Origin: Polytrichum commune
Taxonomy: Eukaryota; Streptophyta; Polytrichopsida; Polytrichales; Polytrichaceae
Direction of reading: 5' to 3'
DNA: 64,000 bases
Assembly: GCA_950295325.1 (NCBI GenBank)
Contig: OX485806.1
Span: 45,379,169-45,443,168 of the forward strand
Shown: positions 1-64,000 of the stretch, piece after piece
Position numbering within the stretch: the first letter of the stretch is position 1
Layout of the letters: each line of letters starts with the position of its first letter
Position numbers and translations under genes: made by a program
The notes under the pieces: generated by a model
The model's database searches: none
Told to the model about the DNA's origin: nothing
The model's input: only the letters and a program-made list of their open reading frames with translations

Positions 1-305
1 GGCATCACTTTGATAGGCCATATCTCTTAGTCATTTCATTCCCTTGCTTTGAGACTTTGTGACCTTTTAGTTGCTGATGTTAGCTTTCTAGGGATATATG
101 GATCTTCTCATTTGAAGTTTTGAAGTATCCATTTGAACTTTATAATACCATTCATTTTCAAATACTGGGTCTGCTGTACATTATAAATTTGGTGTTGTTT
201 GGGTAAAGTTGTTTGGGTAAGTTGGGAGCATTCACTAACTTTCTAGTACCTTTAATTTTTAAACATTGAATCTGGTGGAACTTGAATCGGTTGTAGTGAC
301 ACTTG
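1..305. other. 5' flank of gene copy 1, nothing recognised
   Basis: AT-rich sequence without a convincing exon or promoter. The first ATG in frame with the downstream coding region is at 306. An additional 5' exon outside the window is possible. Confidence 0.4.
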
Positions 306-3300
306 ATGCAATATTTGGGCGACTTGAAGATAGTTATTGAGTCTTTAGCCACTCTGCTTGAACAGGAGGCATCAACAGCTTATCCACGTGATTCACCAGT
401 TCAACCTTCGGTTGTCGCTATTGCGGACACAGATATGGAGGACGATGGAGGAGAGGACCAGGATGAGTCCCACAACGACGATGAGTTGTTTGGAGATGAC
501 GAGGACGAGATTCGAACCAGACAGAAATTAAACTCCGTTGCCACCATTTCCAGCTTGAGATTCCAGCCAATTTCAGTTTCACGCTTTTCGATTCTACTTT
601 GCAAGTTGGTTGCCATGCCTTTTGTGAGGCCGACCCTCCAGAGTGATCTCGATAAGCTTGAACAAGAGTTTGTTCATGGCTATCGTGATGGGGCTGCAGT
701 GTTCTACGTTACATTGACTGATGAACATGGAAGTACTCAGGAGGTTACATCTCTGGTGAAGGAGAATTGGGGATCCATCTGGAATGCGCAGAATTAGGAA
801 TTCAACAGGTATCTCCTATCGGTACCTGAACTTTCACATATGAAGAATCTTATGTTTTTTGTCTGTGATGGTAATCACAGACGCCAAGCATGGCTTAACC
901 ATATTGACGGCTTTCATAAGAATGATCCTTCCTGGCATTTTAGAGTGGACTCCATTCTCCTCAACACGAAGGACAAAATCGGCTTGGTTATGCAAGTGAT
1001 GCACACGATCAACAAGTAAGTGTGATTTTCAGCGTTTTGATTATCTTTGAGGTTGTTCCTGAATTCGAAACATTTTCATGTATGTATTGTTGTGTTTCAG
1101 GCACACCGAGGACTCCCATGTCAGAACGAACACTGTCCACACGCTATTCAGAGTTAGGAAATATGGAAAAATGGATATTGAGAAACTGAAGGACGTGTTG
1201 TCACCAGCTGACTTCATGCGTTGTAAGCGTGACCAAAAGAAAACATGGTACACCTTACCTTTGAATGTTTTCGCCTCCTTCATCTTTCAGGTGAGTGCAC
1301 TTGTTCCTTTTGATTTAAAGTACTGTGCTTCACTCATTTTGATTAAATGTGTAGTTCGTTGAGAGTACTGAAGTTCTTTGTTTAAGGATTCTTCATAACA
1401 TGAATGTGGATTATTCGCAGCACGAACTAACTTGTGGATAATTGGCAGCATGAAATAAGCATGGCTTCTGACGAAGGTGTCCGCCAGCTTGTTGAGCAGT
1501 CTGATGTGGTTGTATCTCCTGCTCAAAAAGCGGCCGCGATGAAGTCCGCAGTGGACAAAGGATGTATTTCATTGCGTCAGAAGATGGGAAAACTGGTCGC
1601 GGTTGCAAATCCAGACCTCACTGATGGTTGGTTTGATGAGGTAAGTTCCATTCCTTAAATCCAGTGTTTTATCAGGTTGATCATTCTGAATTTGATTTCA
1701 AGATACCTGCTTTGTCCATTTTTAATGAGGACGTTTGTAATTGGGTAGATTGAACGGCTTTATGCCAATAATTCAATATCTCCAGAGCTCAACTTGAAAA
1801 AACTTCAGCTAATTGCTACGTCAAGAGCATCCCCGATTTTCAAAATCAAGTGGCTTCAATACATAAACGCCTCTGCCGCAACTCGAGAGGCAAGAAGAGT
1901 TCATGCGAAGCCCGTTACCGAAGAAAAGCTTTCAATTTTCCTAGCAAAGGGATGCTGGTGGGCTGGGGTATGAATATCTTGAAACTTCAGTATTTTCCAA
2001 CACAGTTTGCAATGTTGAAATTGAAGTTAGAGAACTTGGAAAATTAAGGAAATAATACCCACACACTTTGGGTTGTACTATGGGCTCCTTGGAGCTATAA
2101 GGGTTAAGTGTTTTCCAATTTATATAGCATTGCCTTTATGGACACACCATTTCATAGATGGCTGAAATGGTATTCAAAGCTTCTTCCGAACATCACTACC
2201 TTTGCCGCAAGCTTGACCAGTTGACCTCCAATGCTTGCTTTGGATTATGAAAGGCCTAGTTTGTGCCCTATTGAACCTATACACTAAGTGTAACCTCAAC
2301 ACATATGGAAACTAGCAATATGGAAACTAGATAACTAATGTGGATGTATCAAAGTATACCTTAGATAACTAGATATTAATTAACTGAAATTAGATAGAGC
2401 TATCTAGAACTTAAGTTAACTTCCACTCTTGAAATAAGGCATGGGGGGAGCTATATATGAGGAGAGGTTATATTCAGCCTTACATGTGTAGACCTTGATC
2501 TTAAGTCCATTTGAATATGTTGGTGTAAATTTTGTGGTGCATATCATTGGGCATTGAGGTCATGCATTGAGCAAGTTGTGTGGTATTTCATGTGGATTTA
2601 GTTCAACTATGCAGGCACTCTAAGAAGCATTCTAGTCCGAGACCACTATTTTGGAATTCGAGGTTGATAGGAATTAAGGGCAGGTTAGGGGGGGGGGTTA
2701 AATGATTTTGGTATATATTTTGATTTCATGTGGGTTTAGTTCAACTATCCAGGCACTCTAGGGAGCATTCTGGTCCGATACCACTATTTTGGAATTCGAG
2801 GTTGATAGGAATTAAGGGGAGGGTAGGGGGGGTTTAAATGATTTTGGTTTATATTCTGATTTCATGTGGGTTTAGTTCAACTATGAAGGCACTCTAAGGA
2901 CCATTGTGTAATTTGTTTACTTTCAGATTTCCGATAATGCGACAACTATGTTTGAGGACATAGTTCAACAGGATCGCATCCCCATCGACATGTCTGTGCC
3001 TTCCGAGCCTCTAGCTTTGGCTGCATATATTGAGGAATGCAGGATCGCGCTTTGGGACCATGCATTTGTCTCGGTGTTTCGCGGTCACGACTGCTTTAAG
3101 AAAATTGATGATTTCCAGGGATACAAGGGAACGGACCTTGTTGTGAGAAGAGTCCTCTTCAGGTGTTTGCTCTATTTGCCTTTCATGCTTTGATTTCATA
3201 CTTCTATTTCCCTCTTTATAAATTCCAAATGTTTCATGTTCTTATGGCCATCATTATTTTCCAGGTTCTTCAAGTTTGAGCTCCTTCCAAAGAAAACGAT

Positions 3301-5468
3301 TCTCAAAGAGGACTTGCCGCTCTTCTTGAGTACTTGGTTGAACCAGTCCAACGCTGCATGCATGTTCATAGCTGCCCAGCAGAGGACATGGACGACTTCA
3401 CACCTTGCTTCTGGCGCGTGGTATCTCGATTGTACTACACATTACACCCCACCTTTTGAGATGGAATTGAGGAAATCACGCGAGGCTATTGGAGAGTCTG
3501 GAGAGGAGATGCAGGACTTGAAGGGCATCGAGGATGACAACGACAGGGCTAAGGCACTGAAGAGGCGGATTGAAGAGGACCGCAAGAAAGCCCTCAAGGT
3601 GAAGGAGGCAGAAGAAAAAACTCACCTAAAGGAGTTGGAGAGGCAGCAGAAAGCAGCTGCAAAATCGACGAAGAAAGGCAAGAAGAAGGTGTCAACTCCT
3701 GTAGAGGTAGAAATGATAAGTCATGTGCAGCCTAGTCCAACCGTGGACTCTGGTTCCCAGATTCGCTCAGTTTCAGCTAGGGGTACTAAGAGGGACACCT
3801 CATATAAGCTCTTTTCCCAGTTGCCGGTTGTTGATCTCACAGAGGAGGCCAATTGCATGAATGATGAGTTCATTCTTAATTCATCATTGTTTGAGGTCCT
3901 TGGCGGTGAATCGGGCAGTTTATCGCCCCTCTATGATGACCTCAAAGCTCTTATTTCTAAGGTATCTTTATTCTCATTTGCCCATCTGATGTGGTTATGT
4001 TTTGCAACTGGTAGTGTTTAGTTCTCCATTTCTGTTTGCTTTTGAAATTGTTACGTTTCTTACATGCATTGAATTGCTCATTTAGCAGCATTTATCTGAT
4101 AAAAGACGTGCGCACAAAGGATCTTCTGGAAACCACCCTTGTGTGGATTTGATCCTTGTGGACCAACCAGAAGGTCTCCCAGTTCCAGGTATTTCGAACC
4201 CTATTTCATCTGTGCCCTTATGGAACCAGGATTCTAAGAAATGGCTGGAGCCCATTTTTGATTTTGCCGACCAACACCTCCAGGATGGTGGTGCACTCAT
4301 CATCATTCATCCTTTTCGATTGAGCACAAAGTCAAACATACTCGGATACTGCAAGTCCTACGGATTTGAAATCCGCAAGGAGTGGTGGGGGATGAACCGT
4401 CTGCATTTGACATCGGCAGTACATCCGACATCCACTGTAAGTTCAAAACTATGTCTTGTGTTCTGATTCGGCTTTGACATTAAGAATCTTCACACATGAT
4501 TTGATTATCCATGGACATTGTCATTCTTGTCTAATATTGTTGTTCGAATGCCAGACCATGAGATTTGGCATCTGTTTGGCGGTGAGGAGTCTTTCAGGGG
4601 TTCCCAATTCTACATTTTCTTTTCAGCCAATTCCTGCTCTTGACCACCACGGAGTAGACGTTGCCAGAGATGACATCCTCATGAACCTGGTCACGAAAGA
4701 TGATCAGCTCATGAATGGCAATTTGCCTTGGCGAGGCCCTCGGGAGAAGTCCGCCTTGCTCATGCAGATGCTTATAGAAGCGTCTACCTTTCCTGGGGAT
4801 CTCGTGGTTGACTGCACTGCAGCCACTGGTTCGTTTTCTCAACCTAAACCCTACTCAGTCTCAGTTTATTTTCCTCAAGGTTTCAACTTAATTTTATTTG
4901 TACATTCACTTAACACCTAAATCATCTTCACTTCTCTAGGGTCGTCCATACACGCTTGTCGCAATATCAACCGACATATTGCCGCGTTTGAGCCGGATGA
5001 GGAAATCTTCAAGGCCTTACTGGCACCCCTCATCCGGGCTTCACCTGCTCTTTCACCTCCTCACCTGGATCCACTCACCATCGTGGATGACATTGATGGC
5101 GAGGAAATTGAAGTTGAGCGGATCGTGAAGAAATCCCGATTCAGTAAGTAAGTCTAAACGTTCAAGTATGCATTTCTATTGAGATCATGTTGATTTATGT
5201 TACTTCTTTTTTTTGTCACTTCTTATTTCGGCTTTCGTTTTGCAGGTGCGAGATCCTGATTTCTCCACAACATCGACCTTTTTTTTGTAGGCCGAAATTT
5301 TTCCCAAGCCCTCCTAAACCCTTTGAGTTGCCTACATATGCCGAAGAAATCGCTTTTTGTTTTGCAACTGAGGGCATACGGAATCCCACTTCGCGCTCCC
5401 GTTCTCTGTCTCGTAGAGGCTTGAGTTTTCTAGATCTAGAAGCTGTTCAGTGTGATGAGGAGGAGTGA
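306..5468 (+). CDS. ParB-like / beta-class DNA methyltransferase-like protein, copy 1 (ten exons, one in-frame stop)
   Basis: Proposed exons: 306-1015, 1101-1290, 1449-1640, 1749-1967, 2927-3162, 3265-3961, 4089-4436, 4555-4828, 4940-5147, 5246-5468. They total 3,297 nt, exactly 1,099 codons, with GT/AG at every junction. Residues about 40-75 are acidic. Residues about 105-200 look like a ParB/Srx-type domain, with FVCDGNHRRQAW at 861-893 matching the family's DGxHR signature. Residues about 582-660 form a charged Lys/Glu coiled coil ending in KKGKKK, a possible nuclear signal. Motif IV is VDQPEG (DQPE at 4161-4172, residue about 773). Motif I is VVDCTAATG joined to SSIHACRN across the 4828/4940 junction (residue about 950), preceded by GPREKSALLMQMLI, which is typical of N4/N6 DNA methylases. 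The order IV then I is the beta class. The normal catalytic D/S-P-P-Y is absent, so methylation activity is doubtful. A TAG at 795-797 interrupts exon 1. The fold assignment is inference; the exon model is well supported by the paralogues. Confidence 0.7.
795..797 (+). other. In-frame TAG inside the ParB-like exon
   Basis: The codon lies between two stretches that read as one continuous domain (NAQN before, EFNRYL after). No intron of plausible plant length explains it; the nearest GT/AG pair would leave only 45 nt. It may be a nonsense mutation, a sequencing error, or the end of a shorter upstream protein with re-initiation at a downstream Met such as the one before KNLMFFVCDG. Confidence 0.85.
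2586..2925. repeat. Tandem repeat of about 137 bp in intron 4 of gene copy 1
   Basis: Units begin at 2586, 2724 and 2860, each starting TTTCATGTGG. The third is cut off by the splice acceptor at 2926. The first two end in G-rich runs (GGGGGGGGGG and GGGGGGG). The array lies inside the 959-nt intron 1968-2926, the longest in copy 1. The rest of that intron (1968-2585) shows nothing recognisable. Confidence 0.85.
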
Positions 5469-5526
5469 ACGCATTCGTACACTTTTTCAATGATTGCTTG
5501 CGATTTGTTAGGCGAATGTTGTGTTG

Positions 5527-5532
5527 AATAAA
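5527..5532 (+). promoter_or_regulatory. Polyadenylation signal AATAAA
   Basis: Canonical hexamer 59 nt after the TGA of gene copy 1, in the expected position for a plant 3' untranslated region. Confidence 0.5.
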
Positions 5533-5985
5533 TGACCCTAAACCATTAGTGTCACCTCATGTAACTTGGCATTCAAGTGTGTTTTCTAATACCTCTACAT
5601 GAGTATGTTCAACAATGATATGAGATGCACACCTATCTTACACAATGGTCTACAAGTTGACTAAAGTGTACCCTAAACCCAACTCCCACTCTATTCTTCA
5701 ATAAGACATAGAGGTTAATTAAAAAAGATAAAGAAATGTAGTTGTGAAAATATAGATCAAAACATGAAACAAAGACTAAGGGAAACTAAACCGAACAACT
5801 AAACCAAAATATTAAAGATAATAAGTATAGAATATCAATACGATTTTTAGAATTACAAATAATAAGAAGATACACTGGAAGAAGAATGGAAGAATTAAAA
5901 AATGAGAATATAAATTGGAAGAAGAATGGAATAACCCAAAAAATGCTTGTGCATAAATTATGGACATCATCCTATGTTTTATGTT
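5533..5985. other. AT-rich spacer downstream of gene copy 1
   Basis: No exon, repeat or RNA recognised. It separates the gene from the tandem arrays that follow. Confidence 0.5.
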
Positions 5986-6530
5986 CAAATCAAACATCAA
6001 ACCCCAAGAAATTCGGGGCCATATCCAAAGTGGCCACTCCCGCATGACATATGAACCACTTGGCATGCCGAGACTCAACCTGAAACCAATGATTTGAGGT
6101 CAAATTTATAGATTCAGGTTGAATGTAGCTAAGCATGAATCCTAAACATTGCATGCCCTCATTCAACCTGAAGCTATCAACTTGACCTCAAATCAAACAA
6201 CAAACCCCTAGGCCTTTGTCCAAAGTGGCCATATATGCCGAGACCGAACATGAAATCTAAGCCGTTGGGCATGTCGAGACCCAATTTGAAACCAATGATT
6301 TGAGGTCAAATTTATAAATTCAGGTTAAATGTAGCTAAGCATGAAACCCAAACATGGCATGCCTACATTCAACCGGAAAGCATAAACTTGACCTCAAATC
6401 AGACATAAAACCCCTAGGCCTTTTCCAAAGTGGCCATGCCGAGACCGAACATGAAATCTAAGAGACCCAAATTGAAACCAATGATTCGACTTCAAATTTA
6501 TGAAGTCGGGTTGAATGTAGCTACACCCTT
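5986..6530. repeat. Tandem repeat, period about 204 bp, 2.7 copies
   Basis: Units start at about 5986, 6189 and 6394 with CAAATCAAACA or a variant. They share the landmarks CCAAAGTGGCCA, GAAACCAATGATT and TGTAGCTAAGCATGAA. The third unit is shorter and merges into the next array. Confidence 0.85.
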
Positions 6531-6558
6531 TAAACACAATCAGAATGTAGGGGCTCAA

Positions 6559-6915
6559 GCCATGAGGCCTCGGATCCGAGGCCTTGTCCAAGTGGGATTT
6601 AGTCCACCTCAAATGACAACCTGTAAGCATCCGAGACCCATTCCCAACCTACAAACCTTATACCCAATCTGAAATGATACCGCAGCCATGAGGCCTCGGA
6701 TCAGAGGCCTTGTCCAAGTGGGACTTAGTCCACCTCAAATGACAACCTGTAAGCATCGGAGACCCATTCCCAACCTACAAACCTTATACCCAATCTGAAA
6801 TGATACCGCAGCCATGAGGCCTCGGATCCGAGGCCTTCTCCAACTGGGATTTAGTCCACCTCAAATGACAACCTGTAACCATCCGAGACCCATTCCCACT
6901 CTACAAACCTTATAA
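6559..6915. repeat. Tandem repeat, period 126 bp, three copies, each with a palindrome
   Basis: Units start at 6559, 6685 and 6811 with GCCATGAGGCCTCGGAT. Each carries the 20-bp palindrome AGGCCTCGGATCCGAGGCCT, perfect in units 1 and 3 and with one mismatch in unit 2. Copies are nearly identical, so the amplification is recent. Confidence 0.9.
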
Positions 6916-6925
6916 GAGAATCTGC

Positions 6926-7086
6926 AAGCAAATATAGTATAGGTTCCTCAACCACGGTTATAGGTTATTTTTGTCAAAAAATATTTCAATATTTAGCTCT
7001 ACACCGCGGTCATAGGGCATGTTTCACAACACAAAATTTCAATATTCTACAAAACTCACCGCTCGCAAAATAGCTTTTCCCGATAG
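6926..7086. repeat. Repeat present in inverted orientation at 56232-56400
   Basis: The block contains CACCGCTCGCAAAATAGC and two CGGTTATAGG / CGGTCATAGG words. The same series occurs reverse-complemented at 56232-56400. One copy lies downstream of gene copy 1 and the other downstream of gene copy 3. Confidence 0.75.
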
Positions 7087-7420
7087 AGGACATTTGAGTG
7101 CCAAAGGACTTAAATTAGTTTTTTGATGTGTTTTGGAGTGAATTTGCATCTAACCAGATCATGTAGGTGTTGACTTGACTGTTTGTTTCATTTCTACACT
7201 AAATTGGGGATATTTGAGTGCCAAAGGGCTTAAATTAGCTCTTTGAAGTGTTTTGGAGTGAATTTGCATCTAATCGGATCATTTGAATGCTGACTTGAAT
7301 GTTTGCTTCATTTCTATACTAGATTGAGGACATTTGACTATCAAAGGACTTAGATTAGTTCTTTGATGTGTTTTGGAGTGATTTTGCATTTAATTAGATC
7401 ATTTAGGTGTTGACTTAAGG
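7086..7420. repeat. Tandem repeat, period 120 bp, 2.8 copies
   Basis: Repeats of (C/T)ATTTGA..(G/A)CCAAAGG lie at 7091, 7211 and 7331, followed each time by TGTTTTGGAGTGA and TGTTGACTT-like segments. The array lies immediately upstream of the Copia element, where a 5' LTR would be expected. Confidence 0.9.
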
Positions 7421-7659
7421 AATTATAACATTCTTTGAGTGTTTTGAGGTCTTTTGGGTTCCAAGAAGCTTAGTTGTGCTTCTTGAAGGTTTTGAGTTGC
7501 TTTGCACCAAGTTGAGGAGTGAAAATGCTGACTTGAGTGTGGAATGACCTTGAATGAATAGTTTGAATCAATTCCACTTAGTTTGGTTATAATTCAAGTC
7601 GTATTGAGGGATTTTTTGGTGTACATTGAGTGAGTGGGAGCTTGCATTTGAGTCGCAAA
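7421..7659 (+). other. Leader between the 120-bp array and Copia gag
   Basis: The sequence has no similarity to the 3' LTR at 11696-11955 and no clear tRNA primer-binding site. The 5' LTR therefore seems to have been lost or replaced. Confidence 0.4.
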
Positions 7660-8640
7660 ATGATTTCTAGTGAGGGCGATGGATACATCACACTCGACAA
7701 GTTCAGCGGCGACAACTTCAACTTCTACAAGTTCAAGTTGGAGATGGTGTTGTCCACCAAATATTTTTGGGAGATCGTGGAGGGTACGGACTTGCCGCCA
7801 TTGTCCACAACGAACGACGAGGTCAAGAAGGCGTACGAGCGGCGATGCAAGACAACCTTCACCATCATTGCCATGAGCTTGGTGGATAAGGAGTTGGCGC
7901 ATATCAAAGGGTGTAAAGGATCCGCGGAAGTGTGGAAGACGCTATGCAACATTCATAAGACCAAAAGCTTGTCTAACATCTTGTTCATAAGGCGCAAGTT
8001 CTTCACCATTAAGATAGATGAAGGCATTGACATCCTTGACTACATCAACAAGGTAAAATCTCTTGCCGACCAACTCACATATTTGGAGGTGCCCATGACA
8101 GACGAGGATGTGGTCATGACCTTGTTAGACAACCTACCACCCTCCTTTGACCATTTAATCACCGCCTTGGAGATGAGCCCTATTTCGGAGCTCACATTGG
8201 ACTTCATCACCGCACGCCTCATGCATGAGGTGTCCAAGAGGAAGGAGAAGGAGCCTCAAGGAGATGATGCGGCCATGTTGTCACGCCAACCTCGAGCATT
8301 CGACAACAATGAACGGCGCACCAACACCTCGAGGTGCTACAATTGTGGTAAGGTGGGCCACATTGCTCGTCATTGTCGAAACAAACGCAAGGCGAATGCA
8401 AACATTGCAAGGTCGAGTGATGTTTTTGCATTTGTCGTGAGAGATGGAACATCTAACACTGCCGCCACTAGATGGATTGTTGATTCAAAGGCCTCGCAAC
8501 ACATGACACCGCATAAGCATTTTTTTGACACTTACAAATCCGTATTGGGTCACAAAGTATTTATGGGTGATAATGACATGGTAGAGGCCGTAGGCAAAGG
8601 CTCTATATTATTGGAAACACGTGTGAAAGGTCATCTGTAG
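7660..8640 (+). pseudogene. Copia gag with zinc knuckle and start of protease
   Basis: The ATG at 7660 opens MISSEGDGYITLDKFSGDNF, typical of plant Copia gag; the longer reading frame to 7630 would use GTG. A gag-pre/UBN2-like region covers residues about 40-190. A CCHC knuckle, CYNCGKVGHIARHC, lies at about 8337-8378. The protease follows as WIVDSKASQHMTP, where the Asp-Ser/Thr-Gly active site is Asp-Ser-Lys (Gly replaced at 8488-8490). The frame stops at 8638 (TAG), with another stop soon after. The family is clear and the copy is defective. Confidence 0.92.
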
Positions 8641-10150
8641 AGCATTAGAATGCATGATGTGTTTCATGTGCCGAAAATACATTAGAACTTGCTTTCGGTG
8701 AGTAATTCATTTCGAGGGGTATGAAGGTGCATTTCAATTCGTTGGGATGCGTGGTGAGGACAAGCAATGGGGGGATGTTGGCCATTGCATTGTTGGAGTC
8801 CAACTTGTACCAATTAGACATGAATGTGATGAATGGGGCCGAAACAAGTTCTTTGACGCGTTCCGATGGGAATTCGTATTCTTTGGAGCTTTGGTACAAA
8901 AGGTTGGGGCATCTCAACGCGAATAGCATGAAAAAGCTTCAAGGCATGGTGAACGGAATGGACATGGAAGCGGTGCAAGGAGATACGCATTCCTTTGCAT
9001 GCGAAGGATGTGTGGAGGGCAAACAAGCGAGGCGACCATTCCCCACAGATGGAGGTACCCGCGCCACCAAGGTCTTGGAGCTTGTGCATTCCGACGTATG
9101 AGGGCCAATGAGAACGCCGTCTATGGGAGGCGCAAGGTATTTCCTCACTTTTATTGATGATTTTTTGCATAAGATTTGGGTGTACGTGCTCAAGTCCAAA
9201 AGCGAGGTGTTGGCAAGGTTTGAAGAATGGAAAACCTTGGTGGAGAGGCAATTGGAGCACATAATAAAGGTTCTTAGGATGGATAACGGTGGGGAATATG
9301 TGTCAAAAACATTTGATGATTTTTTGAGCAAACATGGTATTTCACGGCAAACCTCATTACCTTACATGCCGCAATAAAATGGCGTGGCAAAGCGAACAAA
9401 CCGAACCATCCTGGAGATGGCACGGTCCATGATTCATGCCCAACGCCTTGGCCATGTATTTTGGGTGCATGCGGTGTACGTGCGCAACCGGTGTCCAACC
9501 AAAGCCTTGGATGGTAAGACATCCGAGGAGGCATGGAACGGGAGGATGCCGCATATCTCCCACATGTGCGTTTTCGGTTGTGTGGCTTATGCAAAGGTGC
9601 CGGATAAAAAGCGAACGAAGTTGGACGCGAAGGGCGTCAAGTGTTTGTTTCTCGGATATTGCGAAGGTACCAAGGCGTATCGGCTTATTTGCTTGGAGAT
9701 GAAGAAAATCATCAAAAGTCCAGACATGGTGTTTTTCGAGGACAAAACACATTTAAAGGATTGTCCATATGGGAGAGTTGAGGAAGCACCCGCAGTCAAG
9801 ATGGACATATCTCCCAAATCGGACGTGGAGGAGTTGGACACGAGCGGCAACATTTCGGAGCAAGACGAAGAGCCCGACATGGAGGAGGATGCGGAAACCG
9901 ACGTACCGGCCACGAAATCCACTCGTAGCGGGGAGGCATCGAAACTTGACCATGGTAAAAAAACCGCAACCAAACCACCTCCACCACCGCAATATGGCAA
10001 TGAAACCATGGGCAATTCTAGGTACCCGAATAGGCCACGCAAACCGCTTGGGGAATGGTGGAAGAACCACATTCCGCAACCCCAAGACAAAGAGCATGCA
10101 AACATGGCAATCGTTGGGGAACCTAGAACTTGTGAGAGGCAATTGAATCG
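8641..10150 (+). pseudogene. Copia protease end, pre-integrase and integrase
   Basis: After a frameshift near 8720, the pre-integrase zinc-binding region is seen (LWYKRLGHLNANSMKKL, then CEGCVEGKQARRPFP). The integrase core follows, with HSD at about 9096, MDNGGEY at about 9280 and NGVAKR at 9378. A TGA at 9099-9101 and a TAA at 9375-9377 interrupt it. The third acidic residue of the DDE triad is Lys (9390-9392) instead of Glu. The C-terminal FGC..Y.KVP and KCLFLGY segments are present. A frameshift near 10120-10135 leads into the RT frame. Confidence 0.92.
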
Positions 10151-11631
10151 AGTGATGCGAGCGAGTGGGAGTTGGCTATGCAAGAGGAATACGAATTTCT
10201 TATAGCCAACGGCACGTGGGAGTTAACTCCATTGCCCAAGGGCCGCAAGGTTGTAAAATATAAGTGGGTATTTCACACGAAGAAGGATGCCAATGGCATG
10301 GTTGTACGTTTCAAAGCAAGGTTGGTGGCCAAAGGGTGCTCGCAAGTGGAAGCTTTGGATTTTGGTGAAACATTTGCACATGTGGCCAAATTCAACACTA
10401 TACGAGTCATCATCATAATCGGGGCCGCCATGGGGTTGGAAATGTATCAAATGGACGTCAAGACCACTTTCTTGAATGGCAAATTGGACGCGGTAATCTA
10501 CATGGAGCATCCAGAGGGGTTTGTACAAAAAGGCCGAGAGCATCTTGCACGCAAGTTGAAGAAATCGCTCTACGGATTGAAGCAATCCGGACGAGCATGG
10601 TACGAGTGCATTCATGTATTTTTGTGAATAGAGGCTTTACGAGGAGCCATGCGGACCACTCAAACTTGCGACTACATTATGATTGTAATCATATATGTAG
10701 ACAACCTCATCATTTTGGCAAGCAATGTGGACACGATCAAGGAGTTGAAGTCTAGCCTCGAGTACAAATTTGAGATTAGCAACCTCGGCGAGTTGCATTT
10801 CTTCCTCGGAGTTCATTTCGAGCGGGATAAGAGGACACGCATCATTACCATGCAACAACGAAACTACATCAAAACCTTTTTGGAGCGATTCGGCATGGGT
10901 GATTGCAAACCCATCACAATCTCAATTGACACCAAGACCTCATTGGCAAAGCTTTCGGAGGTTGAATACGAGGACCATTCATACGAAATGAAAAACATTC
11001 CGTATCAAGAAGCGGTGGGGTCCTTAATGTATACGATGGTGGCCACAAGACTGGACCTCGTATTTTCGGTAAGCGTGGTAAGCCAGTTTATGTCGAAACC
11101 GGGTCCGATGCATTGGATGGCCGTCGAACAAATCATGTTTTACTTGAAGGGCACCTTAGATTTGAAGTTGCGCATCAACGGCCAACATATCGGTATAAAA
11201 GGTTATTCGGATGCGAATTGGGCCGGCGATGTGGAAAACCGTAAGTCCACCTCCGGATACGTTTTCCTTGTTGGAGAGGGGGTTGTTTCGTGGAGTAGCA
11301 AACGGAAACAAACGGTGGCACTATCTACAATGAAGGCGGAGTACATGGCCATGAACCGATGTACGAGGGAGGCCATTTGGCTTAGGCAATTAATGAAGGT
11401 CATAGGTTGTATACAAGTGGAGGCCACAACCATCATGACCAAGGTTCTATGACACTTGCCAAGAACCCCACCAACCATGATAGGTCAAAGCACATAGACG
11501 TGCAACATCATTTTATTAGAAAAAGTGTTGAAAACAAAATTGTAAAGCTAGAATATTGTCCAACGCAATATATGGTAGCGGATATTCTGATAAAGGCATT
11601 AGCAAGAGATAAGCATGAGTTGTTAAGTTAA
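10151..11631 (+). pseudogene. Copia reverse transcriptase and RNase H
   Basis: RT starts with an EEYEFLIANGTWELTPLP segment and continues through KYKWVFHTKK, RLVAKG, QMDVKTTFLNG and SLYGLKQSGRAWY. A TGA at 10625-10627 breaks it in the same frame. The catalytic YVDD is YVDN (Asn at 10703-10705). RNase H is recognisable from GYSDANWAGD, STSGYVF, VSWSSKRKQ and ALSTMKAEY. Its last part, with HIDVQHHFIR and MVADILIKALA, lies in another frame from about 11450 to the TAA at 11631. Confidence 0.93.
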
Positions 11632-11695
11632 ATAATGGAATTAGACTACAATGCCACCTCGCAAAGTGAGAATATTGGAAGATAGTGTTAGGTTG

Positions 11696-11955
11696 CATTG
11701 GCGACATTGTCCCACATGGGTTGTCAATGTTGGTCCTAACCCATATATATAAATAAAGGCATAAGGCGAGGAGCTAATCACTCTCTCCATTATATCCAAT
11801 CCTAGTGTATTATGTTTTTGCTTCCTATGTTGATCTCCTTGCTTTTTTCTCTCATTTTTCAATAGTGTGAAGTAGATTTTGTGCCAACCAACGTTTGCAT
11901 CGCTTTTGGCCAAGGTGATACACTCAATGTGATGTGCGTCCTGTTGTGTATAACA
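11696..11955 (+). mobile_element. Putative Copia 3' LTR, about 260 bp
   Basis: It begins TGTTAGGTTG just after a purine-rich GAATATTGGAAGATAG that can act as polypurine tract, and ends TGTATAACA, giving short inverted termini. A TATATATAAATA box lies near 11745. With no 5' partner in the window, the boundaries rest on termini alone. Confidence 0.6.
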
Positions 11956-12827
11956 AAGTTTTTTTCTGTTTTCATTTAACATTGTGAATTAGTCAGTTTG
12001 ACACCATCTTGATGTAGTTTTAGTCCTATAAGCTTCCTGATTTTTCGGACTCTAAAATCAATTTCATTTATAATTTTCCATGCATACAAAAATTTCTACT
12101 AGTTATAGACCAAACGACACAGGTCTCTGATTTTAGTATTCATTATCACAAATATTTTGAGTGGTCTGCCTAGATCTAGGAGTTATGTCTTCATTGTTCT
12201 AGAGGAGAATTAATGAACCTTACATCTAGGGGTTTTTTCCCCTCCTATTTAAACCAACCCTTCTTTCACATTCTTGATTTTGAAATTGCCACTCAAACAA
12301 CTCCCCCATCATACTCACTTCTAAGTCCGGCCAGTAACGTATCGTGGCCTTAAAGTAACACCTTCCTTTTGGCGACACCTAATTTTCATCTTTAATCTAT
12401 CAACAAATGATTCAAACGGTGTCATCGAGGAAGTCATTGTGAAAAACAATTAATCCTATTTAGTATCAAGTACAAAATAACACCATTTTGACCATTTATA
12501 ATAGTGGTGTAAGGAGGATGCAAGAAGGTTTTTAGAGGAGCACCGACTTTGGCCAATCAAAATGGCTAAGAAAGAATGTACCCGCTCAATGATGGTGTAA
12601 GAAGTAATCCATAATTATGTTCATTAATCTTCAATAATGAACCTAGAAAGGAATCTATATTTCAAGCACATTCTTGAGTCTCATTGTAACATATATCTTT
12701 TGGAAGTTTGTATAGCACTCCATTATAAACATCCAATAAAAAAGGCTAACCACATAATACCCATATTCATGAGCATATGTTGAGCACATCTAATTGTAAA
12801 GAAAGAAAATGAATGAAATGATAGACA
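11956..12827. other. Intergenic sequence, nothing recognised
   Basis: AT-rich, with stops in all frames and no repeat shared with the rest of the window that I could see. Confidence 0.5.
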
Positions 12828-13041
12828 ATATCTGTAGAGACACCTTCACGAATTCGGCAAGAAGCAAGAATCAATGATGAGAAGGTGAGGATCCAGGTCG
12901 AGAGCGTGAGGGACCAGTGAGGGAGGTTCGGGACCAGCGCGTTAGCCTGCGGGACCGGCGAAGGAAGAAGACGAACCAGGGCAGTAAGGATGGGGCTAGT
13001 CCCAGTCCCCGAGGTTACTAGTGAAGGCAAGCAAGCCAACT

Positions 13042-13149
13042 GGCGAGCAGTCCCGGGTAACCAGCGAAGGCGAACAGTCCCGGGTAACCAGCGAAGGCGA
13101 ACAGTCCCGGGTAACCAGCGAAGGCGAACAGTCCCGGGTAACCAATGAA
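13042..13149. repeat. 27-bp GC-rich tandem repeat inside the LTR-like element
   Basis: About four units of CAGTCCCGGGTAACCAGCG followed by AAGGCGAA or a variant. The unit length is a multiple of three, so the array gives a spurious open frame of nine-residue repeats. Confidence 0.85.
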
Positions 13150-13605
13150 GACAAGCAGGCTGACTGGTCCGGTTATCTAGAGCCGGCAGACTGGCGAGTT
13201 ACTAGTGAGGATGAACGAACGAACCAGTTGGAGGCCAGGCTTAGGGCTAGCTCACATGGCACATATAGCTAATAGGGAATTAATGTAAATAGGACCATTT
13301 TGAGAAGCGTAGAGGCACGGTCCTATTCCCGCTTTAGAGCACATGTCAATTAAGTAGCTTAGGTGATATGAAAAGATATGTAAGTAGGAATTACATGTTA
13401 GACTAAATAGATTTAATCTCTATGAATTAAGACTTTTAAATCATGCTATATTTAGATACAGTGATAAATTTAGCTGAAGCTAACATTTACAAAAATCTAC
13501 AAATACCTAGATGTGAAACACTATATAAAGGGGCCAAGTTAGGTCCCCTAATACACTTCATTTCATTTCGAATATCCTACATGAGTGTCCGGGTCTCGGA
13601 CTATT

Positions 13606-13770
13606 AGTGGCACGCGTTGGTGCAAATTAATACTTAAGGCACACGTTGGTGCAAATTACTACTAGTGGCACGCGTTGGTGCAAATTAATACTTAAAAGCA
13701 CGCGTGGTGCAACTTGATAAACCTAAGGCACGCGTGGTGCTTCTAGTAGGAGAAATTGAGACACACGCGT
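13606..13770. repeat. Degenerate tandem repeat with GGCACGCGTTGGTGCAAATTA words
   Basis: Five to six copies at intervals of about 30-37 bp, becoming shorter (CACGCGTGGTGC) toward the right. They lie 80-240 bp downstream of the presumed TATA box, in what would be the transcribed R/U5 part of the LTR. Confidence 0.75.
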
Positions 13771-15101
13771 GGTGCACTTTAGTTGGAGTGTTGGAGAATT
13801 AGCTTTCGGAAAATCAAGCAAGCATACGGCCGAAAGGTCTCTTACGACTTAGGCAATTAAAGAGATTACTTCGCGGCCGGTTGGTAAAATTATTCACGTT
13901 CATCAAAAGGATCCACATTGAGATTTCCATACTTCGAGCAATTGTGATATTTCCAAAAGATTATACAATGAGGTACGGAGAAGAGGAGTAGCCAAGTGGC
14001 TAGCAACGCGCCACCTAGGCAAAGCATATGTGGAAGATAGCTCGGGAGGCCGTCAAACTCGGAGTGGACACCTAAGTTGTGAAAGCCGTAATTACCTCCC
14101 TCCAAGTGATTTCGGAATTGAGGTATTTTGATGGGCAAGATCCACTCGAGGGGATCCTAAGCTATCAAGTGCTAGGCAAGAAGAGATGATCTAAAAGCTA
14201 AGCCGTCACCTCGCTACTCCACATACCACTTAGGGGAATTTTAAAAGATAACCAAGGGGGACACTTGGGGATCTAACTCAAGGAATATAACCAAGATTTG
14301 GTAGGACCATAGGAATATGAGTGATTATTAGATCTAGCACCTTGAGTGAATATCGGAGTATGAGGGAAACAACAACGCTCTCATACCTCAAGTATTCCTA
14401 AAAGGATTTAGAATTAGTGAGGGAATATGCTTATCCCTTATGAAGAACTTATGCAAAAGATCTCGAGGTTAGAAAATTAGTAAACGTGGGAAACCACGCG
14501 AGTAATAAATCACACTAGAATAACAAAGAGACATGATGATATTGGAACCAAAACTATTTCAAGTATACGAACTTACAAATCGAACATAATTGAGGAAAGA
14601 CTTTAAAACACTCAAACCATGAAAGATATTGTATGTAGGAATAAGAGCTCCATTAGAACACTTAACCTTGACATTAGGATTTCGGGGAACATAACCTTGA
14701 AAACTAGGACACTTTCCCTTTAGGGATTTATAGAAGACCTTAGTACAACATTTTTGATAGGGAGAGAATAAGAATATCTTGCTAGTCATTCGAACCATGA
14801 AAGAAGCAAGATCTAGTAACTGAGTACTAGGAAGGATTCAATCTTAAGAAACACTTGACCTTTATAGTAGGTTTCGGGGAACATGAACTTGCAATCTTAG
14901 GTCAACTACTCCTTGAGAAATCAAAAGAGCACTGAAGCTATATGTTACAAAATTAAGACAGCGGAGAAAGTATAAACACCTTCACAAGTATTGGAAACTA
15001 AGATGGTATAATTTTGGTGGGAGTAACTTCCATGTAAACCGGTTCAGCAGCGGGTTACACCGTCTAAGTTGCTGAGGGTTGAAGGTAACCTCCACAATAT
15101 C

Positions 15102-16609
15102 TTAATTTTTTGAATTGATAATTGAAAAATAGATACAACAATAGAAATTAGAAGGAAAATAATCCCCCCTCTAACCCAGGTCCCCAACTCACATGCTTAG
15201 GAATAAGCTTAGGAGTTTTTAATAGGAACAATTGTTTTATCCAATTTGTGATTGAACAAACTATACTTATTATCATCCTATGGATGCATATTTCCATGAA
15301 CTTTACATTGGGTGTTGTACCATGAGACATGGGGATACCTATATTTATGTATATGTTAATATTTACCCATATGTTATTAATGCCATAATATTCATTTTTC
15401 TAGGTTGCAAAAAATTAAAATTGTATCAATGTTTCTTAACACCGTAGCATGTATCCACTTTCACTTTCCAATAAGAAAGAAACTGATAGATATATGACAA
15501 GGGATCAATGTTGAAGAGGCCACCTGTAGTAAGTTTTTGCTATGTCTTAAAACAACAAACCCAGGGAACTAAGTTTCCAGGAAGACTGAGATAGTGTCTA
15601 TAAGGGTTAATGTCACATTGGATTAAGGATTATAATAACATCTTAGGTTCATTCTTGCTTCATTGCTTATTCATTCCACTCAATCTTCACACTTATGGTT
15701 CCTTTGTGCCCTTTAAGTCATGGGTGATTCTGTCCTATCTTTAGGGGATTCCCTATCACTCTAAGGCTTTGACCTAGGTCAGTCGTGAAGCTCAAAAGCT
15801 TGGCGATAGTCATTTTTCCCTTTCGGGTGCAATATTTTCGTAACTGCCATCTCTCAAATACAATCTCTCGTTAAGATTTTATGTGTGGATTGATTAATTA
15901 ATCCATCCTTATTTTATGTATTGCTTCTCAACAAAAGACAGGCTATAATTGATTTAACTCACGGTTTAGCCAAAACGGTTTCTGAGACTATAGCCACCAT
16001 CTCGTACACGGGTAAAGTTTGGCGCCTCGAGCCTGTAATCACCACTTTATAATATGTAGATTGGTTCATGCAATTTTCTAGCATCCTTTGCAATTCAACG
16101 AACAATAAATAACTTCATATAGCCATAGGACTAGGTCAAAGTGCCCTTACCTAGCTAGGCAATTAACCTCACATATTCTCTCTGATTTATGTATTTTACT
16201 CTCAAGAACTGTAACTCCAACTCTTCCGTGATAACATGTCATCTTTCTCTCTCGGCTATATACTGCTCTCTCTGCTTGTAGTTAATCTCTCTGACTCCCT
16301 TAATCAATTGAGAAGATAGCCTATTTATAATGGATTTATAATGACAACTCTCCCTAGTTATCCTGTGTTTTAACTATGATTCGTTGGCCTGCTCCACAGC
16401 CTATAGTGACTAACAGTTGAATAACTTAACTTAGACTCATGTAGTCCTGGCTATAGCTACAATCACACTCTGTCTTATCATTCCCTCTCTCTTTCTACTT
16501 AGGTTGTTTGCTCATAAGGTCTCTGCCTCCTTTATCTCTCCTGATCCTTCAACTCTCTGGCTTAACCAATCAACTCACATCCGCTTTTGCTGCTATATCC
16601 ATGATCAGA
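15102..16609. other. Sequence rich in TATAGCC words, possible outer element, left part
   Basis: No gene. From about 15940 the words CTATAGCC, GGCTATA and their complements recur, and the same word family returns at 19430-19790. This suggests that one older element was split by the insertion at 16615-19283. The outer ends could not be fixed. Confidence 0.35.
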
Positions 16610-16614
16610 GCATT

Positions 16615-19283
16615 TGTGGTGCTTTTGGGCACCCCCCTCCGAGGAAGCCTAAAAGTACCGCACAATCCCTTCGGTGAGGGTGGCCTGCCTTAGCAGGTGC
16701 CCAAGCCGAACCCGGTTGTTACGATATTTAATGGGTGTGTGGTGTTAGTGGAGGGATTTGGTAATCGCATCGTATCCTTCCAATAGGTTGTGCCTATATA
16801 TTAAGTGCCTAGGATAATTATCAAGTTTTCTAACCTAATGTCTACTCTATCCTAGTCTACGCGCAGACGTACCAGCCTTGGGATCAAGGCAACCTAATCC
16901 TACTGGATGAAATAACCTTACCTTTTACCTTGGGCCACCTCTAATTCTTTACTTCTTTTATATTAAATTATCTAAACGGGGGGACCTTAATTAAGTCCCA
17001 CCCTCTCAACCTTCATTATTAGTTTATGGTTAATTAAACAAAGCCTATATTACTAAGTTCATAAATTATGGCATCACCACCTACCTGTTTGGTGCACGCC
17101 CTAACCCGAACCCTTCAAGGCCCTGTGCGGGTCTCTTGAAGGTTGATTGATACTTACACCCTCCGATCTTTGCCGTCGGAGGGGTAGTCTCAATCCTCCA
17201 AGTTAAGTTTCCGGTTGGTTTTTTGCCCACGGGGGTCGTATAAATTGTGTTGGTTATTAATTAGTTTAACACGGTTTGACCACAAAAATTCAACTTGATG
17301 GGACTGGGAAATAAGGCAACCTGTGTGTTCAACTTGTTGCATAATCTTCAAGGGTTGGGGCCATCACCTCCAACCCTTGGGGCCATCACCTCCAACCCTT
17401 GGGGCCAACAACATGATGGTGGTTTCGTGGGTCATTACTCCCACCTTACCACCTACAAACATACAGAGTGGTCATGCCGGTGATTAATCCGGCTTCACCA
17501 CACACGAACGAGCTATGAATAAAAAGCTACTACCACAACATTTAACCGAGAGGCTCCGCACACATGGGAGTTGGACTTCCCCTCGGCGGCTAGGTGGGTG
17601 ATGCCCCCCTAGCCTTACATGGATAGTTGGATTGGGGTGAAAATATACCTTTGCCGCGCTCCCTCCATTCCTAAATTGAAGGGTGTAGGGTTAAAATGCT
17701 TACCGATTGACTCCCATCTTGGCTTGGCGATGGTTGGTGCGGAACCCCTACTCCATCGCTCGGCCGCCCACAACACCAACTCGTACCCGCCACCTTTGGA
17801 TGGACAAACCTCTTCTTGTAAGGCAGCAGACACTCCTTCGCTTAAACGGCCATAACTTTTGTCCAAAAGCTTCAATTGGAACACTCATTAGTAATCTGGA
17901 AAGCTAACAACAAGAACTATCACTCATCGAATTATCAAAGCAACTGCATGTACCTTCTTAAAGATATAAGCCTACAAAGTCAGCTCTTAGAATTCTAGAG
18001 GCAGCTGGGATACCTTCATTCAAACATCCATAACTTTTGCTTATTAACTTAGATTCCAGCAAGCTTAGACTTTCTAGAAACCTTTAAATCAGATCTACAA
18101 CTGCCCCAAATATCAAAACAACAGCATGATTCCTCTTGCAGGTATGAGCTTACAAAGTCAGCTCTTATATTTTAGGAGGCAGCTGGGATACCTTTATTCA
18201 AACATCCATAACTTTCACTCCTTAAGCCTGATTGTGACAAAATTATACTTTCTAGAAAGCTAACAACAAGAACTATAACATATTCAAATATCAAAGTAAT
18301 TGAATTATTTATCTTTTAGTTATGCGCTTGCAAAGTCAGCGCTTGTAAATTAAGAGGCAGCTGAGACACCTTCATTCAAACACTCATAACGGTTGCTCCC
18401 TTACTCTGATTCTAACAATCTTAGGCTTTTTGGAAAGCTAACATAAAAAGCTACATTCTCTCAAAATCTGAAGGCTAAATTTTAATTTTTGTGTGCACAA
18501 CACATGATTGAAAGTGGCACAGCAACTTAGGGGTGTGTTCAAAAACACACTACCTTCTCTCAAGAGTTCTAACTATTAGAATTCTAACTTATGCCTATCG
18601 TGAATGAGTGGGAATGGTTTTCTCCTTCTAACGACAATTCTAGAGGGTTTCACCGTGCAAAAAAAAGAAAAAATTAGAGAGAAATTGAAAGGGGAAAAGG
18701 GGGTTTTTATCATCCTTCAAAATGAAGGGTTGGACCCCTTCTCCCTTCCGTTCACCGAGGGGTCCCGTTCCTTGAACGGTGCCAACCAAGCCCTCGGAGG
18801 TGAATGTGGGTGAGGGGTGCCACCTCGCACCCCACTTGCTCAAGCCCTTAGAAAGGCTTTTTCATTTCCATTTGGAATTCATTTTTGGTTGGCATGGGTG
18901 GCAACATGGCCCCTTTGCTTTAGTTGGCAAAATTCCTTACGCTCGTAGTTGTCATTTTTTTTTTCTTGGCCGCTTTCGGAATTACCCTTGTTTTGCCGCC
19001 ACTTGACTTTTGCTTGCTTGATTTGGTTGTTCCTAACTTAACCTACCTACTAACTAGCCCACTACTTCACGCTTCCGATTCGGGTAAAGGGCATTTCCCT
19101 TTTAACCTTTCGGTTTCTAATTTCTATTTGCCCAAGAATTTAACCCAAGGGTATAGCTCCTTTAGCCAACCTACCTTAATCTAAACGGTTTGTGCTAAAT
19201 TTCTCTATTATTCATCTAAGGGTTTTGCTAAAACACCTCAATTGTGAGCCAAATTGCCTTTGGGGGCAATTTTGACACTTATA
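16615..19283 (+). mobile_element. LTR-like element, family III, older copy
   Basis: The 5' end TGTGGTGCTTTTGGGC and the following 150 bp match the starts of the elements at 54567 (+) and 42236 (-). The flanks carry GCATT on both sides (16610-16614 and 19284-19288). The right end reads ACTTATA, not the expected CA, so that border is less certain. A repeated 'CATAACTTTTGC..' block with AAAGCTAACA words occupies 17850-18450. No protein is encoded. Confidence 0.6.
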
Positions 19284-20785
19284 GCATTATTACTCATTAA
19301 CCTCACAATCTCAGTTGCACTCATACTTAACACACTTTCTTATTTCCTTGTTTTCCGCTCGACAACATCACATTTCATAAAATAACACTTCCATTATCAA
19401 TCAAGTAAAGCATAAACAAAGTAACCAGGCTATATCCTGGCTAGTCTATTGTCCTTATACACAACTATTGTCTATAGCCTATGCTCCTATCTCAGGATTC
19501 CATAGCTACGACTTGCTTCTACATTCTGCGCCTAGCTTATAGCCTGCGCTACTCTCCTAGCTCTCACAGCTGTGATCAGATTTTTAACTTGAAAATGATT
19601 TGCCTCTCTCGTTAGAGAGAGACTGCTTATAGCCGGCATGTTACAGTAACTGCTGACAGGGTGTAAACCGCAGGTAACTGCCTATAGCCTACTATTCACA
19701 CTGCTTTAAGCTTAATATTGTCTTTTTGAACAAGTTTACTACTAGTTAGCCTCCTGCCTCTAGTCAGATTAAGCTATAGCCAAAAATTTCACACTACACC
19801 ACCATAACCTAGTGGGTGTAAGCATAGTAAAGTGGACCAAAAAAATGTTCCAATATATTGAATCCTTTTTTGGGGGGTCAAAGGTCTAAAAGTACACTAC
19901 ATAGGATATTTAGTGTTTGATTATATTTAATGTTGTTACCATCCTACCCTGCTTAACACTAATTTTCAATATTTTGACAATTAATGTTAGAAGATATGTT
20001 AGAAGATATGTTAGAAGATATGCTGGTTTTTTTTTAAATGTTTTTGTTTATCAATGTTAGTTTTTGTTTATCATATCCTTACTAACATTAAATTCAAACA
20101 TATAACTTTCACATATTACTATAGTTGATATTTAGTCTTTGATATTATATTTAATGTTATTTACTTTAATAAAATTATTAATATTTAGTGTATGTGTTTG
20201 TATTTAGTGTATCAAACACTAAATAACTTATTTAGTGTAGTAACAAAGCGTTATTTAAATTGTGTTTTTTTAATTATGACATTTATTGTTGTGATAAATA
20301 CTCAACTATAGAATATCATGTTGAGATCTTCAATACTTAACATCAAAAGTGATGCTCAAAAGCATACGGTTGAATCTAGTTTGGACGTGCATTTCATGAC
20401 CTTAACTATTTTGAAGTTGGAATTTTTCAAATTCCTTTAATTCATTATCTACTTGAGGGCATCATCACAAAACTTTGTAGAAGACCATCAATTTAATGTA
20501 ATTTTATGAATTTTTAAAGAAATTGGACAGTTACTTACTATTTGCACCCTCTTCCAAAAATGTAGATATTTCTTGTATTTTTTTGTCATATTAAATTGCT
20601 TGGCTTTGTAGATTGGTATATTTTTAAAATTTCTATGATTTTTTTCTTCACAAAATTCAAAGTTAGTACAAAAAATTGAATCACTTTCACTTAACATAAG
20701 GCATGGATCAGGACTTGTCCACATTACTATGCTTGTAATAAAGGCATGTTTATTTTATGATTTCTATTTTGTGTATGTAGTCTAG
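19284..20785. other. AT-rich sequence with TATAGCC words, right part
   Basis: Resumes the TATAGCC-rich composition of 15940-16600. Three tandem copies of TTAGAAGATATG lie near 19986-20022. No gene seen; reading frames here are short and lack family resemblance. Confidence 0.4.
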
Positions 20786-20790
20786 GTATT

Positions 20791-22528
20791 TGTGAGCCCA
20801 ATATTGTGCCCACATGTGTTCTTAACTTATGATTTTACTAAAAGTGAAACGTAGTGATTGCATTGAATTCTTGAAAAGATAAAAATAGTGATGTTCATTA
20901 GCTTAGATGTGAGTTACTTTAAGCTAGTGTGTTGAATTAACTTGAGTTTAGAATCATAGCTTAATTGATCTAGGAATTAGTTGAGGGTTAGATTAAGGCA
21001 AAGAGCTCGAATTCAGGGTTTTAGCGTTTGAGTTGGGCTCCTCGTTGTCCATTTTAAGGGGGGGGTTTTAGGGCTTTGTGGATAATCCAGGGATCTGGAA
21101 GGAAGAGGGATCCTCTCTCCCTTCCTTTCTCTCTGAGCTTACGGCAACAGGGGGGCTGCTCGAGGAGGAGAGGCTCCGCTGGTTGGGAACGAGGTGCCTG
21201 ACTAGATGTTTGGGAGGCGCCTAGATGCCGAGAAAAAATAAAAATAAAAATGAGTGTGGAGGCTCTGCGCTCGGAGGTGTGATGTGAATCACCCTGGAGG
21301 TGACTTTGAAGGGTATATACAGATAGTTCGCTATGGAAACAGGGGAGCTGCGAAGGAGAGAGGCGGAAGGCGCCGCTTAGGAAGGATGCTTCTGCGGTAA
21401 AAATGTGGCTAGCCTGGCCGCTGATGAATGCTCGTCCCCAGAGGGATCACAACCAATATTGAATTTTTTTGGGTGCCGGTGCTCCGACATCCTGGGGCAT
21501 CCGCTAATTCATTATGGATGGAATGCTGACTGCTGGGTGTCCGGTCTAGTGCCGACCTGGTTCCGTGTGCATGAGGGCTTGGAGAGATTGCGTAGCTGCA
21601 ATCCTTAGGATAACTTCCTACGAGGAAAGGTTGGGGTTAACAAGACAGGACACATTACCCTCGAAATTCAGTTGGGATTTGCAACCAGAAGCCACATTGT
21701 GAAACCTCGGAGCTCTCAGTCGGGAAGCACAAGATCAGGCATTCTGAAAAGGGCGGCCAAGGAGAGAGATTTACCACTCCTCCGGAAGAACGGGGAGGGG
21801 GTGAAAAAGGAACCACAGCCAGCGTGCCACCGACAACCCACAAAGAAATTTCACGAGGAAATGGAATTTTTGGGCAACAAGTTAGTCTGAATTCACTCTT
21901 TCGAGCCACTGATCAGGGGAGTTGTCTGCTGGATGCATCACGAGGTAATGTGGGTCTCTGGATTGGATTCGGGGAGAAGGCAGACCCTTCAAGAGATGAG
22001 TTGGGCAGAGTTGCGCCGCTTCCAGGAGCTCAGTGGGTAATCTGTGATCACGGGTATAGACTATGGCCTGCAACAAGGCTGCAAGAGAGGCCAGGACTTG
22101 GGAAGTTGAGGTGGCAGTGGCTTCACCTTGCATCACAGCGATGAAGGATTAATTCAGTTGGTGTTAGAGTAGGCGAGTGTTGGGAATTAAGAGATGGGCA
22201 TGGGCAAGCCACCTGTGTAAACTGGTGTTTCTTAATGCTATTAGGAAATACTTGGGTTAGTTGAGTAACTTATTGTTGTGGATTGGAGACTTGAGAATGG
22301 ATGTTGATGTTCATTGGGTGATTGGGTTTGGTAATGACTACAAGGGAAGAGAGTATTTCTAAATACTTGTAACCTTGAGGTCTTTGAATAAAGTTGTGTG
22401 TTTTATATTTATTTGGATGGAGCATTGGGAGCTTGATTACAAGGGCTAAGGGAAGTCATACAAGTGCATGTGAGCCATAGGCTCTCACCCGGATTACGAC
22501 GCACAAGGGTGGGGGTTTGTGGCTGACA
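20791..22528 (+). mobile_element. LTR-like element, family I, copy 1 (1,738 bp)
   Basis: It starts TGTGAGCCCAATATTG and ends GTTTGTGGCTGACA. The flanks are GTATT and ATATT, a one-mismatch 5-bp duplication. The 3' part holds TATTTCTAAATACTT, an AATAAA at 22387-22392 and a CACCCGGATTACGACGC block shared by all family members. The middle is GC-rich and noncoding. It is read as a solo LTR or a non-autonomous LTR element. Confidence 0.75.
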
Positions 22529-22533
22529 ATATT

Positions 22534-24016
22534 TATCACATAAAAATGAAAATATTAGTATAAATACATGAGTCCGTCTTCTAGAGTATTATTAGTATTA
22601 ATATGTTTGTTTTCTATATTTATGTCCTGTATATAAGGGATTGTATTTCATAGTCAGTCATGCATCGGTTTTTGTCTTCTACCATCGGTGCTGCTAGATT
22701 ACAGCGCATTGTCTCTTCAAACTTGGAAGTTGGATGGACATCTGGGTTTTAGTGGAGCACGAAAACCATTTGAGGGATTGGAAATGTGGTGATCATGGAA
22801 AGCCTATGGCAAGGAAAGAGAACCTCCCCATGCTGCAATTGAAACCAACGTCTTTGAGTGCCAATACCTCATGCTTTGAAAGATTGGTACCTCTTTTCAC
22901 CAGCCATGTTTTGGGTACTACATGCCTATCCCATCCTTTTTTTTTGCTACCATTTACACAATGTTTGACGTTATTAAGGCAAAGCCAAAATTCGTACTTC
23001 ACATTGTTGGTGGAGTGATACTCTTTCTTCAATCCTTTGTACGTAGGAGCAGAGGTGCCATGTTTTCTAGTCCCGACTTTGGCATTGCAAAGAGCCCCGG
23101 TATTGGTTTGCATGGCCCAACATCTTTTGGCAGAGTTGGGTGGCAATTTTGCAATAAACCAATGGGAAGAGGGACAATTGGTCTCTAGCACGGATGTGGT
23201 ATTTGCCACACCATGCTTTGCATAATTCAAGGACTTCTATATGCATGTTTTTTTTAGCTTTTGTATCTGGGCTAGGAATTGAGTAGTTCACTTTGTCAAA
23301 TCAATGTGAATTGCAATCTGCACTAGGTGGCATATTAAGCTTTCATTTGGTAGACCCATAAAAACTCAGAACCTTCTAGAGTACAATCTCTAGTGTTGAG
23401 ATCTTCTGCCCTTGGATAGGACTTTATGACCTCTACGAGTAGTTTCGGATCTCCACACTTAGCAACAACTTTCAATCTTAAGGATGCAAAATTAAGGCCT
23501 TTACTAATAGAACCACCTCTCAACCACAACCTGTAATTAGCAATCTGCATGGATCAAATCGTCCACTGTTGCTTTGTATAAAGAAATCATTTTGTTTCCG
23601 GATTGTGCACCATCTCTGCAAAATTACACATTGGTATTTGTGCACGTTTATTCATAGTCATATCTTGCAAACATTACACAAATTATAGTAAATTTCATAT
23701 ACCATGAATATTCATAATCAAAGCATATTGCAAAAAACAAAGTGGTAATTCACTTCCAGGAATCATATAACCATCTCACTGCCTATAAGAGAAGTGCCAA
23801 AATTCCAACCACACAATAAGCCCGATAAAACCTTCCATTGTGGCAGGTCCCGATAACAACCATCATAAATGAATGACATGATATTTAGTTTTGGGTTCAT
23901 CCATTTTTTTTGCGTCCTTGTAGTCCTTGCATAGATGTTTGTGTTGAAATTGCACAGATGCCTTAATGTATTCTTGTGTAACCTTAGTTGGGTACACGGT
24001 TAAACATTATCCATGA
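22534..24016. other. Spacer between LTR-like elements, unassigned
   Basis: Short open frames occur on both strands at about 22730-23290, but none shows a domain, a repeated codon pattern or a paralogue here. Treated as noncoding. Confidence 0.4.
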
Positions 24017-24021
24017 ATTGT

Positions 24022-25511
24022 TGTGAGCCCAAATACAAGTTCACTCAGGTTATTTAACCTGAAAGTTCATTAAGACTTGAATTTTGACTTTGCGTTGATA
24101 ATATTAAAAACATAAAAAGAGTAAAAACATGTGTGTGTGGTTTTTAGACCATTAAGTATAATGGTGGGGGTTATTGGTCGACCTTAGTAAGGCAATAGTA
24201 AGGAAATGCCAAGCCGTAGTGGTAGGTAGGAAGTTAGGTAATAGGGGCGGGGTTCAACCCAGTTGAGTTAGGCTTAACAACTGTTTGATTAAGGGGGGGT
24301 GCACCTCACCCCTAACAATTTTTGGGCCGGGACCGAAGAGAAGCCCCTGGTCTGTTTTTGGTTGGCTCTCTCTCAATGCGTTTGGGGGCGGCTACGGCCA
24401 GGGGAAGCAAGGGGCAGTCGAGGGAATGCGGCCAGAGAGATCTCTGAGGAAGAAATGGACTGAAGTTGATCACGCTCATGGGACATGGTTGGATGCGAAG
24501 GAGGTGTTGCTTGCGCAGCTGGTACGAAGAGCAGTTCAGCAAGAGGAGGGCGAGGAATTGGAGTAGAAAATGAAGGATCCAGGACCAGGGAAGAGGCAGG
24601 GTGCTGAACCACGCTCAAAGCGGCCACGACATTGGGCTAATCAATTTCTGAAGTGCAATGCGGGTGGCACCGCATTCAACAAGCCACATTGCACTGGTTT
24701 TTTTTTTCGGTAAGGATTTCTGCATGCAGCTCGATTAAGCCAGGGGGTGCAGCGACTTCAAATTCTGGTTGCCCGGTCCCTGCTGTTCGGATTGATGGCT
24801 GAGTACGGGGATTCGACGAGCAACATCCTCGGACAGATTGTTGCGAATTGTGGTTGAGCTGGGTTGTAGTCAATCGACGGGATGGGGAAGCACCGAAGTG
24901 TGGCAGATGCAAGGGAATCAGCTTAGGCAATGGGCTCAACATCCAGTGAAGACGGGATGAACTTCGAGCTGTAGGAAGGGGGTAAGGTAACCGCAGCTAA
25001 GGGCTAAGGCCGAGGGAAGCCCCTGGAGGGGAGGTGCAGAAGGAAGCCCAGAGAGGATGCATGACGGGCGTTGACGGGCGTCAACCGCCAGGAACAGCGT
25101 AGATTTGGGGCTGGGGGACCGGGACTGAAGGTTTTTACGGGGGCTCGGCCGACTCTGAGGGGGCTCCCCCAAAGGTTGAATTCACTAATTAAGTAGAAAA
25201 AAAGGTTAGGCTAGGGAAGTGTGGGGTTAGCGGGGTAATGAGCTTCAAAATGTGATGCTTACACCCTAGGATTGATAGTGTGGAATTGGGCTTTGAGTTT
25301 TTAATGTTGAGAAACAGTGAAGGGAAGACCAAGGAAAAAGAAGCATTCTTAAATGCTTGTACCTTCATCCATGAATAAATTATTGTGTTGATATTCACAT
25401 GTTGGGAGGGTATGAATCATACTAGTGGGGTAGAAGGTGCTGAGTGGTGGATGTAAGCCACATACCCTCATCCGGACTAGGACGCTTAAGGGTGAGGGTT
25501 TAGGGCTCACA
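24022..25511 (+). mobile_element. LTR-like element, family I, copy 2 (1,490 bp)
   Basis: Termini TGTGAGCCCAAATAC and TTAGGGCTCACA form a 9-bp perfect inverted pair (TGTGAGCCC / GGGCTCACA). The 5-bp duplication ATTGT is exact (24017-24021 and 25512-25516). AATAAA lies at about 25374, followed by the family's CATCCGGACTAGGACGC block. Confidence 0.85.
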
Positions 25512-25516
25512 ATTGT

Positions 25517-25721
25517 CCATATCTACTCTAGTCTGCACACGCTTAATAAGATCCACACCACTCCCTTAAAGATCTATAGACATTTTGAAGGCAAATACTT
25601 TGTCTTTGGATTGGCCAGAGAATCTGTTGTTATAGACATGTTTGAAGATCAAATGGTCTTTAAGCACCATTATACTATTCCTTGTGCCCATTCCACTATG
25701 AACAAAACGTTTGGAGCCTAA
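25517..25721 (+). other. Short spacer between two LTR-like elements
   Basis: It stays open in one frame (ending ...NKTFGA then TAA at the junction) and may be a fragment of an older coding region. No family recognised. Confidence 0.3.
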
Positions 25722-27732
25722 TGTAGACCCTCCCAAACTCTCATGTGCAACCAGGAACGGAGATTGTGGGGAATCGGTAACGTTACTCTCGAGGGAGAGA
25801 CAGGGGGTAACTGGCGGCCGAGAGGCTGTGGAGCCAAGGAACTTGGGTGCCAGCAAGGAGCAAAGTGACCGAGGGCCGTGAAGTGGACGGGGAGCCGGCC
25901 GGTGCGGCGGACAGGACGCGTGGCGAAGGGAGCCGAGGCCGAGAGTGACTAGGAGCCCAACACAGAGGCCGGGAAGAAGGGAGCCGGGTTATATGGTCCC
26001 ACCCCAAGCCCAAGCTCGATACCGGGAGCGAAACAACTGGGAGACTGGTCGAGGGATTAGGGCACTTGGATGTAGCTTTGGAGGAGCTACAAATTAAAAC
26101 GGAAGAGCTTAATGGACTGGAGCGGGTGACCGATTAAGAGCGAGTTACTAGTAGGAGCACTAGTAAATTAGGTTTAGCACAAGGGCTTAGTATAAGTAGA
26201 AATACCGAATAGAGCAGGAGGGATGAACATAGCTTAGGGAAGAATACATAGATGAATGGAACTAACTATAGATGAATGGGATTGGAGGAGGTGTAACTAA
26301 CCCTATGGCACATCTAGACACATAAGACATTCCCCAAATGTATTTCACTAGTACATCTATTTTAAGCATGTGATATTACTGTTAATAGATATGCTTGAAC
26401 CAAATTTAGACTGCAGCTACATATAGCACTTAAAATAGTAAATTCACACATTTCACAATTAAGAGGAGAAGACCTAACCGCCACATCCCAAATATGGTAG
26501 ATACTGAATCCTATTTAAGGGGGGACAAAGGGAGCCTAAGACACCTCATTCTTATTACGAACCATTTCACGTGAGCGTCATGGAGCAATTCGAGGGCTTT
26601 ATAAATCGGAGGATTTGAAGACCGGAGGACTTAAAGGATCGAAAGATCCTCGAGCTTTCTTAAAGGATTGAAAGACCCTCAAGTGTTCTAAAAACATTAA
26701 AGGATCTTTTGATCCTCAAGGTTCTCAAAACAAAAGGATCGAAAGATCCTTAGTACTTAGGATATTGGAGGACTTATAAACACTTGAGAACTTAAGGGCT
26801 TAAGGCCATGAACAATATTTGGACTTAGAAATATTTGAGATAGGGACTTAGCTAAAATTTGCGGTCAAACAAAAGGAAGGACTTTGGAGTCTAACATTTG
26901 GAAAAACTTGTTACGAGATTAAAATCCAAAGAGGATTATGTTCCGAAATCAAATTAATTGCACAAAGCAAAAAGAACGAAAGGGAGATCTAACGATCATA
27001 CCGAGAATATGCTAAGCTTTGGAGTTGTAAGCAGGGATTGAAGTACGAGGTGATTTGCAAAGCGGGAGACATCGGAATCGATATCATATCGAGAGGAGGA
27101 CAAAGGAGGTGGCCAACTATTGGGCCACATCAATCACTACATAAGATTTCATCTCAATAAAACCATACCTCATCGATTAAAAAGAATTCCAAATGATGGC
27201 ATAGGATTTAGAAGAATAAGAACTTGAATAGGAAATGAAACAAACTCTTTGATGGAAGAATTCATGTAAATTATGAATGATGAAATGGACAAGGGATTTT
27301 TGTAAGATGCTTTAGTGAAGGAGTATGTTTGAATTACACGAAGTCTTGTGACTCTATCAAACATTCTCGAAATATTAAAATATTGAATAAAGCAAGAATT
27401 GTAAGTAGATCATTCAAACCATGAAAGAGATAAAATAACTCTATAAGTTATTAGAGATGAGAACGGTTCTACATGCACGAACACTTAACCTTGACATTAA
27501 GGTTTTAGGAGAACATAAACTTGCAAACTTAGGGCAACTACTCCTTGAGGATTCAAAAGAGCCCTAGAGGAACGTGCTACACATCTAAGAAGTCAATGTT
27601 AGTATACATGCAACCACCTTCATAGAAATAGAAACTCAGAGTAGTCTAATTTTGGTGGGAGTGACTTCCATGTAAACCGGTTCAGGCGTGGGTTACACCG
27701 TCTAAGGCTGAGGGTTGAAGGTGGCCGCGACA
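25722..27732 (+). mobile_element. LTR-like element, family II, copy 2 (2,011 bp)
   Basis: It starts TGTAGACCCTCCC, ends GGTGGCCGCGACA, and is flanked by CCTAA on both sides (25717-25721 and 27733-27737). The last 370 bp align with the end of the element at 12833-15096. CCTATTTAAGG near 26511 may be the TATA box. A run of GGATCGAAAGATCC-type words lies at 26600-26760. Confidence 0.85.
26610..26760. repeat. Short degenerate repeat with GGATCGAAAGATCCT words
   Basis: Five variants of AAAGGATCGAAAGATCCTC, itself an imperfect hairpin, spaced about 30-40 bp, inside the family II element just downstream of its presumed promoter. Confidence 0.7.
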
Positions 27733-27737
27733 CCTAA

Positions 27738-29900
27738 TATAAAGTTACAACAATTTGGAGAGGCAAGAATATTAAATTTATTCATGACAACCTCCAAGGA
27801 TAAACATGCTAGATGATATCCTTCACCGTTTGATGGAGTTTTGAAGAGGTTGTCTACAAAAAATTATTTGTTTGTTGCTATCACTATAGCAAAATTATTG
27901 GCAGTGGGTGTTCTTGTGACCTTATTAGCAACACATCGGTAAGCCATGTCCAGTGACTCATGGCATGTATCATTTGACACATGGTGTTCATGAATACCAA
28001 AATTTATAAAAGCCTTTCACAACTTAGGAGATTTGGAATGGATATATATTATTCAAGCATGGCATAATGAAATGCACACAGATGTGGAACAATATATTTT
28101 ACATTCCAATCTTGATTTTTTTGGAATAACATTCCCCACAAAAATGGGACAAGAGTTGATCCAATTTATTTGGTATTTTTTGGGACACCTCTATTACGAT
28201 ACATATAATCACAATATTTGTTTATACACTGAAGATGACCAATACAAGAGGAAAGTCTTAAGGAGAGTCCAAAATCATTTTGGATATTTGTCATTCAATT
28301 GTGCACTAAGGTTGGTTGTCACACATGTGATCCATGTCATTCATAGAACGACCATACGTACTAGGAACACCCATAGACAATGGGGGCAATACAAACAAAA
28401 CATCACCATCAAAAGAGGGTGGCAAATTCTTGACATCACGTTTATCTATGCTATTAAAATCAATTGTGGTAAGATTGGATTTAGACCTTCTTCTAGAGTT
28501 TGTCAATTTTAAGGCATTAATGATATTTATACATAAAGAAGATGAAGAGGCGTATAGGAAGAAGGAGTATCATGAGGAGGTAATTTTATCAATGGCAGAC
28601 TGCGAGGGATCTTATCAATATCCGTAGGGAGCAAACTTGGTGGAGTGGAAGTTCTAGCTTCTCTAAAAGGAAAATGCAATGTATCAAAAAAATCAACAAC
28701 GTGACAAACATCATCATCCAAATCCGTAAGGAGAACAACAATATTTTTACTTGGTTCAATTTTGACACTAGAGAATATATGTGATTGGACAATAAATGTG
28801 CAAGGAGAAGAAAAAGAAAAAGATGGAAATGATTGTATTTCACAAAAAATAGAGCTTAAAAACAAGCGAGTAGAATGAAAAAAAAATCCTAGAAATTAGT
28901 GTACAAAGATATTGATTTAGCATAAATAGAAAACATATAGATATTTTTGAAATAGAGGAGAACAATGAGGAATACAAAGTAAACCTAGATGCGGATGCAA
29001 TTCAACATATGGCAGAACACCGACAATAAAAACAAAGAAGATGATTGGGGGAATGAGTTGTACAATGTATGTACACCATTCCCACATAACGATGCATGAA
29101 TGGTTAGTATTAATAATGATGAAAATTCCATTCAACATGAAATTGAAAATGACTTCAAGTAGGAATTGTGGTATAAACGATAATACCATAATCCTTGCAA
29201 AAGCAAATAAAAATCGATTCCATAAGTACTTGGACAATCTCCATGCTACAAATTACATATAAGTGTAGATATTAAATGGCATGGAGAAAATACTCTCCAT
29301 TGTGGCGGTGCTGCCAATACCTTGGGGGGTAAAACTGAAAAATAGTTTTAAATGTCCTAGGGCTATTAGCAGTGTCACCAATACACAAAAGGGGTGGGGA
29401 GAAATGGGTATGAAGAAGATCAAGTCTTGTATAATGATTTATTCATCCAACTATGTTCATTCAATAATTGCTTCTTATTTTATTATAAAAGGTATGAACC
29501 CTAGTTTTGTAAGTTTTTTTTTTCAAACTGTGGATGGAGGCAAGGTGACGAGCGATGTGGGGAGAAAGGAGAGTAGTATTAGAAGAAGAAAACATGATAG
29601 AAGAGGTGATAACGGGGGATTGTAGAAGTTTGGACATTTCAATAGTATATGTGAACATTTGTGCTAAAGTTTTGGTATGTTTATTTATGAATGGTTTTAT
29701 ATATGAGGATAGTTAAGATGCAACAAATGTTATTGAGAAAAAATCTTTTTGTTCTTAGAAATGATAGTAGCATTCGGACAACCCTGCATTTTAGAAAATA
29801 TTTCCTTCACGGTTTTGGTGGTGCATCAATACCCTTGGACCGTCCTAAAGCAATTATGGTGTTTTTTTTGTAGGTATTAGCAGCACAACCAATACCCCTG
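27738..29900. other. AT-rich region with unsupported reading frames
   Basis: The longest frame (28033-28512, +, 159 codons) is rich in His, Tyr and Ile and has no motif I recognise. Another at 28527-28865 (-) is Ser/Phe-rich. Neither has a paralogue in the window. They may be remnants of a transposon gene. Confidence 0.3.
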
Positions 29901-29912
29901 GACCAATATAAA
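29303..29912. repeat. Dispersed short word (G/A)CCAATACC next to GCGGTGCTG
   Basis: Four variants of a 20-bp word like GGCGGTGCTGCCAATACC or TTAGCAGCACAACCAATACC occur near 29303, 29370, 29816 and 29878, two of them followed by CTTGGAC or CCTGGAC. Confidence 0.5.
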
Positions 29913-30489
29913 CTTGCGTAGAGCTCAACTTCCTCCATTTGTTCCTAAGGTTGACCATATCGTAGTGACTTAGAGCATCGTCCAGATATGATGACCTAAC
30001 TACCTAATTTCCTCGTCGTGCATTATTATCATCTCGCGGTTGTCATTTCTTTTATATTCGGTAAGTAGCCAAGTAATTATCTTCAATGAAGTCAAAGTAC
30101 GTTTCGTTCCAAGATTTTTTTCCTCTCTTGCAAGTCTTATTTTTAGTCTCCTAATTGTTAGTTTCCATTACCGGAACTTCTTTCCATTGAAACATGTGTG
30201 GATAGTATTTTAACAATAGTGAAGTGGTTGTTAGATACTCTCTTCCCATGTAAAGGAGATTTCTTCTTCACATGTGTAGTAATGCCTCTACTAATCTTTC
30301 ATTTTCTTATCAACTCTTGAGGAGGCATCCTTGAGTTATTAACTCAACTTAGTCATTCATCTTAGTCCTTCGTCTTATAATAATCATCTTTTCCTCGCGT
30401 GACCTTTGGTTTCTCAATTATATAAATTACAGTTTATTTTTAATGCAACCTCTTAATGATATTTCTTTGAATATCCAAATGGTCATAAG

Positions 30490-30680
30490 TTTCTTCAAGT
30501 CGACGAGTACCGAGTAATAATTAACTTTTTCTTCAAGTGACAAGTATCCAAGTCACACGTAACTTTCTTCAAGTATCCAAATAATCTTCCTCAAGTGGCC
30601 AAATGACCATCTTCAATGTAACTAAACAACCTCCTATGAGTGTCCAAGTGTTCTTCTTCAAACGGCCAAGTAACTGTTTT
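30490..30680. repeat. Degenerate tandem repeat with CTTCAAGTG-CCAAGTAAC words
   Basis: Six or so units of about 30 bp with CTTCAAGTG..CAAGT..CC and AAGTAAC or AACTTTC. Strongly diverged. No coding potential. Confidence 0.55.
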
Positions 30681-31059
30681 GCGCTTCTTTCCAATATTTT
30701 TTCTTCTTTTTATTTCTCAAATTATCAATCTCACAACCAATTATAAATTCGCCACTATCTCATATACATTCTATTTTTAGATATTAATATATCTCAATTG
30801 CACTTATAATTAAACACGGCCTATTTTAAGCATGTATATGATATAATTTATTGTATTATATTTTTAGCATAGTCATAACATAACCGATCAATGGTTAAAA
30901 TAATATCGTCATGTAGTCAAATCAAAGTGAATAAAGAACTCATCGCAATTCATTCCTTGTTCATAACTTCCCGTATTATATTCCAAAAACTTTTAAGTTA
31001 TGATTCATTAACCTCTTAGATATTGTAAGGTATATAGAGTTCATTAATATTTAGTGATT

Positions 31060-31310
31060 GCAACTGAGGGGGCCACCGAAGAGGCAGTCATGGAGAAACT
31101 AAGCTAGGAACGGAAAATTTATAATAATCAATAAAAAAATGAAAAACATGGGGAACGGTAGACAACTTTAATACTCCCCGGAATGAAAAGCTCTTACGGA
31201 GTTGGGAGAAGATGCGCAGAAGTAAGGAACGCAACCTATAGCAATAGAGGGCACAAACCCCGACCATAGGTAACGCAACCCATAACCATAGGCTACATTT
31301 CCATTTTACA
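31060..31310. repeat. Direct repeat, left copy
   Basis: It shares AGAAACTAAG, TAGGAAC, AAAGCTC..ACGGAGTTGG, GAAGTA(A/G)GG and ACCATAGG-type blocks, in the same order, with 32335-32580. It contains AACCCATAACCATAGGC. Confidence 0.7.
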
Positions 31311-32334
31311 TTGACTCTAGCTATAGAACAACAAAATGCTTTAGAATTGACAAAATTAGATATAATAGTTGATCAAACTAGCAACTACAAAGGAAGAAGT
31401 TATAGCTGAGAAGATGTTTGACATGATTACAACAAAAACATGTCATATGTTTAATCCCTTCAAAATGAATTGAGGCAAGCTATTAGAGAAAGGGATGAGC
31501 TCCATGACAAAATGGAACAACAAGAGAAATACGACTTGGAAACACCTATTTGGGTATAACAATATAGAAATCCCAATAATCATGCTTACAACAACCAAAA
31601 AAAATTTACCTTCCCCAATTAGTATTTCTCAATACTATCATGCTCATAAATCCTTGATTCTCAAATGGAGCGAATTACCTGATATCCTAAACAATAGTCA
31701 GATATCAAAGGAACAATTTCAAATTTTATGGGTGAAAGCCTAGCTATGCCGCGGCGAGAGTTTTGCTCGTTTGCATGTGGATTCTCAAAGACACGATAAT
31801 ACCAAATGCGGTGGTTGAGATAACTACTACAAACCCTAATTTCCACCTATCTAGGTTTTGCATTGTAGTTCTCATTCATATCACCCGACACCACAAAAAA
31901 TTCTACACCAACCTCGAGAACAAGAAATGTTTGCCACATATTGAACCATATGAACTTGAAGCAATCATGGATATTCAAGAAGCAAAAAACTCACAATTTC
32001 TAGAATTCCTATCAAAATTATATACACTAGCAAGGGAAAATACTACACTATTACATGAAGCCTATCACCTACACTAAAACCTAATCACAAAATTTCTTGA
32101 TACTTTTCCACAAGTTTGCACAAAATCCAGCTTCATGGATACATCATCAGAGCGTTAAAAGACCAAAAAAACACATTTTAATAGAGACACATTTCTACAC
32201 CACATGCTCGTACCCTACTATATCTACCACAATATGATCCAAGAAGTATGAAGGTACCAAAGCGATCCTGAGGGCATGATCTCAATTTGGGAGAGGGGTA
32301 AACTAATGAAACACTTAAGAGACTAAAGAAAAAA
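31311..32334 (+). other. Interval between the two direct repeats
   Basis: It contains open frames at 31495-31743 and 31763-32077 rich in Asn, Lys and Thr. It could be the inside of a small retroelement whose ends are the two direct repeats, but no enzyme motif is visible. Confidence 0.3.
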
Positions 32335-32580
32335 CAAACATCTGAGGAAGTTGAGGTGACAGCCAGGAAACAACCAAAGAAGCAACCAAGGAGGCAGTCG
32401 AAGAGGCAATCAGGGAGAAACTAAGTTAGGAACAAAACAATTCATAGCTATGGGGGCTGCAGACAAACTATACGCCTCCACAAAATTAAAAGCTCCCACG
32501 GAGTTGGCACGAAGACGTGTGGAAGTAGGGGACACAAACTGCGGCCATAGGACACGCAACCCACAGCCATAGGGTAGATT
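32335..32580. repeat. Direct repeat, right copy
   Basis: Second copy of the block at 31060-31310, with AAACTGCGGCCATAGGACAC and AACCCACAGCCATAGGG. Confidence 0.7.
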
Positions 32581-35386
32581 GAAATTAAACTAGGATTTTG
32601 ATGAATATAACAATTCATAAGGATAGAAATTTAGTATAAAGCAAGTTTGGACAAAGACAATCAATTTTGAAACCACCTCAATTATGCCTTGAGAAATGAT
32701 AAATACCAAATATGGTTAGTAAGGTATATTGGTAATCGACATTCATACGAAATCAGAATATGTAACCATCATAAAGAGGAATTCATTTTTTTAGGATTAT
32801 GAACATAAAAAAGGCTTAACACTTATAACCGTTTGTGAATTTTTTTTATCTAAGAACGATTAAAATGAGAGAAGATGTACATAGAATAAAATACAAATCA
32901 TATGAAAAATAGATTTTAGAAGGAAGGAAAAATATTATATAAAGATAGATAGTTTATGAAACACAACTCATTTCATAGCAACAAGTTATTTTAAGATTGA
33001 ATGTAAAAAATACTCAAGTTTACCTTGTATCTTCTCTCTTTGAGACACCTTTATGAATATACTTGCAACTTTCTTCTAGTCAAATTGGAACTTCTTTCTC
33101 TTTCAAATACTTTGTGAGTTGTTGGATGTCATGATCCTTAAAAAATTACCAATTGAGAGGAAAGAAACTTCTTTTGAGCAAACACTCAAAAAAATCGTGT
33201 AAGGAAACGATCAAACATTTAAGATTTCAAAGAGTAATGGAACTTTGATACTGATAAAAAAAGCACTATTTTGGAGTCATCAATGACATGATCAAATGAA
33301 CTTTGATAAACCAATTGACGTTGAAAATCTCATTAATAATTTAATATATTGAGTCTATACTTCTTTCTATAAAGAACACTCATAATTTAAATCCTCAACC
33401 AAAAGTATTAAAATTGATATCATAAATAAAAATATTAAAAGAAAAAAATTGTGTTAATATGTATGAATGAGAGATGTTATATGATTAAGAATAATTAGAT
33501 TTGTCACATGTTTTTTAATACAACTATAAAGATCATAAGTATGTCTCAAGTGATAACATTTAAGCTAAAAGAAAAAACTCAAGAACATGAAATTCTTATA
33601 TTAATCCTCATTACTATTATAACTTATCAAATAAGTGATTTACGTATACTTATATTAATATCAAATGATTATTGATGCAAGTAAATATATGAATGATTGA
33701 GATTGAAGTTTATGTACTATGGAACTTATATAATGAACTATGAGTTTTAATTTTCTTCGAGAAATTTAATGTAAGCTCTTGAAAAGTTTTTTTCCATCAA
33801 GAATTAATGATAATGATTCATATGATGTAATTTTGAATGATATGGATGGAACTTTTAATTATTGATACACCTCTTAAATTCAATTTATTTTAGTTATTCT
33901 CACAATCAATGAGCCTTATATTGCAAGTAAAATTAAATAAAAATGAAATTGTTTTAACTCCCAGGAACCATATTCAAATCATAAGGAGGATGAAAGGTTA
34001 ATAGTTCATAAAATGGTTATAAACCAAGCATATTAATGAGGCATGGTATTCTCAAAGAAATTATGAATTTACATGATGTTACATTATTAGTCCATTTAAC
34101 TTATGGTAAAGGAACAACCCATGGTGTTCATCAGAGCGAGGAGATTGAAGTTTAGTGTAGTGGTGAAGAAGAGATGTGAGTTTTTTTTCTAAAGTCCAAA
34201 GTTGGTAGATTTACTTTTTTTAATGATTTTTTAAAATTATTGGATCAGCTCTATTTATGTTCTAATATTTTTTAAGCATAGAACTAAAAATCATAAGCTT
34301 AGGAAGATTTTAAGGATTTATGGATTTAAATATGCTCTTTAAAATATATTCAAATTTTGAGAATCTGTTGTTTCTGTGTTGTCTAAGATTTCTAATTTAA
34401 TGTACCCTGTCAGTACATTTTTTATTTTCTCTTTTGTGGTACCTTTCATAATTAAACATCTTTATAATTGTTTACATAAATTTTAAATTTGAATGAATTC
34501 ATCTAAATTTTGTTGCTCATTTTTTTATTATATATTTTTCTTCATCTCCTGCATATAATATTTTTTCATGTGTTTTCATATTCCATAACTAAAAAATTGT
34601 TGAAATCCTCTATTTTCTTTGTATTATATCATTCATTATTATGTTTTTCTTGTTTTTTAAGATGGATACTATTGATTCTTTTAATTAATATTCCTTCAAT
34701 TCTAAGCAATTGGATGTTGCAATGTATTATCCTGTCAATGAGTTTTTTTCTCAGCTGAAAACAAATGCAATTTTGACATACCATATAATTGATTCAAAAT
34801 CACTCATTAAGAAGTTTTGTTTTGAACGTTTTTTCAAATCGAGGTTTTTTATTTCCTTAGGTCGTTTGTTGTCTATGCTTTTAATCTAGCCTATTTTAAT
34901 ATCTAATGTCTTAAAATTAGATTAAGGTTTTGTTTACCGATATAGAGTTGGAAGTGCGGTTTTTATGTTTCATTGACAAACAATCATATGGAGATCCAAG
35001 ATGTCACTTTTGAGCTGTTTAATTCTTGAAATATTGATTGGAAGAAATCTAATTAACAATTTTAATGACTTTTGAAGTAGGATGAATATATGAAATGCTT
35101 CAACTGTAAGATGTTCTAGGTTTGAGAAAGAAATCATCGCTTGTAGACCTGAAAATCAGTTATTAATAAGGTTCACTCTTATAAGTCTGATTGGCATAAT
35201 TCTATGGACTCGAGCTTGCTGACTCTATCACTTGATATTTTTATGCTCTTCACCGCCATGTATAACCTGAAAAAATAATTTCTATCATTTTTAGTTGTGT
35301 CTTGTGATTTTGATTTGATTTTGATTTTTTGTAATATTTATTCAGCTTCTTACTCCTTCCATGTTTGTCATGTTTATATGTTTCAG
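32581..35386. other. AT-rich sequence, nothing firmly recognised
   Basis: More than 70 percent A+T by eye. It may include diverged first exons of gene copy 2 (for example around 34650-35020), but the similarity to copy 1 is too weak to claim. Confidence 0.4.
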
Positions 35387-38032
35387 TCATGTTGAACATT
35401 CACATGTCAAGACCAATTTCGTTCATCAACTATATTAAGTACAAAATATTTGAATTTGTTTAATCGCGAGTTTCAAAATCTATTGACATCTGATCAGTAC
35501 AAAAAATGTGTCACTTAATATATTGGAACGTGATATTCACTCACCAAGGATATTTTCTGGGATTATTTGTACAATATAAGTTTCTTAATATTCATATTTA
35601 TTTTATTTAACAAATTTTGACATGTTTAAATTTATATTTTATTGTTGTGGTTATTTAATGTTTTTTCTTATTTTTAAATGTGAGATTGTAAAGGTCAGAG
35701 ATTCGGCCAAAAAATAATATTTTAAATTCACTCCTAAGCAAGTGTGGTCCTCTAAAGGTGTATTTGAGGTCATAAATGCAGCAATGGACACTAAACGTGC
35801 AAGTTGGTCATTCTAATTTTGCAAAGCATTTTCCCATTGCAAATTCTTTTTTAGATTTTAAATTATTTTCTCAAGTCTTATTCCATATGTTCAAATCGTT
35901 ATGAGAAACAAAACCTTAAAAAAACCTTGTGGTTTTTAAGTTGTGAGACATGTTATTTATAGATATCTTCATATATATATATATATATATATATTTTAAT
36001 GATTTCTTTCTTCGTCTTTCAATTTTTTAATTTTAATTTTTTTTCACAAATACTTTAAGTGTTTTTTGCTTCTTGTAATATTTTAGACAAGCTACCACAT
36101 TTTTTGGATAGTTTCAAAGATATTCAGCCTCATAATTTTATGTTCACACTTGAAATATGTTAACAATGGAATGAGGTCCATAGGTATGAATTGTCCGTCT
36201 AATAAAACTTCACATTCTAAATTAGAATTGTGTCTCCGTGTTGAACCCACGTTTGTTCCCTCCGACTTAGACCAAAACCTACCATATACAAAGCCTACGA
36301 GAAGAAAGAGGTTAAATTTTATTCAAGTCTCTTGACACTCTAAGGAAAATGACATCATGAATGATGAACCTTTTGCCAAAAACGTAGGATCCTTCAGCAT
36401 GCTACTTCATCTTATACCAATAATTATGTCTTTCCTTCTATGTTGGAGTTTTTTCTAGTATTTAAGAATCAAGACTAAAACTCCTAAACATACGCCATAT
36501 AATTTTAATAAGAACTCATTTGAGCTCTTTTTGAATGACTCATTTTTTAATAATTTGAACGTCAAATAACACACCAAGACTTGGCCTCAATTTTTCATGA
36601 GATCAATATATTTCTTACAAAAATATATTTCTTGCTCATTCTTTCAAGCCATATATTGAATTGTTTTTCAACCTTTAGTAGCTCAACAATCCATTCACCT
36701 AACATGGTTTTTTATTTTTGTTGTTTAAGTTGGTATAAAATGTATTTTTTACTTTCAAGGAGTTCAAAAAGCAGCACCAGCTATTGATTTGATTATTGCA
36801 GATATCCCACAGGAAATGCCTAGACTTTCAATATCCAATTTTTTAATATTCTTTGGGATGAAAAATCCGATAAATTTCTTATTTTATTTTCATTTTGCAT
36901 GCAATATTTTCATGATAATGATGTATTATTGGCATTTCATCTTAATGATGCAAAATGGACAAAAGAGTTATCTTCTTATTTTTTCAATCATAAATTTTTA
37001 TCATTTTTATAAGTACGTTTGATTTTTTATTTTATTTTTTAATTGATTTTTTTAAATTTTAAAATCAAATTCACAACACTCTTGTTTTTTCATTCTTTTT
37101 ATAACACTTCTGGATGGAAACGTTTAGCTTTGCATTTTCAAATGAATATTGACAAAGATCTTTCAAACAATGGTATATATTTGGATGATGATTTTTTGTA
37201 TAAATTCACAGATGCTACTTCTCAACTTACGAGAGATGATGGTGTTACACCTAGAAGGGATCCACAAGAAAAACATCCATTACTTTTTCAAGTTTTGATC
37301 GATGTTTTTTCAAAACCCGCGGGTATTGTTGTAGACCACACTACATCGACAAATGTAAATCCATTTACATTTTCTTTGATATTTATTTCTTCATATGCTC
37401 GCAATATCAACTACTATGTGTCATTAATTGATCTCTTCATAATTGTGTTCTATTATGTTTTTAGCAGGACCCTTCATACATTTGCCACATTTTGAAGCGT
37501 CGCCTCTTGGCGTTAGAAGGCGATAAAGATGTTTTTTAGTCCATCTTGAAGCCTGTGATTATGCAATCTCCTTTTCCTGCCGGCAAAGACTTTAATTGTA
37601 ATGATTCATATGATTTTTAAATTGTTAATCGCAAAGCTATCAATGTATTTTTTGAGTTTGTTTGTTTGTTTTCTTCTTTAAATGCTTTATATAATTGGTT
37701 TTCTTTTCTTATAGCATATTGCACATATAATTACCTTAACTCATATGAAGTAAACAATAAATATTGATATATTTGTATGGTCATAATCTAGCAATATGAT
37801 ATCACAATGTTGCCAACGTTGGCCACCAATTTTTCAAGATCCAAGAAATTTATCAAGTCCATCTCCCCCTCGAGGCCTCCCGATCTATGATGAGAATATG
37901 GCTTATTTTCTTGTTGCTCAATCTTTCTCTTCAATATATAGAAACACTAAACATTATGATCGGTCGGTTTTAGATTTCATAGATTTAGAAGCCAATTTAT
38001 GTTCAATATCCATCACAAAAAAATTTCAATGA
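35387..38032 (+). pseudogene. ParB / methyltransferase-like gene, copy 2, decayed
   Basis: Pieces align with copy 1 in order. An exon after TTTCAG at 35387 reads HVEHSHVKTNFVHQLY then a stop, with the same intron phase as copy 1 exon 2. NDIMNDE near 36345 resembles the segment before copy 1 motif IV. IDLIIADIPQ (motif IV DIPQ at 36801-36812) follows. A frameshifted HDNDVLLAFH lies near 36912, then an RRDPQEKHPLLFQVLIDVF segment with VVDHTTST (motif I) near 37250-37350. Next comes ICHILKRRLLALEGDKDVF, interrupted by TAG at 37537-37539, and a final exon from about 37794 with PSPPRGLPIYDENMAYFL. Stops, a frameshift and extreme AT drift mark it as dead. No ParB-like exon could be recognised. Confidence 0.75.
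35971..35995. repeat. (AT)n microsatellite
   Basis: About 12 AT dinucleotides within an intron or gap of gene copy 2. Confidence 0.9.
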
Positions 38033-39394
38033 TACTTAGTTCTTTGGTAGCAGTTGTTGAAGTACCATAACTGAGGCTTTTATTTTTTTCATCATTTTTT
38101 AATATACATTCATTTATATATTGGAATTACACATGTATTCTATTCACTTTTATTTTCCTTGCATTTAACACTATATTCATTAATCAAAAACTTTGGATGG
38201 TCTCAAATAAAATACGCCCATAGTTTAGGATGCCAATATTGTGAGCATACAGAACATAGGGAACATCGAGAACATGACAATTTATAAAAATAAAATAAAA
38301 AATCTTTAAATCATAATAAAAAATAAACTACACTTGGAAAATAACAATCAAATCCCAAAAACAAATGGTTTTATACCATTATAGAGTTTAGGGTGCACAT
38401 CCTATATATAAGGGTTTTATAGAATTCAATGGCACATCCCAAACGTATGTTTAAATTTGAATATAATAGTTGCAATAAAACCAAGTCTACAAAGTGCCCC
38501 TATGTTTTGCCATTAATTCCAACCCACATCATGTTTCCTCGTCTCCATCGTCCGCTCCGTATCCATTCTCGGCGTCATTTTCCACAGCTGCAATACGTGC
38601 CAAGTTGTCTTTGGCAAAATCTATATGTTTTTAAATGATGGTCATTGGTTCCGATTTGGAACCCTTGCGCGGCTTCCAAACACAAAATATGGTATCCGTG
38701 TTTATCCAAAGCGGTCAGTACGTTGCTATCCATTTGAAATTGTTTTTGGTGTCCCAACCTAAATAGGTGCGGAGAACGTTCTAGTCTTTGATGTTTGGAC
38801 GACAATATTCCACTTCAATTTGATGAAAATTGGGGCTAGTTCGAATAAAATTGGATGAAGAAAATGTTTTCACCAACCAAATTGGCTTGGGTTGCTCCTC
38901 ATCTCCTGCTCATATGAAGACTATATAACCTTTGTGGCAATCAACACCCACACGAAACAACGGTGCCGGCCAATTGCGCACATAGCCAACATAATGCTCG
39001 TCCATTGCGAACTCTTCATGGACGTCTCCATTGCTGAAGAATATGATGTCGGACTCCACAACCGTCAAACAACTTTGTGGCCAAAATCCTTGTGTCAAAG
39101 TCGTACGGGTGTCGCCACCAAGTGTCATCAAGGCCAAACGAATGAGATCCCTAATATGTCAAATGATGTCTTCCTCACACAATTTTTTCCAATAATCAAT
39201 GAATCTGAATATGTTTTTGATGATCTCTGGTCCATTCTTCAGGGGGTTGAGTTTGCAAGGCTTTGGATCCCCATCCGAGACAAACATTTGTCATCCTTGT
39301 CCTGACGCCACATGAGTATACCAACCTCCTGGCCCCAATTGGGAGATGTGCACAAAAGCTTGAACTGCATGGCGGGGACACCATCATCCCTCAT

Positions 39395-42236
39395 TGTGAA
39401 CCCTTTGAGTGGTCCACCACTCTGCGGGATCACTTTTAGTTAGAATGTTAGCATTAAAAGTTAGAATTGATAGGGAATTTAGGGAAAATTAGTTCATTTA
39501 GCATTTAGCCTAGAAGAAGGAAGGTCAAAATGAAACTAAGTAGTGCTAGAAGATAGCAAAGTAGAAAAAAATATGCTAGCTAGTAAAAACAACTAGCTAA
39601 GCAAATATTAGTAGATGCTAGCTATTAAGCAAATGTTAGTAAATGCTAGCTAAGCAAGTGTTAGTTTATTAGTTAGTGTGAGGCACACAAGACTATTGGA
39701 GGTGTTTTACGTAAGAAGATAAAATCGGCGTGAAGAATTTTGAAGACAAAAAAGAAAGAGAGCAAGGGGGATACTTGCCCACTTGCCCCCTTGCCAACTC
39801 GATGGCGGAAAAATTAGAAAGATTTCTAAAGGTTTTTTGTCGGAGCCACCTCGGCGAGAGGGTGGCAACCTCAACCGGGAAAACCCCCGAGCCAAAATTT
39901 CGGGAAAGGGTTTGAAAAATGGATCCGGTGGAGGAGGGGTCCAACCCTTTTGTGAGAGGGTTTAAAAACCCCTCCTTCCACCTTGTAGCTCTCTCTCTTT
40001 CTCTAGTTTTTGGGCGAAGCCCTGCTTCAATGTAGTTAGGAAAAAATCCTTTAGCATGTATTCTCAATGGTCTAAAAGAAAGGCTTGAGAACCTCCTCTA
40101 CTCTCTCTCTCCTAGTTAGGTTGTGTGTTTATTAACACACCAACAAAATTATTCCTTCTTTTGTAGAGGTAGGTTGGATGGTAGAGTTTTGAGTAGAGGC
40201 ATTATAGACCTCATCTGCCAATGCCCTGAAGGCTTAGTTCAAAAGCTAGAACAAGATACTTATCATTTTTCTCTTAGAGAGATTTCATATAGCTATCCAT
40301 AGCCGTTTCCCATTCGTGATTTGGTTGAGATGACAATTAGTTATGCATTTTCAAAGATGGAGTAGAAAAAACTGGGTGGTCTTGTGGGTAGCGGCTGCTG
40401 GATCAGACCTGCGAGCCCAATAGGAATTTTAATTCCAAGAAATTATATTTTTTCCAAGTAGAAATTTTGTGTAGCTTTCCAAAATGGCTTAGAACATTTG
40501 ATTTGAGCATGATTTGAATTAGATATGAATTGTGCAAGATGGGACACATAGTTTGAGAACTTTTGGTTGACTGCTGCATTACAGAGGACCTGCTGGGTTC
40601 ACTTCGGCTTACCTTTCTAATCACATATTTTTATCAAATACATCTTTTTAATATCTCTCCAGGGTCATATAGAACGTTTGATTTGACTAAGATTTGAATT
40701 AGATATGAATTGTTGAAGGCGAGATACATAGTTTAAGCCTTCTTGATTGACTGCTGTGTTACAAGGAGTCCGCTGAATTTCTATTAGCTTAACCTGCTGA
40801 TGTCATAATTTTTTCTAGTTAGAGCTTGTTCATAGCTTTCCAATGGTATAAGGAAAGCCTAGATCCAAGTAGTAAGGAATGTGCTATGAATTCTTGAAGT
40901 TAGAAGGTAGATAGGTGGGTTGGAAAGGTCGGTTGAATCGACCTCACACTTCCAACCCTCATAACTTTTGCATTTCTTATCCGATTAGAGTGATTTTTAG
41001 ATCATTGGAAAGATAATTTGGTGCACTAAGTATAAATATTATGCTTAGGATTAAATTACAGGGCAGAATAACACTTTATATTTTAATTGTTAACTAAGGT
41101 ACGCTTACTACCAAACTAGTTACAAAGAAGGAGGCAAGGTCGACGCTCGGAAAGTGGAGCAAGGAAGGAGGTAGCGGCTCGGCCTACATCAAGCCCAAAT
41201 CAACCGAGGAAAATTGAGGTAAATTAACTAACCTTAAGCCTTCCATTTAGGATTGGAGGGAGCACGGCTAAGGTACGCATCTCTAAACCCACTCACCTAT
41301 CTCGTAAGGTCAAGTGGCTTGACCACTTGACCGCCAAGGGAGTACCCAATTCCATTGTTTTCGGGGCCCTTGGTATGTTTTGTGGTAGTAGCTTCATTTA
41401 TTAGCAAGTTTCGTGTGTGGTAAGTCGGATTAATCACCGACACGACCACTCTAAATGTTGTTGGTGGAAAGGTGGGGTTAATGACCCGCGAATCCACTAT
41501 TATGTTGTTGGCCCCATAGATTGGGAGTAATGGCCCCAATTTATGAAGATTGCGCAACAGGTTGAACCTACAGGTCGCCCGTCACCATGGTCCCATTGAG
41601 TTGCATTTCGTGGTCTATCCAGTGTAAACACATTTAACAATCAAAACATACAAAATAAATCGTAAACCCTTGTTGGCAAGAGACCCGAGGTAAGGGGTGA
41701 TGCCTAATATGTTAATGTAGTAAGTTAGGACGTGCAAACAAAAGTAAGTAATTAAGAAGGAATTTGTGTGAAGGGTGGGACTTAGGCCAAGTTCCCCCGC
41801 TTAGAAAACTAAATAGAACTAAATAAAGAAATAGGAAGAATTGAATGGTCCATCAAATTGTCGTTATTCCGTTCGTTGAGTTAGGGTGGTATGAGTCACA
41901 CCCGGTTGGGTGTATCAGAACCATCCCAATTCACAAATTAGGATTACCTTGGTTTCAAGGCTGGTGCGTCTGCGCGTAGAATAGGTTGTAGGTTAAGGTT
42001 AGAACTAGATATGAAATTGGTTAGTGGAGTTTAAAGCCACACTAGTAAAAAACTAAGGCCTAACCTCCGGAGGTACTACGACGCATATTTAATCTCCCTT
42101 AAAAATCTAACTACTCACGTTATACACCTATCATCCGGGTTCGGCTTGGGCGCCTGCAAATGCAGGCCACCTTCACCGAAGGGCTTGTGTGATACTTTTA
42201 GGCTCCCTCGAAAGGGGGTGGCCCAAAAGTACCACA
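39395..42236 (-). mobile_element. LTR-like element, family III, inserted in the DUF7869-like gene (2,842 bp)
   Basis: On the minus strand it starts TGTGGTACTTTTGGGCC and ends AAAGGGTTCACA. The 5-bp duplication CTCAT is exact (39390-39394 and 42237-42241). Removing the element and one CTCAT joins two reading frames in phase (FYM then RDDGVP). It is highly similar to 54567-56083 in inverted orientation, including an 86-codon noncoding frame shared by both. Short GCTAGC / TTAGTAAATGCTAGC-like words repeat at 39590-39670. Confidence 0.9.
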
Positions 42237-44216
42237 CTCATATAGAAGCAAAATTGTTGTGCTTTGGTACATCCCACCGAACGGTTCACTCCCTTCAACA
42301 CGTGTGGCTTGATGAACGCCTTGAAATTTGATACTTCCTCAATCATGTGCGGGATCACCGTCATATTGTCCAAATACATGTATGATTTCATGAAAACTGG
42401 TATGGTGGGAAAATCTTCTTCATGCAACTTCATGGTCCAACGGTTGAATGACGCATCAATGTCGTTGTGTTTGTGCTCTACCATCAAGAAAGACATAAAC
42501 ACCTCTTTGAATATGCCTTTTGCCACGAGCAATGACCTAAAGCAAACATGTATCGACATTTGTTGTCTGTAGTATAATTATCAAGTTGAACGTGGAGAGT
42601 TGGAGACAATGGTTTTGCAAAATTGGGTTCTCCTGGTGGTTCCGGCAATGACGACATACAAACATCTTTCCCCTAAAGCACTACGTCATAAAGGGGTGTC
42701 ATTCCACAACCATAAAAAAGGACACGAGAATAGTGTACCGATAGGTTCTTAAGAACGCGCAAGAATTTTGCAAATGAACCAACCGTGTGGTTAGCATTGC
42801 CAGGGTAAAAATCCAACCCATAATGGGCATATTTAACTCTCCATGGCCATGGGCGATCAAACATGAGAAAAAAAAACGATGGGTGAATATCAAAAATATG
42901 AAATAAGTACAAAGCAGATGGATGAAGTTGGAGGTTTAAAAAACACATGCAACAAAATTGGAAAGGTTTTTAACACACAATTGTGATTCTATAAAAACAT
43001 GTGATAGCTATGGAAAACTTGAAGAGACCATCCGTGGCCTTTATTTTGCGTGCATAACTAGGGCATGCGGTCTTGGGATGGTCCATTTTATCATGAATGA
43101 CTGTTAGAACCTCCGTGGGCTTTATTATGAATAATGTACGATTTTTGTAGTCATTCTAACGGTGTGCATCCTGGTTGTTGACATGCTCAATGTATTTTCT
43201 TTGGTGTCTAGTATGGGATTCAATGCCTATAGGATTGGCGTCTTGAAGACCTTTGTATTTGTCACACGTCGTACACTTGACAAATTTGTCTCCGGGTCTC
43301 TTCAAAATGTATTCTCCAAACTATTGGTTTTTAAATACACTCAAATTGGACAAAAAAATGGGCCCACATTTTGCCTTGCAACCCACTTTGTTGATGTCCA
43401 TTAAGATGTTCTTCCATTTTGTGCCCGTGGGCAACACCATTTGAATAACTTTCTCCCCTAATGACAATGTCCTCGTCTTGTGGGGCATTGCATCGCCCAA
43501 GGGCACAATGATGATGGAGAATGTTGCGGAGGCTTGGAGTGTAGCCTCGCTAGGTTTCTTTATGCCTGAATTGCCATGAAATTAACGATGCCAACCCAAT
43601 GAAGAGGACTTCCGAAACCTATAAAAATTTGCCTTGGAGACTGCATAGATGATATAGTACGTTGTGCAACACACTTCCATATTATCAAGGGTCACCACCT
43701 TATGGTTGTGGATATCAATGTGCAAATTTCTATGGACCTCAAGTTTCTTTGTTGACCTCATAGAAAAATCCGCAAACCACATCTCTTGACAAAGAGACCT
43801 AATTTTGTCACGTGGAAAAAATTGGCAACATTTCCTCGTGCACCAATCCTTTATGGACACGAGACGGATAGAGTCGTCTCCTAGTATGCAATCCCATCAA
43901 CGTTTTTGATCTCTACGAGACACGCGATTAGAATTGTATCTACGCAAACCTTTGCGAGGACTTATTGTGGCCAACAAAGCTAACTGCATTTGTTTATGTC
44001 GTCGCCCATAATCCCACAAGCTTACTTCTTCATGGAGAACTCAACAAAGGGGCCATCAACGTAAGGAGAATCTCCATGTCAACGGGACCTCCAACGGAAG
44101 CAAAGAATTCAAGATGCAAACGCCAACTTCATCGAGACCAAGGGAGTTGGCATCAACACATTCACGGGTATTGGAGTTTCTACAATTGCCATTTGCCACC
44201 AAGACACCAAGTTCCT

Positions 44217-47200
44217 TGTAAGCCCAATATGGTGCTCACATGTTAACTCAATCACAAAAATTACTAAATCCTTACTATTGTGTTTTCTTGAGTAGTCAAA
44301 AAGATAAGAAAAAGGGTGAGGAGTTAAAGTCTAGATTAAATTGAGTTAAGCGGTGACTTAGGAGTTATGCAAGGCAAGAGGCCTAGGAGAATTAATGGTG
44401 GGTCAAGTAAGTAGTTAAGTGTGAGTTCTAGGGGGAGGTAAAATTAACTAAGGGAATGGAGAAGTGGAGTCTTACAAGGGGAAGGGCCAAGAAAAGAGGC
44501 CTAACCCCACTTTTTTTTTCGGGCAGCCTAAAAGATGCTGGACAACGCGAGAAAAAAGGGAGAAGCTTAGAGGGGTCTCGGGAGGCAAGGAAAAAAGTCT
44601 CATTATGCAAGATTGAGGAGAGGAACCTCTAGAAGAGAGGTAAAGCCCTACCTCGGAGGGGATTGAGGCAAGATAGAAGGAGGGGCCATGCGGAAGCCTT
44701 ACCGCCGAGAGTAAGATAGCACTTCAAGGCGTTGTGGAGAACAACGGAAAAGAAAAGGGGATTGTGAGAATCGCTCGAGATTGGGTCGAATGGATGTCAG
44801 AGAGACACACCATCACGGAGGATGGCTGGAGGCGGAGCAAGGTTTGTGCATCAGGGGAGAGGGAGTGAAGTAGCGGCAGCGGCAAAGGGAAGGCATACAT
44901 CGACACGGGGCTCGGCTGGATCAATCGGTTGTCGTTCGAATGATGGGTGAAGCGAGGGTTGCAAGAGCTATGCAACAAAGGAAGGCATCGGAGGAGCTTG
45001 GAAGAGATCGCCTTCACGACTAATGTGAGTCAACAGGTGTGAGATCAAGCTAGTCGGTAAGCAAATCAAGGTAGGATGCGGTAGGGAGTGGGGGTTTAGA
45101 AGTGGAGTAGGAGCGGGATTAACTGCGTCAGGATGGTCGGAAACCAAAGATCTAGGTCAGAGAGGAGGAACAAGGGAGTCTATGTTTTTTTAGAGATCGC
45201 TTCCGTTTCGAATGGCAGCCTCGTTTCCCTCGTCAAGAGCCATAACCGCCTGTGGTTTGGGAAACAAGTCTGCATTCTCTTAGGGAGGAACCTCTGTCGT
45301 AGCATCTGGGTTGATAGGATTATGCACTAGAAACGTCAAGGTGTTGCAAGTTGAGGATTCATGCATGAATTAATTTCCTGGTGTTGTATGGTCGGCAAGT
45401 CCCGGTGTTGTATCGACCGGTAAGAACAAGTCTCAGTATCAAGGATTGCTGCACTCCGAAGGTCTCAATCCCCCTTGCTACCTATTGAGGTCTTGCCTCG
45501 ATTGGAGTGACAAAGGTGTGAGTCAGTGACTGCAGTGCTACCAGGACCCAATTAGCTTGAGAAGAGGAAAATACAGCTAATGCTGACTACGGATCGAGAG
45601 GTCCTGCACTGAATTTTGGGGGGATGTTAGGAGCGGAAATCCCTATGAAGAGTCGGAAACAATGGATCAGTTGGGTTGTGTTACATCCTTGAACCAGTGG
45701 TTAGAGGGGAAAAAATCCTCAGGATTGAACCTAGTGGCGTTATAATAATTGGGAAATTTGAAGTCTTATCTGTGGCAAGGAGAATTGACCAGGGACCAAG
45801 AAGTATAGGAGTGGTGAGAGCAAGCAACGTGGTCAGAATTAAACGAATAGGAGAACTCACATCAATCTTGAGGGTAGGATCTCGTTAGGTAGTCATTCAG
45901 CTCCTGGCAAAACGGCAATCAGGAGGATCTGGGAACCCCGAACCTCAAATCAGGCCGCTTGGAATTAGATAAGGTTGTAGTGTCGAGTCGGATGTTCCCT
46001 TGGTAACAAACCAAAGAGGAGTTTGATGGCCGTAATGGGATTTTTTCCATGCTACTGTGGTGAATTTGGTTGTATGCGATCAATAGGGTAGAAGAGGATT
46101 AGGTGTTTGGGGTGCCGGGTGTGGGGAAAAGTGGGGAAAGAAAGGTGATGCAGGTGAAGATGAGGTACTATGTGAGGAGAGCAACACCAATTTGGACTAC
46201 CAACTGCAGCAGATCCCTACTGTTGCCAACCGGTGCCGTCCAGGACAGAACTGGGAGCAGGGCAAGGGCGTGGAGGATGAGGACACCTGCAATGGGTCCC
46301 AGCGGCCAGCAATAGGAGGGACTCTGTCGCGCACCTCTCCATGACGAGTGCCCGAAACACCATGGGCACAAGGGGGACCCCGGAGTGACACCCGGGACTT
46401 GTGGCGCCGTTGGTGAGAGGGCCCAAGTGATCCTAGTGTGGGTGAGGGCGTTGGGAACGCCTCCCACCCACGGAGACTAGGAGGCATGAGGGTGAGGCCA
46501 TGAGCTATGCGTAGCTCATGGCGTGGTGATTCTAGAATGCTCAAGATCACCTCGAGCGGAGGTGTGAGCTAGGAGTTATGGCCATTTGAGTGGGGCGCTG
46601 TCCCGGGACAGCGCCCTGGTACAGCAGTGCCTGGGAGTGATTCCCGGGACTGCCAAGGTTCAAACAGGCATAACTTCCTGAAGACTTGCCCGAATGGGGC
46701 AAGTGAGGAATCCATCGGCATGTACGTGAAGCGTAGATAAAGATGGAGTGGTTGGTTGTTATGATCAGACATCATACAAGGAAGTTATGATGGTCTGAAG
46801 CTGCTGGGGGGGGGGGGTTCTAGGCCCAGCAGCTAAAGGAAAATGTCCACTTGGCCCCAACTCTTAGTAGAGAGACAAGAGGTTGGTTGACGGTGGGGTA
46901 GGGGCCCCGCGTAAAGTCCTAGAGGCTTATATGGGTGAGGTGGTGTGGCCTCACCCACCCGAGGCCGAACGGCAAGGCCTCCATGGGCTTTGGCCCATTG
47001 TGAGGCCATAGTTGCCTAGTATGCTTCGGGTTGTTGTAGTGTTGCTCCGGCAACGCGATGATCAACATAGGATTGGACTTCCATGGATGGAAGTCCATAT
47101 TGGGGAAATGGGTTACCGTTTAAGGGGTGAGTCCCGAAAGCAAAGTAGGAGGGTTGGTTCCCTCATATGGACTATAGGTCCGGGGTAGGAGGAGCTAACC

Positions 47201-47703
47201 ATTAGCATGGCGGAATGCGAAGGGTTAGCGCTCGTAACCTTTGCTAGAATTGAATATTGGCAAGATTGTCAAGGGGGGCTAGCAAGGGTTGTGACAGACT
47301 CGCAGGCAAAAAAAGGACTGCAACAACGGGGTAGTCCCAGCCTTCTCATTAGTGTTGCCTAGTGTTTGGACGGCTAGTAGAGGACAATATGGGAGGGGCA
47401 ATGCCATTCATAACTTCTAGTCCTAGTTGGTGTGGTAAGTAGCGTAGTAGAATTAACTGGAGGTAGGAAAGGTGGGGAAGGCTTCTTTTCTTTCCATGAA
47501 ACGATTGTTGTGATCAATCATGACACAAACATTTGTAAATGCTTGTGCATTCTTAAAATAAAAAAGTGTTATACACACCACTTTTCCCCCTTCACATGGA
47601 TTGAATTTGCACTTGCTTATGAGGAGGTAGGTTTAGGATGTGGCACATGATCTCCCACCCGGACTAGGACGCAATTGAAAGGTGGGGGTGATTGTAGCTC
47701 ACA
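44217..47703 (+). mobile_element. LTR-like element, family I, copy 3, inserted in the DUF7869-like gene (3,487 bp)
   Basis: It starts TGTAAGCCCAATATGG and ends TGATTGTAGCTCACA. The duplication TTCCT is exact (44212-44216 and 47704-47708). The 3' part has the shared CACCCGGACTAGGACGC block and AAATAAAAAAG near 47555. It is about twice as long as copies 1 and 2, with a GC-rich interior (44400-46900) and an 11-G run at 46807. No protein domain seen, so the extra length is noncoding or from nested insertions. Confidence 0.88.
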
Positions 47704-48029
47704 TTCCTTAAATAGAACAACATCAAGGCCCATCCATTGCTCCCTCCCATAATCGGCATACAATGGAATGTCATCAAGGTCATCTTCGAAATGTTGAGAT
47801 TGTTTGTGCACTTCTAAAGATTCATGGGAGGATGTATCCCTAGACATACCCAACACGTTTATCCCATCAATAGTGTCCGCCGACATGGAAGAGAGTTCAC
47901 ATTCATTATCAAAGGACGATGCATTCGTCGACAACTCAAATGCACTATCTCCCATATCCATTGCCATCCCACCTAAACAATCCACTATGGAATGATTAAC
48001 CCCATAATTGATGGAATGCATAAAAAAAC

Positions 48030-49917
48030 AAACTCACTATATGTCTATATATATGGCTCAACATTCACAAACAACTATTTGGGTATCATTGGAGGGCCTC
48101 ATACATAAACACGAATAAACGTTCTAAAATAATTCAATGTCATGTGCAAACAATCTTTATTTTTCCATTTCAATAGACATGGACATCCCATTGTGATATT
48201 TTTTTTTTTCAAAGGCATTAAAATGATTTGTTCAATCATTATGCAGATGGTTGCACACCATCAGAGGACATGGTTTTCACATATGTTGACAAACATGTGG
48301 TCGTAAAACCCATTCCCATTCATAATGAAAAATGCATGGAACAATACACACGTAATTTTCAGGAGCACACAATACAAATATTTACATCGGTGTCCAAGAA
48401 CATTACGTATGCATATTGAAAATGGTAGAATGATATGAATGTAAGAAATATTAGTCATTTATACAATAGACAAGACTAATGTCAATGAAAGTCACGATAG
48501 AGAAAAAATATGAGTTGGGATATATGAACGGTCGTTTGTATATATTTCCACGTATTTTTGAGATGGGTATATATATGAACGAGCGTTCCTATGTTCCAAG
48601 CCATACTATATATGTCAAATAAAATATGGACCATCACCATTTTGATATTTAAGGTTGTTCCTTCATAAAATACATGCCATTCTATGTGTATTATGGGCAA
48701 ATGGATATGTGTGTGACATATCTACATCCATTCCTAGATCCTTGCCTAGCATATTTACAAACGTCTGTTCGTATATATCTCTGCCATATTATTTGTGTCT
48801 ATGCATAGATATATTAGGGGCAAATGAACGCGTGTAAGACATACGAACGTCCATTCATAAATCATTGGATGGCATATTTACAAATGCCCGTTCGTATATA
48901 TCACGGGTAGATCACTTAGTGCATTTTAAAAACGACGTGCGGCATAATATAGAGAGGATTAAAATCATTTGAAATAAAAATTATAAAGGAATTCCAAATA
49001 ATGAAGGGGCCATTAAATGTAGACAATCCCATTATAAGTAAATTAGATGGACATAAAATGTGGGCCATTATTTTTTTGTAAAATTAATATAGGGGCTGAA
49101 GATACGGATCCTAGAAGGTATGTTTAGTATGGTATGTAAAAGGGTTTAGGACTCACGGGGATGGATGATAATTGGGATTTCTGTCTGTCCAAAAACGGAT
49201 TAAAAGGAATATAGAGTACAAAAAATTGCAGTGACTTGGACAATATAAGTAATGGAAGGGTGCAAACAAATGGGCCATTTTTGAAATTTAAGTAATTATA
49301 GGGAGGCTTTAATTCAGCCTTTGAAGGTAAATAACCCCAAAACAAAAAAAACTCCCAGCCGCACGTGGTGCACAAAATGGCCTTAGAGTGACCTACCCGT
49401 GGTATATATCTCTGCCATATTGTTTGTGTTTATGCATACATGTGTGTATAGAGATCATTTCTAGATTCGTAGACCACACTCCTAGGTGGCATTTACAAAC
49501 GCACTTTCGTAAACTCCCGTCCATCCTATGTGTATTTTGGGCAAATGGATGCGTGTGCGACATACAAACGTCCTTTTGTAAACCCTTGAATGGCATATCT
49601 ACAAACGCGCATTGAAATGACAATCGGCATGATCTTCAATTATAGTTGTTATCAACCAAATGAAGCAATTCTCAATCCAACCAACATCGGTGGATAAGTT
49701 GGACAAGCCTATAGACCACAACATGGCCACATATAAGAAAGGTTGGTAAGATGAAAATATTTAGGGATGTACGGTTGAGGGTTTGGTATTAGGGTTTAGG
49801 GTTTGTGAAAATTGTGCATGTCCGGTAGTTAATACAATAGATTACACACACAAACTATATTGACTATCTAAAAACTCATATCACACCAATTCATGTGTAG
49901 CTCACATATGATACTAG
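48030..49917. other. AT-rich region with recurring ACGAACG / CGTTCGTA words
   Basis: No gene. The phrases CGTTCGTATATATC, CATATTTACAAACG and GGGCAAATGGATGCGTGTG recur at 48530-48910 and 49395-49615 and again near 53500-53640. A two-unit TTTAGGG stretch lies at about 49790. Confidence 0.45.
48700..49615. repeat. Two dispersed copies of a 200-bp repeat with ACGAACG words
   Basis: The block 'GGGCAAATG-ATGTGTGTGAC-CATAC-AACGTCC' followed by 'GGCATATTTACAAACG' appears at about 48690-48910 and 49395-49615, the second starting with the same CTCTGCCATATT.TTTGTGT phrase seen at 48780. A partial third lies at 53490-53645. Confidence 0.6.
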
Positions 49918-49922
49918 CCAAA

Positions 49923-51472
49923 TGTAAGCCCTAAACCCCCACCCTTAAGCGTTGTAATCCGGGTGGAAGCCTATGACTCACATGCACTTGCTTTATTGTA
50001 CCCCATCATTGTCCAATCCTCCAATGACATAGAATTCAAACACACAATTTCATTTAAGGAACCCAAGGTCACAAATATTTAAAAAATATTTCCTTCCTTG
50101 TGGTCACTGCCACAACACAATAACGTGGCAAATCCTCCCACAACCCCCTCAAGCACTAAACTCCCTCCTAATAAGCCCTTTTAATCTTGGGTTAGGGCTG
50201 ATGCCAAGTCACACATTTGGGTGTTGACCTATCTTCCTACCACCATAAACTAATGGATCTAATCTATCCTAATGACTATTTCCTATCTCCTACCCTTACT
50301 ACTATCCCAACTAAATATTAATTGAACTCCACATCTTCACAAAGCCTTCTCCTTCCCAGTTGTCGTGTAATGTTTAAGCAGCTCCTCCTAACCTCGAGCA
50401 GGAACCAAACCCCTCTGCCCCTGTCCAGTCACCCAACTGCCACAGCTGTTCACCTCAACTGGACTCTATTGCCGACCTTCTTTGGCCCTTGGGTATCAAT
50501 CCCAGCCTCGCTCCAACAGCAAGAGTTACCAGCCTCCTTTTAGCAGACATAGTGACCAATTCCAGCTCTTGTGCCGTCTATATTAGCTATTGTCTTGACG
50601 ATGGCCAGACCTTTAAGGTCTTACATGGTCGAGTCCAGAGGCTAAGATTACACATTTAGGCAGCTCCGAACGCTTGCAACCGTCCCCCTTGAGCCACATC
50701 CTCACTCGCTGAAGCTCTCGGCAATGCAATAAGTTTAAAAATCAAAGCACCCCCCTTGAAACCTACAATGGCACCCTGCCCATACCTCCGTAAATTGATG
50801 AATGTTTGATGCCTCTTGAGCAGCTCCTCTCTGAGACGTGAACCAGCCTTCATCCTTCTGTTGTCACTTCCCCCATGTTGCCACAGATGCCTCATTCCAG
50901 GCAATCTAGAGCACTCGCTCGCTTCCCCCTCGACGCCTCCTGTCACCGAAATAATCAATTTTTTCATCCGCAGAGGCACTTCTCGACTTGGTTGAATGAT
51001 TCGGCCACGGTCTTCAAATTGGCGACCTTACTGGTGCCTCCCAGGGATAGCTGCCTAGCGATTCCAATGCAAATGCCTCACTGCCCACAACCCAAGTGGC
51101 TGCCTCCACCATTTTCCTTCCTTCTCTGCTCCGGAGATTCCCTTTCCCGGTCTCACATCAGCCACCCTACAGACACCTCCTCATTTAGCCATGAGCTGCA
51201 ATATGTAACCGCATCCAGCCGCATTCGGCCACATCCACACACATCAAAAATTGCTCACCCCACCTTTCTTGCCGCTTGCACACCACCGCCGCTGCCGCAT
51301 TCCGGACCGAGAGCTAAAAAACTGAGAGGATGATCCTGAAAAACTCACAGAGTCCCCTGGATCCGGAAATCCATAAGCCCAATCTGGACTTGGGAAGGAC
51401 CACCTCCTTCCTTAAACAAACATAATTCTAACCTTAAACGAACAATTAACATCAACCAATGCCACTCCTAAC
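49923..51472 (-). mobile_element. LTR-like element, family I, copy 4, reverse orientation, 5' end not found
   Basis: On the plus strand it starts TGTAAGCCCTAAACCCCCACCC, the reverse complement of the family I 3' end, followed by the GTAATCCGGGTG block and a TTTATTGTA / TTTAAAAAATATTTCC region corresponding to the shared 3' portion. Left flank GCCAA. No matching right terminus was found, and another family member begins at 51473. Confidence 0.6.
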
Positions 51473-52640
51473 TGTCAGCCACAAACCCCCACCCTTAAGC
51501 GTCGTAATCCGGGTGAGAGCCTGTGGCTCACATACTCTTGCTTGAAACCCACTTAGCCTTCAGAACTGACTTCCCATGCTCCAACAGTGGAAATGTCCAA
51601 CACACACTTTTATTCAGGAAGCACGAGGTCAAGAGTATTTAGAAATACTCCTCACCCTCGTGGTCATTACAAATGCCCATTCAGAAATACTCCTCACCCT
51701 CGTGGTCATTACAAATGCCCATTCAGAAATACTCCTCACCCTCGTGGTCATTACAAATGCCCATTCCCAATATAAATCACACCCACACAAAACTTCCTTA
51801 CTTACTAACATGAACTATCCTAGACTAATGATGGCTACCCGAATTGAACAGGTCGGCTTTAGCCTAATCCTAATGCCTAAATCAATTAGTGACTCAATCC
51901 CCCCTTGCTTAGATTCATTAAGCTTCACGGCAGTTTTCTCCCATCCATAGGCTAGCCCCTTCCTAATCCCAAATTTAATCTCGGAAATGCTCCATTCACC
52001 CAACTTAATTTAATGAATCACCTACACTTAACCCCCTTCAATCAGCTACAGTCCAGGTGGCCTCTGTGGTTCTTTTCATCCTTCCTGGTCCGAGTTTGGT
52101 CTGTCCTCCCAGGGATGCAGTCTGAAGCCATTACCTCCCAGGACGGTCACCCTGTAATGCCAGTAACCGGCTCTCTTACCCAGTTGGCAGTCGGCAGCGG
52201 TGGCTCAGTCCACCTCCCAGTCCTCACCTTCCCAACGAATGCCTCAAGGTCCTCCTACGACCTTGAGAGGTTGCGGCCTCACCTACAGATTACCCGCAAA
52301 CAGCACCCCAGCTGCTCACTGGAGCGATTTCCTGTCCGCTCCAAAGCGGTTACCATTTGCGATTACGGTCCTCGGATGAATTTTGAATGTTCAGTGGGTT
52401 GAATGACGAGGTGCCTCACCGCTCTGGTGCTGCCTTACGTCTGAATGCCGACCACACCGCTTGCCCTTGTGAGGTCGAATCCTATTGAGAGGACCGGTCG
52501 ACATTGTCCAGTCCCCTCAATCCCAATTACCCCCGCCACTCTCACCTAATGAATCTGCATTCTCGACATCAACTCGCATTTGCCTTAAACCCTTCACGGA
52601 TTCAGTCATTTGTTTCTTCTCCCCTGGCGACGTCAACTGG
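51473..52640 (-). mobile_element. LTR-like element, family I, copy 5, reverse orientation, truncated
   Basis: It starts TGTCAGCCACAAACCCCCACCC with the GTCGTAATCCGGGTGAG block. The left flank CTAAC is not found again to the right. The right border near 52640 is where coding-like sequence begins. Confidence 0.55.
51641..51766. repeat. Three perfect copies of a 42-bp tandem repeat
   Basis: Units at 51641-51682, 51683-51724 and 51725-51766 begin AGAAATACTCCTCACCCTCG and end AAATGCCCATTC. The unit corresponds to the single AGTATTTCTAAATACTT region in other family I copies, so it is a local expansion. A 14-codon period makes false reading frames. Confidence 0.95.
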
Positions 52641-52649
52641 ACAAAATGA

Positions 52650-54530
52650 AAAGAGTTCAAGGTGCTATACAACATCAATAATGCCTCGATGTACAATTTG
52701 GTCAAGAAGCACATCTTTGTTCTAAAGCTGAAGGGGAACAAAAGATCCCAAAAAACAGAGACGAAACCCGAGGAGCTGCAGCGGTACATCTCCATCTTGG
52801 AAAGGAAGAGGAATGCCATATTTGAAGGTGTAGCAAGATTTTATATGGTGAGAATATGGTTGGAGAGGACAACGTTTTCCAGGTGGGACGACACCATCAG
52901 CAGGGTTGAGGTAAGGGAGGACCGAAGGGGGTGGATTTTGCGCTTATCGATTTCCTGGGTGCATCAAGGCAAAGGGCAAAGGGGGTGCCGATTTACAACC
53001 CCTTCATGGAAAAATTCATGAAGTTCAAATTGCTAGCCATAAGGTAGCCACACGTATGACTGTGAATTGTATAACAAGGGAAGGTCTTTGTTGTCACCAG
53101 GTTATACGAGGACACGATCAAGTTCCAGTAAAACTTCTTTCTACAACACATATGTGCCTACGAAGACGGAAGGGATCGTGGACATCAATGAGGCCAAGGG
53201 CAACAAGTAGGTGGGAGCGGTGAGCCTCATCTTCTTGACGTACAATGTGCTTAGGAATAAGCGAGCACCCATCAAGTCAAAAAACATGTTCAAATAAATA
53301 TATAGTATCCCTCATCCCTCTCCAAAGGATCTCTTGCAGGAGAGGTTGTACACGGTCTTCCTAAAGCTGGAGCTCAGGATGGAGTCCTACATCTATGTCT
53401 TGTAGGGTTTGGCAATGAATGGAGAGATGAGTTACCAACGTGTTTGGAGGTGGTAAAGTTATGTACGCTGCCATGGTAAGCCATCTCCTAGTATGTTTTA
53501 CGAACGCTTGTTTATAAAACATTGTATGCTACATTTTTCAATCATCTTCAACATTCAACGTTTTATTCTTTGTTATGATTAAATGGACTGAAATTATTTT
53601 CTCACTCAAAGGATTGATGTTTACGAATGCACGTTTGTATATGACTGACTCAATTGCCTCTGTATCTCAGATGTTGGGGTTGTGCATCAACACATATGTT
53701 GACGCCATCAACGAGGTGGAGTACAAGGTCCACAAGTCAAAGGCGTCGACAATGGACCTTAGTGACATGGCCGCCCCTTGGACGGACTTCAACATGCCCA
53801 TCATGGAGACATACAACGATGAGCCCGTTCCTTCCGTCAACGTGGATGTAGTCGTCCAAGCTTTTGACATCACCCTTCTCCGAATAAAGGCCCGAGCGAT
53901 AAATCCATCCAACCCGTTAGGGACTCCGGGTGGTTATACGGGATTGTCGGCGGGCGCCACCCAAGATGTACTCCTTGCGTGAATTGTTGGCGCAGAGGCC
54001 CTTGGCACGCCATGCGGCTGTTCAACGTCGGTGTTCCCAGGCCCAGATTGGTGGTCCCTAAAATGAAGAACCTTGATATCCTCGACCAACGCTCCCGTCC
54101 ATCCTTGGACCACTTCTGCAACACACAACGGAGGATGAAGAAGACTCCGTATGTGGAGTTGCTAGAGGGAGCAATCATCAAGGTCTCTGACGAGGACAAG
54201 GGGGACATGGACATCATGGTCGAGCTTAGGGTGGAGTTTGACAAAAACAAGAAGATCAAGGATGAGGCGCTATCCGTTGCCGAGTTTTACGCCAAACTTG
54301 AGTAAAAAATGGAGGACATGGTGGCAGCTGTAGTGGAGAATGCCAGGAAGATGTCCATCATTGAGAAGGAACTGGAGGCCTCCAATGCAAAAATGGACGT
54401 GATATTGGAGATGTTGAGCAAGATGCAAAGCTTTGCGACAGCCCCTCAGCTAGCTTACCCTTTCCTTGCTGAATATCCTTCCCAATACCCCCCGCACGGT
54501 CTATTCTCAGGTGGACCTTCCTACTAGTCA
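52650..54530 (+). pseudogene. Unrecognised decayed coding region with coiled-coil C-terminus
   Basis: Consecutive segments read like protein but change frame. They are a basic stretch with KKHIFVLKLKGNKR and ELQRYISILERKR (about 52662-52860), then YNPFMEKFMKFKLLAI (about 52985), then LLQERLYTVFLKLELRMESY (about 53330). After these comes MLGLCINTYVDAINEVEYKV (53670) with PWTDFNMPIMETYNDEPV, followed by DQRSRPSLDHFCNTQRRMKK (54090). A charged helical end (KMEDMVAAVVENARKMS) stops at 54525 after a Pro/Tyr-rich tail. Stops separate these at least four times. The order suggests one long protein of a lineage-specific or transposon-encoded family. I do not recognise it. A family III element begins 37 bp beyond its last stop. 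Confidence 0.5.
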
Positions 54531-54566
54531 GTGCTTCACCCAATGTCGGTGGGGACTCTTCCATCC

Positions 54567-56083
54567 TGTGGTACTTTTGGGCCACCCCCTTTCGAGGGAG
54601 CCTAAAAGTATCACACAAGCCCTTCGGTAAAGGTAGCCTGCACTTGCAGGTGCCCAAGCCAAACCCGGATGATAGGTGTATAACGTGAGTAGTTAGATTT
54701 TTAAGGGAGATTAAATATGCGTCGTAGTACCTCCGGAGGTTGGGCCTTAGTTTTTTTACTAGTGTGGCTCTAAACTCCACTTACCAATTTCATATCTAGT
54801 TCTAACCTTAACCTACAACCTATTCTACACGCAGACGCACCAGCCTTGAAACCAAGGCAATCCTAGTTTGTGAATTATAATGGTTATAATACACACCAAC
54901 CGGGTGTGACTCATACCACCCTAGCTCAATGAACGGAATAACGACAATTTGATGGACCATTCAATTCTTCATATTTCTTTACTTAGTTCTATTTAGTTTT
55001 CTAAGCGGGAGAACTTGGCCTAAGTCCCACCCTTCACACAAATTTTTTCTTAATTACTTACTTTCGTTTGCACCTCCTACTTCACTACATTCACATATTA
55101 GGCATCATCCCTTACCTGATTGGTGCACCTCTTACCTCGGAACCTTCTAAGGCCTCGTGCAGGTCCTTTGAAGGTTGAGTGACATCTCAAACCCATTCGA
55201 ACATCAATGGTTCGAAGGGTGGTATCACTCTACCGAGTTAAGTTTCTGATTCGGGTCTCTTGCCAACAAGGGTTCACGATTTATTTTGTATGTTTTGATT
55301 GTTAAATGTATTTACACTGGATAGACCACGAAATACAACTCAATGGGACCAGGGTGACGGACGATCTGTAGGTTCAACCTGTTGCGCAATCTTTATAAAT
55401 TGGGGCCATTACTCCCAATCTATGGGGCCAACAACATAATAGTGGATTCGCGGGTCATTAATCCCACCTTTCCACCAACAACATTAAGAGTGATTATGTC
55501 GGTGATTAATCCGACTTACCACAAACGAAACTTGCTAATAAATGAAGCTACTACCACAAAACATACCAAGGGCCCCGAAAACAATGGAGTTGGGTATTCC
55601 CTTGGCGGTCAAGTGGTCAAGCCACTTGACCTTACGAGATAGGTGAGTGGGTTTAGAGATGCGTACCTTAGCCGCGCTCCCTCCAACCCTAAATGGAAGG
55701 CTAGCGTTAGTAAATTTACCTCAATTCTCCTCGGTTGATTTGGACTCGATGGAGGCCGAGCCACTACCTCCTTCCTTGCTCCACTTCCCGAGCGTCGACC
55801 TTGCCTCCTTCTTTGTAACTAGTTTGGTAGTTTAAAATATAAAGTATTTATTTTGCACTGTAATTTAATTATAAGCATAATATTTATACTTAGTACACCT
55901 AATTATCTTTCCAATGATCTAAAAATCACTTTAATCGGATAAGAATTGCAAAAGTTATGAGGGTTGGAAGTGTGAGGTCGATTCAACTGACCCTTCCAAT
56001 CCACCTATCTACCTTCTGACTTAAAAAATTCATAGCACATTCTTTATTACTTGGATCTAGGCTTTTCTTATGCCACGTCTTAC
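54567..56083 (+). mobile_element. LTR-like element, family III, copy 3, truncated at the 3' side
   Basis: It begins TGTGGTACTTTTGGGCC and aligns closely, in inverse orientation, with 42236 back to about 40845. After CTTGGATCTAGGCTTTTCTTAT the similarity ends. The left flank is CATCC; no right duplication was found. About one third of the full element (39395-40840) is missing. Confidence 0.8.
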
Positions 56084-56231
56084 TGCCATGTTTGACGCAA
56101 ATTTCTTTACTGGATCATAGCATTAAAATAGTCAATTTGTTAATCACAGGACCCCTGGAGATAGATCGAAACCCCTCGGCCAGTGGACTTGAGACCCGAA
56201 ACAAACCATTCATAATTTTTTACCTCAACGG
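56084..56231. other. Junction sequence, unassigned
   Basis: Short unique-looking stretch between the truncated family III element and the inverted repeat. Confidence 0.3.
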
Positions 56232-56400
56232 GGTGTTGTGTCACACCGGGAAAAGCTATTTTGCGAGCGGTGAGCGGTAAGTTTTATAGAATATTGAATT
56301 TTTGTTAGGGTTTACATACCCTATGACCGCTAACTTTTGAAATATTTATATATTTTATTGATAAAAAGAACCTATATCCGTGGTGGAGGGAATTTTTTTG
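56232..56400. repeat. Inverted copy of the repeat at 6926-7086
   Basis: It carries GCTATTTTGCGAGCGGTGAG and CCTATGACCGC, the reverse complements of landmarks at 6926-7086. It lies about 200 bp past the stop codon of gene copy 3. Confidence 0.75.
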
Positions 56401-56606
56401 AATGGCAGTGCATGATAATAATGAAGCACATTACCGCTTACTATGGGATACTCATTCAATATACATACATATGGGATACTCAATGAATTCACAAACATTG
56501 GTCTATTTGAGCATATAATATTGTAGTAAATATTGCGAAATACTATTCATCAAATGGGAACATATGCGGCATTGAGAAATGAATGGTAGTCAGTACAATG
56601 ATTAAC

Positions 56607-59600
56607 TCAGCTCCCATCCGAGGAGTCTTCACGATCAGACTCTAGAGCTTCAATATCACATAACTCAATACATCTACATGGATAAGATTTAGGAATAATA
56701 GTACGATAAAATCCACTACCTAGTTCAATTGCAGTGTCATTTGCGTAGGAAGGGAGATCCCAAGTCTTTGGAGGACTTGGATAAAACGTAGGGTCACAAA
56801 AGCAAGGGCGGTGACTAGGATAGCTCATTGGTCCATATCTGCAAATTCCAAAAGCACCATGGTTAGGGTTCCATATTAGATACAACGACGCTCAAAAGTA
56901 AAACAAATGTATGAGAAAATGTTCAACAAACTCACTTACCGAATCGAGACTTCTTCACAATTCTCGGGACCACAACTACATCACCCTCCGGGTCCTCACT
57001 ACTTGCCGTTGCTCCATAATTTACCTCAGGAGCAACACTCGAGCGAATCAAGGGTTTAAGTACGGCATGGAAAATGGCCTCATCAGCCTCTAATGCCACA
57101 ATGTGACGCTCGACATTGCGGGACGCATGGATGGAAGATCCTGCAATAACAAGAATGACAATAAAATTAGTGTGATTTCTCTGGAAATAACAATAAATAG
57201 TTAAAGATGTGAGCTGGCAGATTGAATTAACATACCCATAGCAGCAGTGCAGTCTAAAACAACATTTCCAGGGGAGGTAGAACTCTGAATTAGCATCTGC
57301 ATTAAAAGAGTAGACTTCTCTCTTGGACCTCGCCACGGCGTGGGTCCATTCATGAGCTGATCCTCACGAGAGACGAGGTTCTGTAGAATATCGTCTCTTG
57401 ATACATCTACCCCGTGTCGGTCAAGAGCAGGAACAGGTTGAAATGAGAACTTGGAAGCAGGCTTGCCAGGCATGGTCCTCACCACCAATGTAATCCCGAA
57501 ACGCATAGTCTGCCATGGTCCAAAATTAATGAACTTGTCAACTGAGAACAATGAACCAAAAATATGAGAAAATCAATATGTAGCATTCGTGTCAAACAAT
57601 GTTTTAAAATTGCACAAAAAACAAAGAGTAAATTAAATTAGAGAATTAACTTACAGTGACACCTTGATTAATCGGGGACGTCAGATGAAGGCGGTTCATA
57701 CCCCACCACTCTTTCCGAACTTGAAAACCAAAACACTCACAATATCCAAGAATCATGGCTTTTGTAGTCATTCGAAAAGGGTGAAATAAAATGATGGCCC
57801 CGTCATCATGCAAGTGGTTATCTGCAAAATCAAAGATTGGCTGTAGCCACTCGTCAGTTTCTTGATTCCAGGCAGGAATCGACGTTGGTGGGTTGGAGAT
57901 CCCTGGAACGGGCAAGCCCTCTGGGATATCAACAAGTATCAAGTCCAGACAAGGCTGGACACCGGTAGTCCCCTTGTAGAATCGAACTTTGCTTTTGGAA
58001 TGTTGTTCAATAAACAAGCACACCCAGAAATTAGTACATCTCCACCAAAATATGGGCTTTCAAATGGACAAACATATCTAACCATATAACAAATTAACCT
58101 TATAACACATAAACTAACCTTATATGAGATTAGCCTTACAACACACAAACTAACCTTAGATCAGATTACCCTTATAACACACAAATCTAACCTTATATCA
58201 GATTAGCAATATATCAAGCCTATCTAACCTTATATCAGATGACCCTTATAACACACAAATCTAACCTTATATCATATTAGCCATATATCAAGCCTATCTA
58301 ACCTTACAGTTCAAACTAACTTTATATGAGATTAACCATAAAAGAAACCTATCTAACCTTATATCATATTAACCTATTACCTCACAGTTCAGATTAGCCT
58401 TATAGCAAGCATATCTAACCTTATATCAAATAACCCTTATATGAAGCCTATCTAACCTCATACCAGATTACCTTGATAATGTTCACTCAAATCTAACCTA
58501 AGCTTATATCAGATTTCACTAACTAAGCTTATATCATATTCAACTAACTAAGCTTATATCAGATTATAACACAGAGTTATAACCTCATTTCAGATTACAC
58601 CTATAACACACAATTCTAACCTCAATTCATATTACACTTATAACACACATTTCTAACCTCAAATCAGATTGACCTTATAACACACAAATCTAAAAGCATA
58701 TCAGATTACCCTTATAAACCAAATATGTAAAATCACATCAGATTACACTTATAACACACATATCTAACCTCATATTAGATTGACCTTATAACACACATAT
58801 GTAACCTCACATCAGATTACACTTATAACAAACATATCCAACCTCACATCAGATTACACTTATAAAAAACATATCCAACCTCACAACAGATTACACATAA
58901 AACACACATTTCTAACCTTATTTCAGAATGACCTTATAACACACATCTATAGAAATGTAGGTGGCAGAGTTTGAATACCAAAGAATCTGTCTCGGTACCG
59001 AGACACTCAAATTCGGCCCTAACTAAGCTTATATCAGAGTGCCCTAACTAAGCTTATATCATATGTCACTAACTAAGCTTATATCAGATAATCCTAATAA
59101 CCAACATTGCAAATTAACCGTATATCATATTTACACATAAAACATACATTTCTAACCTTATATCAGATGACTTTATAACACACATATCTAGAAATGTAGG
59201 TTTTAGAAAATACCAGAAAATCTAATACCAGAAAATTTGTCTCGGGACCGAGACACCTAAACTCGGCACTAACTAAGCTTATATCATATTTAAGTAAGTA
59301 TGCTTATATCAAATTTAACTAATTAAGCTTATATCATATTTCACTAATGAAGCTTATACCAGACTACCCTAACTAAGCTAATATCAGATGTCACTAAGTA
59401 AGCTTATATCAAATTACCTTAATACCCAACATTGCAAACTAACCTGATATCAGATTACACTTATAACACACATATCTAACCTCACATCAGATTGACCTTA
59501 TAACACACATATGTAACCTCACATCAGATTACACTTATAACAAGCATATCCAACCTCACATCTGATTACACATAAAACACACATTTCTAACCTTATATCA

Positions 59601-60912
59601 GATGACTTTATAACACACATATCTAGAAAGGAAGGTCCCATAAAATACCAAATAATCTAATACCAAAAAATCTAATACCAGAAAATTTGTCTCGGGACCG
59701 AGACATCCAAACTCGGCACTAACTAAGCTTATATCATATTTAAGTAACTAGGTTTATATCAAATTTAACTAATTAAGCTTATATCAGATTTCACTAACAA
59801 AGCTTATACCAGGCTACCCTAAATAAGCTTATAACATATGTCACTAATTAAGCTTATATTAGATTACCCTAATACGCAATATTGCAAACTAACCTCATAT
59901 TAGATGACACTTAGAACACACATATCCAACCTCACAACAGATTAGCCATATATCAAGCCTATCTAACCTCATATCAGATCATCCTTATAACACACAAATG
60001 TAGGCTTACATCAAATTAAACTTATAAAAAACATATCCAACCTCACATCAGATTAGCCATATATCAAGCCTATCTAGGCTTATATCAGATTATCCTTATA
60101 ACACACAAATCTAGCCTTACATCATATTACACTTATAGCCTTATATCAGATTAACCTTGTGTCAGATTAATCAGATATAAGGTTACAACGATAATGTTGG
60201 CATAAGAGATAAAAGGAAAAATACCTTAATCATGAAGCTTTTCAAGTCCTTGTAATAAGAGGTGTAGTCATCAGAGCTACCGCCAAGGACTTCGTTCATG
60301 GAGGCATTGAGAATGAGCTCGTCAATGTGGCTTACGTTCTCCTCACCCAAATTAAAAATTGGACTCAACTGGTCGTACGATGAATCCCGTTTTGTACCTT
60401 GGGAAAAAGTATGAGCTTGTGATCCAGAATCAGTAGTCGGGGTTGGGGAAACAAGAGTTTTACCTTTTGGCTCAGAATGGGGGTTCATCTTCTTTTTCCC
60501 CTTCATGGTAGTCTTCTCCAATGATTTTTGAAGTTTCTCCATCTCTTTCTGTGCGGCTTTCTCCTCTGCTTCCTTTACTCTAAGCGCCTTATTCCTATCC
60601 TCTTCTAGATGTCGGGATAGGGCCTTTGCCCTCTCATGCTCGTCTTCTATGCCCTGTAAGTCAATCATCTCAACACCAGATTCTCCAACTACCTCCCTTG
60701 ACTTCCTAAGTTCAGTTTCAAAGGAAGGAGTGAAACTAGGAGCACAGTCAAGGTACCAACCACCTCCAGTGAGATGTGAGGTGGACCATGTACGCTGTTG
60801 ATTTGCTGAGAACATGCACGTGGAGTTAGACCTGTCAAGCCATGCTGAGAGGAATATGGGGAGATCTTCTTTTGTTATTTCTCCTTTTGCAAGGAGCTCG
60901 TACTTGAAATAC
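56607..60912 (-). CDS. ParB / methyltransferase-like gene, copy 3, C-terminal half (five exons)
   Basis: Minus-strand exons: 60912-60225 (688 nt), 58002-57655 (348), 57509-57236 (274), 57140-56936 (205), 56838-56607 (232). The corresponding copy 1 exons are 697, 348, 274, 208 and 223 nt, so exon structure is conserved. The first exon encodes FKYELLAKGEITKEDLPIF, then a Lys/Glu coiled coil. The second holds motif IV as VDIPEG (DIPE at 57930-57919) and EWWGMNRLHLTSP. The third has PWRGPREKSTLLMQML and motif I as VLDCTAAMG. The fourth continues SSIHASRNVERHIVALEADE. There are no stops inside these exons. Two cautions apply. The base triplet before the 348-nt exon is CAA where copy 1 has CAG, so the acceptor AG is missing. 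The five upstream exons with the ParB-like part are not in the window and may lie beyond 64000. Confidence 0.72.
58024..60180. repeat. Satellite-like array in an intron of gene copy 3
   Basis: Dense repetition of CTAACTAAGCTTATATCAGAT (about 25 bp) and of ACTTATAACACACATATCTA..CTCATATCAGATT (about 37 bp) in varying order. It fills almost the whole 2.2-kb intron between 60224 and 58003. Copy 1 has a 127-nt intron at the same place. Confidence 0.9.
58989..59004. repeat. Palindrome GTCTCGGTACCGAGAC in the satellite
   Basis: A perfect 16-bp palindrome. Near-identical hairpins (GTCTCGGGACCGAGAC, two-base loop) occur at 59239, 59689 and 62293, and a weaker one near 61507. Most are preceded by ATACCAGAAAAT and followed by CTCAAACTCGGC or similar. 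Confidence 0.9.
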
Positions 60913-60984
60913 CTGCGGGAAAGACACAACTCATCATTAAATACCTTGCAATTGATATAGCTGCCATATTAAAAACCAAAACAC

Positions 60985-62717
60985 TATGCCAAATATAAGA
61001 TCTCTAGTAGGAAAAAGAGAGGAAGATAACTCTTTGCACAATTATGTAAGTACCGTTAATTGTAACTTCATATCAGATTACCCTTAGAACAAGCATATAT
61101 AACCTCATATCAAATTACCCTTATAACAAGCATATCCAAGCTTATATCAAATGACCCTTATAACAAGCATATCTAACCTTATATCATAGTAATAGTATAT
61201 GAAGCCTATCTAAGTTTATATCATATTAGCCTATTACCTTACAATTCAAACTAACTTTATATGAGATTAACCATAAAATAAACCTATCTAACCTTATATC
61301 AGATTACCCTTATAACGCACAACCAATTAAGCTTATATCAGATTATAACACGCAGTTCTAACCTCATTTCAGATTACACTTATAACACATATATAACCTC
61401 ACATCACATTACTAATGAAACATACATTTCTAACCTCATATCAGATTGCACTTATAACCCAAATATCTAGAAATGCAGGTGGCAGAGTTTGAATACCAGA
61501 AAATTTGTCTTGGGGCCGAGACACTCAAACTCGGCACTACTAAGCTTATAACAAATTGACCTTATAACACACATATCTAACCTTATATTAGATTACACTT
61601 ATAACAAGCAAATGTAACCTCACATCAGATTGACCTTGTATCAAGCATATCTAAACCTCACATCATATTACACTTATAACATACAAATCTAACCTCACAA
61701 AAGCTTGACCTTGTATCAAGCATATCTAAACCTCACATCATATTACACTTAAAACATACAAATATAACCTCATATCAGATTGACCTTAATACAAGCATAT
61801 CTAGACCTCAGATTTCACTAACTAAGCTTATCTCAGATTTCATTACCTAAGCTTATCTCAGATTTCACTAACCAAGCTTATACCAGACTACCCTAACTAA
61901 GCTTATATCAGATGTCACTAACTAAGCTTATCTCATATTTCATTACCTAAGCTTATCTCAGATTTCACTAACCAAGCTTATACCAAACTACCCTAACTAA
62001 GCTTATATCAGATTTCACTAACTAAGCTTATATCAGATGTCACTAACTAAGCTTATATCAGATAACACTAACTAAGCTTATATCAGATTACCCTCATATC
62101 ATATTACACTTATAACACACAAATCTAACCTCATATCGGATTGACCTTAATACAAGCATATCTAGAAATCACATCAGAATGCACTTATAACACACATATC
62201 TAGCCTCATATCAGAGTACACTTATAACAAGTATAGGTAGATATCAATAGCAACTATGATTGTAGGTAGTAGAGTTTGAATACCAGAAAATGTGTCTCGG
62301 GACCGAGACACTCAAACTAGGCCCTGGAATTTCAGAGATTTCTAGGCTTATATGAAACTAGGCCCTAACTAAGCTTATATCAGGTTACCCTAACTAAGAT
62401 TATATAAGATTTCATTAACTAAGCTTATCTCATATTTCACTAACTAAGTTTATCCCAGATTTCACTAACCAAGCTTATACCAGACTACCCTAACTAAGCT
62501 TATATTAGATGTCACTAACTAAGTTTATATCAGATGTCACTAACTAAGCTTATATCATATATCACTAACTAAGCTTATATCATATTACCCTCACATCATA
62601 TTACACTTATAACACACAAATCTAACCTCATATCGGATTGACCTTAATACAAGCATATCTAGAAATCACATCAGAATGCACTTATAACACACATATCCAG
62701 CCTCATATCAGAGTACA
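60985..62717. repeat. Same satellite in the next upstream intron of gene copy 3
   Basis: The two unit types of 58024-60180 continue upstream of exon 60912-60225, up to the LTR-like end at 62718. The clearest runs of the AAGCTTATATCAGAT unit are at 61810-62100 and 62340-62590. Copy 1 has a 102-nt intron at the equivalent position. Confidence 0.9.
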
Positions 62718-64000
62718 TGTAAGCCCAAATCCCCCTCACCCTTCGATTGCGTCCTAGTCCGGGTGAGGGTTCATGGGCTACATTCACATATGCAAGTAAA
62801 AAGTGCAAGCAAGGAAAGAGGATTGGGAGAAGTGGTGTGTATAACACCTTTTTCCTTATTGTTTTGTTATTAACTTTTCAAGTGTTCACAAACACCAATA
62901 CACCAACAATGTCACACACACTACATCTAGATGCCTCACCCAGTTCCTAAGCCTAACTGTCCTACCTCTAAGCTTCAACCATGACATTGCTGCGTTGGCT
63001 AGTGAGCAAACCCTTCTTGGCTGCCAAAATGGTTGGGACCTGTAATCCTTCCGGCAGTTCCTCCTTGTCAAGATTAGTGTCATGGTTTCCAACCTTACAC
63101 CCACCAGCTCCGGAGAAACATGTTCACTCTCGCTCCTCTGTGACAGTTCGAGCAGCAGCAACCACGGACTTGACTTCGCTGTAGACTCCTCCGTTGCCCA
63201 ACCTCACTGGTTAGAGTAGGGGGATCATTTGTTACATTGTTAGCACCTCAGACCCTTGATAGCTCCCAGCCCTTGCACAGCCCTCCGGAGCCAAGTCGCA
63301 CTTCCCTTAGCAACGCTGCCAAACCGCTCCACGCTGGGAACTCCGTCCGGCCTCAAGTTCCACTTCGAAGTCGGTGGGGTATAGTTGCGATTCCGCACCT
63401 AGGGGCCTCACCCAACGCTCGATCTCTGCAATCTTCCCTATCTCCCAAGTTTTGATTGACAGCATACACAACAATTAAGTCAACCGCGACAATTGTGACT
63501 GACTAATGAACCCAATCTTCGCTCCAGATCGAAGGTTGCATCGAGGGTCATCAACCGAACTTCCCCCACCTGTCACAAGTCTCCACTGGTTCTGACACAC
63601 TTCCCACTCTCCTTTCTTAGTTGCAACATGGTTAACTGTTGGGAAATTTAGTTGCTACAACCCCGGGGGATTACTAAGAGGGGGTTTGCTTCCATCCCCC
63701 GCTTATCCTGTCTAGGATGCCGCTAATAAGCTGGAAGGTAGTGAGATCTAGCTGCATTTCCGAATTCACCTTGGAACCAACCTCGGCTACCTCCCGTCAC
63801 CTGTACCTCAAACCTCTAGTACCGAAATTGCAGGTAGACAGAGATAGGTCTGAGTCCTAGTTACAATGTCTAACTACAGATGCACGGTGGATGGGGTAGT
63901 CGAGGAGGAGTGTGTTAATTCATGCTTTGGTGTACCACATGATGAATGAGTTCGCCGTCGGAACAACGGCGTTAGTTCCACTTTCGTTCTGCACAACTAT
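62718..64000 (-). mobile_element. LTR-like element, family I, copy 6, reverse orientation, runs off the window
   Basis: It starts TGTAAGCCCAAATCCCCCTCACCC with the GCGTCCTAGTCCGGGTGAGG block, i.e. the family I 3' end seen from the opposite strand, inserted into the satellite after GTACA. The GC-rich body continues to the end of the window. Open frames at 62747-63455 look like noncoding LTR sequence. Confidence 0.7.

Follow-up and report, generated by a model that had tools for sequence, protein, structure and literature searches.

A ten-exon gene encoding a protein with DNA methylase-like motifs lies in a 64,000-nucleotide stretch of the Polytrichum commune genome (hereafter the window, meaning the whole stretch that was analysed). 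It raises the question of whether the gene serves the plant as a host gene or belongs to an element that moves within its genome, and of what use a methylase-like protein with an altered catalytic motif could be to its carrier.

Structure of the gene and relationships of its protein

The gene at positions 306-5468 of the forward strand (window copy 1, a member of family A) consists of exons at 306-1015, 1101-1290, 1449-1640, 1749-1967, 2927-3162, 3265-3961, 4089-4436, 4627-4828, 4940-5147, and 5246-5468, and all nine introns have GT..AG borders. The preliminary description had proposed a ten-exon gene, and we recover this model by alignment in six sister copies that show the same exons; insertions shorten two of these copies, one has an incomplete exon 1, and splice dinucleotides differ at three places among these copies (two in E10 and one in E13). 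Assignment of the gene to a plant nucleus is supported by the presence of WRKY and chlorophyll-binding gene families in the genome. Intron 4 contains tandem repeats of ~137 bp (2552-2908, forward strand), and an Rfam search of the window gave no match. The product had also been described as a spliced protein of 1,098 residues, but the model has 1,075 codons with both stops counted, and an in-frame TAG, absent from that description, interrupts exon 1 at 795-797 (forward strand). All six sister copies read at this site (E14 being printed in a shifted frame) carry a sense codon there, which rules out the TAG as a feature of the family or as a sign of a hidden intron. Because of this stop codon, and because no 5' end was found, window copy 1 is classed as defective; this copy itself is dead.

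The protein of window copy 1 shows the motif order that had been claimed for it, with DGNHRR followed by a long charged middle region, LILVDQPEGLP (motif IV-like), GPREKSALLMQMLI, and DCTAATGSS (motif I-like). The middle region includes a lysine-rich stretch. The N-terminal domain (615-1290, forward strand), which contains the FFVCDGNHRRQAW motif and is conserved in families A, B, D, E, and F, had been assigned to ParB, which it resembles by motif only. A genome search with PF02195 at E<=10, a loose first pass in which a miss is not proof, gave four matches, each of them on a small contig (C10, C12, or C23). Three members searched against Pfam up to E 10 gave no ParB match, the N-terminal profile had no match in the PDB, the N-terminus had none in phages, and PF02195 was found in 0 of 8 phage records. 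Profile-profile comparison with the N-termini of ParB-methylases gave a probability of 0.24% over 12 columns, with a score of 13.8 (shuffled mean 11.6, maximum 15.8), and a single-sequence fold model made for the ParB/Srx question has a mean pLDDT of 44.5, too low for use. With the DGNHR-type motif as its sole support, the ParB assignment is not accepted, being unsupported by these comparisons but not disproved as a remote fold.

The C-terminal half behaves differently in such searches. Exons 7-9 (4089-5147, forward strand) encode a beta-class DNA methyltransferase-like domain with motif IV (DQPE), then motif X, and then motif I. Pfam N6_N4_Mtase (PF01555) matches with an E value of 2.3e-8 and 34.7 bits, above the curated cut-off of 26.7, and profile-profile comparison gives a probability of 98.1% (E 7e-14, 203 columns) and a score of 96, compared with no more than 21 in 30 column-shuffled controls. 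An alignment with phage relatives shows the motif order IV, X, I as well. The proposed relation to beta-class enzymes thus holds: the methyltransferase homology of this half is firm, and the protein descends from methylating enzymes of bacterial type. A search for relatives of the protein in viral contigs and prokaryote genomes found none except one match over 45 query residues.

Catalytic motif IV has the form (D/N/S)-P-P-(Y/F/W) with an aromatic fourth residue, and the SAM-binding motif I has the form F-x-G-x-G. Among 22 distinct loci, drawn from six related families and window copy 3, the fourth residue of motif IV is acidic (D/E) in 20, Q in one, and Y in one, a family E copy with DIPY; the aromatic residue is thus absent from 21 of the 22. 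The DxPE pattern noticed in the window therefore extends across related families, and in family F (QFPD) the catalytic D is also gone. Three phage relatives carry DIPY or DLPY, indicating that the second residue of motif IV is free to vary. Motif I departs from F-x-G-x-G in A and B (TAATG), window copy 2 (TAAMG), C (STTTG), and F (TCSTG), with the first glycine missing in A, B, C, and F, while E (SVGTG, or FVGTG in L039) and G (QCGVG) keep both glycines and are closer to it.

The gene as cargo of a DNA transposon

The gene is not isolated. The 142 exon matches in this 408-Mb plant genome fall into 49 loci by our own grouping and, with window copy 2, give a lower bound of 50, so that repetition at 50 or more loci is beyond chance. 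Window copy 2 (56625-60911, reverse strand) matches only the exons at 3265-5468, and a search for its first five exons, including the DGNHRR part, gave no match; a degenerate third copy lies at 34737-38002 (forward strand). The preliminary description of three window copies with an altered motif IV stands as regards the motif, which reads DQPE, DIPE, and DIPQ in copies 1 to 3, but the DGNHRR part was not found in copy 2.

The methylase-like gene is cargo of a terminal-inverted-repeat DNA transposon of ~17 kb that has a 10-bp target duplication. In the element of window copy 1, homology among five copies (the window copy, E10, E13, E14, and E15) stops sharply at the 3' terminal inverted repeat CCGCTCGCAAAATAGCTTTTCCC (7059-7081, forward strand). 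This repeat has 96 genome matches at up to 2 mismatches, compared with 0 for the reversed control, and it occurs within 8 kb downstream and in the expected orientation in 32 of the 50 methylase-like loci; none was found nearby in the other 18, among them the D locus and every one of the eight B loci. An element at C1:2496520-2513440 is 16,921 bp long and has TGACCGAAAC at both flanks. The second element of the window occupies 56248-64000 on the reverse strand and runs beyond the window to C4:45453102, giving 17,687 bp in total with inverted repeats at both ends. Its terminal inverted repeat on the side of the methylase-like gene is at 56248-56270 (reverse strand), and its 10-bp target duplication GTGTCACACC is at 56238-56247, the other copy lying outside the window. 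A family F element nested inside an A element is flanked by TCTGATGTGG, which is present once at that place in the uninterrupted window copy. Target duplications of 10 bp are thus seen in three elements, two complete ones of the gene's kind and one related, with an inverted repeat of 26 nt at 96% identity in one of them. Copy number, termini, and target duplications rule out a single-copy domesticated host gene; in place of the domesticated gene first described we find a multicopy transposon gene with a divergent partner.

This partner, as listed, lies within 25 kb of 28 of the 50 methylase-like loci, a count that averages 0.67 over 1,000 rotations and never exceeds 5 in them; in 26 of the 28 pairs it is upstream and divergent. 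The pair is present in families A, C (including the second element of the window), and F, and family F keeps the pairing with a partner gene that is 53% identical. For the other 22 loci no partner is listed within that distance, and of the nine B and D loci just one, a B locus, has it. Searched against Pfam, the partner matched no family, including the MULE transposase domain PF10551, and gave one unrelated match at E 0.24. It gave no alignment with the MULE transposases that this genome contains, and its hhalign score against them does not exceed the shuffled controls and is no better when the F protein is added. The partner is therefore a presumed transposase, so named for its position and for motifs recognised by eye, and its identity as a MULE protein is not accepted, although not disproved as a remote fold. 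Some partner genes lie in apparent open frames of 2,390-2,527 aa, which were rejected as fusions, since L025, the one fetched, contains 5,000 N.

The elements also differ in repeat content. Tandem repeats of ~206 and ~126 bp lie between the gene and the end of its element (6043-6935), and the second element has arrays of 37-bp, 25-bp, and longer repeats (58073-62743). Tandem content is 16-57% in the examined sequences of A, B, D, and the second element, whereas two other stretches of the window have 4% and 1%, and it is low in the pieces of C (4%), E (2%), and F (1%). No frequent 9- or 10-letter word common to the repeats of A, B, and the second element was found. They do share one 8-letter word, which occurs just as often elsewhere in the window.

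Selection and possible roles of the protein

Between subfamilies, dN/dS is 0.12-0.24 for unsaturated pairs (one pair gives 0.07 at a dS of 2.97) and 0.14-0.17 for the methylase-like part, and within subfamilies it is 0.25-1.13. The between-subfamily ratios indicate purifying selection on the protein, methylase-like part included. Since the catalytic residue is lost and the protein is nevertheless under selection, the elements are suggested to use it now for something other than ordinary DNA methylation. We tentatively favor, at somewhat short of an even chance, a role as the second gene of a two-gene plant transposon whose product presumably does not methylate, binds DNA of its own element, and counters silencing or aids transposition. 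The methylase-derived protein would no longer methylate DNA bases in the usual way; it may bind its element, perhaps at the tandem-repeat-rich introns and flanks, and once bound it could counter host silencing there or help to assemble the transposition complex, by analogy with VANC of VANDAL elements. It is conceivable, though we would not call it likely, that the elements form an unclassified and diversified superfamily of two-gene plant transposons, with a transposase outside known Pfam families and a prokaryotic-type N6/N4 methyltransferase turned pseudo-enzyme that has a new conserved signature around D-x-P-E/D, reads or occupies DNA, and targets the tandem repeats of its own elements for anti-silencing or transposition.

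The divergent pairing (26 of 28), its retention in family F with a partner of 53% identity, the purifying selection, and the lysine-rich stretch are also consistent with a plain accessory factor, a second transposon protein acting on subterminal DNA or helping the transposase, with the fold as a DNA-binding scaffold and no role in silencing. This is a possible but rather unlikely account: it leaves the large tandem arrays unexplained, and the second element has long partner ORFs and clean termini yet only the second half of the gene, so that an element can do without the complete protein in cis. An active methyltransferase of altered chemistry or specificity, making for instance 4mC or 6mA on its own element, seems improbable. 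Fold homology, motif order, the variable second residue in the phage relatives, and both motif I glycines in E and G speak for it, and excerpts of PMC5890265 and PMC12730594 describe transposons with DNA-modifying genes; the replacement of the aromatic residue by D/E in 20 of 22 loci, the loss of the first motif I glycine in A, B, C, and F, and the QFPD of family F argue against it.

That the transposon captured a fragment of a host or contaminant methylase gene by chance and the fragment now drifts is very improbable. MULEs are said in an excerpt of PMC6446971 to acquire host gene fragments, and the assembly has bacterial-type ParB-methylase genes on small contigs, but those genes have DPPY, and the occurrence of the pair in A, C, and F together with the constraint between subfamilies disfavors drift. 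The original reading, a domesticated host gene duplicated many times, is less credible still: many introns, purifying selection between subfamilies, and the absence of a nearby terminal repeat at the B and D loci would fit it, whereas precise termini, target duplications, the nested insertion, linkage to a mobile partner, and decaying copies largely refute it for A, C, and F, although a separate single-copy host orthologue could exist elsewhere. Returning to a non-methylating, element-binding protein, a methylase-derived body that is selected while its catalytic aromatic residue is lost in 21 of 22 loci poses a testable question, namely whether a transposon gains from a methylase that does not methylate.

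Comparison with known systems

Transposons with DNA-modification genes form a small, informative class, as they reveal which silencing steps are worth attacking. Because the partner lies outside all Pfam models, the present elements may represent a further group of transposases; they also warn annotators that multi-exon 'ParB-methyltransferase' genes in a plant genome can be transposon genes.

With beta-class N6/N4 methyltransferases (PF01555; DpnA-like; PDB 5hfj and 5hek) the protein shares the motif order IV, X, I over ~200 alignable residues, but it has D-x-P-E/D in place of D-x-P-Y, a weakened motif I, a long N-terminal extension, introns, and a eukaryotic transposon as carrier. Prokaryotic ParB-methylase fusions (phage WO, a Desulfofustis phage, and small contig C12) have the same order of N-terminal domain, middle region, and methylase, and a short G..R motif in a similar position, whereas the transposon protein has an N-terminus with no ParB profile match, a much longer middle, and a changed catalytic motif. 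The terminal inverted repeats and 10-bp duplications agree with Mutator-like elements, for which a portion of PMC6446971 gives 8-11 bp.

VANDAL elements of Arabidopsis likewise combine an extra gene, VANC, with variable tandem repeats in introns and flanks, as in A, B, D, and the second element of the window; an excerpt of PMC5735166 describes the VANC targets as forming variable tandem repeats, located within introns and upstream. The VANC domains DUF1985 and DUF287 were not found in the scanned regions, which begin ~100 residues into the protein, and, unlike VANC, the protein here is methylase-derived, has a partner not recognisable as a MULE transposase, and has an anti-silencing role that is only predicted. 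Fungal DNA transposons that carry TET/JBP dioxygenases, as described in part of PMC12730594, are similar in that DNA transposons of several lineages carry a gene related to a DNA-modifying enzyme, but theirs is a dioxygenase in fungi and ours a methylase relative in a plant with its catalytic motif changed. Retrotransposons with C5 DNMTs or Dam-like methylases (dinoflagellates, a charophyte, and DIRS), covered in an excerpt of PMC5890265, also carry methyltransferase relatives, and purifying selection together with conserved key residues is reported there for the charophyte copies; unlike the elements here, these are retrotransposons with C5 or Dam-type enzymes that, in the charophyte, keep their key residues.

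A methylase-like gene carried by transposons

The methylase-like gene is transposon-borne and methylase-derived, has lost the catalytic aromatic residue and is under constraint. Its first window copy (copy 1; 306-5468, plus strand; family A of the related gene groups A to G) has the ten-exon structure of the preliminary description, with nine introns that are all GT-AG and a frame continuous across the joins, but also an in-frame TAG at 795-797 that went unreported there. Six sister copies with the first exon read have a sense codon at this position, indicating that copy 1 is broken; these six are themselves interrupted by stops, frameshifts or insertions, and no fully open copy was found among the copies read. 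Copy 2 (60911-56625, minus strand) matches the exons at 3265-5468 only, and copy 3 (34737-38002) is decayed. The genome has WRKY and chlorophyll-binding gene families, marking the host as a plant, as described; it is perhaps a moss.

A protein search of this genome (408 Mb, 406 Mb of it in seven contigs that range from 42 to 78 Mb) gives at least 142 exon matches, grouped into at least 49 loci, and copy 2 raises these to at least 50; the locus count is a lower bound, with only the best candidates scored. Homology among the sister copies stops sharply with ...CTCGCAAAATAGCTTTTCCC at window position 7081 (one letter differs in the sister copy E14), and the DNA beyond it is unrelated in each of five copies. 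For the copy on contig C1, the inverted counterpart of this terminus lies 16.9 kb upstream, and identical 10-bp sequences (TGACCGAAAC) lie outside both ends. Element 2, the transposon carrying copy 2, extends from 56248 to 9.9 kb beyond the window end, with both termini present and a 10-bp duplication (GTGTCACACC). The terminal sequence occurs 96 times in the genome at up to 2 mismatches, compared to 0 for the reversed control. It lies within 8 kb downstream, in the expected orientation, in 32 of the 50 methylase-like loci, but is not so placed at the other 18, which include the D locus and every one of the eight B loci. A search of the 15 kb upstream did not reveal the 5' terminus of element 1, which carries copy 1, and the homology of its upstream DNA to the complete C1 element starts 6.9 kb upstream of exon 1, within the divergent partner gene. 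The multiple copies, shared termini and 10-bp duplications show that this is a transposon gene rather than the domesticated plant gene proposed earlier.

Other repeats are also present in the window. A 120-bp tandem array (7082-7493) directly adjoins the 3' end of element 1, starting at the very next base. The arms of a long inverted repeat (40844-42236 and 54567-56075) lie 12.3 kb apart; each is about 1.4-1.5 kb long and broken into several pieces, with 91-97% complementarity. This repeat resembles a further element bounded by long terminal repeats, one end of which is 172 bp from element 2. A three-unit 178-bp direct repeat lies outside the elements at 17895-18472.

The methylase-like domain and its relatives

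The proposed DNA methyltransferase fold is borne out by a Pfam N6_N4_Mtase match (2.3e-8) and a profile-profile match (98.1%, E 7.2e-14 over 203 columns) that scores 95.95, compared to at most 21.1 for 30 shuffled controls. The domain matches DpnA in the PDB at 1e-6, and a phage adenine methyltransferase matches across 79% of the query (2e-5). Motif IV is DIPY or DLPY in three phage relatives, indicating that its second residue is free and that the change of the fourth residue is the one that counts. The altered motif IV noted earlier is also seen beyond the window, with an acidic fourth residue in 20 of 22 distinct loci: DQPE in family A (9/9 loci), DIPE in family B (2/2), copy 2 and family G, DLPE in family C (L019), DIPD in four of five family E loci and QFPD in family F (2/2). 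Copy 3 has DIPQ, and the aromatic residue is found, among the copies read, only in the family E locus L038 (3992-4807; DIPY). This count leaves out six E loci whose pieces start past the motif (L044-L049), a B and a D locus in whose pieces it is not seen (L018 and L027), and the A motif of L005/L011, which was lost through an F insertion. Motif I is altered as well: it reads TAATG in families A and B, STTTG in C, TCSTG in F and TAAMG in copy 2; both glycines are kept in E (SVGTG, or FVGTG in L039) and G (QCGVG).

Family E comprises three full-length and further partial matches in the same genome. Another 44 short matches (34-37% identity) probably belong to family F, of which L040 and a nested copy were examined. 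In families E and F the methylase-like domain is accompanied by the DGNH domain at the N-terminus. Family G is known from methylase-like exons and one end alone; a G element (L012, from 6026; terminus GGGAAACTTAGTAGTGTGAGCG) is inserted in an A copy. The nested F element (11.4 kb; L011 with L066, about C4:10156176-10167606) lies within a family A element and has A-like termini. The 10-bp sequence TCTGATGTGG flanks it on both sides; the window copy, which lacks the insertion, has this sequence a single time at the corresponding site. The nested element also has a divergent partner gene of its own, with 53% identity to that of A, indicating that the gene pair is common at least to A, C (including element 2) and F.

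Nei-Gojobori dN/dS was calculated for three regions. Between subfamilies it is 0.23-0.24 in the N-terminal region (two unsaturated pairs), 0.07-0.20 in the middle region (five; the 0.07 pair has a dS of 2.97) and 0.14-0.17 in the methylase-like region (three), the A-versus-B, -C and -D pairs being left out as saturated at synonymous sites. The pair formed by copy 2 and L019, each of which has the terminal repeat, gives 0.20 and 0.14. Within subfamilies the ratio is 0.25-1.13. The low values between and higher values within subfamilies indicate that the protein stayed functional in active elements and that many copies have since decayed.

The N-terminal domain

Families A, B, D, E and F all keep the N-terminal domain, with the conserved core MF.(I/V)(C/W)DGNH...AW; 32 of 135 columns do not vary among six sequences of A, B, E and F. 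Its earlier assignment to ParB finds no support: Pfam gave no match in three members, PF02195 matches in the genome are on small contigs only, and the profile-profile alignment covers 12 columns at 0.24%, inside the shuffled range. PDB and phage searches with this domain also gave no match, and one structure model was of poor quality. Judged by its motif, a ParB/Srx-type fold is possible. The small contigs C10, C12 and C23 (L036, L037, L055-L058) carry bacterial or phage-type genes, including ParB-methylase fusions with DPPY on C10 and C12 and, on C23, two ParB-like proteins adjoining an ORF that appears recombinase-like by eye; these contigs are probably contaminants or symbionts.

The partner gene, tandem repeats and known systems

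The partner gene consists of two long ORFs upstream of the methylase-like gene on the opposite strand, with at least 77 matches in the genome. A listed partner lies within 25 kb of 28 of the 50 methylase-like loci, compared to a mean of 0.67 and a maximum of 5 in 1,000 rotations; in 26 of the 28 cases this partner is upstream and divergently oriented, and only one of the eight B loci has a listed partner in this range. From its position and DDE-like motifs seen by eye, the partner is presumed to be the transposase. Its protein combines a C-x-C...C-x-H pattern with an FMADSAQANW...CLFHW stretch, which we take to resemble DDE enzymes. A Pfam search up to E 10 gave nothing except one unrelated match (E 0.24), and comparing its profile to those of MULE transposases from this genome gave no support.

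The strongest pointer to mechanism is the tandem repeats, which make up 16% of the A element, 22% of element 2, 37% and 57% of two 10-kb B pieces and 16% of the D piece, compared to 4% and 1% of two other window stretches. Their share is low in the C, E and F pieces (4%, 2% and 1%), and no 9- or 10-letter word is common to the A, B and element 2 repeats. The methylase-like protein might bind its own element without being able to methylate it, and the bound protein could then shield the element from silencing or assist the transposase.

Among the literature matches listed, none describes a plant DNA transposon that carries a relative of N6/N4-type methylases, which is weak evidence of absence because most subscription papers are outside that search. 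Precedents are retrotransposons with DNMT or Dam-like genes (PMC5890265), TET/JBP genes in several fungal DNA transposon lineages (PMC12730594) and MULEs with additional ORFs and 8-11 bp duplications (PMC6446971). According to PMC5735166, VANC targets form tandem repeats of this kind within introns and in upstream sequence, varying among related elements, and tandem repeats are a feature shared by the VANC system and by A, B, D and element 2.
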